From positions 34,397,501 to 34,461,500 of the forward strand of contig NC_073352.2 of assembly GCF_027580225.2 (NCBI RefSeq): a stretch of 64,000 nucleotides of DNA, written 5' to 3'. Shown piece after piece: positions 1 to 64,000 of the stretch. Position numbers and translations under genes: made by a program. The number at the start of each line of letters is the position of its first letter. Position 1 is the stretch's first letter. The DNA comes from Misgurnus anguillicaudatus. Taxonomy: Eukaryota > Chordata > Actinopteri > Cypriniformes > Cobitidae. The notes beneath the pieces are model-generated. The model was given only the letters and a program-made list of their open reading frames with translations, was not told the DNA's origin and ran no database searches.

Positions 1-59
1 TTATATACATTCAATGAACACAACATACAAAGTCTAACTTCATCACACGCTTTGGTGCA

Positions 60-215
60 CTCGTTTCTCTGTCTCTGTTGTTCTCGGTTGTCGGTTGTCG
101 GCTATGTAAACGGTGTTTTGTTTTTGTTTTTGTAGAGTGTATTGGACTCGCACTGCTCTTTGCCCGGGGTGGCGTGTGCTTCTTCTGTGGTGGCGGGGCG
201 AGGTGCATGATTTCT
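60..215 (+). other. A-to-G hypermutated block, left arm
   Basis: Aligned by eye to the reverse complement of about 11055-11213. Twenty-three differences are all A in the right copy and G in the left copy, including GAATAACATG becoming GGGTGGCGTG. The only other change is a length and composition difference in a T-rich tract. Flanking sequence on both sides matches closely. Confidence 0.8.
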
Positions 216-984
216 TCAATTTATAAAAACACAAGTAAACTTTTTATTGTAAAATAGTCAAATAAAATAGTAAGACTAAAGATATAGGCTAACTGATGAT
301 CCTTACATATGAAATACCCGCACAAAATCATCTAGGTATATTCTTAAAGCGACGTTGGTTTTATTACACCATAATATAAGAATAATAAATCAGTATATAC
401 TATAAAGATTCACTTTGCTATCATTTCCAACTGGTGTTGATTTGTTGTGTTGTGCTCGGAACGTCTGGGCTTCGGTCGGCTTTTTGGGGGGCTGAGCATT
501 AATTTGCTTTTTGGAGATTCCAACATCTGGTTGATTTTTGGGGATTCCAACATCTAGTTGATTTTTAACCCTTACCTATACATGTTGCTTGGCTCACTGT
601 AAACCCGGCATCCTTACCGTTATGTTTACCTTTAAATGACACAGAATATAATAGCACTTACCCCACAAAAACAAAAAATGTCACCACAGAAAACAGCAAC
701 AAACCATCTGGCAAATCGAGCGCTGCAGAACAACGGGCGAAATCCACGTGCCAGTCCAGATCAAAAACACCTCGCTCCACTATATACAGCTCCACAAGGC
801 AAAACAAAGATCCCACGCAGTCCACCACGCCACACCGGCAGTTTGATTATTGCGACCACCGTGTCCTTTAGTGGACTAGGGGCATTATGGGAAATGTAGT
901 CATTTTCACAAGGCGAATCGAACGCTGTATATGTTAAAGGTGCATTGTGTTACGTTTAAAAAGACAAAAATGCTAAATAATATA

Positions 985-1650
985 CATAACTATATTATCA
1001 GTGGTGTATAAGGACCTTACATAATGAACTGAATTGTTTCTATTACCTAAGAACGAGCCATTTTCACCTCCATTCACCGCTGGTCCCCTTATACGGAAGT
1101 CACCGTCACATCTCTACAGTAGCCCTAAACGTACAAACTCTTCTAAAGAGCACGTTTCTTCCCTACGTTGTCTCAGACGATGACATGTTTGTCGTGCGAC
1201 AGCTACCATATGGGTTTTAAAATTGAAGAGTGAGTTGTCCGCAGCAACCCACAACCCCACCACCAGACACCGCCAAACTCCACACACACCACCCCCAACT
1301 GGCCACTGTTTCCAAGATGCACCACGATCCAAGCCATCGCACCGGGAGAGAGAGCACACAGCGAGACACACCATTCACCATTCCACCTGTTGTTGTTGAC
1401 ACAATTCAATGTAAAGTGGAAGATCCTATTAATCTATAAAAAAAATAACGGCTTAAAGATAACTATTAGGGCTGAAACTAAAAACCCTCATATTAGCTGT
1501 GTACATTATGAAACTGATTTTATTTCACCTGTTTTACAAGTTAAAAAAATGTAAGCGTTAAGCAAGAATTCCTTTTTCTATGGGTGCGTAGAGCAGAGAG
1601 AATGATAGAGAAAATACCGGGAAAGACCTTTCCCACTGACACTTTAATAT
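985..1650. other. Left-arm-only segment
   Basis: About 660 bases face only about 80 bases in the right arm (10204-10285). Either the left arm gained an insertion or the right arm lost this part. No inverted ends or target duplication were found. A stretch at about 1235-1345 is unusually C-rich (runs such as ACCCCACCACC) beside AT-rich sequence and looks like the altered blocks elsewhere, but it has no partner to compare with. No gene is seen. Confidence 0.6.
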
Positions 1651-1969
1651 TCTATAGCTTCATAACTCGCACCGATGACTATGTGATGAGGGGCGTGTGA
1701 ATTGCTGTGTTTAGAGGGGACGGGTCAGGATTTTTAGGTTACAAATGAGAGCCTGAAACTTAGAGCTCTCACACCTCAGATACGACGCTCTGGCATGTTC
1801 ATTTAGCGGCAAATTTGAAGGCTACTTTCAGGAATTCTCCATTAAATTGTTTAAAGCAAAGTTTTTAACACGGCATAGCTCAACTGTGCAGGGTTCAAGG
1901 AGTTGCAGACGCTATTTTTGAGGACGGTGCAAGCACGACCGGAAGCTTAACAAAATAAGGGAGAGACTT

Positions 1970-2554
1970 GTGGACATACATCGTGTAAAGTTGTCTACGA
2001 CGCTGCGGATTCTTGAAAGGAGAGAACAAATGTCACTTGAGCGTGATCACAAACGCAAGATGCCGTACGTGTGCGGTCCTCCAGTTTTTAAAGAAATGCT
2101 TTCAGAACACTGCAGGAGTGAGCTTGTTAATATTTTTTATGCGGTAATATCTGCAAATGCTGATGTGTGCTTGCCGCAAAATTACCGCGAAACTGATGCC
2201 GTGCGCGTAACCAACCTCAAGAAAAAAACAGATGTCGTGAAAAGTCTGGACAAATCTTTTGATAAGATGGTTCAAGTGTCTGTTAACGCCGATGAACCGA
2301 TCAATGTGTTCATCAAAAAAGCCCTAGATGCTATGTATGAATGTGATGATGAGGAGGAGTTTGACATTGCTAACATCCTTCTCATGTCTGCATATGTAAT
2401 AGATGTATGTGTTGCCGTAGCGACAAAGAAGGACCAAATCAATGTGCGTGAAATTGTTGAAATTGCTGCTGACTTTCTGATCGACAAGGGTCTTGGCACA
2501 TGCATACACTTTCTATTGTATCTAGACAACATCATAACCTTTGGTGATGATTGA
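1970..2554 (+). CDS. Unidentified element protein, left-arm copy (weak Bcl-2-like pattern)
   Basis: The frame is open from about 1922. The 194-codon version starts at a GTG; the first ATG is at 2030 and would give 174 residues, and an upstream spliced exon is also possible. The N-terminus is basic (RRE, ERDHKRK). The rest looks helical, with an acidic stretch (ECDDEEEFD) followed by two hydrophobic helix-like segments at roughly residues 127-146 and 153-168. The order of a KSLDKSFDKM segment, a hydrophobic helix and a second helix ending in DFLIDKG resembles the BH3/alpha5/alpha6 layout of Bcl-2 proteins, but no diagnostic NWGR motif is present, so this is a weak inference. A poly(A) signal follows at 2818. 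The homologous frame in the right arm is also uninterrupted, which supports real coding capacity. Function is unknown. Confidence 0.55.
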   Translation: MDIHRVKLSTTLRILERREQMSLERDHKRKMPYVCGPPVFKEMLSEHCRSELVNIFYAVISANADVCLPQNYRETDAVRVTNLKKKTDVVKSLDKSFDKMVQVSVNADEPINVFIKKALDAMYECDDEEEFDIANILLMSAYVIDVCVAVATKKDQINVREIVEIAADFLIDKGLGTCIHFLLYLDNIITFGDD

Positions 2555-2817
2555 AAACAATGCGAGTTCCTGGGACACCTCGTACACCTGAAAAAACATT
2601 CACTTTTTTCACAACCTACCTTTAAACATTTGAACATGGTCTTTTAATTTTTCTTCACCTTCTTTCCATCTCTAGGCTGCTTATTTGATAAGTTCTGGTT
2701 TCAGCTCTTAGAAAGTTCATGATAAACGTTTGTGTGAAATGTTACCACTACATTCGGTCATTTGGACTTGTAAACATCTTGTTCATACAAAGTGTGACAC
2801 TTATTATGTTATGTAAA

Positions 2818-2823
2818 AATAAA
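2818..2823 (+). promoter_or_regulatory. Poly(A) signal AATAAA after the left-arm ORF
   Basis: AATAAA lies about 260 bases after the stop codon of the left-arm frame. At the matching place in the right arm (about 9046-9060, minus strand) the A residues have become G, so the hexamer is gone there. Use of the signal is inferred. Confidence 0.45.
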
Positions 2824-4988
2824 AGTGACTTGCATCAGTATGAAAAGCTAAATCCGTATGCATGACCTGATACAAATTTGGTGATTTTGTAACTTAGTGA
2901 TTTTTACATAGACACGTCAGTTACTTTGCATAACCTGTATAACTCTATGAAACGTGTCCTTCAATAACTGAATCATGCCAACATTTTTACTCAAGACTTT
3001 CAATACTTATCAGGACAATTTTAAGCACATTACAATATACCATCATTTATTTACCATTCGTAAAACATGCATAGTTGCAACACTACCATTCAGTTAGACT
3101 TTACATTTCTAGACTGTGTTTTTTCTCAAAGGTTGCTTATATTTACAGACAACACACTACACCTAAGTGTATCTTAACAATGGCAAACAGGAATACCAAC
3201 GTTTGCAAACAAGTGTAGTTAAGCACTTTGATTTTTGTCATAATTCACAGAAAGCAACAGTGAATCATCAAAACGTTGCTAGTTTTTTAGTTTCCGAAAG
3301 TATAAATTTTTTTACTTATCACACTGGTCCTCGCAAACAAACCAGGAACGTTATTCATCTGAACACTTTCACCAGACCTATGTCTTTGCTGTTTTTATTT
3401 AGACAATCTTTTGTTTTCATAGTTTTGATCTGTTCCTGTCAACTTTCTTCTGTATATCTTTCTCAGATTTCATAAACCTTTGAAACCTTTGTCTTAATGC
3501 CATCAATGTATTTATTACTTATCCGTTATTTGCTATACTTTATGTCATATTTTTTAGTTTACACCATTCATTTTTATAGAAAGTTTCAGAAACTCACATT
3601 TACACGGAATTATGATACATTTTACTTTTAATTGTGCCCAAGAGTGAGTGCTGGTTTAACAGGGGTAAACTGTTATCATGCCACAATCCCGAAGGTCCAC
3701 AATCCAAACAAGAGCCCTTCAACACCCCAAACACCACACCGACCCCGTTCAACTGAAAACCGCAAAATGATGTACAGACGAGTTCAAATTGTAAAAACAG
3801 CAGCAAGAAAACCAACAATGTTCCACTAGTACAATCGTCACTTATAGTTTTGTCATATGATGATGATATGATTTTTCATCTTTCAGGTGTTTGTTGAAGT
3901 ATTTTGGCACAACTGTTTATTCCAATCTTTAATCAGCCATACATGACAAAAGTTTTTGTTCTTGTTTATTTTAGTTTAACTCATCACACTAATTTATGCA
4001 AACAGAAATTGTCAGATTTCACGTTTTCAGGATTCAAGTGCACAACACACCGCGATCACCGTCTCAACTCGCTCTCCGATCCATCCAGAACATCCACAAA
4101 GCAACGACTGTCAAGATCCTCATGCACAGAGCGTCCGCTCCGGTCTCACAAAAACAACCATCCACACTCAAAACCTATGGCTTCTCTGTCTTAATGTCAT
4201 CAATTTATTATTTTGTCTACATCATCATCAAAATGTTTCACTATAAGAGTGTGCAAACTGTTTTACTTTGGTCTAGATTTTTATAGAAAGCTTCAGAAAA
4301 CGTCGGGGTGCTAACATTTACAAGAATGATGAAGCATTTTACCTTTAAATGGTCCAAAGAGTATGCGTTGGTGTACAAGCACTATCCCTGCCGCAACCAT
4401 CAAGAACATCACATTCGCAACAAGAACCACATCAAACATATGCTGCGCGCGCTCCAAACGATGACACCGCAGAGAAACCACCCAAAAGAGAACCAACCCC
4501 AACGCAAATTGCACACGGCCCCACGATCCCAAAAAACAGCAAGCTGCACCCAGCGCCTCCAACAAACAGCTACAATCACATCACAAGCCCAAATGTCTAG
4601 AAACACAAATCTTTTTGAAGACCTCACACAATAGTGATTTCATCTATCTGGAAAACTTTTAAAAAATATACGCACATGAGCTCAAGTAGTAAAAACAGTT
4701 GCAAGATATACTATTAATGCTCAACTAGTACATTGTATAAACTGTTAGTTTGTATAAATGACATGTCACGTTTGTAGGGGTTGTTGACGTATTTTAGACG
4801 CAAGTTGTTTATTCTAATCTTTAAACAATTGTGTATGACAAAAGTTGTTCTGACTGAACTGACATTAAGAAACGGTACTGAAATGCTAAAACTAGGTAGA
4901 TACAACTTCAACACAATATAGATGTTTTTAATCTATTGGTACCGATTTTAAATGTGTCCAAACTATTTCAACCATTACTAAGTTGTAG

Positions 4989-5396
4989 ATGTTTGCATCT
5001 TAATTTACAAGGTTTTTAACAAACAAACACACGTTCCTGTTTTGTCTTGCTCTGTTTCATAGCATTGCAACTGCATACTTAGGTACACCGCATTATGTTG
5101 AAAGGATTACTAAGTTAAAGCTAAACAATCTTTATTATGCTGTAGACGTTTGGCGTATATTTTCTATGGAATTGATGAATTTACATATTCAAACATTAAA
5201 TTTTTCCTATATTTATTGTATCACGGTGAAGGTTTTAGTAAGTAAATCTAAAACACACTTCACTGTGTTGCTGTGTTCCCTTAATCGTCTAGCAACAATT
5301 TTCAAGAGATTACCAACATGTATGATGTGCTAACTGTCAGGGGATCTGAGATGTACTTTATTATTTTCTGAAGTAATTAAAAAGTTAACTATCTAA
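4989..5396 (+). pseudogene. Left-arm partner of the 137-codon right-arm frame, with two stops
   Basis: This matches the 6463-6876 minus-strand frame codon for codon but contains two TAA stops, near its start (after MFAS) and about 20 codons before its end. At both places the right arm has TGG. The middle is nearly identical (FLFCLALFHSIATAYLGTPH). Whether the frame was ever a gene is unclear: if the right arm is the altered one, the open frame there is a by-product of A-to-G change. No family is recognised. Confidence 0.3.
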
Positions 5397-5623
5397 CACT
5401 TACTGCACAATAACTTAAGCGATAAAGAGTTTGACAAATGTTACTTAACCTATAGAAACGAAACCAACTGAATTACAACGTCACTGACATAAAGTTTACA
5501 CTTACAAAGAAAACAAATCACGCAGATGTTTAAAGCGAAGTTGTTCCACCCAGAGAGGTATGTCCCTTAACTCCAGGACTCATATCTCCGCCTACCTATT
5601 GCGTGCGTTAAAACGGTTCAAGT

Positions 5624-5911
5624 TTGGATCATTCAACGCATTCGCTTAACAAGTTTCAAGAAACGATGGACTCCTACTGCTACACCAACACATTCGCGCT
5701 ACCCACACCAGAGCATTATGAGGATGAGAGAACCTACAGCTGGACCTGCGCCCTCAAGAAGGCCAATGCAATGCCTAGTGCCAATGCGTCCCCTGCAAAG
5801 CCTGATGGAGGTCCATCACCCTACAACAACACCCTTTGTACGGCTCCAGTGATCCCTGATGATGTTCCAATGGAACTGTGTCCTCAAGAAGGACCCTGCA
5901 ATGCCTGCTGA
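5624..5911 (+). CDS. Unidentified loop ORF, Pro/Cys-rich
   Basis: A 95-codon frame rich in Pro, Asn, Thr and Cys (for example NAMPSANASPAKPDGGPSP). It contains the phrase SWTCALKKANAMPSA, and a similar phrase, QWNCVLKKDPAMPAD, occurs about 120 bases later in a different frame (5859-6041). The region therefore contains a diverged internal duplication with a frame shift between the copies. No family is recognised. It may be an exon of a gene that also uses the left-arm frame. Confidence 0.3.
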   Translation: MDHSTHSLNKFQETMDSYCYTNTFALPTPEHYEDERTYSWTCALKKANAMPSANASPAKPDGGPSPYNNTLCTAPVIPDDVPMELCPQEGPCNAC

Positions 5912-6041
5912 CAACTCATGGGTGGATGAGTTCTGCATGGATCTGTGGTACAGCACCCTGACTTTCCTCACAACTCAGTATGGCTGCACTGTAACAACAG
6001 TCTGCGCAATACACTTTGCGAGTATCGATTCCACAGACTGA
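5859..6041 (+). CDS. Unidentified loop ORF, possible BH2-like WVDEF motif
   Basis: A 60-codon frame overlapping the preceding one. After the repeated QWNCVLKKDPAMPAD phrase comes DNSWVDEFCMDLW (from about 5910), which resembles the BH2 pattern of Bcl-2 proteins (DNGGW..F..LY). This is a short match and cannot stand alone. The frame ends at 6041, and a third frame (about 6037-6177) carries a hydrophobic stretch beginning KIIKASVVILLLQLV that could be a membrane helix. If the three are one gene, frameshifts or introns are needed. Confidence 0.25.
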   Translation: MMFQWNCVLKKDPAMPADNSWVDEFCMDLWYSTLTFLTTQYGCTVTTVCAIHFASIDSTD

Positions 6042-6305
6042 TGGTTTCAAGATCATAAAAGCAAGCGTCGTGATACTTCTGTTGCAACTTGTTGACAAAA
6101 AGCTAAAGGCGCTCTGTAGCATCTGTGAAAACTCTTACCTATGTGGTTTGTGTGTGTGTTTTTACAATATCAAATAATGATCAGACTGCTGTTTGTGAAA
6201 TTATTGATCCGACGGATGCTTACATTCTCGAGAAAAACGTTGTGATGTGTATACATTTCTAAGCTACATTGGTGACATATGATGTATTTCTTTTACTTGC
6301 TGAGA

Positions 6306-6311
6306 AATAAA
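6306..6311 (+). promoter_or_regulatory. Poly(A) signal AATAAA at the loop/right-arm junction
   Basis: AATAAA lies just before the right arm begins and downstream of all + strand loop frames. It is a plausible 3' end for a transcript running left arm to loop. A G/T-rich stretch follows at about 6350-6380. Inferred from sequence only. Confidence 0.4.
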
Positions 6312-6462
6312 ATCTTGTTTCACTTTGAACGTCTGCGTGATTTGTTTTCTTTGTGGGTGTGGGCTTTGTGTCAGTGACTTTGTGGTTCGGTTGGTTTCGT
6401 TTCTATAGGTTAAGTAACATTGGTTAAACTCTTTATCGCTTAAGTTATTGTGCAGTTAAGTG

Positions 6463-6876
6463 TTAGATAGTTAACTTTTTAATTACTTCAGAAAACAACA
6501 AAGCACATCTCAGATCCCCCGACAGCCAGCACACCACACATGCCGGCAATCTCCCGAAAACCGTCGCTAGACGACCAAGGGAACACAGCAACACAGCGAA
6601 GTGTGTTTTAGATTTACTTACTAAAACCTTCACCGTGATACAGTAAATATAGGTAAAATGTAATGTTTGAATATGTAAATTCATCAATTCCATAGAAAAT
6701 ATACGCCAAACGTCTACAGCATAATAAAGATTGTTTAGCTTTAACTTAGTAATCCTTTCAACATAATGCGGTGTACCTAAGTATGCAGTTGCAATGCTAT
6801 GAAACAGAGCAAGACAAAACAGGAACGTGTGCCTGCCTGCCAAAAACCCTGTAAACCAAGATGCAAACATCCACAA
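6463..6876 (-). CDS. 137-codon ORF in right arm, probably opened by A-to-G changes
   Basis: The ORF starts MWMFASWFTGF and contains a hydrophobic stretch of about 15 residues (TFLFCLALFHSIATA), then a neutral helical middle. The left-arm equivalent has TAA where this copy has TGG at two codons, and all other differences in the flanking blocks are also A-to-G in this reading direction. The frame may therefore be secondary. No known domain is seen. Listed for completeness; coding status is doubtful. Confidence 0.25.
   Translation of the reverse strand: MWMFASWFTGFLAGRHTFLFCLALFHSIATAYLGTPHYVERITKLKLNNLYYAVDVWRIFSMELMNLHIQTLHFTYIYCITVKVLVSKSKTHFAVLLCSLGRLATVFGRLPACVVCWLSGDLRCALLFSEVIKKLTI
6485..6605 (+). 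other. T-to-C hypermutated block, right arm
   Basis: Aligned to the reverse complement of about 5255-5380. I count 19 substitutions and all are T in the left copy (reversed) and C here, including GAAAATTGTTGC becoming GAAAACCGTCGC. No other substitution class occurs in the block. On the minus strand these are A-to-G. Confidence 0.8.
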
Positions 6877-9304
6877 CCCAGCAACGGTTGAAATAGCCCG
6901 GACACATCCAAAATCGGCACCAATAGACCAAAAACATCTATATTCTGTTGAAGTTGTATCTACCTGGTTATAGCACTTCAGTACCGTTTCTTAATGTCAG
7001 TTCAGTCAGAACAACTTTTGTCATACACAATTGTTTAAAGATTAGAATAAACAACTTGCGTCTAAAATACGTCAACAACCCCTACAAACGTGACACGTCA
7101 TTTATACAAACTAACAGTTTATACAATGTACTAGTTGAGCATTAATAGTATATCTTGCAACTGTTTTTACTATTTGAGCTCATGTGCGCATATTTTTGGA
7201 GGGTTTTCCAGATGGATGGAATCACTGTCGTGTGGGGTCTTCGGGGGGATTTGTGTTTCTGGACATTTGGGCTTGTGATGTGATTGTAGCTGTTTGTTGG
7301 AGGCACTGGGTACAGCTTGCTGTTTTTTGAGGCCGTGGGGCCGGGTGCAGTTTGCGTTGGGGTTGGTTCTCTTTTGAGTGGTTTCTCTGCGGTGTCGTCG
7401 TTTGGAACACGCGCAGCATGTGTTTGATATAATTCTTGTTACGAATATAATATTCTTGATGGTTGCAACAAAGATAGTACTTGTACACCAACGCATACTC
7501 TTTGGACCATTTAAAGGTAAAATGCTTCATCATTCTTGTAAATGTTAGCACCCCGACATTTTCTGAAGCTTTCTATAAAAATCTAGACCGAAGCAAAACA
7601 GCCTGCACACTTCCACAGCGAAACACTCCGATGATGATGCAGACAAAACAATAAATTGATGACATCAAGACAGAGACGCCACAGGCCTTGAGTGCAAATG
7701 GTTGTTTTTATGAGACCAGAGCAAACACTCCGCGCATGAAGATCTTAACAATCGTTACTTTGTAGATATTCTAGATAAATCAGAGAACGAGCCCAGACAG
7801 CAATCGCAATGTGCTGTGCACCCGAACCCCGAAAACGCGAAATCCGACAACCCCTGCCCGCACAAATCAGTGTGATGAGCCAAACCAAAACAAACCAAAA
7901 CAAAAAACTTTTGTCATGCATGGCTGATCAAAGACCGGAACAAACAGCCGCGCCAAAACACCTCAACAAACACCCGAAAGATGAAACATCATATCATCAT
8001 CATATGACAAAACTATAAGTGACGATTGTACTAGTAAAATATTATTAGTTTTCTTACTACTGTTTTTACAATTTGAACCCGTCTGTACATCATTTTACAG
8101 TTTTCAGTTAAACGAAATCAGTATAGTGTTTGGGGTGTTGAGGGGCTCTTGTTTGGATTGTGGACCTTCAGGATTGTGGCGTGGTTGCAGTTTGCCCCTG
8201 TTGGGCCAGCACTCACTCTTGGGCACAATTAAAAGTAAAATGTATCATAATTCCGTGTAAATGTGAGTTTCTGAAACTTTCTATAAAAATGAATGGTGTA
8301 AACTAAAAAATATGACATAAAGTATAGCAAATAACGGATAAGTAATAAATACATTGATGGCATTAAGACAAAGGTTTCAAAGGTTTATGAAATCTGAGAA
8401 AGATATACAGAAGAAAGTTGACAGGAACAGATCAAAACTATGAAAACAAAAGATTGTCTAAATAAAAACAGCAAAGACATAGGTCTGGTGAAAGTGTTCA
8501 GATGAATAACGTTCCTGGTTTGTTTGCGAGGACCAGTGTGATAAGTAAAAAATGTATACTTTCGGAAACTAAAAAACTAGCAACGTTTTGATGATTCACT
8601 GTTGCTTTCTGTGAATTATGTCAAAAATCAAAGTGCTTAACTACACTTGTTTGCAAACGTTGGTATTCCTGTTTGCCATTGTTAAGATACACTTAGGTGT
8701 AGTGTGTTGTCTGTAATTATAAGCAACCTTTGAGAAAAAACACAGTCTAGAAATGTAAAGTCTAACTGAATGGTAGTGTTGCAACTACGCATGTTTTACG
8801 AATGGTAAATAAATGCTGGTATATTGTAATGTGCTTAAAATGGTCCTGATAAGTATTGAAATTCTTGAGTAAAAATGTTGACATGATTCAGTTATTGAAG
8901 GACACGTTTCATAGAGTTATACAGGTTATGCAAAGTAACTGACGTGTCTATGTAAAAATCACCAAGCTACAAAATCACCAAATTTGCATCAGGTCATGCA
9001 TACGGACCTAGCTCTTCATACTGATGCAAGTCACCTCCACTTCTACATAACATAATAAGTGTCACACCTTGCATGAATAAGATGCTTACAAGTCCAAATG
9101 ACCGAACGTAGTGGCAACATCCCACACAAACGCCCATCACGAACTTTCCAAGAGCCGAAACCAGAACCCATCAAACAAGCAGGCCACAGATGGAGAGAAG
9201 GTGAAGAAAAAATTAAAAGACCATGTTCAAATGTTTAAAGGTAGGTCGTGAAAAAAGTAAATGTTTTTCAGGTGTACGAGGTGTCCCAGGAACTCGCATT
9301 GTTT

Positions 9305-9889
9305 TCAATCATCACCGGGGGTTGTGGTGTTGTCTGGATGCAGTGGAGGGTGTGGGCACGTGCCAGGACTCTTGTCGATCAGAAAGTCAGCAGCAATTTC
9401 AACAATTTCACGCACATTGATCTGGTCCTTCTTTGTCGCTACGGCAACACATACATCTATTACATATGCAGACATGAGGAGGATGTTAGCAATGTCAAAC
9501 TCCTCCTCATCATCACATTCATACATAGCATCTAGGGCTTTTTTGATGAACACATTGATCGGTTCATCAGCGTTAACAGACACTTGAACCATCTTATCAA
9601 AAGATTTGTCCAGACTTTTCACGACATCTGTTTTTTTCTTGAGGTTGGTTACGCGCACGGCATCAGTTTCGCGGTGGTTTTGCGGCGGGCACACATCAGC
9701 ATTTGCAGATATTGCCGCATAGAGAATGTTGGCGGGCTCGCTCCTGCGGTGTTCTGAAGGCATTTCTTTGGAGGCTGGAGGACCGCACACGTGCGGCGTC
9801 TTGCGTTTGTGATCACGCTCAAGTGACATTTGTTCTCTCCTTTCAAGAATCCGCAGCGTCGTAGACAACTTTACACGATGTATGTCCAC
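9305..9889 (-). CDS. Hypermutated right-arm copy of the element protein
   Basis: This is the right-arm partner of the 1970-2554 frame. It has the same length and is uninterrupted, but carries two clusters of missense changes. Near the N-terminal third (residues about 31-72) the changes are Met to Thr, Tyr to His, Val to Ala, Phe to Ser, Leu to Pro, Cys to Arg, Phe to Leu and others. At the C-terminus (last about 22 residues) several Leu, Ile, Phe and Tyr become Pro, Thr or His. Nearly all are T-to-C in the coding sense, equal to A-to-G on the + strand. The central about 100 residues are identical to the left copy. Loss of hydrophobic residues to proline suggests that the left copy is nearer the ancestral state and that this copy is probably non-functional. 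Confidence 0.5.
   Translation of the reverse strand: MDIHRVKLSTTLRILERREQMSLERDHKRKTPHVCGPPASKEMPSEHRRSEPANILYAAISANADVCPPQNHRETDAVRVTNLKKKTDVVKSLDKSFDKMVQVSVNADEPINVFIKKALDAMYECDDEEEFDIANILLMSAYVIDVCVAVATKKDQINVREIVEIAADFLIDKSPGTCPHPPLHPDNTTTPGDD
9650..9800 (+). other. A-to-G hypermutated block inside the right-arm coding frame
   Basis: Compared with the reversed left arm at about 2060-2205. The differences are nearly all A to G on the + strand and produce the cluster of Leu-to-Pro, Val-to-Ala and Tyr-to-His changes in the protein. The coding sequence between this block and the next at 9305-9390 is almost unchanged, so the edges are sharp. Confidence 0.75.
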
Positions 9890-11272
9890 AAGTCTCTCCC
9901 TTATTTTGTTAAGCTTCCGGTCGTGCTTGCACCGTCCTCAAAAATAGCGTCTGCAACTCCTTGAATCCTGCACAGTTGAGCTATGCCGTGTTAAAAACTT
10001 TGCTTTAAACAATTTAATGGAGAATTCCTGAAAGTAGCCTTCAAATTTGCTGCTAAATGAACATGTCAGAGCGTCGTATCTGAGGTGTGAGAGCTCTAAG
10101 TTTCAGGCTCTGATTTGTAACCTAAAAATCCTGACCCGTCCCCTCTAAACACAGCAATTCACACGCCCCTCATCACATAGTCATCGGTGCGAGTTATGAA
10201 GCTATACTGCCCTACAAAGCGCAGTAACTACGCATTTGGTCAAAATTGAGTTAAGGGTTAAAATGGGCTTTGCGAGATCTGTTGATTGTTTGGCATTTTT
10301 GTCTTTTTGGAGGTGGCACGGTGCACCTTTGGCATGTGCAGCGTTCGATTCGCCTTGTGAGGGTGACTGCATTTCCCATGTTTCCCCTGGTGCACTGGGG
10401 GACACGGTGGTCGCGGTGGTCGGGCTGCCGGTGTGGCGTGGTGGACTGCGTGGGATCTTTGTTTTGCCTTGTGGAGCTGTGTATAGTGAAGCGAGGTGTT
10501 TTTGGTCTGAACTGGCACGTGGATTTCACCCGTTGTTCTACGGCGCTCGATTGGCCGGATGGTTTGTTGCTGTTTTCTGTGATGACATTTTTTGTTTTTA
10601 TGGGGTAAGTGCTATTATATTCTCTGTCATTTAAAGGTAAACATAACGGTAAGCATGCCGGGTTTACAGTGAGCCAAGCAACATGTATAGGTAAGGGTTA
10701 AAAATCAACTAGATGTTGGAATCTTTAAAAATCAACTAGATGTTGGAATCTTTAAAAAGTAAATTAATGCTCAGCCCCCCAAAAAGCTGACTGAAGTTCA
10801 GATGTTTTGAGTACAACACAATAAATCAACATTAGTTGGGAATGATAGCAAAGTGAATATTTATAGTATATACTGATTTATTATTCTTATATTATGGTGT
10901 AATAAAACCAACGTCGCTTTAAGAATATACCTAGATGATTTTGTGCGGGTATTTCATATGTAAGGATCATCAGTTAGCCTATGTCTTTAGTCTTACTATT
11001 TTATTTGACTATTTTACAATAAAAAGTTTACTTGTGTTTTTATAAATTGAAGAAATCATGTACCTCGCTTTGTCACCACAGAAGAAGTACATGTTATTCT
11101 GGGTAAAGAGTAGTGTGAGTTTAATACACTTTATAAAAAAAAAAAAAAAAAAAAAAACACCGTTTACATAGCCGACAACTGATAACTGAGAACAACAGAG
11201 ACAGAGAAATGAGTGCATCAAAGCATGTGATGAAGTTAGACTTTGTATGTTGTGTTCATTGAATGTATATAA

Positions 11273-11424
11273 TTTGATTGTCTTGTATGGAGTAATTTGT
11301 CAAATATTATTAAATATTATATTAAATACAAAAGCACTAAAAGTTTTAGTGTTTTGGCTAAGGAGTGTGAGCAGGTACATTATAAGTATTCCAACTAAAT
11401 AAAATGTGCATTGTCTGCACAGTA
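11273..11424. other. AT-rich flank
   Basis: Short AT-rich DNA between the foldback element and the first Tc1-like copy. No feature is seen. Confidence 0.5.
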
Positions 11425-11980
11425 TACACTCACCTAAAGGATTATTAGGAACACTATACTAATACTGTGTTTGACCCCCTTTCGCCTTCAGAACTGCTTT
11501 AATTCTACGTGGCATTGATTCAACAAGGTGCTGAAAGCATTCTTTAGAAATGTTGGCTCATATTGATAGGATAGCATCTTGCAGTTGATGAAGATTTGTG
11601 GGATGCACATCCAGGACACGAAGCTCCCGTTCCACCACATCACAAAGATGCTCTATTGGGTTGAGATCTGGTGACTGTGGGGGCCATTTTCCCTTTTCAC
11701 ACCATTCTTTGCAAACCCTAGTAATGGTTGTGCGTGAAACTGAGCAGATTGTGAAATACTCAGACCGGCCCGTCTGGCACCAACAACCATGCCACACTCA
11801 AAATTGCTTAAATCACCTTTCTTTCCCATTCTGACATTCAGTTTGGAGTTCAGGAGATTGTCTTGACCAGGACCACACCCCTATATGCATTGAAGCAACT
11901 GCCATGTGATTGGTTGATTAGATAATTGCATTCATGGTAAATTGAACAGGTGTTCCCAATAATCCTTTAGGTGAGTGCAT
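11425..11980 (-). mobile_element. Internally deleted Tc1/mariner element (copy 1)
   Basis: The ends read TACACTCACCTAAAGGATTA and, inverted, AATCCTTTAGGTGAGTG, the same terminal repeats as the copies at 17609 and 24899, and they sit at TA dinucleotides. The minus-strand remnant joins the N-terminal HTH part (SRTTITRVCKEWCEKGK) directly to the C-terminal KWPPQSPDLNPIEHL part. The middle of the transposase, with the first two catalytic Asp residues, is deleted. It is a non-autonomous derivative. Confidence 0.85.
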
Positions 11981-12464
11981 ATACTGTACTGCATACTGCT
12001 GCATACTCATACCATCTCTATGACAGATATTACAACAAAATATTATTTGGTTATAATAAAACAACCTGCTTGATTTCCTCAAATGTGCTTTGAAAAACAT
12101 TGACTTTAATATGCTGATGCGAAGGATCTTTGTTTGGGTCAACTGTGAGATTTTTATTTTTGCAGCATTGTTAAACCAAAATTGGCTTTTATATCTCTAT
12201 TTGTACAATATTTACATTATGCAGAATACAAAACATTTCTGGAAGAAACTGTCAATGTTTAATCTTTACTGTAAGTGCAAGATACCAGATGCAGATCTAT
12301 ACTGTACAGCAGTAAAAATATTTCAGCAGTGTATTATGTTGCTTAAATGTTCTCTTCCTCCAGGAATAACAACTTTACAATTTACATAACTTCACAACAG
12401 AAATTCCTTGAAATCTCCTGTGCACTATATACTGGGGCGGTACCCTTTCATCTTTCTTTCTTTC
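11981..12464. other. Intergenic, no feature seen
   Basis: AT-rich sequence with short chance frames only. A (CTTT)n-like tract lies at about 12450-12470. Confidence 0.4.
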
Positions 12465-12670
12465 TTTCTTAATTCTTTATGCCATTCCAGCATCTATGGC
12501 TATTCATGGCGAGAACTGGTTAATTCATACACAAGTTTTTTTTCAGACAAGTTGATCCATACACAGATTGGAGAAGGGACAATTTGGCATCTCCAATTCA
12601 TGTTTCTGGCCTATGGAAGGAAACCGGAGTAAACCCACGCTGACACAGGGAGAACATGCAAACTGCACAC
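12465..12670 (-). repeat. Dispersed fish repeat (GGTTTCCTCC family)
   Basis: Read on the minus strand it contains CGTGGGTTTACTCCGGTTTCC, then AATTGGAGATGCCAAATTG, and AGCCATAGATGCTGGAAT further on. The same modules occur on the + strand at 54262-54369 and 55027-55118, where they are split by an insertion. The motif set is typical of a widespread teleost repeat; the family name is not assigned. Confidence 0.7.
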
Positions 12671-12714
12671 CAGGAACCCTTTCATAAAGTGCAACTAAAG
12701 AGTTGATACTAGCA

Positions 12715-12845
12715 CCTTAGGGGTACATACAGTATTGGTACCAAATGTATACATATATACCTAAACGCTACATATAAGGATCTTTATAAAGGGAACTGCC
12801 CCAGTGACAGCTTGAGATCATTTTTTCTGACAGTGTATATTAAAT
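12715..12845. repeat. Short dispersed repeat with CCCCAGTGACAGCT
   Basis: GGTACCAAATGT, a run of short palindromic bits and then GCCCCAGTGACAGCTTGAG. Related copies occur at about 35335-35475, 41705-41815 (inverted) and 42205-42245. Probably a small non-autonomous DNA element. Confidence 0.5.
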
Positions 12846-13444
12846 ATTTCCCCTCTTTATCCAGCAGCAAAATTCAGACACTAATGCATGTGGATTATGC
12901 AAGTAAAGTCTATACATAGTCTATACTCTCTCTCTCTCATATTTTGACACACTGTATGTGCTTGTTGAAGGTTAAGACTTTTAGCACACTGATGGACTGA
13001 TGAAAAAGCGTGGTTTTGCCACACAAACTCATTCTAGTGTGAAATTGATTTTGTACCCTTCATCCTCTATCAAGCACACATCCACCCCTTGTTAACCTGA
13101 CACATTAATGGTATATAGTTCTCTCTCACTGACAGTATGGCAGGTGTAAAGGCCAATTTGTACTACACAAAGTAGAGTAACACAGAGTCCCTGCCTCTGT
13201 AGTTTAGTCAGTGCCAGCTATGTTTCAGATATGAACTTGAATTTAGGTCTGTTTTTTAGATTTGTAGCTTGGGTGTTTGTGCCATGAGGTGAGGTGAGAG
13301 AATTGTGCACGACTCCTAACATCCCACTTAGTTTTCCTACAGGCACTTTTCCTGAACCTCTTCAGCATCTTATCATTCGAACACAGAAGACACGAGTGCT
13401 CGGGTGAGCCAAACTTTAGCATTACTGTCTTCTGTTTTTTATTA
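12846..13444. other. Intergenic, no feature seen
   Basis: No gene or clear repeat is supported. A short CT run lies at about 12927-12939. Confidence 0.35.
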
Positions 13445-14630
13445 GGGCCCGAGCACACCGGGGTGTGAGGACCCTATTGTTCTTCAAGGAGTTATTATTA
13501 TTATTTTTTTTCTTTTTCTCCGACTTCAGCGGGACTTTAGAGGGCCTAAACATACTCGAAAACTCATGAAATTTTGCACAGATGTCAAGAGTGATGAAAA
13601 TTTACATGTGGTGTATGCTTTAGAATTAGGCGTGAGAAAATGGCTCTATAGCGCCACCTACAAATTTTCAACGAAGCAGCCCTCGGACTGTGTTTGACGT
13701 ACAATTACGAAATTCGGTACGCGTCTGTAGCATGACAAGACCTACAAAAAAGTCTCTTGGAGCGAAGCCGTAAACCAAACAGGAAGTCAGTTATTCTGAG
13801 TTATTTTTGTGATTTGGGCGCAGTTTTTGTCATTTCCAGGCGTCATACTTTAACTAACTCCTCCTACAGTTTTCGTCGGATCATCTTCATATTTGGTGAG
13901 TGTCATCTTAAGGCCTTTGTGATGCTAAATTGCGAAGGATTTGACTCTACGTAAAAATTTGTGTCGGTTCTGGCCCGACAAAGTTTGATGTTTTCCAATG
14001 AAACAGGAAGTTGCTGGAACTCATGCATACAATGTCCGATCTGTCCCAAATTTCACATGATTGCTAAGAGTCCTGACCTGAACACATCTACATAACAATT
14101 TTCATTTATAGCCATAGCCCCACCAGCTGGCAACCTGAAGGAACATGTTTTAGCGCCACTTTCAAATATTGAATGAAGCAGCCCTTGGACTGTGTTTAAC
14201 TTACATGTACGAATTTCGGTACGCTCATGTATTATTACAAGCCCTACAAAAAAGTCTCTTGGAGCAACGCCCTAAACCAAACAGGAAGTCAGCTATTTTG
14301 AATTATTTCTCAGATTTTGGCTCAGTTTTTCTCATTTCCAGCAGTCATACTTTAACTAACTCCTCCTACAGTTTTCGTCGGATCATCATCATATTTGGCG
14401 AGTGTCATCTTAAGGCCTTTGTGATGATAAATTGCGAAGGATTTGATTCTATATTAAAATTTGTGTCTATTTCGGCCAGCCAAAGTTTGATGTTTCGCTA
14501 TGAAACAGGTTGCTGGAACTCAGGCATACAGTGTCCGATCTGTCCCAAACTTCACATGATTGCTAAGAGTCATGACCTGAACACATCTACATGTCAATAG
14601 TCACTTATGGTTATAGCGCCACCAGCTGGC

Positions 14631-15534
14631 AACAGGAAGTGACATGTTTACAATGATTATCCAATGTCTGATCTGTCCCAAACTTCACATGATTAATAAG
14701 AGTCCTGGACTGAACACATCTACATGTCAATAGTCACTTATGGTTATAGCGCCACCAGCTGGCAACAGGAAGTGACATGTTTACAATGATTATCCAATGT
14801 CTGATCTGTCCCAAACTTCACATGATTAATAAGAGTCCTGGAGTGAACACATCTACATGTCATTAGTCACTTATGGTTATAGCGCCACCAGCTGGCAACA
14901 GGAAGTGACATGTTTACAATGATTATCCAATGTCTGATCTGTCCCAAACTTCACATGATTAATAAGAGTCCTGGAGTGAACACATCTACATGTCAATAGT
15001 CACTTATGGTTATAGCGCCACCAGCTGGCAACAGGAAGTGACATGTTTACAATGATTATCCAATGTCTGATCTGTCCCAAACTTCACATGATTAATAAGA
15101 GTCCTGGACTGAACACATCTACATGTCAATAGTCACTTATGGTTATAGCGCCACCAGCTGGCAACAGGAAGTGACATGTTTACAATGATTATCCAATGTC
15201 TGATCTGTCCCAAACTTCACATGATTAATAAGAGTCCTGGACTGAACACATCTACATGTCAATAGTCACTTATGGTTATAGCGCCACCAGCTGGCAACAG
15301 GAAGTGACATGTTTACAATGATTATCCAATGTCTGATCTGTCCCAAACTTCACATGATTAATAAGAGTCCTGGAGTGAACCATCTACATGTCATTAGTCA
15401 CTTATGGTTATAGCGCCACCAGCTGACAACAGGAAGTGACATGTTTACACTGATTATGCAATGTCCGATCTTTCCCTAACTTCACATGATTAATAAGAGT
15501 CCTGGACTGAACACATCTACATGTCAATAGTCAC
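14631..15534. repeat. Tandem array, 133-bp unit, about 7 copies
   Basis: The phrase AACAGGAAGTGACATGTTTA starts at 14631, 14764, 14897, 15030, 15163 and 15296, exactly 133 bases apart, then at 15428 (132). The units are nearly identical, with a few alternating variants (GGACTGAAC/GGAGTGAAC, GTCAATAG/GTCATTAG), which points to recent unequal exchange or slippage. The array resumes at 16936 after the hAT-like insertion. Confidence 0.93.
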
Positions 15535-16935
15535 CAGTGTTGGGCAAGTTACTAAAAAATTTGTAATTAGTTACAGTTACTAATTACTTCTTTTAAAAGT
15601 AACTGAATTACTCTACCGGTTACTGTATATCAAAAGTAATTAGTTACTTAGAAAAGTAACTTTTAAGTTACTTTTATGTCTGCTTTTTAAATGTAAATAT
15701 GAACAGTACTGAACAGTCAAACAGTAAAATGATATGGATGGGCTATTTTACACGTAAGACTCTAATATATCACATACTGTAGGAGCCTATTTTGCTTTAG
15801 ATTCAACCTTTGAATATTTTTGTTAGAAATTATCTTAATATTTAAACTTAGTTTATTTATGTATATCATTTAGACCATTTAGACAAATATTCTGCATGTT
15901 TACAAAAATATAAAATGTGTTAAAATTGTGTAGTCTCTTTAAAAATTTGGAGACAATTGTGTCAACATGTCAAATTTTCTAAAATAAATTATAATTTTTC
16001 TGATTTCATATTTATTTTAATAAGTTAGAAACGTCTCCGCTGTGTCCTGCTGACAGGCACGATGCATGTGCAGCAGATGAGGCAAATTATGGGTCCTCCG
16101 AAGGTTAGACCGTCTCATTTCAGTTCTCTTCGCGAACTTCTGAGCGCCTTGAATGGGCAAGTGCTCACCTTTTATTGCATGCTTAGTAGGGTGCAGCACT
16201 TGAATTGGAACACAGCTTGTGAAGCTTGCCACAGGGACTGCGCTCTTTGGTCATATATTGTTTGTTTTCTGTTGGATTTAAATGATACACAGGATTAAAG
16301 GAAGATATTTACTCAGAAAACGGAGTAGGCTACGTGGATTGTTTTGTCGGACGGACACAGAGCGAGTGGATTGTTTTGTCAGATGGACACAGAGCGAGTG
16401 GATTTTTTGTTCGGATACGGAGAGACTGAAACTAAAACTAAAAGCGAGCTCACACATACTATGGAGTTTTAACACGGGTGTACACCGCAGTGTGAATATT
16501 TTAGTGGAAACAACAATCGCGGATCGTTCTCTTCCATGAAGCCGATGTAAACATCTAAGAATATATGAACATTTCTTAGATTTATTACCTTTGTGGACTA
16601 CAAATGCAAGTTGATGTCATACTGCGATTGCTTGGTGAAGATAATTTACAAACATGAGACCGGATGGATTATGACTTGCGCACAATTTTTAAACAAAGGT
16701 ATGTTGTCCCGTTTAGATTTTTCATGTTCATTCTATATGCACTGTCAGCTATGATGAAGTGTAATGAATCATTGCGCCGCCAACTACAGTCCTGCGACAT
16801 CAGATATGTCTTGTCTATTTTTTACAAAATAGAGTAACGCGCGTAACGAACTCATTTAAATTTCAGTAATTGTAATTGCGTTACTTGATTTAAAAAAAAT
16901 AGTGGAGTTACAGTAACGCGTTACTCCCATCACTG
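15535..16935. mobile_element. Non-autonomous hAT-like element with 8-bp target duplication
   Basis: It starts CAGTGTTGGGCAAGTTACT and ends AGTAACGCGTTACTCCCATCACTG in inverted complement. It is flanked by the 8-bp direct repeat ATAGTCAC (15527-15534 and 16936-16943), the hallmark of hAT insertion. The terminal regions are full of AGTTACTTTT-type subrepeats. The 1.4 kb interior has a short direct repeat (GACACAGAGCGAGTGGATT, near 16353 and 16385) and no transposase. It interrupts the 133-bp array, so it is the younger insertion. Confidence 0.9.
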
Positions 16936-17104
16936 ATAGTCACTTATGATGCCAATAGTCAGTTACGGTCATAGCGCCACCAGCTGGTAACAGGAAGTAA
17001 CATGTTTACAATGATAATGCAATGTCAGATTTGTCCCAAACTTCACATGATTGATAAGAGTCCTGGACAGAACACATCTACGTGCCAATATTTACATGTA
17101 GTCA

Positions 17105-17155
17105 CTCATACACACACACACACACACACACTCGCTCACTCACTCTCTCTCTCTC
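17105..17155. repeat. (CA)n / (CT)n microsatellite
   Basis: A short ACACAC run followed by CTCACTCACTCTCTCTCTC, near the right end of the composite element. Confidence 0.8.
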
Positions 17156-17608
17156 ATGCTATCTTACACGATGCTACCTCGCTGTCATTTGTAATTAGCA
17201 ACAGGAAATGTGGCACATTATACTACACTTTTAAATGGTTCACCTATGTTTACATGCTTAAATGCCTATTTACTACTGTTCCCTTTAATTCTTCTCATGC
17301 CACGGCGTGGCGGTGTCAGGTGTGCGAGGGCCCTTCCATCACTGCTTGCAGTTTTAATGATATTTATAACCTAGAAACTTCCTACTGTAGACCAACATCT
17401 GTGCATCATGTACCCCTAAAAAAGCGAAATGTTCCCAAAAACGAACATTAATTAAAGATTAAGCAAAAAAAACATGCTCTTGTTACACACATTAAAACAT
17501 CAGATATATGCTTTTATTTATGTTCTTGTTGTTCTTTACAGCACTACAGTATGTAACAGATGGATATGAGGAAAATGTCATTTTTAGCCTCAAAATAATT
17601 AGTAAGTA

Positions 17609-18753
17609 TACACTCACCTAAAGGATTATTAGGAACACCATACTAATACTGTGTTTGACCCCCTTCGCCTTCAGAACTGCCTTAATTCTACGTGGCATTG
17701 ATTCGACAAGGTGCTGAAAGCATTCTTTAGAAATGTTGGCTCATATTGATACGATAGCATCTTGCAGTTGATGGAGATTTGTGGGATGCACATCCAGGAC
17801 ACGAAGCTCCCGTTCCACCACATCCCAAAGATGCTCTATTGGGTTGAGATCTGGTGACTGTGGGGGCCATTTGAGTACAGTGAACTCATTGTCATGTTCA
17901 AGAAACCAATTTAAAATGATTTGAGCTTTGTGACATGGTGCATTATCCTGCTGGAAGAAGCCATCATAGGATGGGTACATGTGGTCATAAAGGGATGGAC
18001 ATGGTCAGAAACAATGCTCAGGTAGGTCGTGGCATTTAAACGATGCCCAATTGGCACTAAGGGGCCTAAAGTGTGCCAAGAAAACATCCCCCACACCATT
18101 ACACCAGCAGCCTCCACAGTGGTAACAAGGCATGATGGATTCATGTTCTCATTCTGTTTACGCCAAATTCAGACTCTACCATCTGAATGTCTCAACAGAA
18201 ATCGAGATTCATCAGACCAGGCAACATTTTTTAAGTCTTCAACTGTCCAATTTTGGTGAGCTCATGCAAATTGTAGCCTCTTTTTCCTATTTGTAGTGTG
18301 GTACCCGGTGGGGTCTTCTGCTGTTGTAGCCCATCCGCCTCAAGGTTGTGCGTGTTGTGGCTTCACAAATGCTTTGCTGCATACCTCGGTTGTAATGAGT
18401 GGTTAACATCAACAAGGCATTTTCACCCACATGACTGCCGCATGCTGGATGTTTTTCCCTTTTCACACCATTCTTTGTAAGCCCTAGAAATGGTTGTGCG
18501 TGAAAATCCCAGTAACTGAGCAGATTGTGAAATACTCAGACCGGCCCGTCTGGCACCAAGAACCATGCCATGCTCAAAATCGCTTAAATCACCTTTCTTT
18601 CCCATTCTGACATTCATGTGGAGTTCAGGAGATTGTCCTGACCAGGACAACACCCCTAAATGCATCGAAGCAACTGCTATGTGATTGGTTGATTAGATAT
18701 TGCATTAATGAGAAATTGAACAGGTGTTCCTAATAATCCTTTAGGTGAGGGTA
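17609..18753 (-). mobile_element. Degenerate Tc1/mariner element (copy 2)
   Basis: Terminal repeats CACTCACCTAAAGGATTATT and (inverted) AATAATCCTTTAGGTGAG sit at TA sites. The minus strand encodes broken transposase pieces: MGKKGDLSDFEHGMVLGARR with SISQSAQLLGFSRTTISRAY (HTH part, 18423-18665), then a core with NPSCLVTT, and QQDNAPCHK to SPDLNPIEHLW (17741-17980). The spacing from the Asp of QDNAP to the Glu of PIEHLW is 36 residues by count. Small deletions and stops separate the pieces, so it is not functional. Confidence 0.88.
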
Positions 18754-19750
18754 TTTTGCATAAAGAAAATAAATCCTGTTTAAAGAGCAATACGATTTTT
18801 TTTAACTTTTCATAACATGTTTGCTTGTCCGACTTCACGTTATTCTCAATGCTTATAATTATAATTTAATAATATTTTGTGAATACAAGTCATTTAATTT
18901 CCTATAAGATAATACAAAAATATTTATATTAAACATGCCGTAAACATAATTAGATTTTCTAAATGCGCAGTGCACATTCTTATTTATTTTTTACATTTGA
19001 GGTGAAATATGACCTGAAGTAGTTAATATGCAACATACAGATGTGCGGTATGTGAAAATAAATGCTCTATAGGCTAACTTTTTCCTTTTTTATCTGTAAA
19101 TCACATTGCGAGCAATTATTTCTTAATGTGGAAAGAATAATTTCTCCTTTAATACTTCTTGAACATGGACTAGTTGGAAATCATTTGTACTGGCGTTCTA
19201 AAGCTTCTGCAGAACGAAAGAAACTGTCCCGGGGCAAGTAGCTGTCTTCACTGATAAACTAGTGTACAGAGAGAGAGATTGTGTTTATCATACCCTACAG
19301 AGTTTATCGTGTTGGCTGTGATTAGAACAAATATCCATAATCTTCCTCAGATGGAATTATAAAAAATGAAAGGAGAAATGTAAACGCGTTATACATTTAC
19401 AGACCTGGAAACTATTATCGAGAGAAAATAGATTTCTTTTAGCTTTATTTGTAAAACTCCTGTTAACTCTTGTGGTCTCCACACTGATGCCATCTAAGCA
19501 CCATTTTTGGTTCCCTAAATAACCTTTAAGTCAACTTTTTTATTGGATGTTATAGCATCCAGCATTGGGTCAATTTTAACCCAGCGGTGTGTTTTGTCCA
19601 ATATTTACCCAACATGGGTTAAAAATAACCCATCCATTTTTAAAGTGTGGAACCTTAAAGCCCAACACAGAACCTTTTAGGAACCTTTGTTTTTGTGATT
19701 GTAATAAATATTAAACTGTTTTGTGTTTATAATTGAATGGTGTTTATCAT
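18754..19750. other. Intergenic, with a short AACCCA-type palindromic repeat
   Basis: Mostly AT-rich with no gene. At about 19555-19630 there is a GGGTCAATTTTAACCCAG/ATGGGTTAAAAATAACCCAT motif group, similar to one at about 30860-30950. It is probably a small dispersed element. Confidence 0.45.
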
Positions 19751-19759
19751 ATTCAGTGC

Positions 19760-19835
19760 TTCTGTATCGCTCATTGGTAGAGCGTTGTATTAGCAGTGCA
19801 AAAGGTCATTGGTTGAACCCAGGGAACATATAGAT
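19760..19835 (+). repeat. tRNA-like dispersed repeat fragment
   Basis: Contains CTCATTGGTAGAGCG (A-box like) and GGTCATTGGTTGAACCC (B-box like), with a short spacer. The same module appears inverted near the right end of the window (about 63885-63950). It lacks a foldable acceptor stem as seen, so it is read as a repeat, not a tRNA gene. Confidence 0.55.
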
Positions 19836-20110
19836 ACAGTCTTGTTCAAAATAATAGCAGTACAATGTGACTAACCAGAATAATCAAGGTTTTTAGTATA
19901 TTTTTTATTGCTACGTGGCAAACAAGTTACCAGTAGGTTCAGTAGATTCTCAGAAAATGACCCAAACAAGACCCAGCATTCATGATATGCACGCTCTTAA
20001 AGGGATACTTCACCGATTTAGCATTCAGCTTTGTATCTGTAGAAACCCGGCAGTATTACTGAATGACCATGTTTCCCTCCATCATTTCCCCCTGAGAGGA
20101 GAGATATCTG

Positions 20111-20195
20111 CATTTTGGTTCTGCAAAAAAGTCCTCCGATGATGCAAAAATCGTCATATTACATCATCGGAGGACTTTTTTGCAGAACCAAAATG
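20111..20195. repeat. Perfect 34-bp inverted repeat (hairpin)
   Basis: Bases 20111-20144 are the exact reverse complement of 20162-20195, with a 17-base spacer. The arm contains CTGCAAAAAAGTCCTCCGAT. It lies inside a sequence beginning TTAAAGGGATACTTCACCG at 19997, which looks like one end of a TTAA-type non-autonomous element. Confidence 0.85.
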
Positions 20196-20397
20196 ATGCC
20201 AGTCAACGTGCCAACAATGCGCCTGAACACGCCAGTCAGACCAGAATGCCCATGGGCGAAAAATTGGGCCCAAATGCATGTGCTATTTAAATACCGTTAA
20301 ACGTGAAAATGATAATGCGCTGGGTTGAAACTAGCAAAAGACACTTGCGTCACGAACTGCGCTGCATTGCGCCGGGTGTATGATAGGGCCCTATATG

Positions 20398-20696
20398 TTT
20401 AAGTCTGTACCAGATGAAAATGCAGATTTTGAGGAACAACACATTTTTTTTTTGTCTTTTTTTTTCAGAATGGACCTGCAAAACGTAATTGTGACGTCTA
20501 TAGTAGAACTTCAGCCTTAACACTAGCATATAGCATTAACTAGCATATAGCGCTAACTCAGCAGTCACAACTTTGTTTTTAGCATTTTTTTTAGCATTAG
20601 GAAACAAACGCTCACGATAAGTCATTACCATGTACAGAGCTCATATTATTCATCTTTGCCTGTAAATAATGTTTTTTTATTCTATGGCACCTTTAA
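20398..20696 (+). repeat. Dispersed element fragment, partner of 31475-32470
   Basis: Contains CCAGATGAAAATGCAGATTTTGAGG, GACCTGCAAAACGTAA, the repeated TAGCATATAGC and CATTACCATGTACA, ending GGCACCTTTAAG at a TTAA. The same modules occur in reverse complement at 31475-32470 over about 1 kb, so this copy has a large internal deletion. Confidence 0.65.
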
Positions 20697-22260
20697 GTTG
20701 AGAATTTTTTTTAGGTGTTACCAATTGAAGTAATTCCAGTGTACCTTGTTATGTAGGCTACTGTAAGTTGCTTTGGATAAAATCATCTGCTAAATTCATG
20801 GATGAATGAATAAAGAAAATATATAGAAAAATATTTGTATAGAAAGTATCTCAGAACAGGTTAGTTAATTCCCTAATCAGTCATAATTAAACCAACGTTT
20901 TTTCTTTATTTTTATTTTTCAGCTTTTGAAGAAACATCTTGAGTCAAAGTTGATACTTCAATGAAACATAACTCCCTTAAGTCTTCAAAAAAAGCAATCC
21001 TCATGCAATAATATTTTTCTCTGGGGAGTTATGTCAGGAAAAGAAGATGGAAAATTGACAGATTCGAGTTGATTTTTACAGGTCAAACACCAACAGTAAA
21101 ATAGAGAATAAGACCGGGCCGACTCTAAAATCCAGCTTTTAACAGAACCCACTTCACCCCCGCAGGTTATAATCAAACAAATCAGCATCCATCATTATTC
21201 CTGAAGAAGAATTATCACATAAAAAATATTCTCAAGCATATCTGCCCTCTTTATTACAGTCAGCCTCCATCCAAAAATAACCACGGCTGCCATGGCAACA
21301 GCTGCCTCAAAGTAACAGTAAATAGCTTTTATTGTGACTGTTTTGAATGGGCAGTTTGCGGGAGGCAATTTAAGCCAAGCAATTATACTCTGATAATAAG
21401 ATTTAGATTCTGCCAACTAAGAAGCAGGACACACACACGCATGCACGCACACACACGCACTGTGGGCTGTTTTGTCGAGTTTGTTGTGTTCTTTTGTTCT
21501 TTTTTTTCTCTGTGACTCATTGGTAATTTCTTAAATAATGAAAAGTCACAAACTGAGTGCAGGAGCAGCTTTAGTGGGTCAGATAAGAGAGCACCTCAAT
21601 GCATTTCGAGTGACTTGTGAAAAGTACTTCCTGTGAAAGTGTTTCTGCTAGTTTAATTAAACAATCCACTTTAATTCTTCTGATAAGAGACTTTAAACAT
21701 GAGTTTGATAATGCAACCTGTTCTCAAACATTTTCAGCGTGCTGCACTCATTGTGTACGGTGCATACCCCCGTCCCCCAAAGAAAATGTATGACATAAAA
21801 CATTATAAAACTTAGAATTTTAATTAAATAAAACATATTTAATGATACAACATTAGTAGCTTTATTTTTCAGAATTCTTGATAAATTGATGTATTTTATA
21901 AAATGTCATAAAACAGGGGCTCCCAGCACCATCTCATAGCCCCCAGTTTGAGAACCCCTGTTCATATGCAAACAAGTGAGACCTGTAATGGTGAGAGTTG
22001 ACACAACAACAAAATGGGTAATATGTATTTACAGAATGTCGTAAACCTTTTATTTATATATTGTTTTTGTGTACTACTAACTAAGCTGTCACAGACTAAA
22101 TGTATAAATTAAGCAATAATTTACAAGGTGTCATCATAGTAGTGATCCACAATGTCATTATGAGACATTATATTGTATTATATAACACATTAGGTAGTAT
22201 TTAATAACACTTTTTCATCAGATAAAGCTTTCCACACCCATTCTTTACTGCTAGTAGCCT
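20697..22260. other. Intergenic, no gene seen
   Basis: Holds a short repeat at about 20735-20790 (CTGTAAGTTGCTTTGGATAA). A hAT-type fragment lies at about 21720-21962, ending CAGTTTGAGAACCCCTG and related to the elements at 45675 and 54370. No coding evidence. Confidence 0.4.
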
Positions 22261-23047
22261 TTAAGGCGGGGTGCATGATTTTTGAAAAACGCTTTGGAAA
22301 AGGGAGTCCGGTCAAGTTTCAAAACACACTTGTAGTCAATCAGCAGTAAGGGGCGTGTCTACTAACCAACATCGTTGCCTGGGTTGCGTATGTGTGGGGC
22401 GGGTCTATTAAAAGAAGGTCCAGATTCTATTGGGGTAGACCCGTGAAGTGATGGTCGCTTTCGAAGCACTGCTTCATGAGGCTTCAAAACTTTTACGAAT
22501 CTTTTGTTTAAACCCAATTGGTTCGGAGTGTCTTTCAAACTGGCCAAGTCACGTGATTTTGGCAAATGAGGCTTCATTACCTCATAACTGTGTTTCGAAA
22601 CATTTCAAAACTCCGATGGGTTCACCACTAGAGGGAGTTGATCACAAATGACCAGTGTCTTATGTGGTTAGGTGAACTCTGGTCAGTTTTATTATTCAAG
22701 TTCATAAAACATGCATCCTTCTGACTAATAACACTGCCATTTTTTTACTTTTTAAAGATTTAAAGACAAACATGTGCATAATTAAAAGTGAAGTTAGTAT
22801 TAATGATTTATTTGCTCTAAATAAAACTAAAAACACATACACTTTTAATTATGTCTAAATTAAGTTTAAAAAAATATAAACATATTTTAATACAAATCTT
22901 GCTATTATTTTGTAAAAAAAATTGCAAAATGTTTGGACAGATCTGCTTTTACACAGCTTCTCTTTGTTTCTTCCATCACTAGGGGTGTGGTTTTTATGAT
23001 TTCGAATGTCAACATTGGCTTTCAGAGATCATGCACCCCGCCTTTAA
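22261..23047. mobile_element. TTAA-flanked non-autonomous element with nested insertion
   Basis: Inverted ends TTAAGGCGGGGTGCATGAT and ATCATGCACCCCGCCTTTAA, with TTAA at both borders, as produced by piggyBac-type transposition. The copy at 28468-28712 is about 245 bases. This one is longer because about 550 bases (roughly 22437-22985, starting near GTGATGGTCGCTTTCGAAGC) sit between the two conserved halves. No transposase is present. Confidence 0.75.
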
Positions 23048-24898
23048 GTAAAGGTTAGTTAAATCACAGGTGATTGGTGTTTTTGCAGACTGATATGTCT
23101 AGACAGGAAAGTTTTGGCATCTTGTAGAAATATCAGATTAATAAAGCACATTTTTCTACTATGATCTGTGCAAATATCCGTGAGCGTTTTGTTGCGGTGG
23201 ATTGTGAAATTGACAGCGTTTGACGCATTCTTCTCTGGGTAAGCTACCTGCTTTAAAATCACAGGTGAGGTGCAGGTGTGAAAGAAAATGTAAAGCCCGT
23301 CCAATTGTGTGTAATAAACATTCACGTTTGACTGCTAAATTTATGGCACAATGATGTTACAATGAAACTTGTGCTGAAGAGTGTGTGTGTGCGTGCGCCC
23401 GTGTGTGTGCGTGCGTGTGTGTACACATTGAATTTTCGGCTTGTTTACATTTATATAAAAACATTTGAACTTTAATGTTATTTTAGTATTTTAAATGAGC
23501 AGGTTTGTGTACCACAGTTTGGGAATCACTGTGCATGGATGTTAGACAAGGCGACAATGCCTCGTGCTTGTTGCTTTAATTAAATCTGATGTCACTACTT
23601 AATTATTTTATTAAAGATAAATACTGTTATCTTTTATTCAAGTAAATAATTTATGTCATAGTGCCTATGATAAACCACTACAGTCATTTGCGCGGCAGTG
23701 ATTGCGTCATCTAAATATTGACCAATCAGCATCCAGGAGCTGATCTTTGTGTTTCCAGAGGAAGCAGCCTGACCTGATAAAAATTCATAACCACAAACAC
23801 GGAGGTAAAAACTGAAGTTTAAACAGAAATGGTTATTATTCGCCCACTGAAACGTCAGTAGATCACTTATGGTTATATTGTCCATGACAGCAGTCAAACG
23901 TGTGTATTGAGATGGTGAAAGCTTGCTCAGATACAGCTGTGATGGTTATTTTTGTACTTTAAATGCTTTGGGTTTCGGCATCTAAGGGTGGGTGTCTGAC
24001 ACTGTTAGATCATATGCTGAGCTGTCACGAGTGGGCGCAGGTTGGCTGCACTTCACATTGTGCATGAATCTCAACTCACTCACGGTAATTATCTTCAGTG
24101 CTGCAAAACACACATGGACACATCTAGCACACATTTTCACACCATCTGCCCCCACATATACACATATATCTGTTGAATTTAGGATAACCCCACTCACTTA
24201 TATACACAAAGTCATCAAAAGTACCCACACACAGATATATAGCCTATATAACATATATATCTTTGTTTGCAATATACACGTTTAGGTCAGTTGCAGTTGC
24301 GCGGTGACACGCGTTTCAAAAAGCACACAAACACAGATTTTCTAGCGCTTGACTGGACACATACACTCTAAGAGTGTCATGTGTGTTACTCTTGTTTTCA
24401 AAATATGTGTTTGTTGCGTCATGTGAACCATGTGCATCACGTGTTTTGTCAAAATAAGTGCCTGCTGCACACGCGTCAAAACCGTTTATGATAAAAGAGA
24501 TGCTCACGTTCACAAAATACACACTAGACACTCCCTTTAGACGCGTCTGCAGCAGGCACATGATGTACACATATTTAGAAATTATGAACCACACATAATT
24601 TCTACATCCATGTTGTGACGAACTTCACATCGAGCGCCCTCGAAAAAAAAGTCACCGGCCGCCACTGGTTAAAAGTAACACAAAATGTGTTGTTTCAATA
24701 ATAACACAGAGATGTGTGGATTCTGGGACAACGCATTAAATCAACACTAATGTGTCGTTTTAACACATCCAATCTAAGAGTATAGATGCAAAATTATCTT
24801 GAAATTCCACAGTCTTGGCAAATACTCTAAAAATACTCAAAAAACGTAATGTAATCCGTTCAACTACTTCTGTACTGTAAACTAGGCAATTTGAGAGT
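23048..24898. other. Intergenic, no gene seen
   Basis: Contains GT-rich microsatellite-like sequence at about 23380-23425 and no supported gene. Several phrases with ACACATATATAC and TGTGTTTTGTCA recur near 24100-24600 without clear unit structure. Confidence 0.35.
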
Positions 24899-26047
24899 TG
24901 CTTCAATGCATTTAGGGGTGTGGTCCTGGTCAAGACAATCTCCTGAACTCCAAACTGAATGTCAGAATGGGAAAGAAAGGTGATTTAAGCTATTTTGAGC
25001 GTGGCATGGTTGTTGGTGCCAAGCAGGCCGGTCTTCAGAGTATTTCACAATCTGCTCAGTTACTGGGACTTTCACGCACAACCATTTCTAGGGTTTACAA
25101 AGAATTATGTGAAAATGGAAAAACATCCAGTATGCGGCAGTCCTGTGGGCAAAAATGCCTTGTTGATGCTAGAGGTCAGAGGAGAATGAGCCGACTGATT
25201 CAAGCTGATAGAAGAGCAACTTTGACTGAAATAACCACTCGTTACAACCGAGGTATGCAGCAAAGCATTTGTGAAGCCACAACACGCACAACCCTGAGGC
25301 GGATGGGCTACAACAGCAGAAGACCCCACCCGGTACCACTCATCTCCACTACAAATAGGAAAAAGAGGCTACAATTTGCACGAGCCCAACAAAATTGGAC
25401 AGTTGAAGACTAGAAAAATGTTGCCTGGTCTGATGAGTCTCCATTTCTGTTGAGACATTCAGATGGTAGAGTCAGAATTTGGTGTAAACAGAATGAGAAC
25501 ATGGATCCATCATGCCTTGTTACCACTGTGCAGGCTGGTGGTGGTGGTGGTGTAATGATGTGGGGGATGTTTTCTTGGCACACTTTAGGCCCCTTAGTGC
25601 CAATTGGGCATCGTTTACATGCCACGCCCTATCTTAGCATTGTTTTTGACCATGTCCATCCCTTTATGACCACCATGTACTCATCCTCTGATGGCTACTT
25701 CCAGCAGGATAATGCACCATGTCACAAAGCTCAAATCATTTCAAATTGGTTTCTTGAACATGACAATGAGTTCACTGTACTAAAATGGTCCCCACAGTCA
25801 CCAGATCTCAACCTAATAGAGCATCTTTGGGATGTGGTGGAACGGGAGCTTCGTGCCCTGGATGTGCATCCCATAAATCTCCATCAACTGCAAGATGCTA
25901 TCCTATCAATATGGGTCAACATTTCTAAAGAATGCTTTCAGCACCTTGTTGAATCAATGCCGCGTAGAATTAAGGCAGTTCTGAATGCGAAAGGGGGTCA
26001 AACACAGTATTAGTATGGTGTTCCTAATAATCCTTTAGGTAAGTATA
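24899..26047 (+). mobile_element. Tc1/mariner element, 5'-truncated (copy 3)
   Basis: Homology to copy 2 begins inside the element (near AGTTGCTTCAATGCATTTAG) and the left terminal repeat is missing. The right end is intact: TTCCTAATAATCCTTTAGGT followed by a TA. It carries the most complete transposase frame of the three copies. Loss of the left end means it cannot be mobilised. Confidence 0.88.
24967..26013 (+). pseudogene. Tc1/mariner transposase with one internal stop (DD36E-type spacing)
   Basis: One reading frame runs from MGKKGDLSYF to the terminal TQY, about 348 codons, broken only by a TAG at 25411-25413 where copies of this type have Trp before KNVAWSDES. The N-terminal part holds the paired HTH DNA-binding region (ISQSAQLLGLSRTTISRVYK). 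The catalytic core shows Asp in VAWSDES, Asp in QQDNAPCHK and Glu in LNLIEHLWDV. By count, 36 residues separate the second Asp and the Glu, the spacing of the published DD36E (Incomer) group and not the DD34E of classic Tc1. There is one extra Gln codon in GLQSISQS compared with copy 2. It is probably a recently silenced copy. Confidence 0.85.
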
Positions 26048-28467
26048 CATTTTTATTAGCATGTATGTACATTGTATTACCTTATGTGCTGCTAATGCAA
26101 TGCTATGCTATACAAGTTTTATTCGACAGCTAAAAGGCTTTGAAACGGGTTTGTGTGCTATCTTGTTTCTATCTTGTGATGCAACATGTAGCAAAGCTCT
26201 AAAAACAAGTCCATAGTAACCGTTTCCCTGGAAACCACTCTAAAGTGAATTAACAGTGAAAAGTGTCGAGAAAACCCCTATTGGCAAAGGCATCAAGTTG
26301 ATCTGTGTGCATATTGTGTGTTGGTTTAAAATATGTGCCTTTATTAGCAAACAAAACCAGTTGTAGTGTTATTCTGACTCGTTATCAGTCATTGTTGGTG
26401 CAGCAATTATTATGTATTTTTTTAAGTAAAAAAATGGTAGTGTTGAACTGTTCAACAACTGAATTCAGCTGAGCTCTTTGCTGCTGGAGATGTTGCTTTT
26501 GCTATGCAGTTGCATCCTATATAGTGAAGTCTCTTAAATATTCTGGTCTCTAGATCAGAGAGGCATGGTGTAGGGACCCCCTGAATGTGTAAAACAGAGA
26601 TATTTAAGTAAGCAGTAAGGTACGAGATCTTGCTTTTGGGTATTAAGCTCAACGCAAAGTAGAGTAAAGCACAACTATTGACCAATCAGAATCAAGAACT
26701 AGAACTGTTTTATAAATAGAAACAAACCATAATGTCACAGTTATGCTGTTGTTGTACTGTAGATGAGTATTTTTTTGTTAAAGTATATTTAGTTTAATTA
26801 TTTTAAGGTATTTGCTGTGTAATACGTTTTTATTCGACATTTACCTGAACCTGTGCTTATAGTTTATAAAGATGACTGACACAAAGACTGTTCTGGTGTG
26901 GATGGAGGTTGTGCTGCTTTATAATTCTGAGGTCTGTTGCCTTTCTCGTGGATCATCATTGTCATGAGTTTGAGTTACGCAAGTTTTTTTCTGCAGAGCA
27001 TCATATCAGACTCAGGAGACAACATGCAACGTGTTCGCAGCATCTCTTTGGGGCAACTTTTTGACAGGCGTTATAAATCCGGATTTCAACCCGACAATGA
27101 ATCTTGAACCAAGCACCATCACAGCATGCGTTTTCATGATTTTAAATGCAAGAGATAGTTTTGTCAAATATTTATAATGCAGACGTGGTTTGGTAAAAAA
27201 ATAGCTTTTGATTAAACATCATTTGGCGGACTCCCAAGACCAATGCTATAGATGCTTTTGTCTATTTAGTTCATATTGGCTTGTAATGTAATTTTCAATC
27301 AAAAGTTTATTAATGTGATTTATAGTTTTATCTTGGCCAGGATGCTCTTGTATTTTTAATCTCAAAGAGCTTTTCCTTGTAAAAAAGATTATAATTCAAA
27401 CCTTAGACTGAATCACTGTTATATTGTATGTAGAATCACATTATCAAATCATTCTTACAAAAGCCCTGAACATTTAAAAGGGATGAATTACAGTAGAAAA
27501 ACATCAAACACAGATTTGCACACTTTAATATTTGGAAATATTCTGGTCACTCCAGAAACCTCTGTGATCACTGCTGCTTTGTTTGTTGTTGGACTAAATG
27601 GGAAAATTGATTTTAATTACATGGTGTTTATAATTGTTTCTCAGGAGAACAGTTTAAAGTCTGGGTTGATTTTAGCAGGTGTTGCTAATAGTCAGAAGAG
27701 TGACATTTATAAATATAAGTTGTTATTAGTGATTTGTCCATAGAAAGATTTTAAAAGTCAGTGATATCCCCAGTAAATTACAGAGATATATTCTTTACCC
27801 TGCTGTCATGTTTGTCCCCCTTTAAATAATGTATTAAAACGACAAAAGACAAATCTATGTTGAATGAACATAGTCCATTATTACATACTCCATACTTGTG
27901 TCTTTGCAAAAGTAGCTTTATTGTTACTTATGTTACTAATAGTGGGTTTAATAAGTCTGTCTCTCTCTCTCTCATATGTTTCTGTCTGAATGATGCTGTT
28001 ACCCGGGCAACAGAGCTGGAAACAGCAGCATCAGTACCAGAGATCAGCTGATTGCCATGCTGTTCACATGAGTATGTGATGTGAGTGTTTGAAAATCAGG
28101 ACACACACCAGACAGTACAAGATGATACACCTCTGCTGACACATTGAAAAGCTTACACTATTTTATGAAAACACTTTGTCTTTATTAAGTTTAGTTTTTT
28201 TTTTACATACAGTAGTTTAATAAAGCGGTTTGGGATACAAATCTTTTTTGAAGTTGATTATATACTGTGAATCCAGCTACTGTCTTTAAAGAGGGATCTG
28301 GCATATACTACAAACCAAACAATAGAACAAAAGCAGATTTTGAGATCTGTTGGTAGTGCAGTTGTTAACTGAGTCAAGTCAAAAGAAACTACTCGTGATT
28401 CTTAATCATATTCTGGTTATTAGATTGGCACGTGTCCAGCATGATTTAATTTAGAATCTTCTGGCTG
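26048..28467. other. Intergenic, no gene seen
   Basis: AT-rich, with short chance frames only. No clear repeat unit or splice-supported exon was recognised. Confidence 0.35.
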
Positions 28468-28712
28468 TTAAAGGCGGAGTGCACAATGTTTGAAAAACGC
28501 TTTGGAAAAGGAGACGGGCCGACTACCAAAACACACTTGTAGCCAATCAGCAGTAAGGAGCAAGTCTACTAACCAACATCCTTGCCGGGGTTGCGTATGT
28601 GTGTGTCGGGTCTTTTAAAAGAAGGTCCAGATTCTATTGGGGTAGGGGCGTGTTTGTTTAGGTGATTTCAAATATCAACATTGGCTTTCAAACATTGTGC
28701 ACTCCGCCTTTA
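28468..28712. mobile_element. TTAA-flanked non-autonomous element (short copy)
   Basis: Inverted ends TTAAAGGCGGAGTGCACAATG and CATTGTGCACTCCGCCTTTAA, with TTAA on both sides. The interior (CGCTTTGGAAAAGG, AAGAAGGTCCAGATTCTATT) matches the longer copy at 22261-23047. Confidence 0.8.
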
Positions 28713-29801
28713 ATGTTCACAAATTGAAACTCAGCTCTCCTCAAAACACCCATGAACAAGTTACATGTCCAATTAAAAAATTTATGAGAAAGGATATTTT
28801 ATGTGAGCAATAGTGATTCTGGCCCTAAAAGCCACTTCTGTCCAGTATGTGATGTGCGCTTTTAAATCCAACCAGCAGAGGTCACTGCTTACTAACCACT
28901 GGTAGCTGCACCAATGGAGGATTTGGGCTGTGACTTACAGCTATTTGCATGAAGTGGTTCAATGCATGAAACTCAAAGGACAAATCAATGACGTTATCGT
29001 AGAGGTGACCCTCATATTGACATAACCTGCCGTAAACATTGAAATTTCACACAGGTGTACTAAATGGAGCAGATGTTGGTGTCATTTGTTGCAGTTTAAA
29101 GAGCTGAATAGTTGGGATCAGAAATGAGGGGTTTTGTATTCAGGTGGCGTGTGCGCTCAGCAGGGGCCCGGTGGCTTCCAGACGGGACTTCAGACAGCAG
29201 CGGTAAACTACAGTCATGTCAAACAGCTCATCTCACTGTAAATGAAGGTAATTGGATAGAATTGAACATTTCGTCCCTAATTGATCTTTTCATGTTCAGT
29301 GTTTGTTTGTGTCAGGTATTGACATTTGTGCAGTGGAGAAGTAAAATGACAAATCTTACCCAGTCTTTTTAATTGGTGTGCTACATTGACAGATGCCTTT
29401 GAAGACCATTCTGGGTCACATTTAACCCCCTAAATCAATAGTATCAGCATTTTAATTTTTCTTTTTTGCTTTGTGACATTATTGCATATCTGAAAGAACA
29501 ATACAGGTAATAGCAAAAAAAAAATGTATTCTTAATACTATATTTAAAGTTGTTATGTAAAATGTCATGATGTATATTTTAAATAAAAAGTTCACCACCA
29601 AGTAGGTGGTGAATTTAACATTATTTAAAGAGAGTTTTGGTGTGAAATTGACAGGTTTTGTACTCACAAAGACAAGAAAATGAAAGTGGTTGTAATTGTT
29701 AGTTTTAGTGGATAGGCTGAACTGATTGAATGATGAGTGACAATATTTGCAACACACACACACTTTAGATGTAAACAGCACAACAGATCTTTTGTGTGTG
29801 T
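28713..29801. other. Intergenic, no gene seen
   Basis: No supported gene. One short frame near 29112 has no recognisable domain. Confidence 0.3.
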
Positions 29802-30304
29802 TTAAAGAGCACCTATTATGCAAAATCCACTTTTACAAGGTGTTTGGACATAAATGTGTGTTGGCAGTTTGTGAACACAACAAACCCTACAAAACAAATC
29901 CACCCACTCCTACTTTTTAAAGTCAATTAAACCAAAGCAGTTTCATAGACATGCCGTTTGGATTCTCTTGTTAATGTGATGTCACACTGATAAGCTCCGC
30001 CCATTACCACTGACTGACAGTCCTGTAGTTTTCACCCTCAGGTAGTTGTACTATGTCTGCCATATCCCAATAATGAGATAGTATTATCTCAGACTGTATT
30101 CACAGGAATCAGATCTATTTAAAATGAAAGTGCTCACTGTCTGTTTTGGTATAAGGGAGGGAGGAGCTGTAGCTCATTTGCATTTAAAGGCACAGACACA
30201 AAATAAGAGCATTTTGGACATGCTATAATAAATGATATGTGACTTATTTTGAGCTGAGACTTATATTACATCTTGTAAATAAGGGCATAAAAGGTGCCCT
30301 TTAA
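29802..30304. mobile_element. TTAA-flanked non-autonomous element
   Basis: Starts TTAAAGAGCACCTATTATG and ends CATAAAAGGTGCCCTTTAA, an imperfect inverted repeat with TTAA at both borders. The interior of about 500 bases contains GTTTGGACATAAATGTGTGTTGGCAG and no transposase. It is a piggyBac-type non-autonomous element by its ends. Confidence 0.75.
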
Positions 30305-31474
30305 AGAAGCACGGTACCTAACCAAGACGATAATAGTCACCTCAAAATATTTTGAATGTCACTGCATAACATACTGAAAAACAATGCAATAACTTGGTAA
30401 ATAATGCGATATGTGATACAATATTTTTTTTAAATCAATTAAAATAAAATAATGTACCAACCTACTTGTTTCACATTCTTTCAAGAAAAATCATCTCTCT
30501 TCCTATCAAAAACCTGCGGTCTTTCAGAAATCTATAGTGAGTTTTGTATGTGCGCTGTAATATGTTGCTTGACCATTTATTGATTCATTGATTTTTGTGA
30601 AGGGTCTCTGGGTTAATCCCAACCCCTATAAGACACTTTGTCTTTCCTCTGATTTGGATTTCTGTTTGTCTCTCTGGACCTCTCATTGAATAATACATTT
30701 CATATTAATATTTTACTTGATTGTGCCCTATACTGTATGTCAAAAATTTCATATTTAAAATAGACCCCTTTGAGCATATTTAGTATTTCATTTAGTTTGT
30801 TAGACACAATGGCTCTCTAAGATCAAAAAGGGATGAACCTAACTCATTGGGTTGTAATTAAACTTACAGTATACTGGGTTGTTTTAACCCATTGCTGGGT
30901 CAAATATAAACATTTTCTGGGTTGATTTAACCCAATAGGTTTGTCTCTTTTTGATCCAACACTGTATTCAAGTGTGTTGACAGAGGAAACCTATTTAAAT
31001 ATTAAACATACACTAACTGTAGAAAAATGAGGTCAGGCAAACATCACCATTAAAGCCGAAGTATAGTCCATTTTTACGTGTACTCGGGGGGTCAGCTATA
31101 CATAAACTTTATTTTGATCTGTCGACTGTGCACGTATGGTCGCGTACACGTAAAAACAGACTATACTCCGTGCTTTACTCATAGCTACAGTAAAAGATTT
31201 AAATTTAAATTTAACCCTTTGGACGAGTGTTACACCTGGGCCCTTAAGCAACAAGCAGTCAAGCGAAACACATAGGAACACCTTAGAAACCAACAAGAAC
31301 ATCATTGCAACTGCATAGCAACAGACTAAAGCTCCTTAGCAACCTAGTAGTAGCATTAACAGCACAAACACAACACACTAACATAGCAGAAAATGTACAA
31401 TTTATTGTTATTTTGCAAGAAATTGATCACTATTTTATTTTGTAGAAAAAAACATTATCTTTTAATGACATATC
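30305..31474. other. Intergenic, with a small AACCCA palindromic repeat
   Basis: At about 30865-30950 the motifs GGGTTGTTTTAACCCATTG and GGGTTGATTTAACCCAAT repeat the theme seen near 19555. At about 31065-31170 a short inverted repeat occurs (TAGTCCATTTTTACGTGTAC ... GTACACGTAAAAACAGACTA). No gene seen. Confidence 0.45.
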
Positions 31475-32470
31475 TTAAAGGTGCCGTATGTAAAACTGTA
31501 TTTACTGTAGGCATAGATGAATAATAAAAGTTGTGTACATGGTAATAACATATCATGAGCCTCAAACACGATTGTTTCCTCCTTCATATGTAAACCTTCT
31601 GCATGCAAAAGACTGCTGGATAACAGACCAATCTCAACATAACACCCTCACGTTATAGACGAGATGTTCGGCCCCAACATCATATTCCATTAAGTGCTGT
31701 GTTGTTACTATGCTAAAAACAAAGTTGTGACTACTGATTTAATGCTATATGCTAGCGTTTAGGCTGAAGTTCTACTATTGACATTACAGTTACGTTTTGC
31801 AGGTCCATACTGAAAAAAAAACACAAACTCAGAAACGTCCAGTAGCCTCTTACGGAACGGCTGAAATTCCACAAGGGGGCGTATTTGTTCCTCAGATGTT
31901 GCACAATAAACGTGACATCCGAAATTTATTCATTATAAATCGTGAATGAAAAGTGAGATTCGAACGAATGTCCGTTAGTGAACTAATTGTATACAGTATT
32001 CATATCGTAATTCGGTCAGAAACGTCAAGATTGTGAGATGAACAAATCGTTTTGGATTAAAAGGCTTGGATATTCAATTTCCTTGGACTTTTGGGGATTT
32101 ATGAACAATTCGTTTTGGACAATTTCACTGAAGCGGATAAAGGGAAGATTTTGAAGGTAAGTAAATATCCTAAATCGGCGCCGCCCGGTTCAGGTAACTA
32201 ACAACTAGATTACGGTTTTATGACTGCTAAAAATCATATTATGCTTTGTGTGTGCTCTTAATGGAATCCCGAAAGTCTAAGCTTTACAACGATGTGCCGC
32301 ATGACCGTATATTTTGAAGATTTAATGCTTCAAAGTTACAATGACGTTTATGCAGCCTCACGTGCAACGGAGGGGGTGTACCGTGTACGGCACAGTGATC
32401 CTTATCAGGTACAATCTCCAAATCCTCAAAATCTGCATTTTCATCTGATACAGACTCAAACATAAGATCT
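31475..32470 (-). mobile_element. Longer copy of the GGTGCC-ended dispersed element
   Basis: Begins TTAAAGGTGCCGTATGTAAA and carries, inverted, the modules of 20398-20696 (GTTTTGCAGGTCCATACTG, GCTATATGCTAGC, AAAATCTGCATTTTCATCTG). The outer right limit is unclear. No transposase is seen. Confidence 0.6.
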
Positions 32471-32564
32471 GTTTACACACACACAGAGCTACTGAAGGAG
32501 AAACAATCAGAGCAGAGCTCAACATTATTCTTCATGACCCTTTCAAATAAGGTATCATAAAATG

Positions 32565-33650
32565 GCCCCTTCTGGTTCTTCATTCTGATTGGTTGAAACG
32601 CGTTCTAAGCCGTGATAAAATACCCCGGTAACCGCACTGTTCAGACCGCTTTACAGAAGTATCACTGAGCCAATGTTGCTACATACTGGTTTATGAAAAT
32701 AAACGCCACAGTCTTTAACCATTTTTTAATTTTTCTACATTTGCACAATTATGGCAATATCCAGATAAATTTCAATAAATATTGTTGAGTCATTTCGTCA
32801 ATAAAGAGAAAACGTTCTCTGAGTTGTTTTTGTCTTAAATTGGTATATCCGCTATTATCCACTAGATGGCAATCTTACCCAACTTAAACACAAACGCATT
32901 CACTCGACACAACAGCGTTGTGGTGGATTTAGGGTGACGTGTAAGTTTTGATGGCTCTGAATCTGATCTCTTACAAAAGTTCTTCACAAAAATCGAATTA
33001 TCTCCACTTTTAGCTGAAAATTTGAGAGGTGATAACTGATAAGAGAACAAATGAATGTAGGATGAAATTTTTTTGTTGTTGTTGTTGTTTAAAAGTGGAT
33101 GGTCTGTTCTTTCATTTGATATTTTATGTTTATTTAAAGAAGATAATTTCTCTGTAAGGCATTAAACTAAAACAAGGTGGCAACTTAAAAAAGAAACGCT
33201 GACGGGGAAGAGTTAAGCATGCTTCCAAGCATATTTGATCATCACTTCAACAGTTGCACGATATAAACGTTAATGTAATTAAATTAGATGAATGTTGATT
33301 TATGAAAATAAACACCACAGTCTTAAATCATATTTTTATTGTGTCTTTGCTGCGTCTGTGTTGCAGCCACACTTGATTCTGAGGAACTACTTTGTTTGGC
33401 GGAAGAGTAATATTTGTACTAATATAATTCCAACTTATTTGTGTTTTATTTTATGAAATCCTGCTATGTATATGAAGTAACCGTTTTATAAAAGCAATAA
33501 GTCCCGCGAAGCAGTGGGCTTACAGTGCATTTTATAACAGCTAAGGGGGTTTTAGGTACTCAGCTTCGCGTCGTGTCTAACAACGCCCCTTAGCTGTTAT
33601 AAAATGCAATGGTAACCCACTGCTTCTTGGGGCTTATTGCTTTAATAATA
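32565..33650 (+). repeat. Dispersed element with a terminal hairpin; inverted partner at 43430-43935
   Basis: Contains CATTCTGATTGGTTGAAACGCG, GTTTATGAAAATAAACGCCACAG, CCAGATAAATTTCAATAAATATTG and then a hairpin (33490-33643) built on GTCCCGCGAAGCAGTGGG and CATTTTATAACAGCTAAGGGG. The same modules in reverse order and orientation lie at 43430-43935 in intron 1 of the receptor gene. Confidence 0.7.
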
Positions 33651-36600
33651 GACCAATTCATTCTAAAAGAAAATCCTAGGTTTGTAAATGGACATGAAAA
33701 ACTGACTCTGGATCATTTTGCCACTTAATAAAGCCACAAACCTATTATAGATATTAGAGAACAATTTAACAAATTATTACAGTACATGCTTTAGCACCTT
33801 TATCATATATCAGTTCCATTGTTTTGTCTCAAGATGCACACCAATAACGTTTTTGTAAGGTTTGTAAAAACTAAATCTAAATTGATTAATTTAAACCATG
33901 TTCTGGAAACTGCTCCAATGTGTTTTATCAAATCTGTTTTAGCAACACTGGATTGTAAATAACCCAGCATGTTTTTTTAGAGAGTATACAGATTTAAGGT
34001 TTTACATATATGTGAACTTGCAACATGATCTCATGGAAATATTTATGTATTTGTACCACACCTACATTTACTTATGTTTTATACACACTGAAACGTATAA
34101 CATTGACATGTTTACAGGGCTAAAACATTTATTATTTATGTATTAACAGCTTTACCGACATACAGATCTGTCCAGCCTGATCTCACGAGAATTCGTATGT
34201 ATTTTACGAGTTGGTTATTTCTAAAAACAAAACTCCACCCCTAACCACAACATTACAGATCAAAGGAAAACATGCAAAAATGTACACATTTGGTTGTACA
34301 AATAAGCCACCTCTGAAAATAGGTACAAATTGCCATGAGATAGTATTGCATTTGTCTGTTTTCCTATTTTATAAATATTAAAATGGCGAGCATTGCTGTT
34401 TCTTACTCATTTTAATGTCATGTTTTCAGTCGTATTTATAAAAGGTATTTCATCCTTTTGGAAAATTACATAATATTAAACTGAGACAAAGACTGAGACA
34501 AGACACTTTTAAACCTTAAAATGAATAACATTTCTGTAATCATTAAACCCTTTTGTAATATTTAGTTTGCCATGACACACAAAAGGCTTTTTTCCTATGC
34601 AGTCTTCTCATATGCAACAATAAATAGACTCAAATTCACAAAAGATGTCAATTTTTTATTTGCTGACATTTTGTGTTTTTGAAATTTATTCAAATTATTT
34701 ATTATTACAACGTTTGAGACCAGGCCGGATCTTCTCATCCACACAGCTGACCTGCAGAAAGTCTATCCTTATCAGATGAAAACAGTGAATGCATTGAAAC
34801 CATTATATGAGACTGAAACCAATAAAAGAGTTCTTATATTAGCCTTTTAGATTTTGCTGATGAGAGGCACATTGCTCAGGGAGAAGTGGGAAGAAAAATC
34901 AGCAAATGCAATTAGGGAGAATATTACAAAACTGAGCTTGCAGAGTGAGGAAAAAGCATATTTATAAGCTGAAAAGATTGCGTTTGGACGCCCACGTGTT
35001 CCTCACAGAGTAGATGCACATGTTTGCTGTGGTACTTTAGCAGCACAAGTTGTATGTTCTCATCAGCACATCTCCCCCCGGGACCGAACTAAACGTAAAA
35101 TCTGGATTTAGAAGAAGAAACGCACCAGGCACGGATTTAAAGAGATGATCTGAAACAATTCCTACATGAGATGTTAAAACCTGAACAAAAATGCTCAAAG
35201 AATTTCAGATTGAATGTACTTGGATACTTTCAAGATAACATTAAAAATTGTTGTGAAGTATCATCAGATTAGGAAGGCATGGCACATTCTCTGTTTTAAA
35301 GTACAATGTTAGAAAAACATTTTGAAAAATATTGTATGTACCCCAACTGTCGCATAGGTACAGATATGTATAAATTTGGTACCAAAATGTACCTTTGAGA
35401 TACTATTATTTGAGGTAACTCTTTGGATACAAAGGCTACAGCCCCAGTGACAGCTATTTTGACCATTTGTTTTGCCAGTTTACTCGTAGAAGAAAGTGAT
35501 CGCATGAATAAGTCATGTTGGTTAACTATACAAAATGGCAAATCAGATTTTTTTGGGGACAACCTGCGTGTTTTTTATAAAAAGTTCAAATGCACAAAGT
35601 TAAGTTTGTTCATTAGGTTAATAAATATGTGACCCATTGTTCATTTCATATGTAATGGGTACGAATCTAAATAAAGCATGCTATTAAACAGCAGTATAGC
35701 TGATTAGAGCTCAGAACAACCTCATATATTCAAATTAAATCTTTTTTGGTTGTGTACAAGACACTATTATCACAATGAAAATGAGCAGAAGTGTGCAGCT
35801 GGTGGTCTCTGCTACAATCCGTCTGACTCCACGGGCCGCCCCTCGTGCCAACAGTGCCATGTGCGCCACCGTGTGACGCTGAACACCTGAGAACCTGTGC
35901 CAAATCTGATGAAACGCACCCCGTCGAGAGCCAGATTGCATGCATTTCCACACACTCGAGAGTGCATGCTTGATTTTCAGGTAAAGAGGGTTTGACCGGC
36001 GGTCCATAAGAGAATGTTACAATTATGATTTCAGAAGGTTGCATTGTTGAATTGCTTGCACCGAATCTATAAAACAAAAACAACTAAGTAGGCACTCTTC
36101 ACTAATTTAATTTTCTCCAAATACAGCTCTCACTAACAGTATTTTGAGACGCTGTTCTGAAGGAAAGGCCATCGCAGGTAATGTTTTGTTTGATACCGTT
36201 TCATATTCCAGGTTAATCACACACAGCCAGACAAATTTCATCCCACTTACTGCCTCAATAAGACGCCATCATTGCCCCGCGGCCTTATGGGACACATGAT
36301 GAATGGAACGGGACCGCGAGCGCCATAACACAATAGTGGTGTGATTATGAGAGCTAAATGGAGGCCGACATTGACATGCTTCGAAAGCAAAGATGATAAT
36401 AATAGCATCACACCAGTCATTACAGTAAGTATGCCATTTTCTCAACATTCTGTTCGAGCACAGATGAAATTTCCTGATGGTTGCCTCTACTTTGGCTTTT
36501 TGTCAGGTGAGCTGTAAAAACATTTACGGTGAATTGAGAGATGTTGCAGAGATCGTCCACTAATTGGACAAGCAATTTTAGATGCTCCACAATCTTTTTC

Positions 36601-38880
36601 ACCCGGCAATGCTTATGTTCGGATCGGTCCTGCAGTCTGCTACTACTGGATAGTCAAATGATAAGACATTTTAAAAAGGGGACATATGATAAAAATATGA
36701 CTTTTAGTGCTATAATTGGATCTCCAGTGCTTCTATCAACCTAGAAAATGTGAATAAGATCAACCCAGTAACTTAGTTTTGGTGAACCATTCTCTGCAAG
36801 CATGCATAAATAAGCTAATTGAAATTTGTCTCCCCTTATGATGTCAGAAGGGGATAATACCGCCCCTTAATCTGCACTATCCAACCACGGGACTGCCATT
36901 CAGTGCAGAGATCAACTCATTTGTCATGCATGACTTTTTGATTTGATAACGTCATACGTAAGGTCCAATGATGCACAGGTTGATCCAAAATGAGCGTGTG
37001 CCTGCGGTCACCCGCGGTTACCAGTCATCCAAAAATATTTTTAATGATCTTTGGGTCGCAGTCACTCAGGTCGTTTGAAATAAAGATGCCAATTAACTAC
37101 TTTAAACAATTACTACTTTTAAAAAAATGCAGGCCACGAAGGAGGTCAGGAACAATATTTTTTTTGCGGTCTGAGTTGCGGGCGGGTTAGTTGAAAACGT
37201 CGTTGGGATGCGGGTTGTTTAGGTCATTCTGGTGCGTCACACGGCTAATGCAAGACAAGAAGTTGTGGTTTAACACTTTTTCTTGCACAACCAAACATGG
37301 GCCTTTTTTAGCATGCATAATAAATGATCTATAGTGTATTTGGACCTGAAACTTCACAGCCACATTCTAGGGACATATGCGACTAATTTATCAATTGTTT
37401 TAGACAATATATGTATTTGTCTAGTATTTTATTCTGAACATAGAGCAGAGAGCGTATTTGCATTGGTGAGCATGCATTGGCATTTAGCTGTATGTCGCCA
37501 TTTGTCTCCTTGCGACCACAGGGCAGCATGGTCGCCTTTCCGCTTTAAATATTTATGCAGAATCTGGAGGGGACACGGCACTGATTACAGATTCATCATC
37601 TGGACTTAATCAATGATGAATATAGGCTTCTAAATAAATTGCTTTAAAGGGAAGTTGCATACTTTATGATCTAGCATCGGCAGACAGGGTCAGTTCGGGG
37701 CGTCACTGAATACGGCCGCTTTGCAATTCAATTACTGAATGTCTAAACTGGCATATAGTGAGATTTGTTCAGTTGGTTTTGAAGATGCTTGTCTGAGGGT
37801 AGCCACTGGCTGTTTACTATTTTTGATTTAGGATGAAAGATCTTAAGTGTTTGTTTGAATAATCTGCCATAAATAACATAATAGGAGGTGTAATATTAAT
37901 ATTAACATATTAAAATGTATTGTAGGTGTTATAGATGAAGATGAAGGTTTGCATTCACATGGTTGTGTGATTCGGCGTGGGCTCTCATGAACATATGCAT
38001 ACTTTTTCCTGCGATACCCCCTGCTATTCACATCACAAGAGGATATCAAATATTCCTAGGAGAGCTTTGATAAAAAAAATTTCATTTTGATGTCTGATGC
38101 ATTAATAATGCATAACTAAAAGACCTGATCTTAGACCTGTGTTTAACAGAAAAAGACATGGAAATCATTACAGTATGACCACGGCAATGCTGAATTGAAA
38201 ATTAATGTATTTATATATACTTTATCGTGGGTTAGTGATTTTTCCCAAGCAGTCTGGATTCGAGATTTCAAGATGCACATTTGTAATCCCTCTTATTTGC
38301 ATATTTACGAGGTCAATAACATTGACTGGATAAGCACAGCATGCATCCTGTTTTAATAACTGTTTGTCTAAATGTGAAAATGTCACTCCACTAAATGTGT
38401 TTGCTGTCACTGCATGACATGTTTGTCTTTTTTCTGTTGTGTTCCACCGAGAACAGCATACAGCTTTGATACGACATGAGGTTGAGTAAATAATACATTT
38501 CCCTAAGGTTAAAAAAGATGTTAACCCAGGCTTAACCTAACCCATGCACATTGCCAAAAGCTCAATAGTATCAATATTTTACATAAATCCGGTGCATTAC
38601 ACTTTGGACCACTATTTGTAACTGGACACAGTCATCATCTGTATCAATACTGCACAATAAATACCATACACTGTTACAGAGCACTGTTATAATTGTGTAT
38701 GTGATGACAGACAGAGCATCTCTGACAATCAGCCTCCTAATATAACCGCCTTTAGGACCCAGTTCTCTGCCTGTCTTTTCTTTGTAGTTATCCCCCTTTC
38801 TCTCGTACACCAGAAAAAAATATAGTGAGCAGTATGAGATTCAGTAGAGAAGATTTAAGATCACGGTGGATCGGGGCACG
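33651..38880. other. Upstream region of the receptor gene, no gene seen
   Basis: Contains the small repeat at about 35335-35475 (GGTACCAAAATGTACCTTTG ... GCCCCAGTGACAGC). Otherwise there are long stretches without recognisable repeats, notably about 36100-36420 and 37440-37620, which are less AT-rich than their surroundings and could hold conserved regulatory DNA of the neighbouring gene. This is a composition-based guess. Confidence 0.35.
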
Positions 38881-38896
38881 TCAGTGCGTTAGTTAA

Positions 38897-38932
38897 AAGA
38901 GAGAGAGAGAGAGAAGGAGAGAGAGAGAGAGG
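38897..38932. repeat. (GA)n microsatellite
   Basis: GA repeats with one AAGGA interruption, just upstream of or within the presumed first exon of the receptor gene. Confidence 0.9.
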
Positions 38933-38939
38933 GACGCGG

Positions 38940-39155
38940 TGGAGGGTATCTGGAGACCCTTCACAGTGATGCGCGCATCTATTATAGTGCATTATCATTT
39001 ATCCATGATGGGAATTTATTAACGCTCGTTCTCGTTCCACGTGCGCACTCCTAAATACGAGTCGTTATCGCGTCTTCGCATCCAGCTTCTGGGAATAAAC
39101 TTTCACATTCCGGTTTTTATTTAATCAGAGCAAACGGAGGTCTGGTGTATTACAG
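38940..39155 (+). other. Probable non-coding first exon / promoter-proximal region of the receptor gene
   Basis: A stretch richer in CG dinucleotides than its surroundings (GATGCGCGCATC, CCACGTGCGCACTC, CGTTATCGCGTCTTCGC) ends at a strong donor, TTACAG|GTGGGT, after 39155. The next acceptor, TATCTACAG at 39564, opens the exon with the initiator ATG, so a spliced 5' leader is likely. The transcription start cannot be placed from sequence. Confidence 0.45.
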
Positions 39156-39564
39156 GTGGGTGTCCTCTCTTTTGGGTAGTGCATCATTTTGTCTTTGTAT
39201 TTATGATCTCTGATACGCATCATATGGAAATTTTATCACAGGGCGCAAAAGCCGTGGACACAGTTGTCGTGTTTTTATCTCATCTAATGATTTTGACATG
39301 GGCTTTAAGCGCATCGTATTGATATTCATATCGTGAATGTGTTCTGCCAGTGAATAAAGGATGAATCTTTGTCAACGCGCTGTAAATATTCATGAAATGT
39401 CTGGGGTGCATCATAAAAGATCAGCAGGTGGATTGTATGGACAGGCGCGCGTGTATGGACAGATCACCAACTTAACCCGTCATTTTAGATTGTCATCTAC
39501 AGTCTTTCACAAAAACTAAAGGGATTTTTTAGTGATTGAAGCTCTGTTGGCATTTTATCTACAG

Positions 39565-39647
39565 GTTTCAGTTGCAGAAATGAGGGAAAGGCTCTTCGCG
39601 TTTCACCTTCTTGTCTTAGTCTCCTTAACGGTATTTTGGCACACAAG
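39565..39647 (+). CDS. GABA-A receptor alpha subunit, first coding exon (signal peptide)
   Basis: The exon opens after ATCTACAG. The ATG is at 39580 and the coding part runs to 39647, ending ACAAG|GTAAGA. It encodes MRERLFAFHLLVLVSLTVFW and two more residues plus two bases of the next codon. A short basic start and a hydrophobic core are typical of a signal peptide that sends the subunit to the endoplasmic reticulum. The reading phase (two bases over) fits the exon at 44865 exactly, where the split codon becomes Arg. The signal sequence itself is not conserved enough to tell paralogues apart; its place in the gene rests on the phase match and the good splice sites. Confidence 0.8.
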
Positions 39648-42508
39648 GTAAGAGCTTGCATTATATTTTTTATTATTTAATCAGGGTTGAGGTTGCGATG
39701 CATTTTAATACATGAAACGAATAGAGACATTTTTTTCTATTTTGTATGTTATATGATTTAAGAACGTACAGTGCAGTGAGTGTTCTTATGTACGTGCGTA
39801 ACTGGAGACTTTTACGCGCCTGTCTCCGGTGACCACAAGAAGCCGTTTTGGTGAGCAAAACTGACATAGACAGAGTTCATGTTTATTTAATGAGGAATAT
39901 TTAAGGCAAGTTTAATTCATGCATAGTACTGGTTTTGAGGAGGTATTGTTTAAATTGGATACTAGCAGGATCAAATCCTCTAGGTGGTGCACAACAACGT
40001 TTATAGATTAGTTAAAAAGGAAATTAAGAGAAAATGCTACAGGTGAAGTTTGAGATTTTCTTAGAGCAAAGCAAACCCTTCTGCTCAAACTGTTACCAGC
40101 AGCAATACCATATGGGTTTGTAGTTATGAAGTGTTAGATATTACATTAAATATCTATAAGGGAAAATTTGTACAAAACCGATAACATAAAATATTTATAA
40201 ATGATGTGCACTGTTGTTTTGAATATCTTTTTAAACGTTTAGTTAGTGTTGTGAAAAAATGAAATTGCTCAATCCAGATTCACCATCAATGCCCATAGTG
40301 TGTTGTGCATGTGTCTTTGTGTATGATTTGTATAACATCATAGCCATTACAAAACATAAATATGGTTTATGAGGGCACCCTTTTTAATTCAAAAAGCTAT
40401 TTAATTTAAAAAAAAAATTGTGGTGCTTATGTTTAAAGGTGGGGTTTAGGGGAAGGGGATAGAAAATTGGATTAGCTCAGTATAAAACCCATTACACTTA
40501 TGAAAAGCCCCTATAAATCACATATGCCAACATGTGTGTGTCTGTGAGTATGTGCTGAAATAAGCAGTGGCAAATCACTCCTCCAGAATGTTTTGTTTAA
40601 ATCTGTAATTTAACCTTCGAGTATTTTGAAGATGCAATTAAATAGCGACCACATGGATTGTAATTATTCTGATCGCTATCCACATGTTCATTTTCAATTC
40701 ATTTGGACTTCACATGGTGGGCTGTTTGCCTTATTACATTGTTGACATAGACCTTGACTTTACTGCCAGAGAACATGGTCACACCATGCCGTACCAATCA
40801 ATAATCCAATATAATATAAATCCAGATAATGTGTGATAGGCAATCCAATTCTCAGCGTTTGTGTCATCCAATCATGAAATACACTGCTGTTTATGAGCTC
40901 TAAAGCAGGGTTATGAGCAGGGTTAAGGTTTATCCCCCAACCAAAAAAGAAGTGTATGAACAACATTCATTCTTTAACTGTAAATCAGTTCATAATAAAA
41001 TGCAAAAAACATTTTGATTTCTTTAATGTTATTGTATTTTATATTCACCCTAAAAGCAGATTATTATGTGTCTAAAATGATATGACTATAACTAAAGCCA
41101 CATCATTAGCTTAGTTTGATGTGGAAATAACTGCAAATTTGTCCTGTAATGAGAATTTTCCCATTGGCAGAATATATATATAGTAGTTTGACAGCTGAAC
41201 CATTTTAAAGTGTTTTGGACAGAAATCACATTGATACTGAACACTGTTGATACTGTTTCAAAATGGACAACATGATCTCATGGAAAGTCGTGTTATAGTC
41301 ACGCAAAATTTGATTAATTTATTCGTGTCCATGGCACGGAATTGAGCTTTTATGTGCCTTGAGCACGAATGTCTTTTACATGACACACGCACAAATTTCT
41401 ATAAATAGTTTCTTGTGTCTGTGTGGCACGATTTTCTTTTTCGTGGCATTTTATGTATTGTTTTCTGCTTTTATTTCCCTAATTTTAAGTCGCTTGGGCT
41501 TGGGTTTAGATTTGGGGTTTGGGTTAGGATGTACTTTTATGTATTGATTTCTACTTTTTTTCTTCCGCATTTAAAACTATTAGGATGAAAACAAAGTGGT
41601 GCAACGGACATGAAAAACTATTTATAGAAATAATAGTGTCACCAAAAAGACATTCGTGCTCAAGGATGGAGAATATGGAGTTAGCCAAAAATGTTTTAAA
41701 AAAATGCTTTCACTGGGGCAGTACCCTTTAAAAAGGTCCTATGTAACATTTAGGTACAATATGAACCTTTGAGTTACTAATATGAAGTCTTTAGTTGCAA
41801 AGGTCCGTTTATCATAGATGAACACATTAATCGGACAGATGTGAATTGTATTTGATGTGACGTGGTCATGCTGCTGCCATTAGATCTCTGTTGCCTGCCT
41901 TATAGTGTTAAGTCTTGTATGTGTTTCAATGTGGCCTGAACTGCTTTTATGCTTTTGCAATTGGTGCTTGTTTGTTTGTGCTTGCCTCCATTGCCTGCCA
42001 CACGTTTGTACATTTTATTCCCTCTTCTTTAGCCCTGCTGGAAATATAATTGTCATGTATTTTATTTGATGTTTGCCTATTAACAACTGGCCGGGGACTA
42101 CAGCTGGAAATTAGCCGTAGAGGCTAAAGACGCTCTTTTTATTAAAAGGGACTGTCCACATCATTATAAATAACTAATAAACTAAACTAATAGTGTATGT
42201 TTTGAAAGGGTAATGCCCCAGTGACAGCTAGGGATCATTTTTAGGCTATTTTCTGATTGTTTATGAATAGATAACATACACAATTTTTGGGTAAATGGTT
42301 TATTTTTTAGTTATATTTAAGTACTATTTTGATAAAAGTGTATAAAAATAAAAGTGTATTAAAATTTTTCTTACTTAAGTCATCTTTTTCTTATGTTTTT
42401 CGCAATGCATTTTAGAATTGCATTTGACACACTGCCTTTGAATTGATCTAAAACAATGTATCGTTGTTTAGTAAGGGATAATGTATAGGCGTGTAATAAG
42501 TGGGATCA

Positions 42509-42556
42509 TGTACAGACAGCAGGTTGTAGTCGCGATAACAACCTGCTGTCTGTACA
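42509..42556. repeat. 18-bp perfect inverted repeat
   Basis: TGTACAGACAGCAGGTTG pairs with CAACCTGCTGTCTGTACA across a 12-base spacer. Flanks (AATAAGT ... ACTTAAT) extend it imperfectly, so it is probably the core of a small palindromic element. Confidence 0.7.
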
Positions 42557-42920
42557 TTATCCGACTTAATACATGGCTATTTACCTCATAAGTAAGGTAA
42601 AGAACGTTGAATATTTATTTGAAATATTTTATTTGCTCATTTTAATGAATGCAGACCTTCCGCGAGGAAAGCCGTTTAGTTCAGTTTTTGAGATAAGACA
42701 AGACGTTCAAATGTCACGAACATGCTATTTGGTTTAATCATTGGTTATTAAAAGACATGTTTATATTACATTGTTGTGTAATATTAAACTATACCTGTTA
42801 AAATTATTTGTAGCTGTGTGTTATTCGTTTAAGGCGGTTGTTATTTCAGAATAACATGCATTGGAATGTCGCAACTGGCCAAACAAAATCAAGCATTTTA
42901 GTGTGCCGTGTAATAAGTAG

Positions 42921-44271
42921 GGATGCACCGAAAGGAAAACTCTTGGCCGAAACCAAATAACGAACAACTGGAAAAAAAATAATTTTCCTAATTATTTTTC
43001 CAATTGTCTTCACAAGTAACATTTTCAAAATGTGCTTTTTACTATTTTTATTTTACATTATTTAACAATGAAAATGTTTTAACATTCCAGCAGTCACTAT
43101 AGGGCCTTTTACACCTGGTCACTTCTCTGATCAGATAGCTATAGATAGACTTGTAAAAACTGTTCCAGTTACATTCGACCACATAAACGGCTAAATGGAA
43201 ATTAATCTCATCTTCTATTCTCACGCAAAATGCCAATAACCTATTCATTACTTTGCCTTAAGAAACTTACAATGACGCTTATTATGCAGCACTGTACTGT
43301 GTGTTGAGCAGCGGATGCGCGCCTGTGTGCACAGTCAAGTTGAGCACAGGGAGAGAGAGAGAGACGGCGGCAAGATTGAAAGAAGAAAAAGCGCTTAACA
43401 AATCAGTCTAACAAAAAGCTTATTGTTAATAAAACAATATGTCCCGCGAAGCAGTGGGTAACCAGTGCATTTTATAACAGCTAAGGGGTGTTGTTAGGCA
43501 CAACATGAACCGGAGTGCCTAAAACCCCTTAGCTGTTATAAAATGCACTGTAACACCACTGCTTCGCGGGGCTTATTGCTTTTATAAAACGGTTACATCA
43601 TATGCATAGCAGGGTTTCATAAAATAAAACACAAATAAGTTGTAATTACATTTGGTTTTCTTTATAGAAGTGTTTTCTCTTTATTGACGAGATGGCTCAA
43701 CAATATTTATTGACATTTATCTGGATATCACCATTAATTGTGCAATTGTATACAAATTAAAAATATGATTAAAGACTGTGGTGTTTATTTTCATAAATCA
43801 GTACGCAGCAACAGTGGCACAGTGATACTTATGTAATGTGGTCTGAACAGTGGGGTTACCGGTGTATTTTATCACGGCTTAGAATGCGTTTCAACCAATC
43901 AGACTGAAGGACAGGCCATTTTATAATAAAGGTTTTATTGCTGGCTATTATAAGTGTGCATGTGTGTCATTGTTGGACTTTACTGGTTTAGGAAGTTTTT
44001 ATTACATACTGCTGATGCTCTTCGTCGTTCTATGACATTAGGAGCTAAAGTCTCTCGTTCTCCATGCTTGTGTATTCAGCAGACAAATACCCATCGCTGT
44101 CGCTGTGTCTTTCTCATACGCTGCATGTCTTGATTTTAAATGATAAATGAAACTTGTAGTGCTGTATGTTTCCGCTTCTTTCTCAAACACCTTTTGTTCA
44201 AACACCAAAAATGTGTCTTTTGCTTTTTTTGGCCGAATAATTTTGGTTGCAAAACATTCGGTGCATCCCTT
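42921..44271. mobile_element. Element with GGGATGCACCGAA inverted ends
   Basis: Begins AGGGATGCACCGAAAGG with GGCCGAAACC and ends GGCCGAATAATTTTGG ... CATTCGGTGCATCCCT, an inverted pair typical of hAT-like non-autonomous elements in fish. A clean target duplication was not found. The copy of the 32565-33650 family at 43430-43935 is nested inside it. Confidence 0.65.
43430..43935 (-). repeat. Inverted copy of the hairpin element at 32565-33650
   Basis: Starts with the hairpin (about 43432-43584: GTCCCGCGAAGCAGTGGGT ... CCACTGCTTCGCGGGGC) and continues with AAAACGGTTACATCATATGC, TTGACATTTATCTGGATATC and GTTTCAACCAATCAGA, the reverse complement of the first copy, with internal deletions. Confidence 0.7.
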
Positions 44272-44864
44272 ATAATAACCAAATTAAACTGTTAAACTGT
44301 TATCTTTTGAAATAGCATTTGCAATAAGTCCTGTATATGGAATATACAGTGTGTATAGCAAGTATGTTTTATTAAAGGGGTTTAACAGTCAGCTGGCAGA
44401 CCAATCAAGTCAACACTTATAATCTATGCATGATTGCTCATGCTAATTAAGGCAATTTTGCTTAAGTATGTTAATTATGTTATTTAACAGAATGACGTAT
44501 GGACTTTACTGTGAGTAGAACATGGAAACTGAACAAAAGAACGTTCTAATAACGTCTCAGCGCTTAAAGACGGCTAAGATGAGTCAGTGTTGAAGTCAGA
44601 TATGATTTGAAATTGAATTTGAATCTGGCATAATAATGATTCTTTTGAAACTGCGAGATGAGAGTAAGAACTTGAGCAGAAGCTTGTTCGTATAAGACCT
44701 GAAAGACATCAACAGCGCTTGGAAGATCACATAATTCCTCATTCCAGTCAGACTGTACTTCCCAAATATATATTTTCCATCATTATTTCTTTTCGGCTGG
44801 CTCTCTGATAAGTTCAAAGATTAAGTTTGCACATATGCTTAACGTTTTTATCTTTTTTGTGTAG

Positions 44865-44980
44865 GTTAGTGTATGCAGATAGCACAACAGATGCCTTCAA
44901 AAACAACATCACCCTGTTCACACGAATCCTAGACCGTCTGCTAGATGGCTACGATAACCGACTGAGACCGGGACTGGGAG
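44865..44980 (+). CDS. GABA-A receptor alpha subunit, second coding exon (mature N-terminus)
   Basis: Bounded by TTTTGTGTAG before 44865 and GTGAGT after 44980, 116 bases. It encodes the end of the signal region (RLVYA), a variable segment DSTTDAFK with a following NNIT glycosylation site, and [20 protein letters not shown], a hallmark of the extracellular domain of GABA-A receptor alpha subunits. These form pentameric GABA-gated chloride channels in neurons with beta and gamma subunits. [21 protein letters not shown] fits the alpha1/2/3/5 group and not alpha4/6, which have PGFG. The leader end and the KNNIT segment are closest in style to alpha2, but the paralogue is not settled from so little sequence. 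Confidence 0.95.
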
Positions 44981-45674
44981 GTGAGTTACAGTGGAGCAGG
45001 GTCGCCAGGTCTGCATAACAAAACCAGCCACAAAAATAGCCAATGATGATCTTAGGCCAAATGCCAGGACTCAAAATATGCCACTCACATAAATAAAATA
45101 CATATTTTACATTTACTTCACACAATGACCATCATGCCTTAACTCTTTTCCTGCCAGCGTTTGTAAAAAGTCAGCATCAGCATTTTTATTTTCACAAAAG
45201 TTGAATGCCTTTCAGAAAAATGTATTCTTTAATATATAAACATACAATATCAAATAAAAGAACCCTCTGCTTTTAAACAACAAAAAGTTTCATACTATAT
45301 TTTTTGTTTTCTTTTATCACTTCTCAAATATGAATAGGTTTCATTAAAAATAAAAATTTTGAGCAAAAAACTGTGATAATTGGACTTTTGTTAGAGATCA
45401 GATTCAGATTCAAACATCACAACATACACAGAGTATTTACTGCTTTTGGATCCATAGATGATTTAGTCTTTTATAAGTTGGGTAAGAGCGCCACCTAGTG
45501 GATAATAGCGGAAATATAGATTCCTGTAAAGATTCGTCATTGGCAGAGAAGTGTTTTCTCTTAATTGACGAGATTAAAGATCAACCGATATATCAGTTTC
45601 CCGATATTTTCTCCAATATTTAAGCATTTTCTCATTATCTCTTATTTCTCAAGTTATATTAACATTTACTAGAT

Positions 45675-45946
45675 CAGTGGTTTTCAAACTGGGGGCCGCG
45701 AGATGGTGACAGGGGGGCCCCAGTTTTATGACATTTTATGAAATACATTGATTTATCATGAATTCTGTGTAATTAAACCTAAAACAATAACCAAAAGCAC
45801 TACTTTTTTGTATAATTTAATGGTCTTTTTTTATAAAAATGTTGAGTTTTAGAACAGTTTTTGTCAGAAATTTTCTTTGGGGGGCCGCGAAGGAATGCAC
45901 CGTACACAAAGGGGGGCCGCACGCTGAAAAAGTTTGGGAACCACTG
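45675..45946. mobile_element. hAT-like non-autonomous element, 272 bp, with 8-bp target duplication
   Basis: Ends CAGTGGTTTTCAAACTGGGG and AAAGTTTGGGAACCACTG are inverted, flanked by the direct repeat TACTAGAT (45667-45674 and 45947-45954). The interior has GGGGGGCCGCG motifs facing each end and an AT-rich middle. It is the same family as 54370-55018. Confidence 0.93.
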
Positions 45947-48900
45947 TACTAGATAAACATTATTTCACTAAAAACATCTACATAAATGTCTGTGAATATT
46001 AATTAATCATTTATTACCTCCGGGAGCTACTGCAGTTTGGTTCATGAGTAAATGCATATATATAAACAGCGCTGTCAACAGCCATTTCAAAAGCTATAAC
46101 AATAAAAAATATATTATTCTGACATAAAATACCAGTAAAGAAATGCATTTTTGCTTTTTTTGACAATGTATTATTCCAGTGTTATTATTCAGGAAATTAA
46201 TATTATCTTCACTCTTTCAGACCCGTTACATGTAAAGAGGGAGTGCTTGTTATTTTTATAAGGGTTTGTTCAGTTCAATAGTGTTGTAATAATTGTGTAA
46301 AAACAGAAGGATAACAGTTAATAAAAATCGGTTCAGCATATCGGTTATCTGGCACATAAGCATTTCAATATTTAGAAAAGATTACTAAAGATAAGTTAAG
46401 ATGGACAGCAGATCAACAAAATCATACCACCTTTAACCCTCGGACCAAAAACACCTGCGGCAACCGTAAAAGTAGCCCAATTCTAAGGGAAAACTGAGGA
46501 TTTGTATGGATTAATTAACAAACTCCTTTAAATATGATGGAGGATGTCATTATGAGCTTGACAAACCAAAAGAAATCCCAACATGCATTTTGGCAAACAC
46601 ACGTTGATTGCTATGAATGCTAATTTATTTCAATACTGGAAATATTAATTTAAACAATTTACTCATAAAACAACTATAAATGTAAAATTTTGCAGGATTT
46701 TTTAACTGTTTTACCTAATATTGGTGTGTGTTATGTATTTTTGAAGCATATTAAGTGTATAGCATACCGTATGTCTACAGTATTTATAGTATTTTTTTTT
46801 CACGTATGGAGACAGACAGACTGCATCTATTACAAAATGATATGTTATCTCTTACAATTTTATTGCTGTTTGTTTGTGAAGTTATAATGAGAAATGGAGA
46901 AGCAAATTTTTTATGATACTCTGGTGATCACAGAACTGTATTATCAAAAACTCTGGGCCTGTATCTTGTAATTGATTTGTTTAGTCGCATAGTTATGCAA
47001 TATCACTTGAGTAGGAGTGTGATATAGCTCTCCGAGAGCGATAATGCTTTTATACAACAGTTCGACGGCACACGTTTGAAAAAAGAAAACTAGAAAACAA
47101 CAACGGAGTTATTTTAAAAGCCTCTTTGTTTGGGAACTACTTTCTTCCGCCACGGATTTGAGGGCGTCCAGAATGATAGGTAACACTTTTGGCTGCTTTG
47201 AATCTCATAATAGCTCAATGGACGGAATAGGCATTTCTTTATATATATATATCGAGAATATATATGTATTATATTTAAATCTACAGTCGATTAGTAAAGA
47301 TAGCGCCTGTTTGAACGTTTGCTTAGTGAGATTCGGTACGAATGAGAACCAAAGCATGAGCGGACGTCAGTGTTTACTCCCCCCACTGACCACCGCCCTC
47401 TCTGGGCTACATCTCTGACAGGGATTCCCTGGCTCTCATGTTGCCCTGATGGTCAAAAATGAGATCAAATCTGCAGTATTTGGTGTCATGATAAAACTAT
47501 TACTTGTTTTCTTATTCATATTTAGTGTCTTTTGTGTTATTATTGTTTTGGCGCGAGGTAAAAGTTAATAAAACTATACTTATATGTTACTATTGCTTTC
47601 CTATTTAATCTTAACGCGATATGAGCACTCGGTTATTATTAGATTTGTTCTTGTCAGTACTATATTAAACAGTTTTTTATAAGTGTCAGAGAGATGTTTT
47701 TGCATGCTGCTTATAAATATATCAGTGGTGATATCTCATAACCTGTTTTAATAGTCACGTCATGATTAAATAAATGATCAATGTCCACATTTAAAAGCTG
47801 CGGTGCTTACCTGCAGTTCCACAGTGTTTTCGCGTTCTGAGGAGGGAGATTGCTTCAGAAAAAATGAGTGTTTACATTCCTCTTTCCAAGTGTTAATCGT
47901 CCACACGATGTGACAAGACATTACTCCCATTAACTTTAACGTTACATCCAAGAGATCTTTGACGGAATAGTCGTTTCCGATTGGGATTCACAGACTGATT
48001 TACGAGCTAGTGAACTAATGAGACACACGAAGAGTGTTTAAAAACAGCGCGTCTGTGTTTGTCCGTGTGTTCGTTCAGTTTTTCCATTCAGAGATGAGCC
48101 TGTTTAATGGACCTCCATTCACTAGGTGGTGGAATGATACGAAAGGTGAAGCGGTTACTGTGCCGTTATCAGTAGAATTTCGCATAGCTCCTAGCCAATC
48201 AGATTCGAGAACCAGAAAGAACTGTTGCATAATGTGATACACGTTGCTAATATAAAAGATGGTCTTCTATTTCTGGTTTCTATTAAGAGATGAAACCTTT
48301 AACAATGCCCTGAGCACACGTACAGGCATGAGCTGTGTACTGTATGCTTTTTACTGTTACACTTTCTCATTTGTTCTCATTTGAGCATTGACCTGTGAAC
48401 TTTGACCTCAGGTGCGTCCACACTGGCTCATTAATGATGGAGTCAAGGACCGTGATTGTTTATTTTTTGTAATGGAACTTCCTGTTGTCCGGAACCGTTC
48501 GGCATCATTTGCAAGTTGACAATCATTTGGTAGAGGTCATTTTTTTCATGGACAAAGATCTGTTTGTGGGTTTCTTCCAGCATCCTGTCAGCATTTCATT
48601 AAGAAATCAATAATCGAATCAATGACTAGTTCGAAGGAATTACTGTAACCATTTCAATGGAACAGCTCAGGCGCATGTGTGTCAATTTGTCATGAAATTT
48701 CCCCAACGTTTTACCTCGTGTAGACACAGATGCAAATAAATTGAGGCCATGTTCACATTGCAACTGATGTCACTGCTCTTCTGAGTGCTAAATCCCATTT
48801 ACCTTGTTTATTTACAGGAGTGACAGCCTCATTCTAGCAAGCAAATTTACACCAAAACAATCAAATTTACATTTTGTAGTACCTGTATGTACATAATTAG

Positions 48901-49012
48901 AACCAGAATGATTTAAGACAACTTAACCCTTGTGAGTTATTCAAATTCACTACCCTTTCATGTTGTTCGGGATGCAAACATCCACTAAATTGAACTGCTG
49001 TAAAAATGTATC

Positions 49013-49892
49013 ATATACAGTAAGGATTGCTATTGTGCAAGTTCTCCTACTTAGAAATCATGGAGGGGTCTGAAATTGTCATCGTAGGTACATGTCCACT
49101 GTGAGAGTGTATTACCAAACAGTAACCTTGGAAACGGTGGTCCCAGCTCTTTTCAGGTCATTGACCACCTCCTCTCGTATAGTTCTGGGCTGATTTCTCA
49201 CATTTCTCACGAGTTGACATCTTGCATGGAGCCCCACTCCGAGGGAGATTGACAGTCATGTTTAGCTTCTATCATTTTCTAATGATTGCTTCAACAGTGA
49301 ACCTTTTTTCACCAAGCTGCTTGGCAATTTCCCCGTAGCCCTTTCCAGCCTTGTGTACAATTTTGTCTCTAGTGTCTTTGGACAGCTCTTTGGTGTTGGC
49401 CATGTTAGTAGTTGGATTCTTACTGATTGTATGGGGTGGACAGGTGTCTTTATGCAGCTAATGACCTCAAGCAGTTGCATCTAATTTAGGATAATAAATG
49501 GAGTGGAGGTGTACAATTTTGTCTCTAATGTCTTTGGACAGCTCTTTGGTCTTGGCCATGTTAGTAGTTGGATTCTTACTGATTGTATGGTATGGACAGG
49601 TGTCTTTATGCAGCTTTATGCACCTCAAACAGGTGCATCTAATTTAGGATAATAAATGGAGTGAAGGTGGACATTTTAAAGGCAGACTACCAGGTCTTTG
49701 AGAGTCAGAATTCTAGCTGATAGACATACAAAATAGTTAAAAAAATCAAACATTGTGACTTCTGTTTTTTTAGATTATGTCTCTCACAGTGGGCATCCAC
49801 ATACGATGACAGTTTCAGACCCCTCCATGATTTCTAAGTGGGAGAATAGCAAAATAACAGGGTGTTCAAATACTTATTTTCCTCACTGTATA
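49013..49892 (-). mobile_element. Decayed Tc1-type element with transposase N-terminus
   Basis: The inner terminal parts match in inverted form: ACTTAGAAATCATGGAGGGG near 49050 and CCCCTCCATGATTTCTAAGT near 49820. The right end reads ATACTTATTTTCCTCACTGTATA. The minus strand at about 49287-49402 encodes [20 protein letters not shown] and [19 protein letters not shown], the N-terminal helix-turn-helix of a Tc1-type transposase, then a stop. The catalytic core is mostly deleted. A segment of about 145 bases (GTGTACAATTTTGTCTCTA to GAGTGGAG) is tandemly duplicated at 49362-49675. It differs from the three copies in region 2 and is a separate lineage. Confidence 0.8.
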
Positions 49893-52800
49893 TATAGTCG
49901 GATATGTATACATGTATACTATATATATATATATATCAATTTTTTTGGCATACATTTGTTAATCAACCTCATTCCTGATCAAAACTACTAAATGTTTACA
50001 AAAATTTCAGAATTTTAACTCTTTAATTGGCAAGTTCATAAATGTGATTTGGGAATTTTTTTTAACTTTTTATCACAGTCTTGGGCATGTCAAAGACTTG
50101 TAAAAGCATTGGATGTTACATTGTTAGTTTTTGTGCAGTATCAGATTTTATTTTTTTCTCTTTCATTTACTGTTTGTGGCTGTTTTGACCCATTGACTTC
50201 CATTATAACAATTCACACACACACGCATACACAGGTGATCAACAGTAAAAAATGACAAATATTACCTCTTAGCAAAAGGAAAAAACACCAACAATCAAGA
50301 ATGCATGATTATATGGTGCCGTGGCTTTGCCATTAAAAATGTCGTTATAATGGGAAAAAACAGTAAATGAGGGAGAAAAAAATTTAATCTGATGCTGCAC
50401 AAAAACTAACAATGCATTAAAGCCAATGTTTTTACTAATCTTTTACATGCCCATTCCACAATCACTTTTTATATTGAAAATCAGTCATATTAAGGAGTTA
50501 AAATCCTGGAATGTTTGTAAACATTTAGTAGTTTGATTAGGACTGAGGTTGATTAACAGATTTATGCCAAAAATGTTAAAGAATATTTATCTGATACATT
50601 TCAGAGCAGTTTAATTTAGTGGATATTTTCATCTTGAACAACACAAGGTTTAGTAAATTGGCCATGGTGTATTGTTGAGTTTTTGAAAAATTTCAAAGCA
50701 TTTACCCAAAATATGCGTCAATATAAGATTTGTCACCAAAAATCATTCCATTTGCTGAAACACACAAATTGTGGCCAGATTATGACTTAAAAGTACCCCA
50801 TAGTGGCTGAAAACATCCCCAAAAATACGTAAGGGTTAAGAACCCTATAGACAATAAATAGTTCTTATTTAAAGACATAACTATTTGGAGATACCTGTAT
50901 GACTTCAGTGACTTAATGAAACAAAAAAATATGAATGTAAAGTTTAATATCCATGTGATGTTGTGATCTCATAGTCTCTTTTAATGAATCCACTGATGTT
51001 TGTCAGTCTTTACTACTCAAATCTGTGTCCTTCTGCATACGGTAAATCCATCGAATGGTTAGTTCACGTTAATCGCTTATCTGTCGTCCTTCTTTCCGCC
51101 TCTCCGTTCAAACCGGCAGACCCAGGGGAGACCGGCCCGAGCGGTCGATATACTCATCATTCCTGAGGCCAAACTCCCACGAGCCTCTGTTCCTCAATAC
51201 AATACAGCAGTCAGTTAATCTCAGGATGAAGTAAATCTGCCTGGGCTATTGTTATTCGGCCGTGTTTATGCCTGATTGAGTTTTGCGACCGATCAAAGAG
51301 CATCTCTCATCATTCGTAGATGAGTTGAACGCAGCTGGAATGGGGATATAATGACCTTATAAATGGGACATTAAGGAGGAGCATAAACTACGTCGAAAAT
51401 CATTCTGTCCTCAATATGCAATTGATTCACTTCAAGGTGAAATCACTGTGTTTTTTTTTCTGTTGTAAATGTTTTCATGTGGTTTTCAAGGATTTGTATG
51501 TATTCGTATGACCTGTATGTAGTGTTGGATGGAGTGTGTTTACTTCACAGACAGGTGTACAGGCTTCCCCAAAGCCAGCAGGTGTTGTTATATGTTAAAA
51601 TCAATGAAAGCTAAATATTTCAGTCTTATTAAAATGGACTGTTTTATCCAGTTTGTGAGTGCTTCGTATTTCTGTTTATCAAACTCTGCTGCAATCGTTC
51701 GCAAGTCGAAACCTCTCGGATGTTTATTTGAGGAGACGTTTGTGCGAATGGAGTTTCTGCCTTCATAGATTGATCCAAATCAGTCACTTTGAAGGTTTCA
51801 TTTCAGTTAGGATGCTGTCTATATAGGGAGCAGAATGGATGTAACCCGCGAGGTCTGAGGACAGTTTTGGTCTTGCAGGAGGAATATAAAGTGCGGGCAT
51901 TCCCTCAGTCCCCGCGTCAAACATCTCTCCGCTGCATGTGTGAATAATCTAATGTATATAAACCACCCCAACCTCATTTCAGTCAGATTTTCAGCCCTGC
52001 CCCCCAATCCCAAGAGACCCGGCAGATCCACTTTATATTCACCCAGATACGCCGCTGCTAACAAAACAACCACTTCACCTTGAAGAAAAAATGTCAGACG
52101 ATCGTCATCGAGAATGGCAGCAGCTGCTTAGAAAGGTGTCTTTATACTTTATAGACAGGTTTTATTTTTTTTATAACTTTTAAGATGTCCTAAAATGTCA
52201 CACAAATATCTAGATTGCTACATTGAACTCGTCTACAGTGAAGATAATTTTTCCTTATCCTCATACTGTAGGTATGGTGTCCAGATGGCAATTGCACTAT
52301 TTGAAGGGGACAGACATTTTCTAGTGGTATCTGAAATTATACTGGACATTATCGAGTGTACTTATTCAATCTCATGCACCTCAATAATGAGTTTACAACC
52401 GAGGCTCACAATGTGACATTCTCTACTGAAAAGCAAAGATGGATCCTCGCCCATATTCGCAGCAATGTCCAAAAAATATTTGCATGCTCAAAATTTAGTG
52501 TGACCGCCCGATAAAGGTGTGATGACACTTTGCTAAGCATTTAGAGGATTTTGCATGACCCAGTAGATTAAAAGAGGGACCCTAGTCCCTCTTTAAATGT
52601 TTTTAGACATTACAAGAGGCTAGAATAGCATAAAGATTTACTCAACAATTGTTTTACATGTCTTGTTATTTTTTATTCCTTCTTGATAGTGTGCATATTT
52701 TATTCAAAACCAAGTGGGAGAATATCATTACAAAGAAATCTCGTTAATCCTCATCGGTATGGCGGCCAGATGAAGGTTTGACTTGGTGTAATTAGGGCAA

Positions 52801-53812
52801 TTCAAGAAAGAGAGGGAGGGAGAAATAAAGTCATTGTTTTAAAAGGAGTACTAATTTTTTCTTGTTAGGCTGATTGTGATTGTCGTCGCCTGAGTACATT
52901 GCATTTTTATCAGCTTGTGTTTGTGAAACAGGAGAATGGGGGAATAAAATTGAGCAAGCAAAGAAATCAAAGCGTCGTCTCATGTCTGAGCAGCCCTCCT
53001 CCTCCTCCTGATCTGAGCTCAATGAACCAGCTCTACATTAGACAGCTATTAATATATCCCAGCATATCCTCGACAATTTTAAACACTGAACCATTGAAAA
53101 CACCCCTCAGGCTTCTGCTTTCGCTTTGTACTTATGAGCTTGCATATGAGATTTCGGTATATCATTCATCTTGAGAGATTTGTATCTGCATAGATTGGTG
53201 TTCAGCGCCTGTTTGTCTTTGAAATTGTGTGTTTTGCATTTGTAAAACTAAGCTTGATTTTCATTGGCTGCTGGTTCTTTTATGATTTCAAAATTAATTT
53301 TTAAACTCTTGTGCTTTTATCTAAAGTAAAATCTCAAATCTCAGGTGATGTAAAATGTGTGTTTGTGTGTTTCTCATCTAGTATAATGTTGTGAATGGTG
53401 TGTGGCACATTAATATACTACCTGACTGAATGCACTCAAGTGGGCATGTATAGTTTAGCTTTGTAAGCAACATCAGACTTTTTTTTCATTGCCAGGAAGA
53501 GTGAAATAGAAAGAGCACTTACAGGAAGGAAGCATAAAGAAGAAAACATTAAGTGGAATAGTAAGATTTGATTACTGACCTCTGTAACACTAAGCCGGTA
53601 AATGGTTACACATTTGCTTGACACGCTCAGGAAAGAAAGATGCTCATTGTTGAGTCCATTTCTTTCTGACAAGATGGCTTTTATGAAGATGCCTCTTTTA
53701 TGTTAGATGAGGCAGACGGTCACGTCTCTGGTACTGTCCGTTCTAGCAAAACCATATTGGTAATTTTCATGAAATTCTCAGAAATTGTTTTCTTGTTCTT
53801 TTGTGTTTACAG

Positions 53813-53880
53813 ATCGAGTCACCACGGTAAAGACAGACATCTATGTCACCAGTTTTGGCCCTGTTTCAGACACAGATATG
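53813..53880 (+). CDS. GABA-A receptor alpha subunit, third coding exon
   Basis: Bounded by GTGTTTACAG and GTAAGT, 68 bases, the usual size of this exon in the family. It completes the split Asp codon and encodes RVTTVKTDIYVTSFGPVSD followed by TDM, a beta strand segment of the ligand-binding extracellular domain. TDIYVTSFGPVSDTDM matches alpha3 and most of alpha2 (which has TNIYVTSFGPVSDTDM in mammals); alpha1 has SDHDM and alpha5 SDTEM. It ends in phase 0. The following family exon (EYTIDVFFRQ...) is not found before 64000, so intron 3 is longer than 10 kb and the gene is cut by the window end. Confidence 0.95.
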
Positions 53881-54261
53881 GTAAGTGGAATTTAAATGTA
53901 AAGTATAGATCGATACATAAAAATAAGATAAAGTCAGCTGGCCATTTGTTGTAAAATAACCTTGTTTTCATAATATCTGCCTGACTGTACATTCTCACCC
54001 CATCTGCTTATCAAAAAAAAGGAATAAATGGAGAACATTCCTGTTGAAATTACTTGTATTATGTAAGATTGAATGAAACATGAAAACATTACAGCAATGC
54101 AGACATTTCTGTTGGACAATTATACAATTACATTTCAACTTGGTGGTCATAATAGAATCATATTTGACCACAGGCTGCTGCATTTGGTTCTCGTATTAGA
54201 CTTGGAGCTGTGTGATTTTGAAAATGATTTTTGTATGGAAATCAATTGGTCCACATTTGCC

Positions 54262-55118
54262 CTAGGGTGGCACAGTGGCTCAGTGGGTAGCAGAAGGTCC
54301 CTGCTTCTCCGTGTCAGTGTGGGTTTAATTCGGCTACTCCGGTTTCCTCCCATGCAGGTTAGGTTAATTTAGTGGTTCCCATACTTTTCGAAACGCGCCC
54401 CCATTTGATGCAGTTTTACTTACCGCCTGCGACTCATGACCGCCCCATTTCAGCTAAATCCAGCGTTAAACAAACACATACATGCAAAACTCTGCTGCTA
54501 CCATGGATAAACAAACTTGTTCCCATAATGCAGGCTTCTCTAGGAAGCGGAAAGCTAAACATGCTTACATTTTCCTCAAAAACAACAGTACACTTCTTTG
54601 GTGACGTTGATTTTGTGTCAGTTCTTGGTTGATAAGCACTTCCACTTTACTTCCTGCAATGAAATTTGCCATAAAAAAGAAAGCAAGATTGTCACGTATG
54701 AATCTTTCATGTTCGAAAAAAAAACTTTCCGAAATTGTTTGAACGCCGGAGAAGTGCATTCGGCACAAAAATACTCATACACCCAACTGCTGTTTTGACA
54801 CTTTGCTAGGTTAAGCATGAGAAATCCAACTTTTAAGTCAGAATGCATGAAATAGCTTTAACCCCCCCCCCTTAAATTATATAATAAAGTGCTTTTGGTT
54901 GGTAGCTATATTTTTCTGAGGTTGATTACACAAAATTTATGATAATTTATGTATTTTATAAAATGATATAAGACTGGGCCTGGCACCATCTCACACACCC
55001 CAAGTTTGAGTACCACTGGGTTAATTGGAGATGCCAAATTGTCCTTTCCTGACTTGATTAACTTGTGTGTGGATTGACCATAGCCATAGATGCTGGAATA
55101 GCTTAAAGAAGTAAATAA
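54262..55118 (+). repeat. Dispersed fish repeat split by a hAT-like insertion
   Basis: GGGTGGCACAGTGGCTCAGTG through GGTTTCCTCC and CATGCAGGTTAGGTTAATT (to 54369) continues after the insertion with GGTTAATTGGAGATGCCAAA and CATAGATGCTGGAATAGC. The other copy, at 12465-12670, lacks the insertion. Confidence 0.75.
54370..55018. mobile_element. hAT-like element, about 649 bp, with 8-bp target duplication
   Basis: Ends TAGTGGTTCCCATACTTTTC and AAGTTTGAGTACCACTG are inverted, flanked by GGTTAATT (54362-54369 and 55019-55026). It is a longer relative of 45675-45946. The inner sequence holds a C-run at about 54861-54869 and no transposase. Confidence 0.9.
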
Positions 55119-56233
55119 GCAAACCTATCTTAGGTTAAATGCCTAATGATGCTTCACCTGATCAATTTTTACTTTACTGTATGTTAAAACCTGCCATCTG
55201 GCAAACATTATGTCCAGCAACATGCTGTGATGGGAAGGTCTGCTTGCATTTTTGTGTGTGTGTGGGGGGGGGCAAGATATTAAGTGGACCACAATGCCTT
55301 GAGTTTCATATCCGACAGAACCCGAGACGGGAAATGAAAGACACCTGACTGTGTCCATGACACTTTGAATTAACGCTGGTGTCTCTGATGACTCACACAT
55401 TCACTGCCATTGTTTTGATTCTTCTCAATGAATTCAATGCTTCTTAATGTTAATGTTCTGGGAAGATAAATACAGCACATGTAAGCCGCGTAATGCATGA
55501 CAAACATTACTGTAGCTTTGTGCTAACAACACCCTCTAATCTTATTATCACAAGATGTATGTAATATGCATGTTTAACAGCTCGCCCTGGAGCTACAAAT
55601 GAACTTTAACTCATTCACCGCCAGCCTTTTTGAGAAAATTTGCCCACCTGCATTTTGTGATTTTAACAAAATTTTCACAAAATTTCTTGCAGGAAAAATT
55701 ATTTTCTATAAATATATAAACATACAAATTTTATCAAATTAAAGAACACACCCTCTGCTTTCAAACAAACAATAAACAAACAAACAAAATGGGGAAAAAC
55801 GTTTCATTATATATTTACTTTTTCTACTTAATTTAACCACTGAAATATGGATATTTCTCTTCAAAAATACAACATTTTGAGCAAAAAGCTAAAAAAATTG
55901 TGTTTTTGTAAAGAAGTTTATGTTAGAGATCAGACTCAGAATGACTATCAAACATAAAGGCAGTTCAAATAAATCATTAAATCTTTTTAACTTCCGTTTT
56001 TGATAAATTCGATTTGGCGATATCACACTTTCACTTTGAAATTCGTCCAGAAAGACATATTTATTAGTTAAATATGAACTCATAAATGAGGAGATAACTC
56101 GTCAATGGCGGTGAATGAGTTAATTGAATCCAATTTAATTAAAACTATCTGGATTAAACTTTAAATCAAACCAAAAAATAATAAAAATTAAGAAACTTGC
56201 TGCAGTAATCTGGTTTGCTGTTGGTTTCCGTGA

Positions 56234-56684
56234 AATAGTCACATAATATTTTGCTCATTTTTGCATGTCATTGTCACGTATTTCCACCATTTTATGTGCC
56301 CGTGCCACGACTTTCTTTTTCTTGTAAGTTTCACTTATTGGTTACTCAACGTTTTTTCCTATTTTTAAACCATTGTTGCTTCGGTTTGGGGTTAGATTTG
56401 CTGTTTGCGTTAGGAGGTCACTTTAAGTATTGGTTTATACTTTTTTCGTATGCTTTTTAAACCACAAGACGTTAGGGTTAGAGTTTGGGTAAGGATGTCA
56501 TTTTAAGTAACAGAAAGTCATTCTAACCTCAAACCGAAGCGACAATTGTAAGAAAATTGGAAAACAAGTTGAGTAACCAATATATGAAACTGTCACGAAA
56601 AAGAAAGTTGTGGCCCGGGCACATAAAATGGTGGAAATGCGTGATAATGACATGCAAAAATGAGCAAAATATTGCATGACTATT
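56234..56684. repeat. Palindromic element, arms about 190 bp
   Basis: AATAGTCACATAATATTTTGC and GCATGTCATTGTCACG reappear inverted as CGTGATAATGACATGC and GCAAAATATTGCATGACTATT. The arms also share GTGCCACGACTTTCTTTTTC (inverted GAAAAAGAAAGTTGTGGC). A related single-arm sequence occurs at about 41400-41450. Confidence 0.8.
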
Positions 56685-56811
56685 GTACAGATTTTGTGAG
56701 ATGAAGTTGGAATTTTGTATAGTAATGCCAGTTTCTGCCAAAATATGTGTATTTTTTAGACCTATTGAGTTATTAAAAAATTATATTGATATTTTTTATC
56801 ATATAAATTTG

Positions 56812-57542
56812 TTAAAGGAATAGTCTACTCATTTTCAATATTAAAATATGTTATTACCTTAACTAAGAACTGTTGAATCATCCCTCTATCATCTGTGTGT
56901 GTGCACGTAAGCGCTGGAGCGCGCTGCGACGCTACGATAGCATTTAGCTTAGCCCCATTCATTCAATGGTACCATTTAGAGATAAAGTTAGAAGTGACCA
57001 AACACATCAACGTTTTTCCTATTTAAGATGAGTAGTTATACGAGCAAGTTTGGTGGTACAAAATAAAACATAGAGCTTTTCTAAGCGGATTTAAAAGAGT
57101 AACTATATTTTATGGCGTAATAGCACTTTTGGGAGTACTTCGACTCTGCGCAGTAACACCCTCCCTCTCCCATTATGAGAGTGAGAAGGGGAGCGGACTT
57201 TTCAGGCAAGCCGAAGTACTCCAAAAAGTGCTATTACGCCACAAAATATAGCTCCTCTTGTAAATTTGCTTAGAAAAGCGCTACGTTTTATTTTGTACCA
57301 CCAAATTTGCTCTTAAAACCACTCGTCTAAAATAGTAAAAACGTTGATGTGTTTGGTCACTTCTAACTTTATCTCTAAATGGTACCATTGAATGAATGGG
57401 GCTAAGCTAAATGCTATCGTAGCGTCGCAGCGCGCTCCAGCGCTTACGTGCACACACACAGATGATAGAGGGATGATTCAACAGTTCTTAGTTAAGGTAA
57501 TAACATATTTTAATATTGAAAATGAGTAGACTATTCCTTTAA
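56812..57542. mobile_element. TTAA-flanked giant-hairpin element, arms about 330 bp
   Basis: Starts TTAAAGGAATAGTCTACTC and ends GAGTAGACTATTCCTTTAA, with TTAA at both ends. The inverted match continues inward through GCTGGAGCGCGCTGCGACGC and GGTACCATTTAGAGATAAAG to AGTGCTATTACGCC, leaving a loop of roughly 70-80 bases around 57140-57215. There are small differences between the arms but no one-directional clusters like those in the 1-11272 element. It is a foldback-type non-autonomous element. Confidence 0.9.
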
Positions 57543-57675
57543 AGACACAGTACACTCATTAGGGTCTCAGTATGAGAGTTTCATCCATGATCTCCTGTGT
57601 CTTTGAGATTAGGTCCAGATGCTCCCCCTTCTGCTCCATAGCCCAAAAATATCAACCACTACAACTCTTTTCATA

Positions 57676-57677
<2 letters not shown>

Positions 57678-57713
<36 letters not shown>
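57678..57713. repeat. (CT)n microsatellite
   Basis: Uninterrupted CT run of about 36 bases. Confidence 0.95.
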
Positions 57714-57715
<2 letters not shown>

Positions 57716-60286
57716 ATTTATTTTCTGTTTGTTCCTCATTCTTTACTCTCGATCCACAGAGCTGTTTGCTAAAATAGTAACTGCTTTAAACAGTAACTGT
57801 AAAACGTATTTTGTCAGCACATTAAAGCACACAATGCGTCACATTTGCCATGAGAGGTACATTTTAGTCCTTGAAATTTTTTCATTTTCCCAACAAATTG
57901 TTTCATTTCTTTGCCTCTTCACATTCATTGGAGCCCATCCATCTCTTTTCTCTTATAACACTCCTCTCTTTTTCGTTGACACTCAGGTTTTTTTCCATTT
58001 ATCCTTTTGAAATTGATTCTCTTTCTCAATTCACATGTACAATTTTGGCAATAATAATGGTTGAAAAGTGCTAATTTTCTTTCCCGTAATATATAACACT
58101 TAAAATTCCTTTACTTAACTACTTCATATTTTTAGTATGAACTGCTAAAATACATGTTTTTTTTTCTTATGTTTTCTGTGTTTTCTTTATTCCATGTAAA
58201 GCTGCTATGTAACAATGCAAAATTCATTGCAAATTCGCATTCGCTTTAATAATAGAATCCTCAACTTAATCATAGTATTTCTTTTTCATTGTAACTGTCA
58301 ACCTGATAACAATACCGATCGATGCATTGATTGAAAGATTAACAATGTGATGTGTTGACAAGTGAAAATATCAATATGCGTATAAACTGCAGTAATGCGC
58401 CTTTATTTTGACACTCTCCCCATCTTCACAAAATGTCCATTCATGCAGAAATGTTAAACTGAGTGGGCTTCGGTTAAATAGGGTGGACATTAATGCTTAC
58501 TCTCAGATTACATAGTTTTACAATATAGTAGTGGTTGAACGAATTACATTAGGTTTTTTGAGTCATGTATTAAATAATTTTCAGATCACCAAAAAAGGGA
58601 AATAAGGACAATAAAATAAAATCAAAAACAAATATGCATATGAAAATAGAAAAGAACAAAGTTACAAATAAAGTATAACAGTAGGATTTAGGAACAGGAA
58701 TAGAACAAATGAATAATAACACTGTTTTCTTCATTCTATAAATTAAATATAATTAATGTTTTAAAGCCACAGAAGTTTGATTAACATAATCACACAAACA
58801 TAAGCAGATTTCTTGAGGGAACTGTCACTTTAAGACCGGATAAGCACGGATCCTTATACTGACACACATTTGATTTCTTTCTAAACACTTTGCGTTCACT
58901 TTAAAACATAACTGACTGTTTTATCAGAGGATTTGCCAAGACTGGTATTTCGAGATAATTTGGCATCTATGTGTCCTGTCAAGCGCACATATGTGTTTGC
59001 GTGCTTTTGGAAAAGCGCATCTCGGTGCTTGTAGTCGTAGTGTGTGTCCATTTGAGTGAAAACAACTCACTTTAACATCTTCTTGTGCTCAAATTGTTCA
59101 AAATGGATTAAATTTGCAAACATGCAAATGATTAAACTTTCTATATATTATTAAAGAGACCATTATCATTTATGCCTGATTTCTTTTGCTTTTTCACAAA
59201 AATATTTTGTGTCTCTTCTGACTGGGTTGGCCAGCCGTCCATCTGAGTGGGCCAGTGCCACCCTGGCCCTTATGTAGCCTCGCCACTGTGCCAGATTGGA
59301 AATGTCATAGGATCATACCAGAAGCTCAAAATTATGGTATTTGGAAGAAAATGTGTCAAATGTGCATATTTATCTGGACAAAAAACTTTTGATGCATGCC
59401 GTTTTCCCCAGTAGATAAATACTGTAACTAGGTGTGCCTTAGTGGGCAGGTTAAAACAACTGACTGGAAACTACTCAACTAAGCACTGCGGTGAGAACAT
59501 TAACTCATGAAAGAGTAACATGAGAAGAGATGGAGTTGTGGCTAGAAGCAACCGCTGAAAGCTTGCAGGATTAACACTGTTTTTATCATAATCCTAAATC
59601 TTGTTAAATCTCGTGAGATTTAAACCGTAGCTTTATCCCTCTATTCAAAACAAAGAGATGGTAGACATGCATAACACGCATTCGCGTTCTCCTCACAATA
59701 TGACGGTAGATGTAGGATCCACAGCCCTATGATTGAAACGACCATTTGAAGTCTCACAAAATTTTGAAATTATCGCACATTGTCCAGTTTTTACATTATT
59801 GATCATACAGAGGTTATGGTACAAATATAATAATTACTGTACGTCTGCCGACACTGGCCGGACTTCTCAGCGTGGTTGTTTAACTGAATGCGTGTAGTGA
59901 CATTACCGCTCAGAATTGATCAAAAGTTTCTCTGGTAAAGTGCGTTATGGCAAGGATTGGAAAGGTTACACAATGAAAATGGTTTAGCACAGCCATGGAG
60001 AAACGTAAATGTAAAAAAGTATTTTGAAATAAAAAATTATGAAATAAAAAAATGATCGCTGCACGTACCACAATGCAATCTTAAAGATGTTAAATGTTCA
60101 GCTTGTAAACGGCTGGTAAGCAGGTGATATCCTCCTGTGCTGCTCTGACCTGCTACCATTTACCAGTTTTGTTTCAGTCAGTGTTGATTACGGTTGTGAG
60201 GTAACATTGTTATCGTTAATAGCCCAGAGCTGTTAGGGAAGCCTTTAGATTGTGTTTTCTTTACCATTGGGTTTAATATGAAGGCT

Positions 60287-60287
<1 letters not shown>

Positions 60288-60352
<65 letters not shown>
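60288..60352. repeat. (CT)n microsatellite
   Basis: Uninterrupted TC run of about 64 bases. Confidence 0.95.
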
Positions 60353-60354
<2 letters not shown>

Positions 60355-60728
60355 TGTCTCACTTCCCTAACCCCATCATTAACGGTGACCTTGTGGCTGC
60401 GACAATCAGGTAAACAGAAGAGTGAATGGACTCATGGGTAATGACCGCAGGGTTTGGCTGCCAAATGTTAGCGTGTTTGCTGACACCATTTAGAAGGGAT
60501 TAGCAGAATATGGGGAGCGATACAAGAGTAATACTGTAAAAATTGGGTGATGGAAGTAGCATGGATCAATAAGTAAGCTTTATTGAGGTATGGGATCATA
60601 TGTTATATGTGACCCTGGACCACAAGTCTTAAGTCGCACGGGTATATTTGTATTAATAGCCAGCAAAACATTGTATGCATTAAAATCAGCACTTTTTCTT
60701 TTATGCCAAAAATCATTAGGATATCATT

Positions 60729-61083
60729 AGAGCTGTCAAAAGATTAATCACGATTAATCGCACACAAAATAAAAGTTTTTTGCATAATTTATGTGTAATT
60801 ATTTTATATACACACACGTTAATGTTTGTATTTAAGAAACATTTACGTGTATATTTATATATATATTTTTTAGTGCTGGGCAAAGATTAATTGCAATTAA
60901 TCGCATATTAAATAAAAGTGTTTTTTTTTTGCATAATATATGAGTGTGTGCTGTGTGTAATTATTATGTATATATAGATACATACACATTTATGTATGTA
61001 TTTAAGAAACTTGACATATAAATAACAATTTCTGAAATAAATATATGTATGTATGTGTGTTAATATAAATAATAATTACACAC

Positions 61084-61162
<79 letters not shown>

Positions 61163-61224
61163 TATGCAAACACAAACTTTTATTTTGTATTTAATTAATT
61201 GCGAATAATCTTTTGACAGCCCTA
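60729..61224. mobile_element. Element with AGAGCTGTCAAAAGATTAATC ends
   Basis: AGCTGTCAAAAGATTAATCA at the left faces GAATAATCTTTTGACAGCCC at the right. A second internal GATTAATTGCAATTAATCGC lies near 60885. The interior is AT-rich with a CA microsatellite. The ends resemble a common vertebrate hAT-like non-autonomous family. No transposase. Confidence 0.65.
61086..61158. repeat. (AC)n microsatellite
   Basis: Uninterrupted AC run of about 72 bases inside the preceding element. Confidence 0.95.
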
Positions 61225-61658
61225 GATATTATATAAAGATCATGGTGCATGAAGATATTTTGTAAATTTCGTACCGAAAATATATAAAACTTTATTTTTG
61301 TGAGTGAATGCAGCTGCTAAGGACTTAATTTGGCAACTGTAAAGGCGAATTTCTCAATATTTTGATATTTTTCGCACCCTTGGATTCCAGATTTTCCAAA
61401 TTATTTGGCCAAATATTGTCCTATCCTAACAAACCATACACCAATAGAAAGCTTATGTATTCAACTTTCAGATGATGTATAAATCCCAATTTAAAAAATT
61501 GACCCTTATTATTTTTTTGTAGTCCCCGGTCACATATTGCATTTCCAAGATGTCAGTTTCTTTGCTCAGAGGTTGCTCTTTCATCTCTCAGTTACCTTTA
61601 CTGGCTTCTCAGTTATGTTTTAAGTATTAACAGATGTTTCATTTTGGTTCTCCTAGAC

Positions 61659-61853
61659 CAGGGGTGTCCACTCCTGCTCCTGGAGGGCCGGTGTCTCTGC
61701 AGAGTTTTATTTCAACCCTAATCAAACACACCTGATCCAGCTAATCAAGGTCTTATTAGGCAGACTAGATACTTTGAGGCAGGTGTGTTGAGGAAAGTTT
61801 TAGCTAAACTCTGCAGGACACATGCCCTCCAGGACCGACTTTGGACACCCCTG
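61659..61853. mobile_element. hAT-like non-autonomous element, 195 bp, with 8-bp target duplication
   Basis: Starts CAGGGGTGTCCACTCCTGC and ends TTTGGACACCCCTG, flanked by TCCTAGAC on both sides (61651-61658 and 61854-61861). CTGGAGGGCCGG faces CCCTCCAGGACCG inside the ends. The clean duplication indicates a fairly recent insertion. Confidence 0.93.
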
Positions 61854-63353
61854 TCCTAGACTATGAACTAATCAAATTCACACAAAATCGAGGTACCTGA
61901 GTTAGGCTATACTCTTTGCGAACGGTCTAAGGCAGAAGTCTCATTTGTTCTCACTGCTGTCTTGAATTACATCTGTGATACTAAATCATCTGAATCCCAT
62001 TTGAGACTGTATCTCTTATCGGCCTCATACTCACAGTAGTAACAAATCAATTGAAACTGCATGATCTCTGTATGTGAAGCTTTCATCTCTAGCATCTCTC
62101 TCTCTCTTCCTCTTTATATAATACAGTATCTCCCTCTCCTCCTAATGGTTACTTTCTGTCAGTAGCCGTAGTGACAGATATGACTACCGCAGGGAATCTT
62201 AAACCAGCGTTATTCTCCTGTGAGGTGTCCAGACGGGACCCCGGCAGTGATGGATGAGGGTAAACCCGGGTGGTTCGGTATACTGATAAATCTGCTCCGC
62301 TCGGAGCCCCTGCTGCCGTTTCATCCGTGCTTAACAAAGACGTGACGTGCACACACATATGCAGCAAACACATGCGCCAGCACATAGAAAAGGTCATTGT
62401 GCCTATTAATGCTGCGTGCCTCTGAGCCATAGGGCGAATGTAAGGAAATAGAAAACATAGTAAGATGGAGAGACAATAAGGAAAATGAAGAGAGAGGTTA
62501 GAGGTAGAGGACTATTTATTTGGCTCCTGTACTGACCTATGGCCCCGGGGTCTCCAGTATCAGCCACGACTGAATAAACTACTTTTACTCAAGTTGGTAG
62601 TCTGTGCTGAATGTGATGAATATATATATTCGTAGACAACATCTATCTGCTATCTGTGGTGTCATTTACACAACAAATGCAAGGCATAGCTGTTGAAACT
62701 GGATTGAAACCCATAAATATTCAATTCTTTATGACATGCATGCAATCACAAATGATGTGTCTATAAATAATATATGAGAATACACACTTTACAGTTGTAA
62801 AGCGATCTCATAAATGCTTAATGATCTGCTTCTCCTCACTGTCATAATTTCTCTGGTGTGTATGTGTGTAATAATGTGAATGGAGGGGTGGGTTTATGAT
62901 GGTGGTGGGCTTTGCTCATTAACGGATGTTCATATATAGACTTCACCCGGGAAAATATAAGTTCCTTGAAGGAAATTAGACAACCAGGTCTCAAGATGTG
63001 CCAGAGACGTCCGTAAAAAACTGAGAGTGCCTGCAGCGTCTCGAGAGATTCGCCTCTAGAATCCCTGCTGAGCTCTGGTGCAGCAATAAAACTTCTGACC
63101 CGTGTTGCAGTGCTAACGTTTCACCTGCTCTCATTGTTGAATTAGTTTGTTCTTGGACTGCTTGTAGTATCAAAGCACTTTTGTTTCGTGCCTTTGGCCT
63201 GTTCTTTGTTCTGCTGTAGGTTTAGGGTTAGAGGTACAATCTTTGCCGTAATGGTTCCACTACTGGTCCCAGTTAGTAACGCTATGTTATTTCAAATTCT
63301 TTGTGTGCGTATATAAATGTTTTTTTGGTAACCATAAATCTGAGTAGACATCC

Positions 63354-63640
63354 ATGAGATGCGGAGTCCCACAGGGCTTAATTCTAGGACCACTTTTGTT
63401 TAATTTGTATATGCTTCCACTTGGTCAAATAATAAAATATAACCATATTGCTTACCACAGCTATGCAGATGACACCCAGATATACTTTGCTCTGTCACCC
63501 AATGACTACAGCCCGATTGACAACCTATGTCAGTGCATTGATGAAATTAACATATTTGGATACAGCAAAACCTCCTCCAGCTAAACAGAGACAAAACTCA
63601 AGTCATTCTATTTGGAAATAAAGAATAAACTCTCAAGGTT
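63354..63640 (+). pseudogene. LINE reverse-transcriptase fragment
   Basis: Encodes [20 protein letters not shown], then [20 protein letters not shown], and, after a shift of frame near 63570, [17 protein letters not shown] and a stop. GVPQG and YADD are the classic palm motifs of non-LTR retrotransposon reverse transcriptase; the style fits the L2/CR1-like group common in fish. Ends are truncated on both sides and the frame is broken, so this is a dead remnant in intron 3. Confidence 0.85.
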
Positions 63641-63794
63641 AACACATACCTTGACTCTAGGAGTCTAAATACAGAAAATAAAGTCAGAAATCTGGGTGTA
63701 ATGGAAATGTTTTTGGTCCATTTCCATGTCACTTGTAAAACTGCTTTATGTTTCGTGCTTGTTGACTAAATGTCTCCGAGAAAGTATATACTGT

Positions 63795-63955
63795 TTTGGT
63801 ACATTTATGCATTTGGAGGATGCTTTTATTCAAATTGACTTACAGTGCATTACAAGGTATACATTTTTTATAAGTATGTGTTTTCTGTGGGTTCGAATCA
63901 ATTAACCTTTTGCACTACTATAGCAATGCTCCACCACTGAGCTATATAGGTGCAC
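63795..63955 (-). repeat. tRNA-like dispersed repeat
   Basis: TTTATGCATTTGGAGGATGC, ACTTACAGTGCATTACAAGG, GGGTTCGAATCAATTAACC and CCACTGAGCTATA: inverted B-box- and A-box-like blocks with the shared head sequence of a widespread teleost repeat. The short module at 19760-19835 is related. Confidence 0.65.
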
Positions 63956-64000
63956 TATAGGTTTTCTTTGGCAGGCTTTTGTTGTCTGCTAGATAAGCAT

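What the first reader, a model, noticed from the sequence alone, without database searches (positions are those of the whole stretch)
1..11272. Clustered one-directional A-to-G / T-to-C hypermutation between arms of a giant inverted repeat
The two arms of this foldback are almost identical except in about 15 blocks, each roughly 40-200 bases, where the differences are nearly all one transition class. Examples counted by eye: 23 of 23 substitutions A-to-G at 60-215, and 19 of 19 T-to-C at 6485-6605. Even AAA runs change to GGG. Ordinary divergence would give mixed changes spread evenly. The pattern is what adenosine deamination (A to I, read as G) of double-stranded nucleic acid leaves, as known for ADAR acting on viral RNA. 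Here it appears fixed in genomic DNA of an element whose transcript could fold into a hairpin with about 5 kb arms. Possible routes are editing of the hairpin RNA followed by copying into DNA, deamination of DNA in RNA:DNA hybrids or a cruciform, or a biased error-prone polymerase. I know of no described DNA element with this behaviour; that is not a search result.
Basis: partly seen in the sequence, partly recalled or inferred. Interest (0 to 1): 0.96.

Follow-up and report, generated by a model that had tools for sequence, protein, structure and literature searches.

The report
ADAR-like DNA hypermutation in a palindrome
A giant inverted repeat in what is probably an animal genome carries about 18 short patches where roughly half of the A letters on one DNA strand became G, with the neighbour preferences of the RNA-editing enzyme ADAR, so RNA edits were likely written back into inherited DNA, a route that would be new if confirmed.

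Summary
The arms (1-5539, 6319-11272) align over 4,866 columns with 393 substitutions, 360 of them transitions; 282 of 392 neighbouring substitutions are of one type (shuffles 92 +/- 8), and 18 one-type blocks hold 317. Direction is A to G: the changed arm is skewed, the other arm's median is background, and an internal paralogue agrees at 24 of 31 informative sites. The fingerprint is ADAR's: edited fraction by 5' neighbour T 0.81, A 0.66, C 0.44, G 0.18; by 3' neighbour G 0.67, A 0.64, C 0.58, T 0.42. Other substitutions are not raised in tracts. In the 16 larger blocks 309 of 541 adenines changed, against 18 of 644 on the strand that would pair with them in a hairpin, 17 of these in three adjoining blocks. 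So a hairpin RNA edited on both arms and copied back whole does not fit. Best explanation: patches (~50-320 bp) of ADAR-edited transcripts were copied back during repair; main rival: ADAR acting on the DNA strand of RNA:DNA hybrids. The deaminase fingerprint is strong; the route into DNA is inferred. No RNA data, species name or other copies were available.

The parts
1..5539 (+). left arm of the inverted repeat (may continue left of the window); 982-1652 has no partner in the right arm
6319..11272 (-). right arm; partner of 1-5539
5540..6318 (.). spacer between the arms
55..205 (+). left-arm tract, A to G on + strand, 24 changes
433..542 (+). left-arm tract, A to G on + strand, 18 changes
661..839 (-). 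left-arm tract, A to G on - strand; overlaps the homologous right-arm tract (661-785 fits independent edits better, 786-839 shared edits)
1239..1387 (-). tract in the left-only segment, from composition and context alone
3735..3824 (-). left-arm tract, A to G on - strand, 15 changes; the region just before it (3655-3734) looks edited in both arms
4050..4163 (-). left-arm tract, A to G on - strand, 22 changes; overlaps right-arm tracts on the strand that would pair with it in a hairpin
4380..4590 (-). left-arm tract, A to G on - strand
5657..5834 (-). possible tract in the spacer, weak, from composition alone
   Evidence: lowest LLR per base of the hits inside the repeat
6327..6389 (+). right-arm tract, A to G on + strand, 11 changes
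6496..6597 (-). right-arm tract, A to G on - strand, 19 changes
6832..6929 (-). right-arm tract, A to G on - strand, 22 changes (not found by the single-sequence detector)
7198..7426 (+). right-arm tract, A to G on + strand
7594..7733 (-). right-arm tract, A to G on - strand, 19 changes (not found by the single-sequence detector)
7792..7975 (-). right-arm tract, A to G on - strand, 33 changes
8126..8205 (+). right-arm tract, A to G on + strand
8963..9185 (-). right-arm tract, A to G on - strand, 28 changes
   Evidence: part of it
9317..9366 (+). right-arm tract, A to G on + strand, 13 changes
9676..9798 (+). right-arm tract, A to G on + strand, 21 changes, inside a 210-codon open frame
10265..10605 (+). 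right-arm tract, A to G on + strand, running to the structural difference between the arms (10207-10284)
   Evidence: 10288-10605; 10265-10584

Best explanation
Short tracts in both arms of this palindrome have A changed to G on one DNA strand with ADAR's neighbour preferences, most likely because transcripts of the palindrome were hyper-edited by an ADAR enzyme and stretches of the edited RNA were then, by inference, copied back into one arm at a time. Steps shown: one-type tracts, A-to-G direction, ADAR-like 5' and 3' context, concentration in the repeat within this window, one strand of one arm per larger tract. Steps inferred: the repeat is or was transcribed in the germ line; arm-to-arm pairing makes long dsRNA, the normal ADAR substrate; the edited RNA (or its cDNA) served as template when the palindrome was repaired, giving patches of about 50-320 bp; a few places were hit again in the other arm, and arm-to-arm gene conversion may have shared part of one tract. 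The deaminase part I put at about 0.87; the RNA-to-DNA copying route is the uncertain half.
For: Tract structure and one-type runs. Direction: in all 16 tracts with 8 or more changes the changed arm is reached by at most 1.12% of same-length background windows, while the other arm's median rank is 0.50 (single ranks 0.09-0.96; the highest, 3655-3718, looks edited in both arms); internal paralogue 24 of 31 informative sites A/T, log likelihood ratio 14.9 nats (7 further sites had another base, 6 had no unedited outgroup). Context: 5' T 113/139, A 119/181, C 63/144, G 14/77, chi-square p 7e-21; within-tract permutation 0 of 5,000; order T>A>C>G in 99.9% of 2,000 tract bootstraps, 5'T above 5'G in 15 of 16 tracts. 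Published order for human ADAR1: 5' U>A>C>G, 3' G>C~A>U; long dsRNA reaches 40-50% conversion (PMC11019741, passages); here 309 of 541, 57%, in tracts cut at their outermost edits, which raises the figure. No rise of other substitutions in tracts (17 tv + 12 ts in 2,081 columns against 16 + 24 in 2,785). Concentration: 2,552 of 11,272 bases in the repeat against 275 of 52,728 outside, which favours arm-to-arm dsRNA over R-loops anywhere. RNA-templated break repair and polymerases with reverse-transcriptase activity (Pol eta, theta, zeta) are described (PMC12686478, passages).
Against: Strands that would pair in the hairpin are not edited together except in three adjoining blocks (17 of the 18 partner changes, of 644 sites), so a second, selective step must be assumed. 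One tract (1239-1387) lies in a segment with no partner in the other arm, unless the partner was lost. No transcript, no hallmark of reverse transcription and no second individual was seen. Another inverted repeat in the window (56812-57542) shows mixed changes, so an inverted repeat alone is not enough. The genome search did not answer in eight tries, so no other copies were compared. The context rates used in the detector come from these same tracts, so it is no independent proof of context.
Confidence: 0.45

Rival explanations
1. ADAR deaminates the DNA strand itself in RNA:DNA hybrids (R-loops) formed on one arm; unrepaired deoxyinosine is then replicated as G.
For: Explains directly one strand of one arm per tract and no editing of the hairpin partner (309/541 own, 18/644 partner, 3/629 opposite strand of the same arm), and the tract in the left-only segment. 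ADAR1/2 are reported to deaminate dA in the DNA strand of hybrids (review PMC12599245, passages; the primary paper PMC5389660 is not held); DNA-strand editing during break repair is discussed as possible in PMC8448848 (passages), and PMC11817618 cites a personal communication of direct ADAR DNA deamination in R-loops in myeloma (passages).
Against: Hybrids form genome-wide (recalled), yet tracts in this window are concentrated in the repeat. 57% conversion is near what dsRNA gives; the review says deamination in hybrids is more efficient at A-C mismatches.
Confidence: 0.3
2. The tracts are gene-conversion patches from hyper-edited retrocopies (or edited viral or element cDNA) elsewhere in the genome.
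For: Tract length and sharp edges are conversion-like; one region (786-839) is identical in both arms and skewed.
Against: No donor in the rest of the 64-kb window (no hit at 1e-6); 661-785 and 4433-4590 fit independent events better. The rest of the genome could not be searched.
Confidence: 0.1
3. An error-prone polymerase that puts G opposite T (Pol iota is recalled, from no call) filled short gaps.
For: Single-strand patches with A-to-G only.
Against: Other substitutions not raised in tracts; the 5' order T>A>C>G with avoidance of 5' G is ADAR's.
Confidence: 0.05
4. The direction is the reverse: a cytidine deaminase (APOBEC/AID-like) or RIP changed C to T in the other arm.
For: Read backwards, G-to-A has a 3' G excess (0.73), which resembles an APOBEC3G context (recalled). 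In 7 of 31 outgroup sites the outgroup has G/C.
Against: It would need the ancestor to be strongly G/C-skewed in every tract; the supposedly mutated arm has a background-like median rank; outgroup 24 of 31 A/T. Adjacent A edits would make a 3' G excess by themselves (inference).
Confidence: 0.03
5. Assembly or base-calling artefact of a long palindrome.
For: Palindromes are hard to read (recalled); raw reads were not available.
Against: Arms differ structurally (982-1652), tracts use both strands and both arms, and errors would have to imitate the ADAR context.
Confidence: 0.05
6. Ordinary variation between two ancient subfamilies.
For: None found beyond the existence of differences; other copies could not be searched.
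Against: One-type tracts, composition and context.
Confidence: 0.02

Closest known systems
ADAR hyper-editing of long dsRNA and viral RNA
   Same: A-to-G only, dense, neighbour order, inverted-repeat substrate (PMC11019741 and PMC5625713, passages)
   Different: Here the changes are in the DNA sequence, on one strand of one arm per larger tract; dsRNA is edited on both strands (recalled)
ADAR deamination of DNA in RNA:DNA hybrids
   Same: Would give single-strand A-to-G in DNA (PMC12599245, passages)
   Different: In the passages read it is hybrid resolution and DNA lesions, not fixed hypermutated tracts in a palindrome
Deaminase-driven reverse-transcription model
   Same: ADAR edits in RNA copied back into genomic DNA, scoring as A-to-G; also ADAR DNA deamination in R-loops (PMC11817618, passages)
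   Different: In the passages read it is argued from strand biases of somatic mutations in cancer and antibody genes; here whole tracts at 40-72% conversion (the 16 larger blocks) in assembled genomic DNA
APOBEC DNA editing of retroelements
   Same: One-type, strand-coordinated deaminase clusters in genomic DNA (recalled; only a title seen in a reference list)
   Different: Cytidine, not adenosine; opposite direction
Diversity-generating retroelements (recalled)
   Same: Adenine-specific change through RNA copied into a roughly 100-bp DNA patch
   Different: Bacterial and viral; A to any base; need their own reverse transcriptase, and no such family matched in the repeat

Membership tests
ADAR-type adenosine deamination | A-to-G direction | tested here: met
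ADAR-type adenosine deamination | 5' order U>A>C>G with G avoided | tested here: met
   T .81, A .66, C .44, G .18 in the 16 larger blocks
ADAR-type adenosine deamination | 3' G favoured, U disfavoured | tested here: met
   G .67, A .64, C .58, T .42; the order among G, A and C is not resolved, and 3' G against the rest is only p 0.048
ADAR hyper-editing of a hairpin RNA | both paired strands edited in the same place (recalled) | tested here: not met
   18 of 644, 17 of them in three adjoining blocks
ADAR hyper-editing of a hairpin RNA | RNA reads carry the edits, DNA does not | not testable with these tools
   no RNA data; the changes are in the assembled DNA
ADAR-type adenosine deamination | host has an ADAR gene | not testable with these tools
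   The genome search not answered; a Tc1-type transposase in the window suggests an animal
APOBEC/AID or RIP | C-to-T direction | tested here: not met
Error-prone polymerase tracts | other errors raised in the tract | tested here: not met
Mobile foldback element | transposase or known element family in the arms, or other copies | tested here: inconclusive
   no Pfam family above its cut-off among all 26 stop-to-stop frames of 90 or more codons; no other copy in the window; genome not searchable; left end outside the window
RNA-templated repair or reverse transcription | RT dependence, intron loss or poly(A) at patches | not tested
   no reads or gene models

The most novel reading that the evidence does not exclude
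A germ-line mutational process in an animal writes ADAR editing into the genome: self-complementary transcripts of a long palindrome are hyper-edited and patches of the edited RNA are repeatedly copied back into the arms, so that the locus diversifies adenine by adenine and progressively loses its own dsRNA pairing, an RIP-like self-disarming of inverted repeats by RNA editing.
Probability: 0.4. Interest if true: 0.96.

Novelty: categorically new. Interest (0 to 1): 0.92.

Why it matters
It would be direct evidence in inherited DNA that an RNA-editing enzyme leaves heritable, tract-wise mutations, giving a testable locus for the argued questions whether edited RNA is copied back into genomes and whether ADARs mutate DNA in hybrids. 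The single-sequence detector and the neighbour test can be applied to any genome.

Tried and rejected
Homologues of the 210-codon frame (1922-2554): none at E up to 1 among 242 word-sharing candidates, none in IMG/VR; a 25-base exact pattern from the arm: none in IMG/VR. Spacer frame 5666-5908: none (1 candidate). Pfam: no family above its cut-off in the 26 frames of 90 or more codons in the repeat (10, 1, 8, 7); below the cut-off the best was WBP-1, 22.6 bits against 28.1, in 7170-7526. Rfam at gathering score: nothing; tRNAs: none. The AlphaFold model of the 210-residue frame was poor (mean pLDDT 42), so no fold search was made. A viral copy-back genome or integrated viral RNA was considered and dropped for lack of any viral family match above cut-off. 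Pol iota and APOBEC readings are set aside as given under rivals. A single edited hairpin transcript copied whole was set aside because both window strands and both arms carry tracts and partner strands are mostly not co-edited. The first, unfiltered outgroup count was weaker (33 of 48) because the outgroup unit is itself edited in places; the filtered count is 24 of 31. Rows dropped: the two blocks with only 4 changes each (709-785, 726-777, where both arms look edited) were left out (neighbour part; composition part; lengths). Literature: 10 searches of open-licence PMC papers; among the papers listed I saw no title or abstract start that describes ADAR-type hypermutated tracts in germ-line palindromes. 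Long lists were cut (12 of 122; 12 of 18), and most subscription papers are not held, so absence is weak evidence.
Full report
Observation. A self-comparison of the window finds a long inverted repeat. The arms align as 1-981 and 1653-5539 against the reverse complement of 11272-10285 and 10206-6319, with a 779-base spacer. The left arm starts at window base 1, so the true outer end is not seen. Over 4,866 aligned columns there are 393 substitutions, 360 of them transitions. Neighbouring substitutions are of the same type in 282 of 392 cases (5,000 shuffles: mean 92, sd 7.8, maximum 122), and the longest one-type run is 22. Eighteen blocks with at least four changes (gaps of 40 or less) hold 317 of 393; 16 have at least eight. 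The 16 are 50-223 bases long, median 106.5. The other repeat pairs of the window with 8 or more differences have mixed changes, for example 23 transitions of 38 spread over all four kinds in a Tc1-type pair; two short pairs lean one way (4 of 10, 5 of 10).

Direction. In the 16 larger blocks the changed arm has G/(A+G), or C/(C+T) for the complementary class, of 0.59-0.84, reached by at most 1.12% of same-length background windows, whereas the other arm has a median rank of 0.50 (range 0.09-0.96; the highest, 3655-3718, looks edited in both arms). Two diverged copies of a unit inside each arm (about 3570-3957 and 4277-4849, about 70% alike) allow an outgroup test: at 31 informative changed sites with an unedited outgroup letter, 24 outgroup letters are A/T and 7 G/C; the expectation is 0.895 A/T if A/T is ancestral and 0.274 if G/C is (log likelihood ratio 14.9 nats). 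Seven further sites had another base and six had no unedited outgroup. The unfiltered count was 33 of 48.

Context. Of 541 adenines in the 16 larger blocks 309 are changed. By 5' neighbour: T 113 of 139, A 119 of 181, C 63 of 144, G 14 of 77; by 3' neighbour: G 60 of 90, A 116 of 180, C 69 of 119, T 64 of 152. A permutation within tracts never reaches the observed T-minus-G statistic in 5,000. Bootstrapping tracts keeps the order T>A>C>G in 99.9% of 2,000, and 15 of 16 tracts have 5'T above 5'G. The published order for human ADAR1 is 5' U>A>C>G and 3' G>C~A>U (PMC11019741, passages); zebrafish sites also lack 5' G and have some excess of 3' G (PMC8096273, passages). Here the 3' effect is weaker than the 5' one: T is disfavoured, while 3' G against the rest is p 0.048. 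Substitutions other than the tract's own type are not raised inside tracts, as expected of a deaminase and not of a sloppy polymerase. Read in the opposite direction the data would show a 3' G excess, which adjacent A-to-G edits would produce by themselves.

Anatomy of the tracts. A pair model on the fixed alignment gives tracts on both strands of both arms. In the 16 larger blocks the hairpin partner strand has 18 of 644 changes, 17 of them in the three adjoining blocks 3885-4067, 4050-4163 and 4126-4265; the opposite strand of the same arm has 3 of 629; the same strand of the other arm 5 of 237. So a larger tract is one strand of one arm. The exceptions are three regions (661-839, 3655-3734, 4433-4590) that look edited in both arms in the same sense; a context-based likelihood prefers independent edits at 661-785, 3690-3734 and 4433-4590 and shared edits at 786-839 (settings chosen by me, rough). 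The two 4-change blocks at 709-785 and 726-777 belong there and were left out of the tests on larger blocks. A detector trained on simulated editing of the background, with the context rates, finds 20 tracts in the window, 17 in the repeat (2,552 of 11,272 bases) and 3 outside (275 of 52,728): one CA microsatellite and two GC-rich stretches (35819-35932, 51096-51187); Markov-simulated background gives none in five times 52 kb. It misses the tracts at 6832-6929 and 7594-7733, and it adds one in the left-only segment (1239-1387) and a weak one in the spacer (5657-5834).

Interpretation. The fingerprint is that of an ADAR. The way into DNA is inferred. Editing of a single hairpin transcript followed by wholesale copying is disfavoured by the strand and arm pattern. 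Two routes remain: patches of edited RNA, or of its cDNA, copied into one arm during repair; or direct deamination of the DNA strand in RNA:DNA hybrids. I prefer the first because the tracts are concentrated in the one place of the window where long, near-perfect dsRNA would form and because conversion is about as high as long dsRNA gives; the second explains the one-arm pattern and the left-only tract more simply. Passages read for these routes: PMC12686478, PMC11817618, PMC12599245, PMC8448848, PMC5625713. Zheng et al. 2017 is known here only through the review (not held).

Limits. Species unknown; Tc1-type transposase frames at 24916-26013 point to an animal, and from recall the sequence at 11421 resembles fish Tc1 elements. 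The genome search did not answer in eight tries. No RNA, reads, relatives or populations were available. Absence from print rests on ten searches of an open-licence library.

Noticed in passing
1922-2554 and 9305-9937: A 210-codon open frame is kept in both arms in spite of 21 + 13 T-to-C changes in one of them; no homologue found.
   Followed up: partly
6463-6990 against 5004-5333: The right-arm frame is longer (175 against 109 codons), likely because A-to-G changes removed stop codons in the edited arm.
   Followed up: no
982-1652 and 10207-10284: The largest structural difference between the arms lies at the end of a right-arm edited tract (10265-10605), as if a break and repair happened there.
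   Followed up: partly
24916-26013, 11421-11975, 17605-18749: Tc1-type transposase frames and related fragments; their differences are mixed, so they serve as a local control.
   Followed up: partly
56812-57542: A second, shorter palindrome without one-type hypermutation: an inverted repeat alone is not sufficient.
   Followed up: partly
14526-15534: Tandem array with a period of about 133 bases, neighbouring copies about 97% alike by offset self-match.
   Followed up: no
115-140 and 11135-11157: A run of T in the right arm (read in reverse complement) corresponds to a T-run broken by G in the left arm; the G may be edited A.
   Followed up: no
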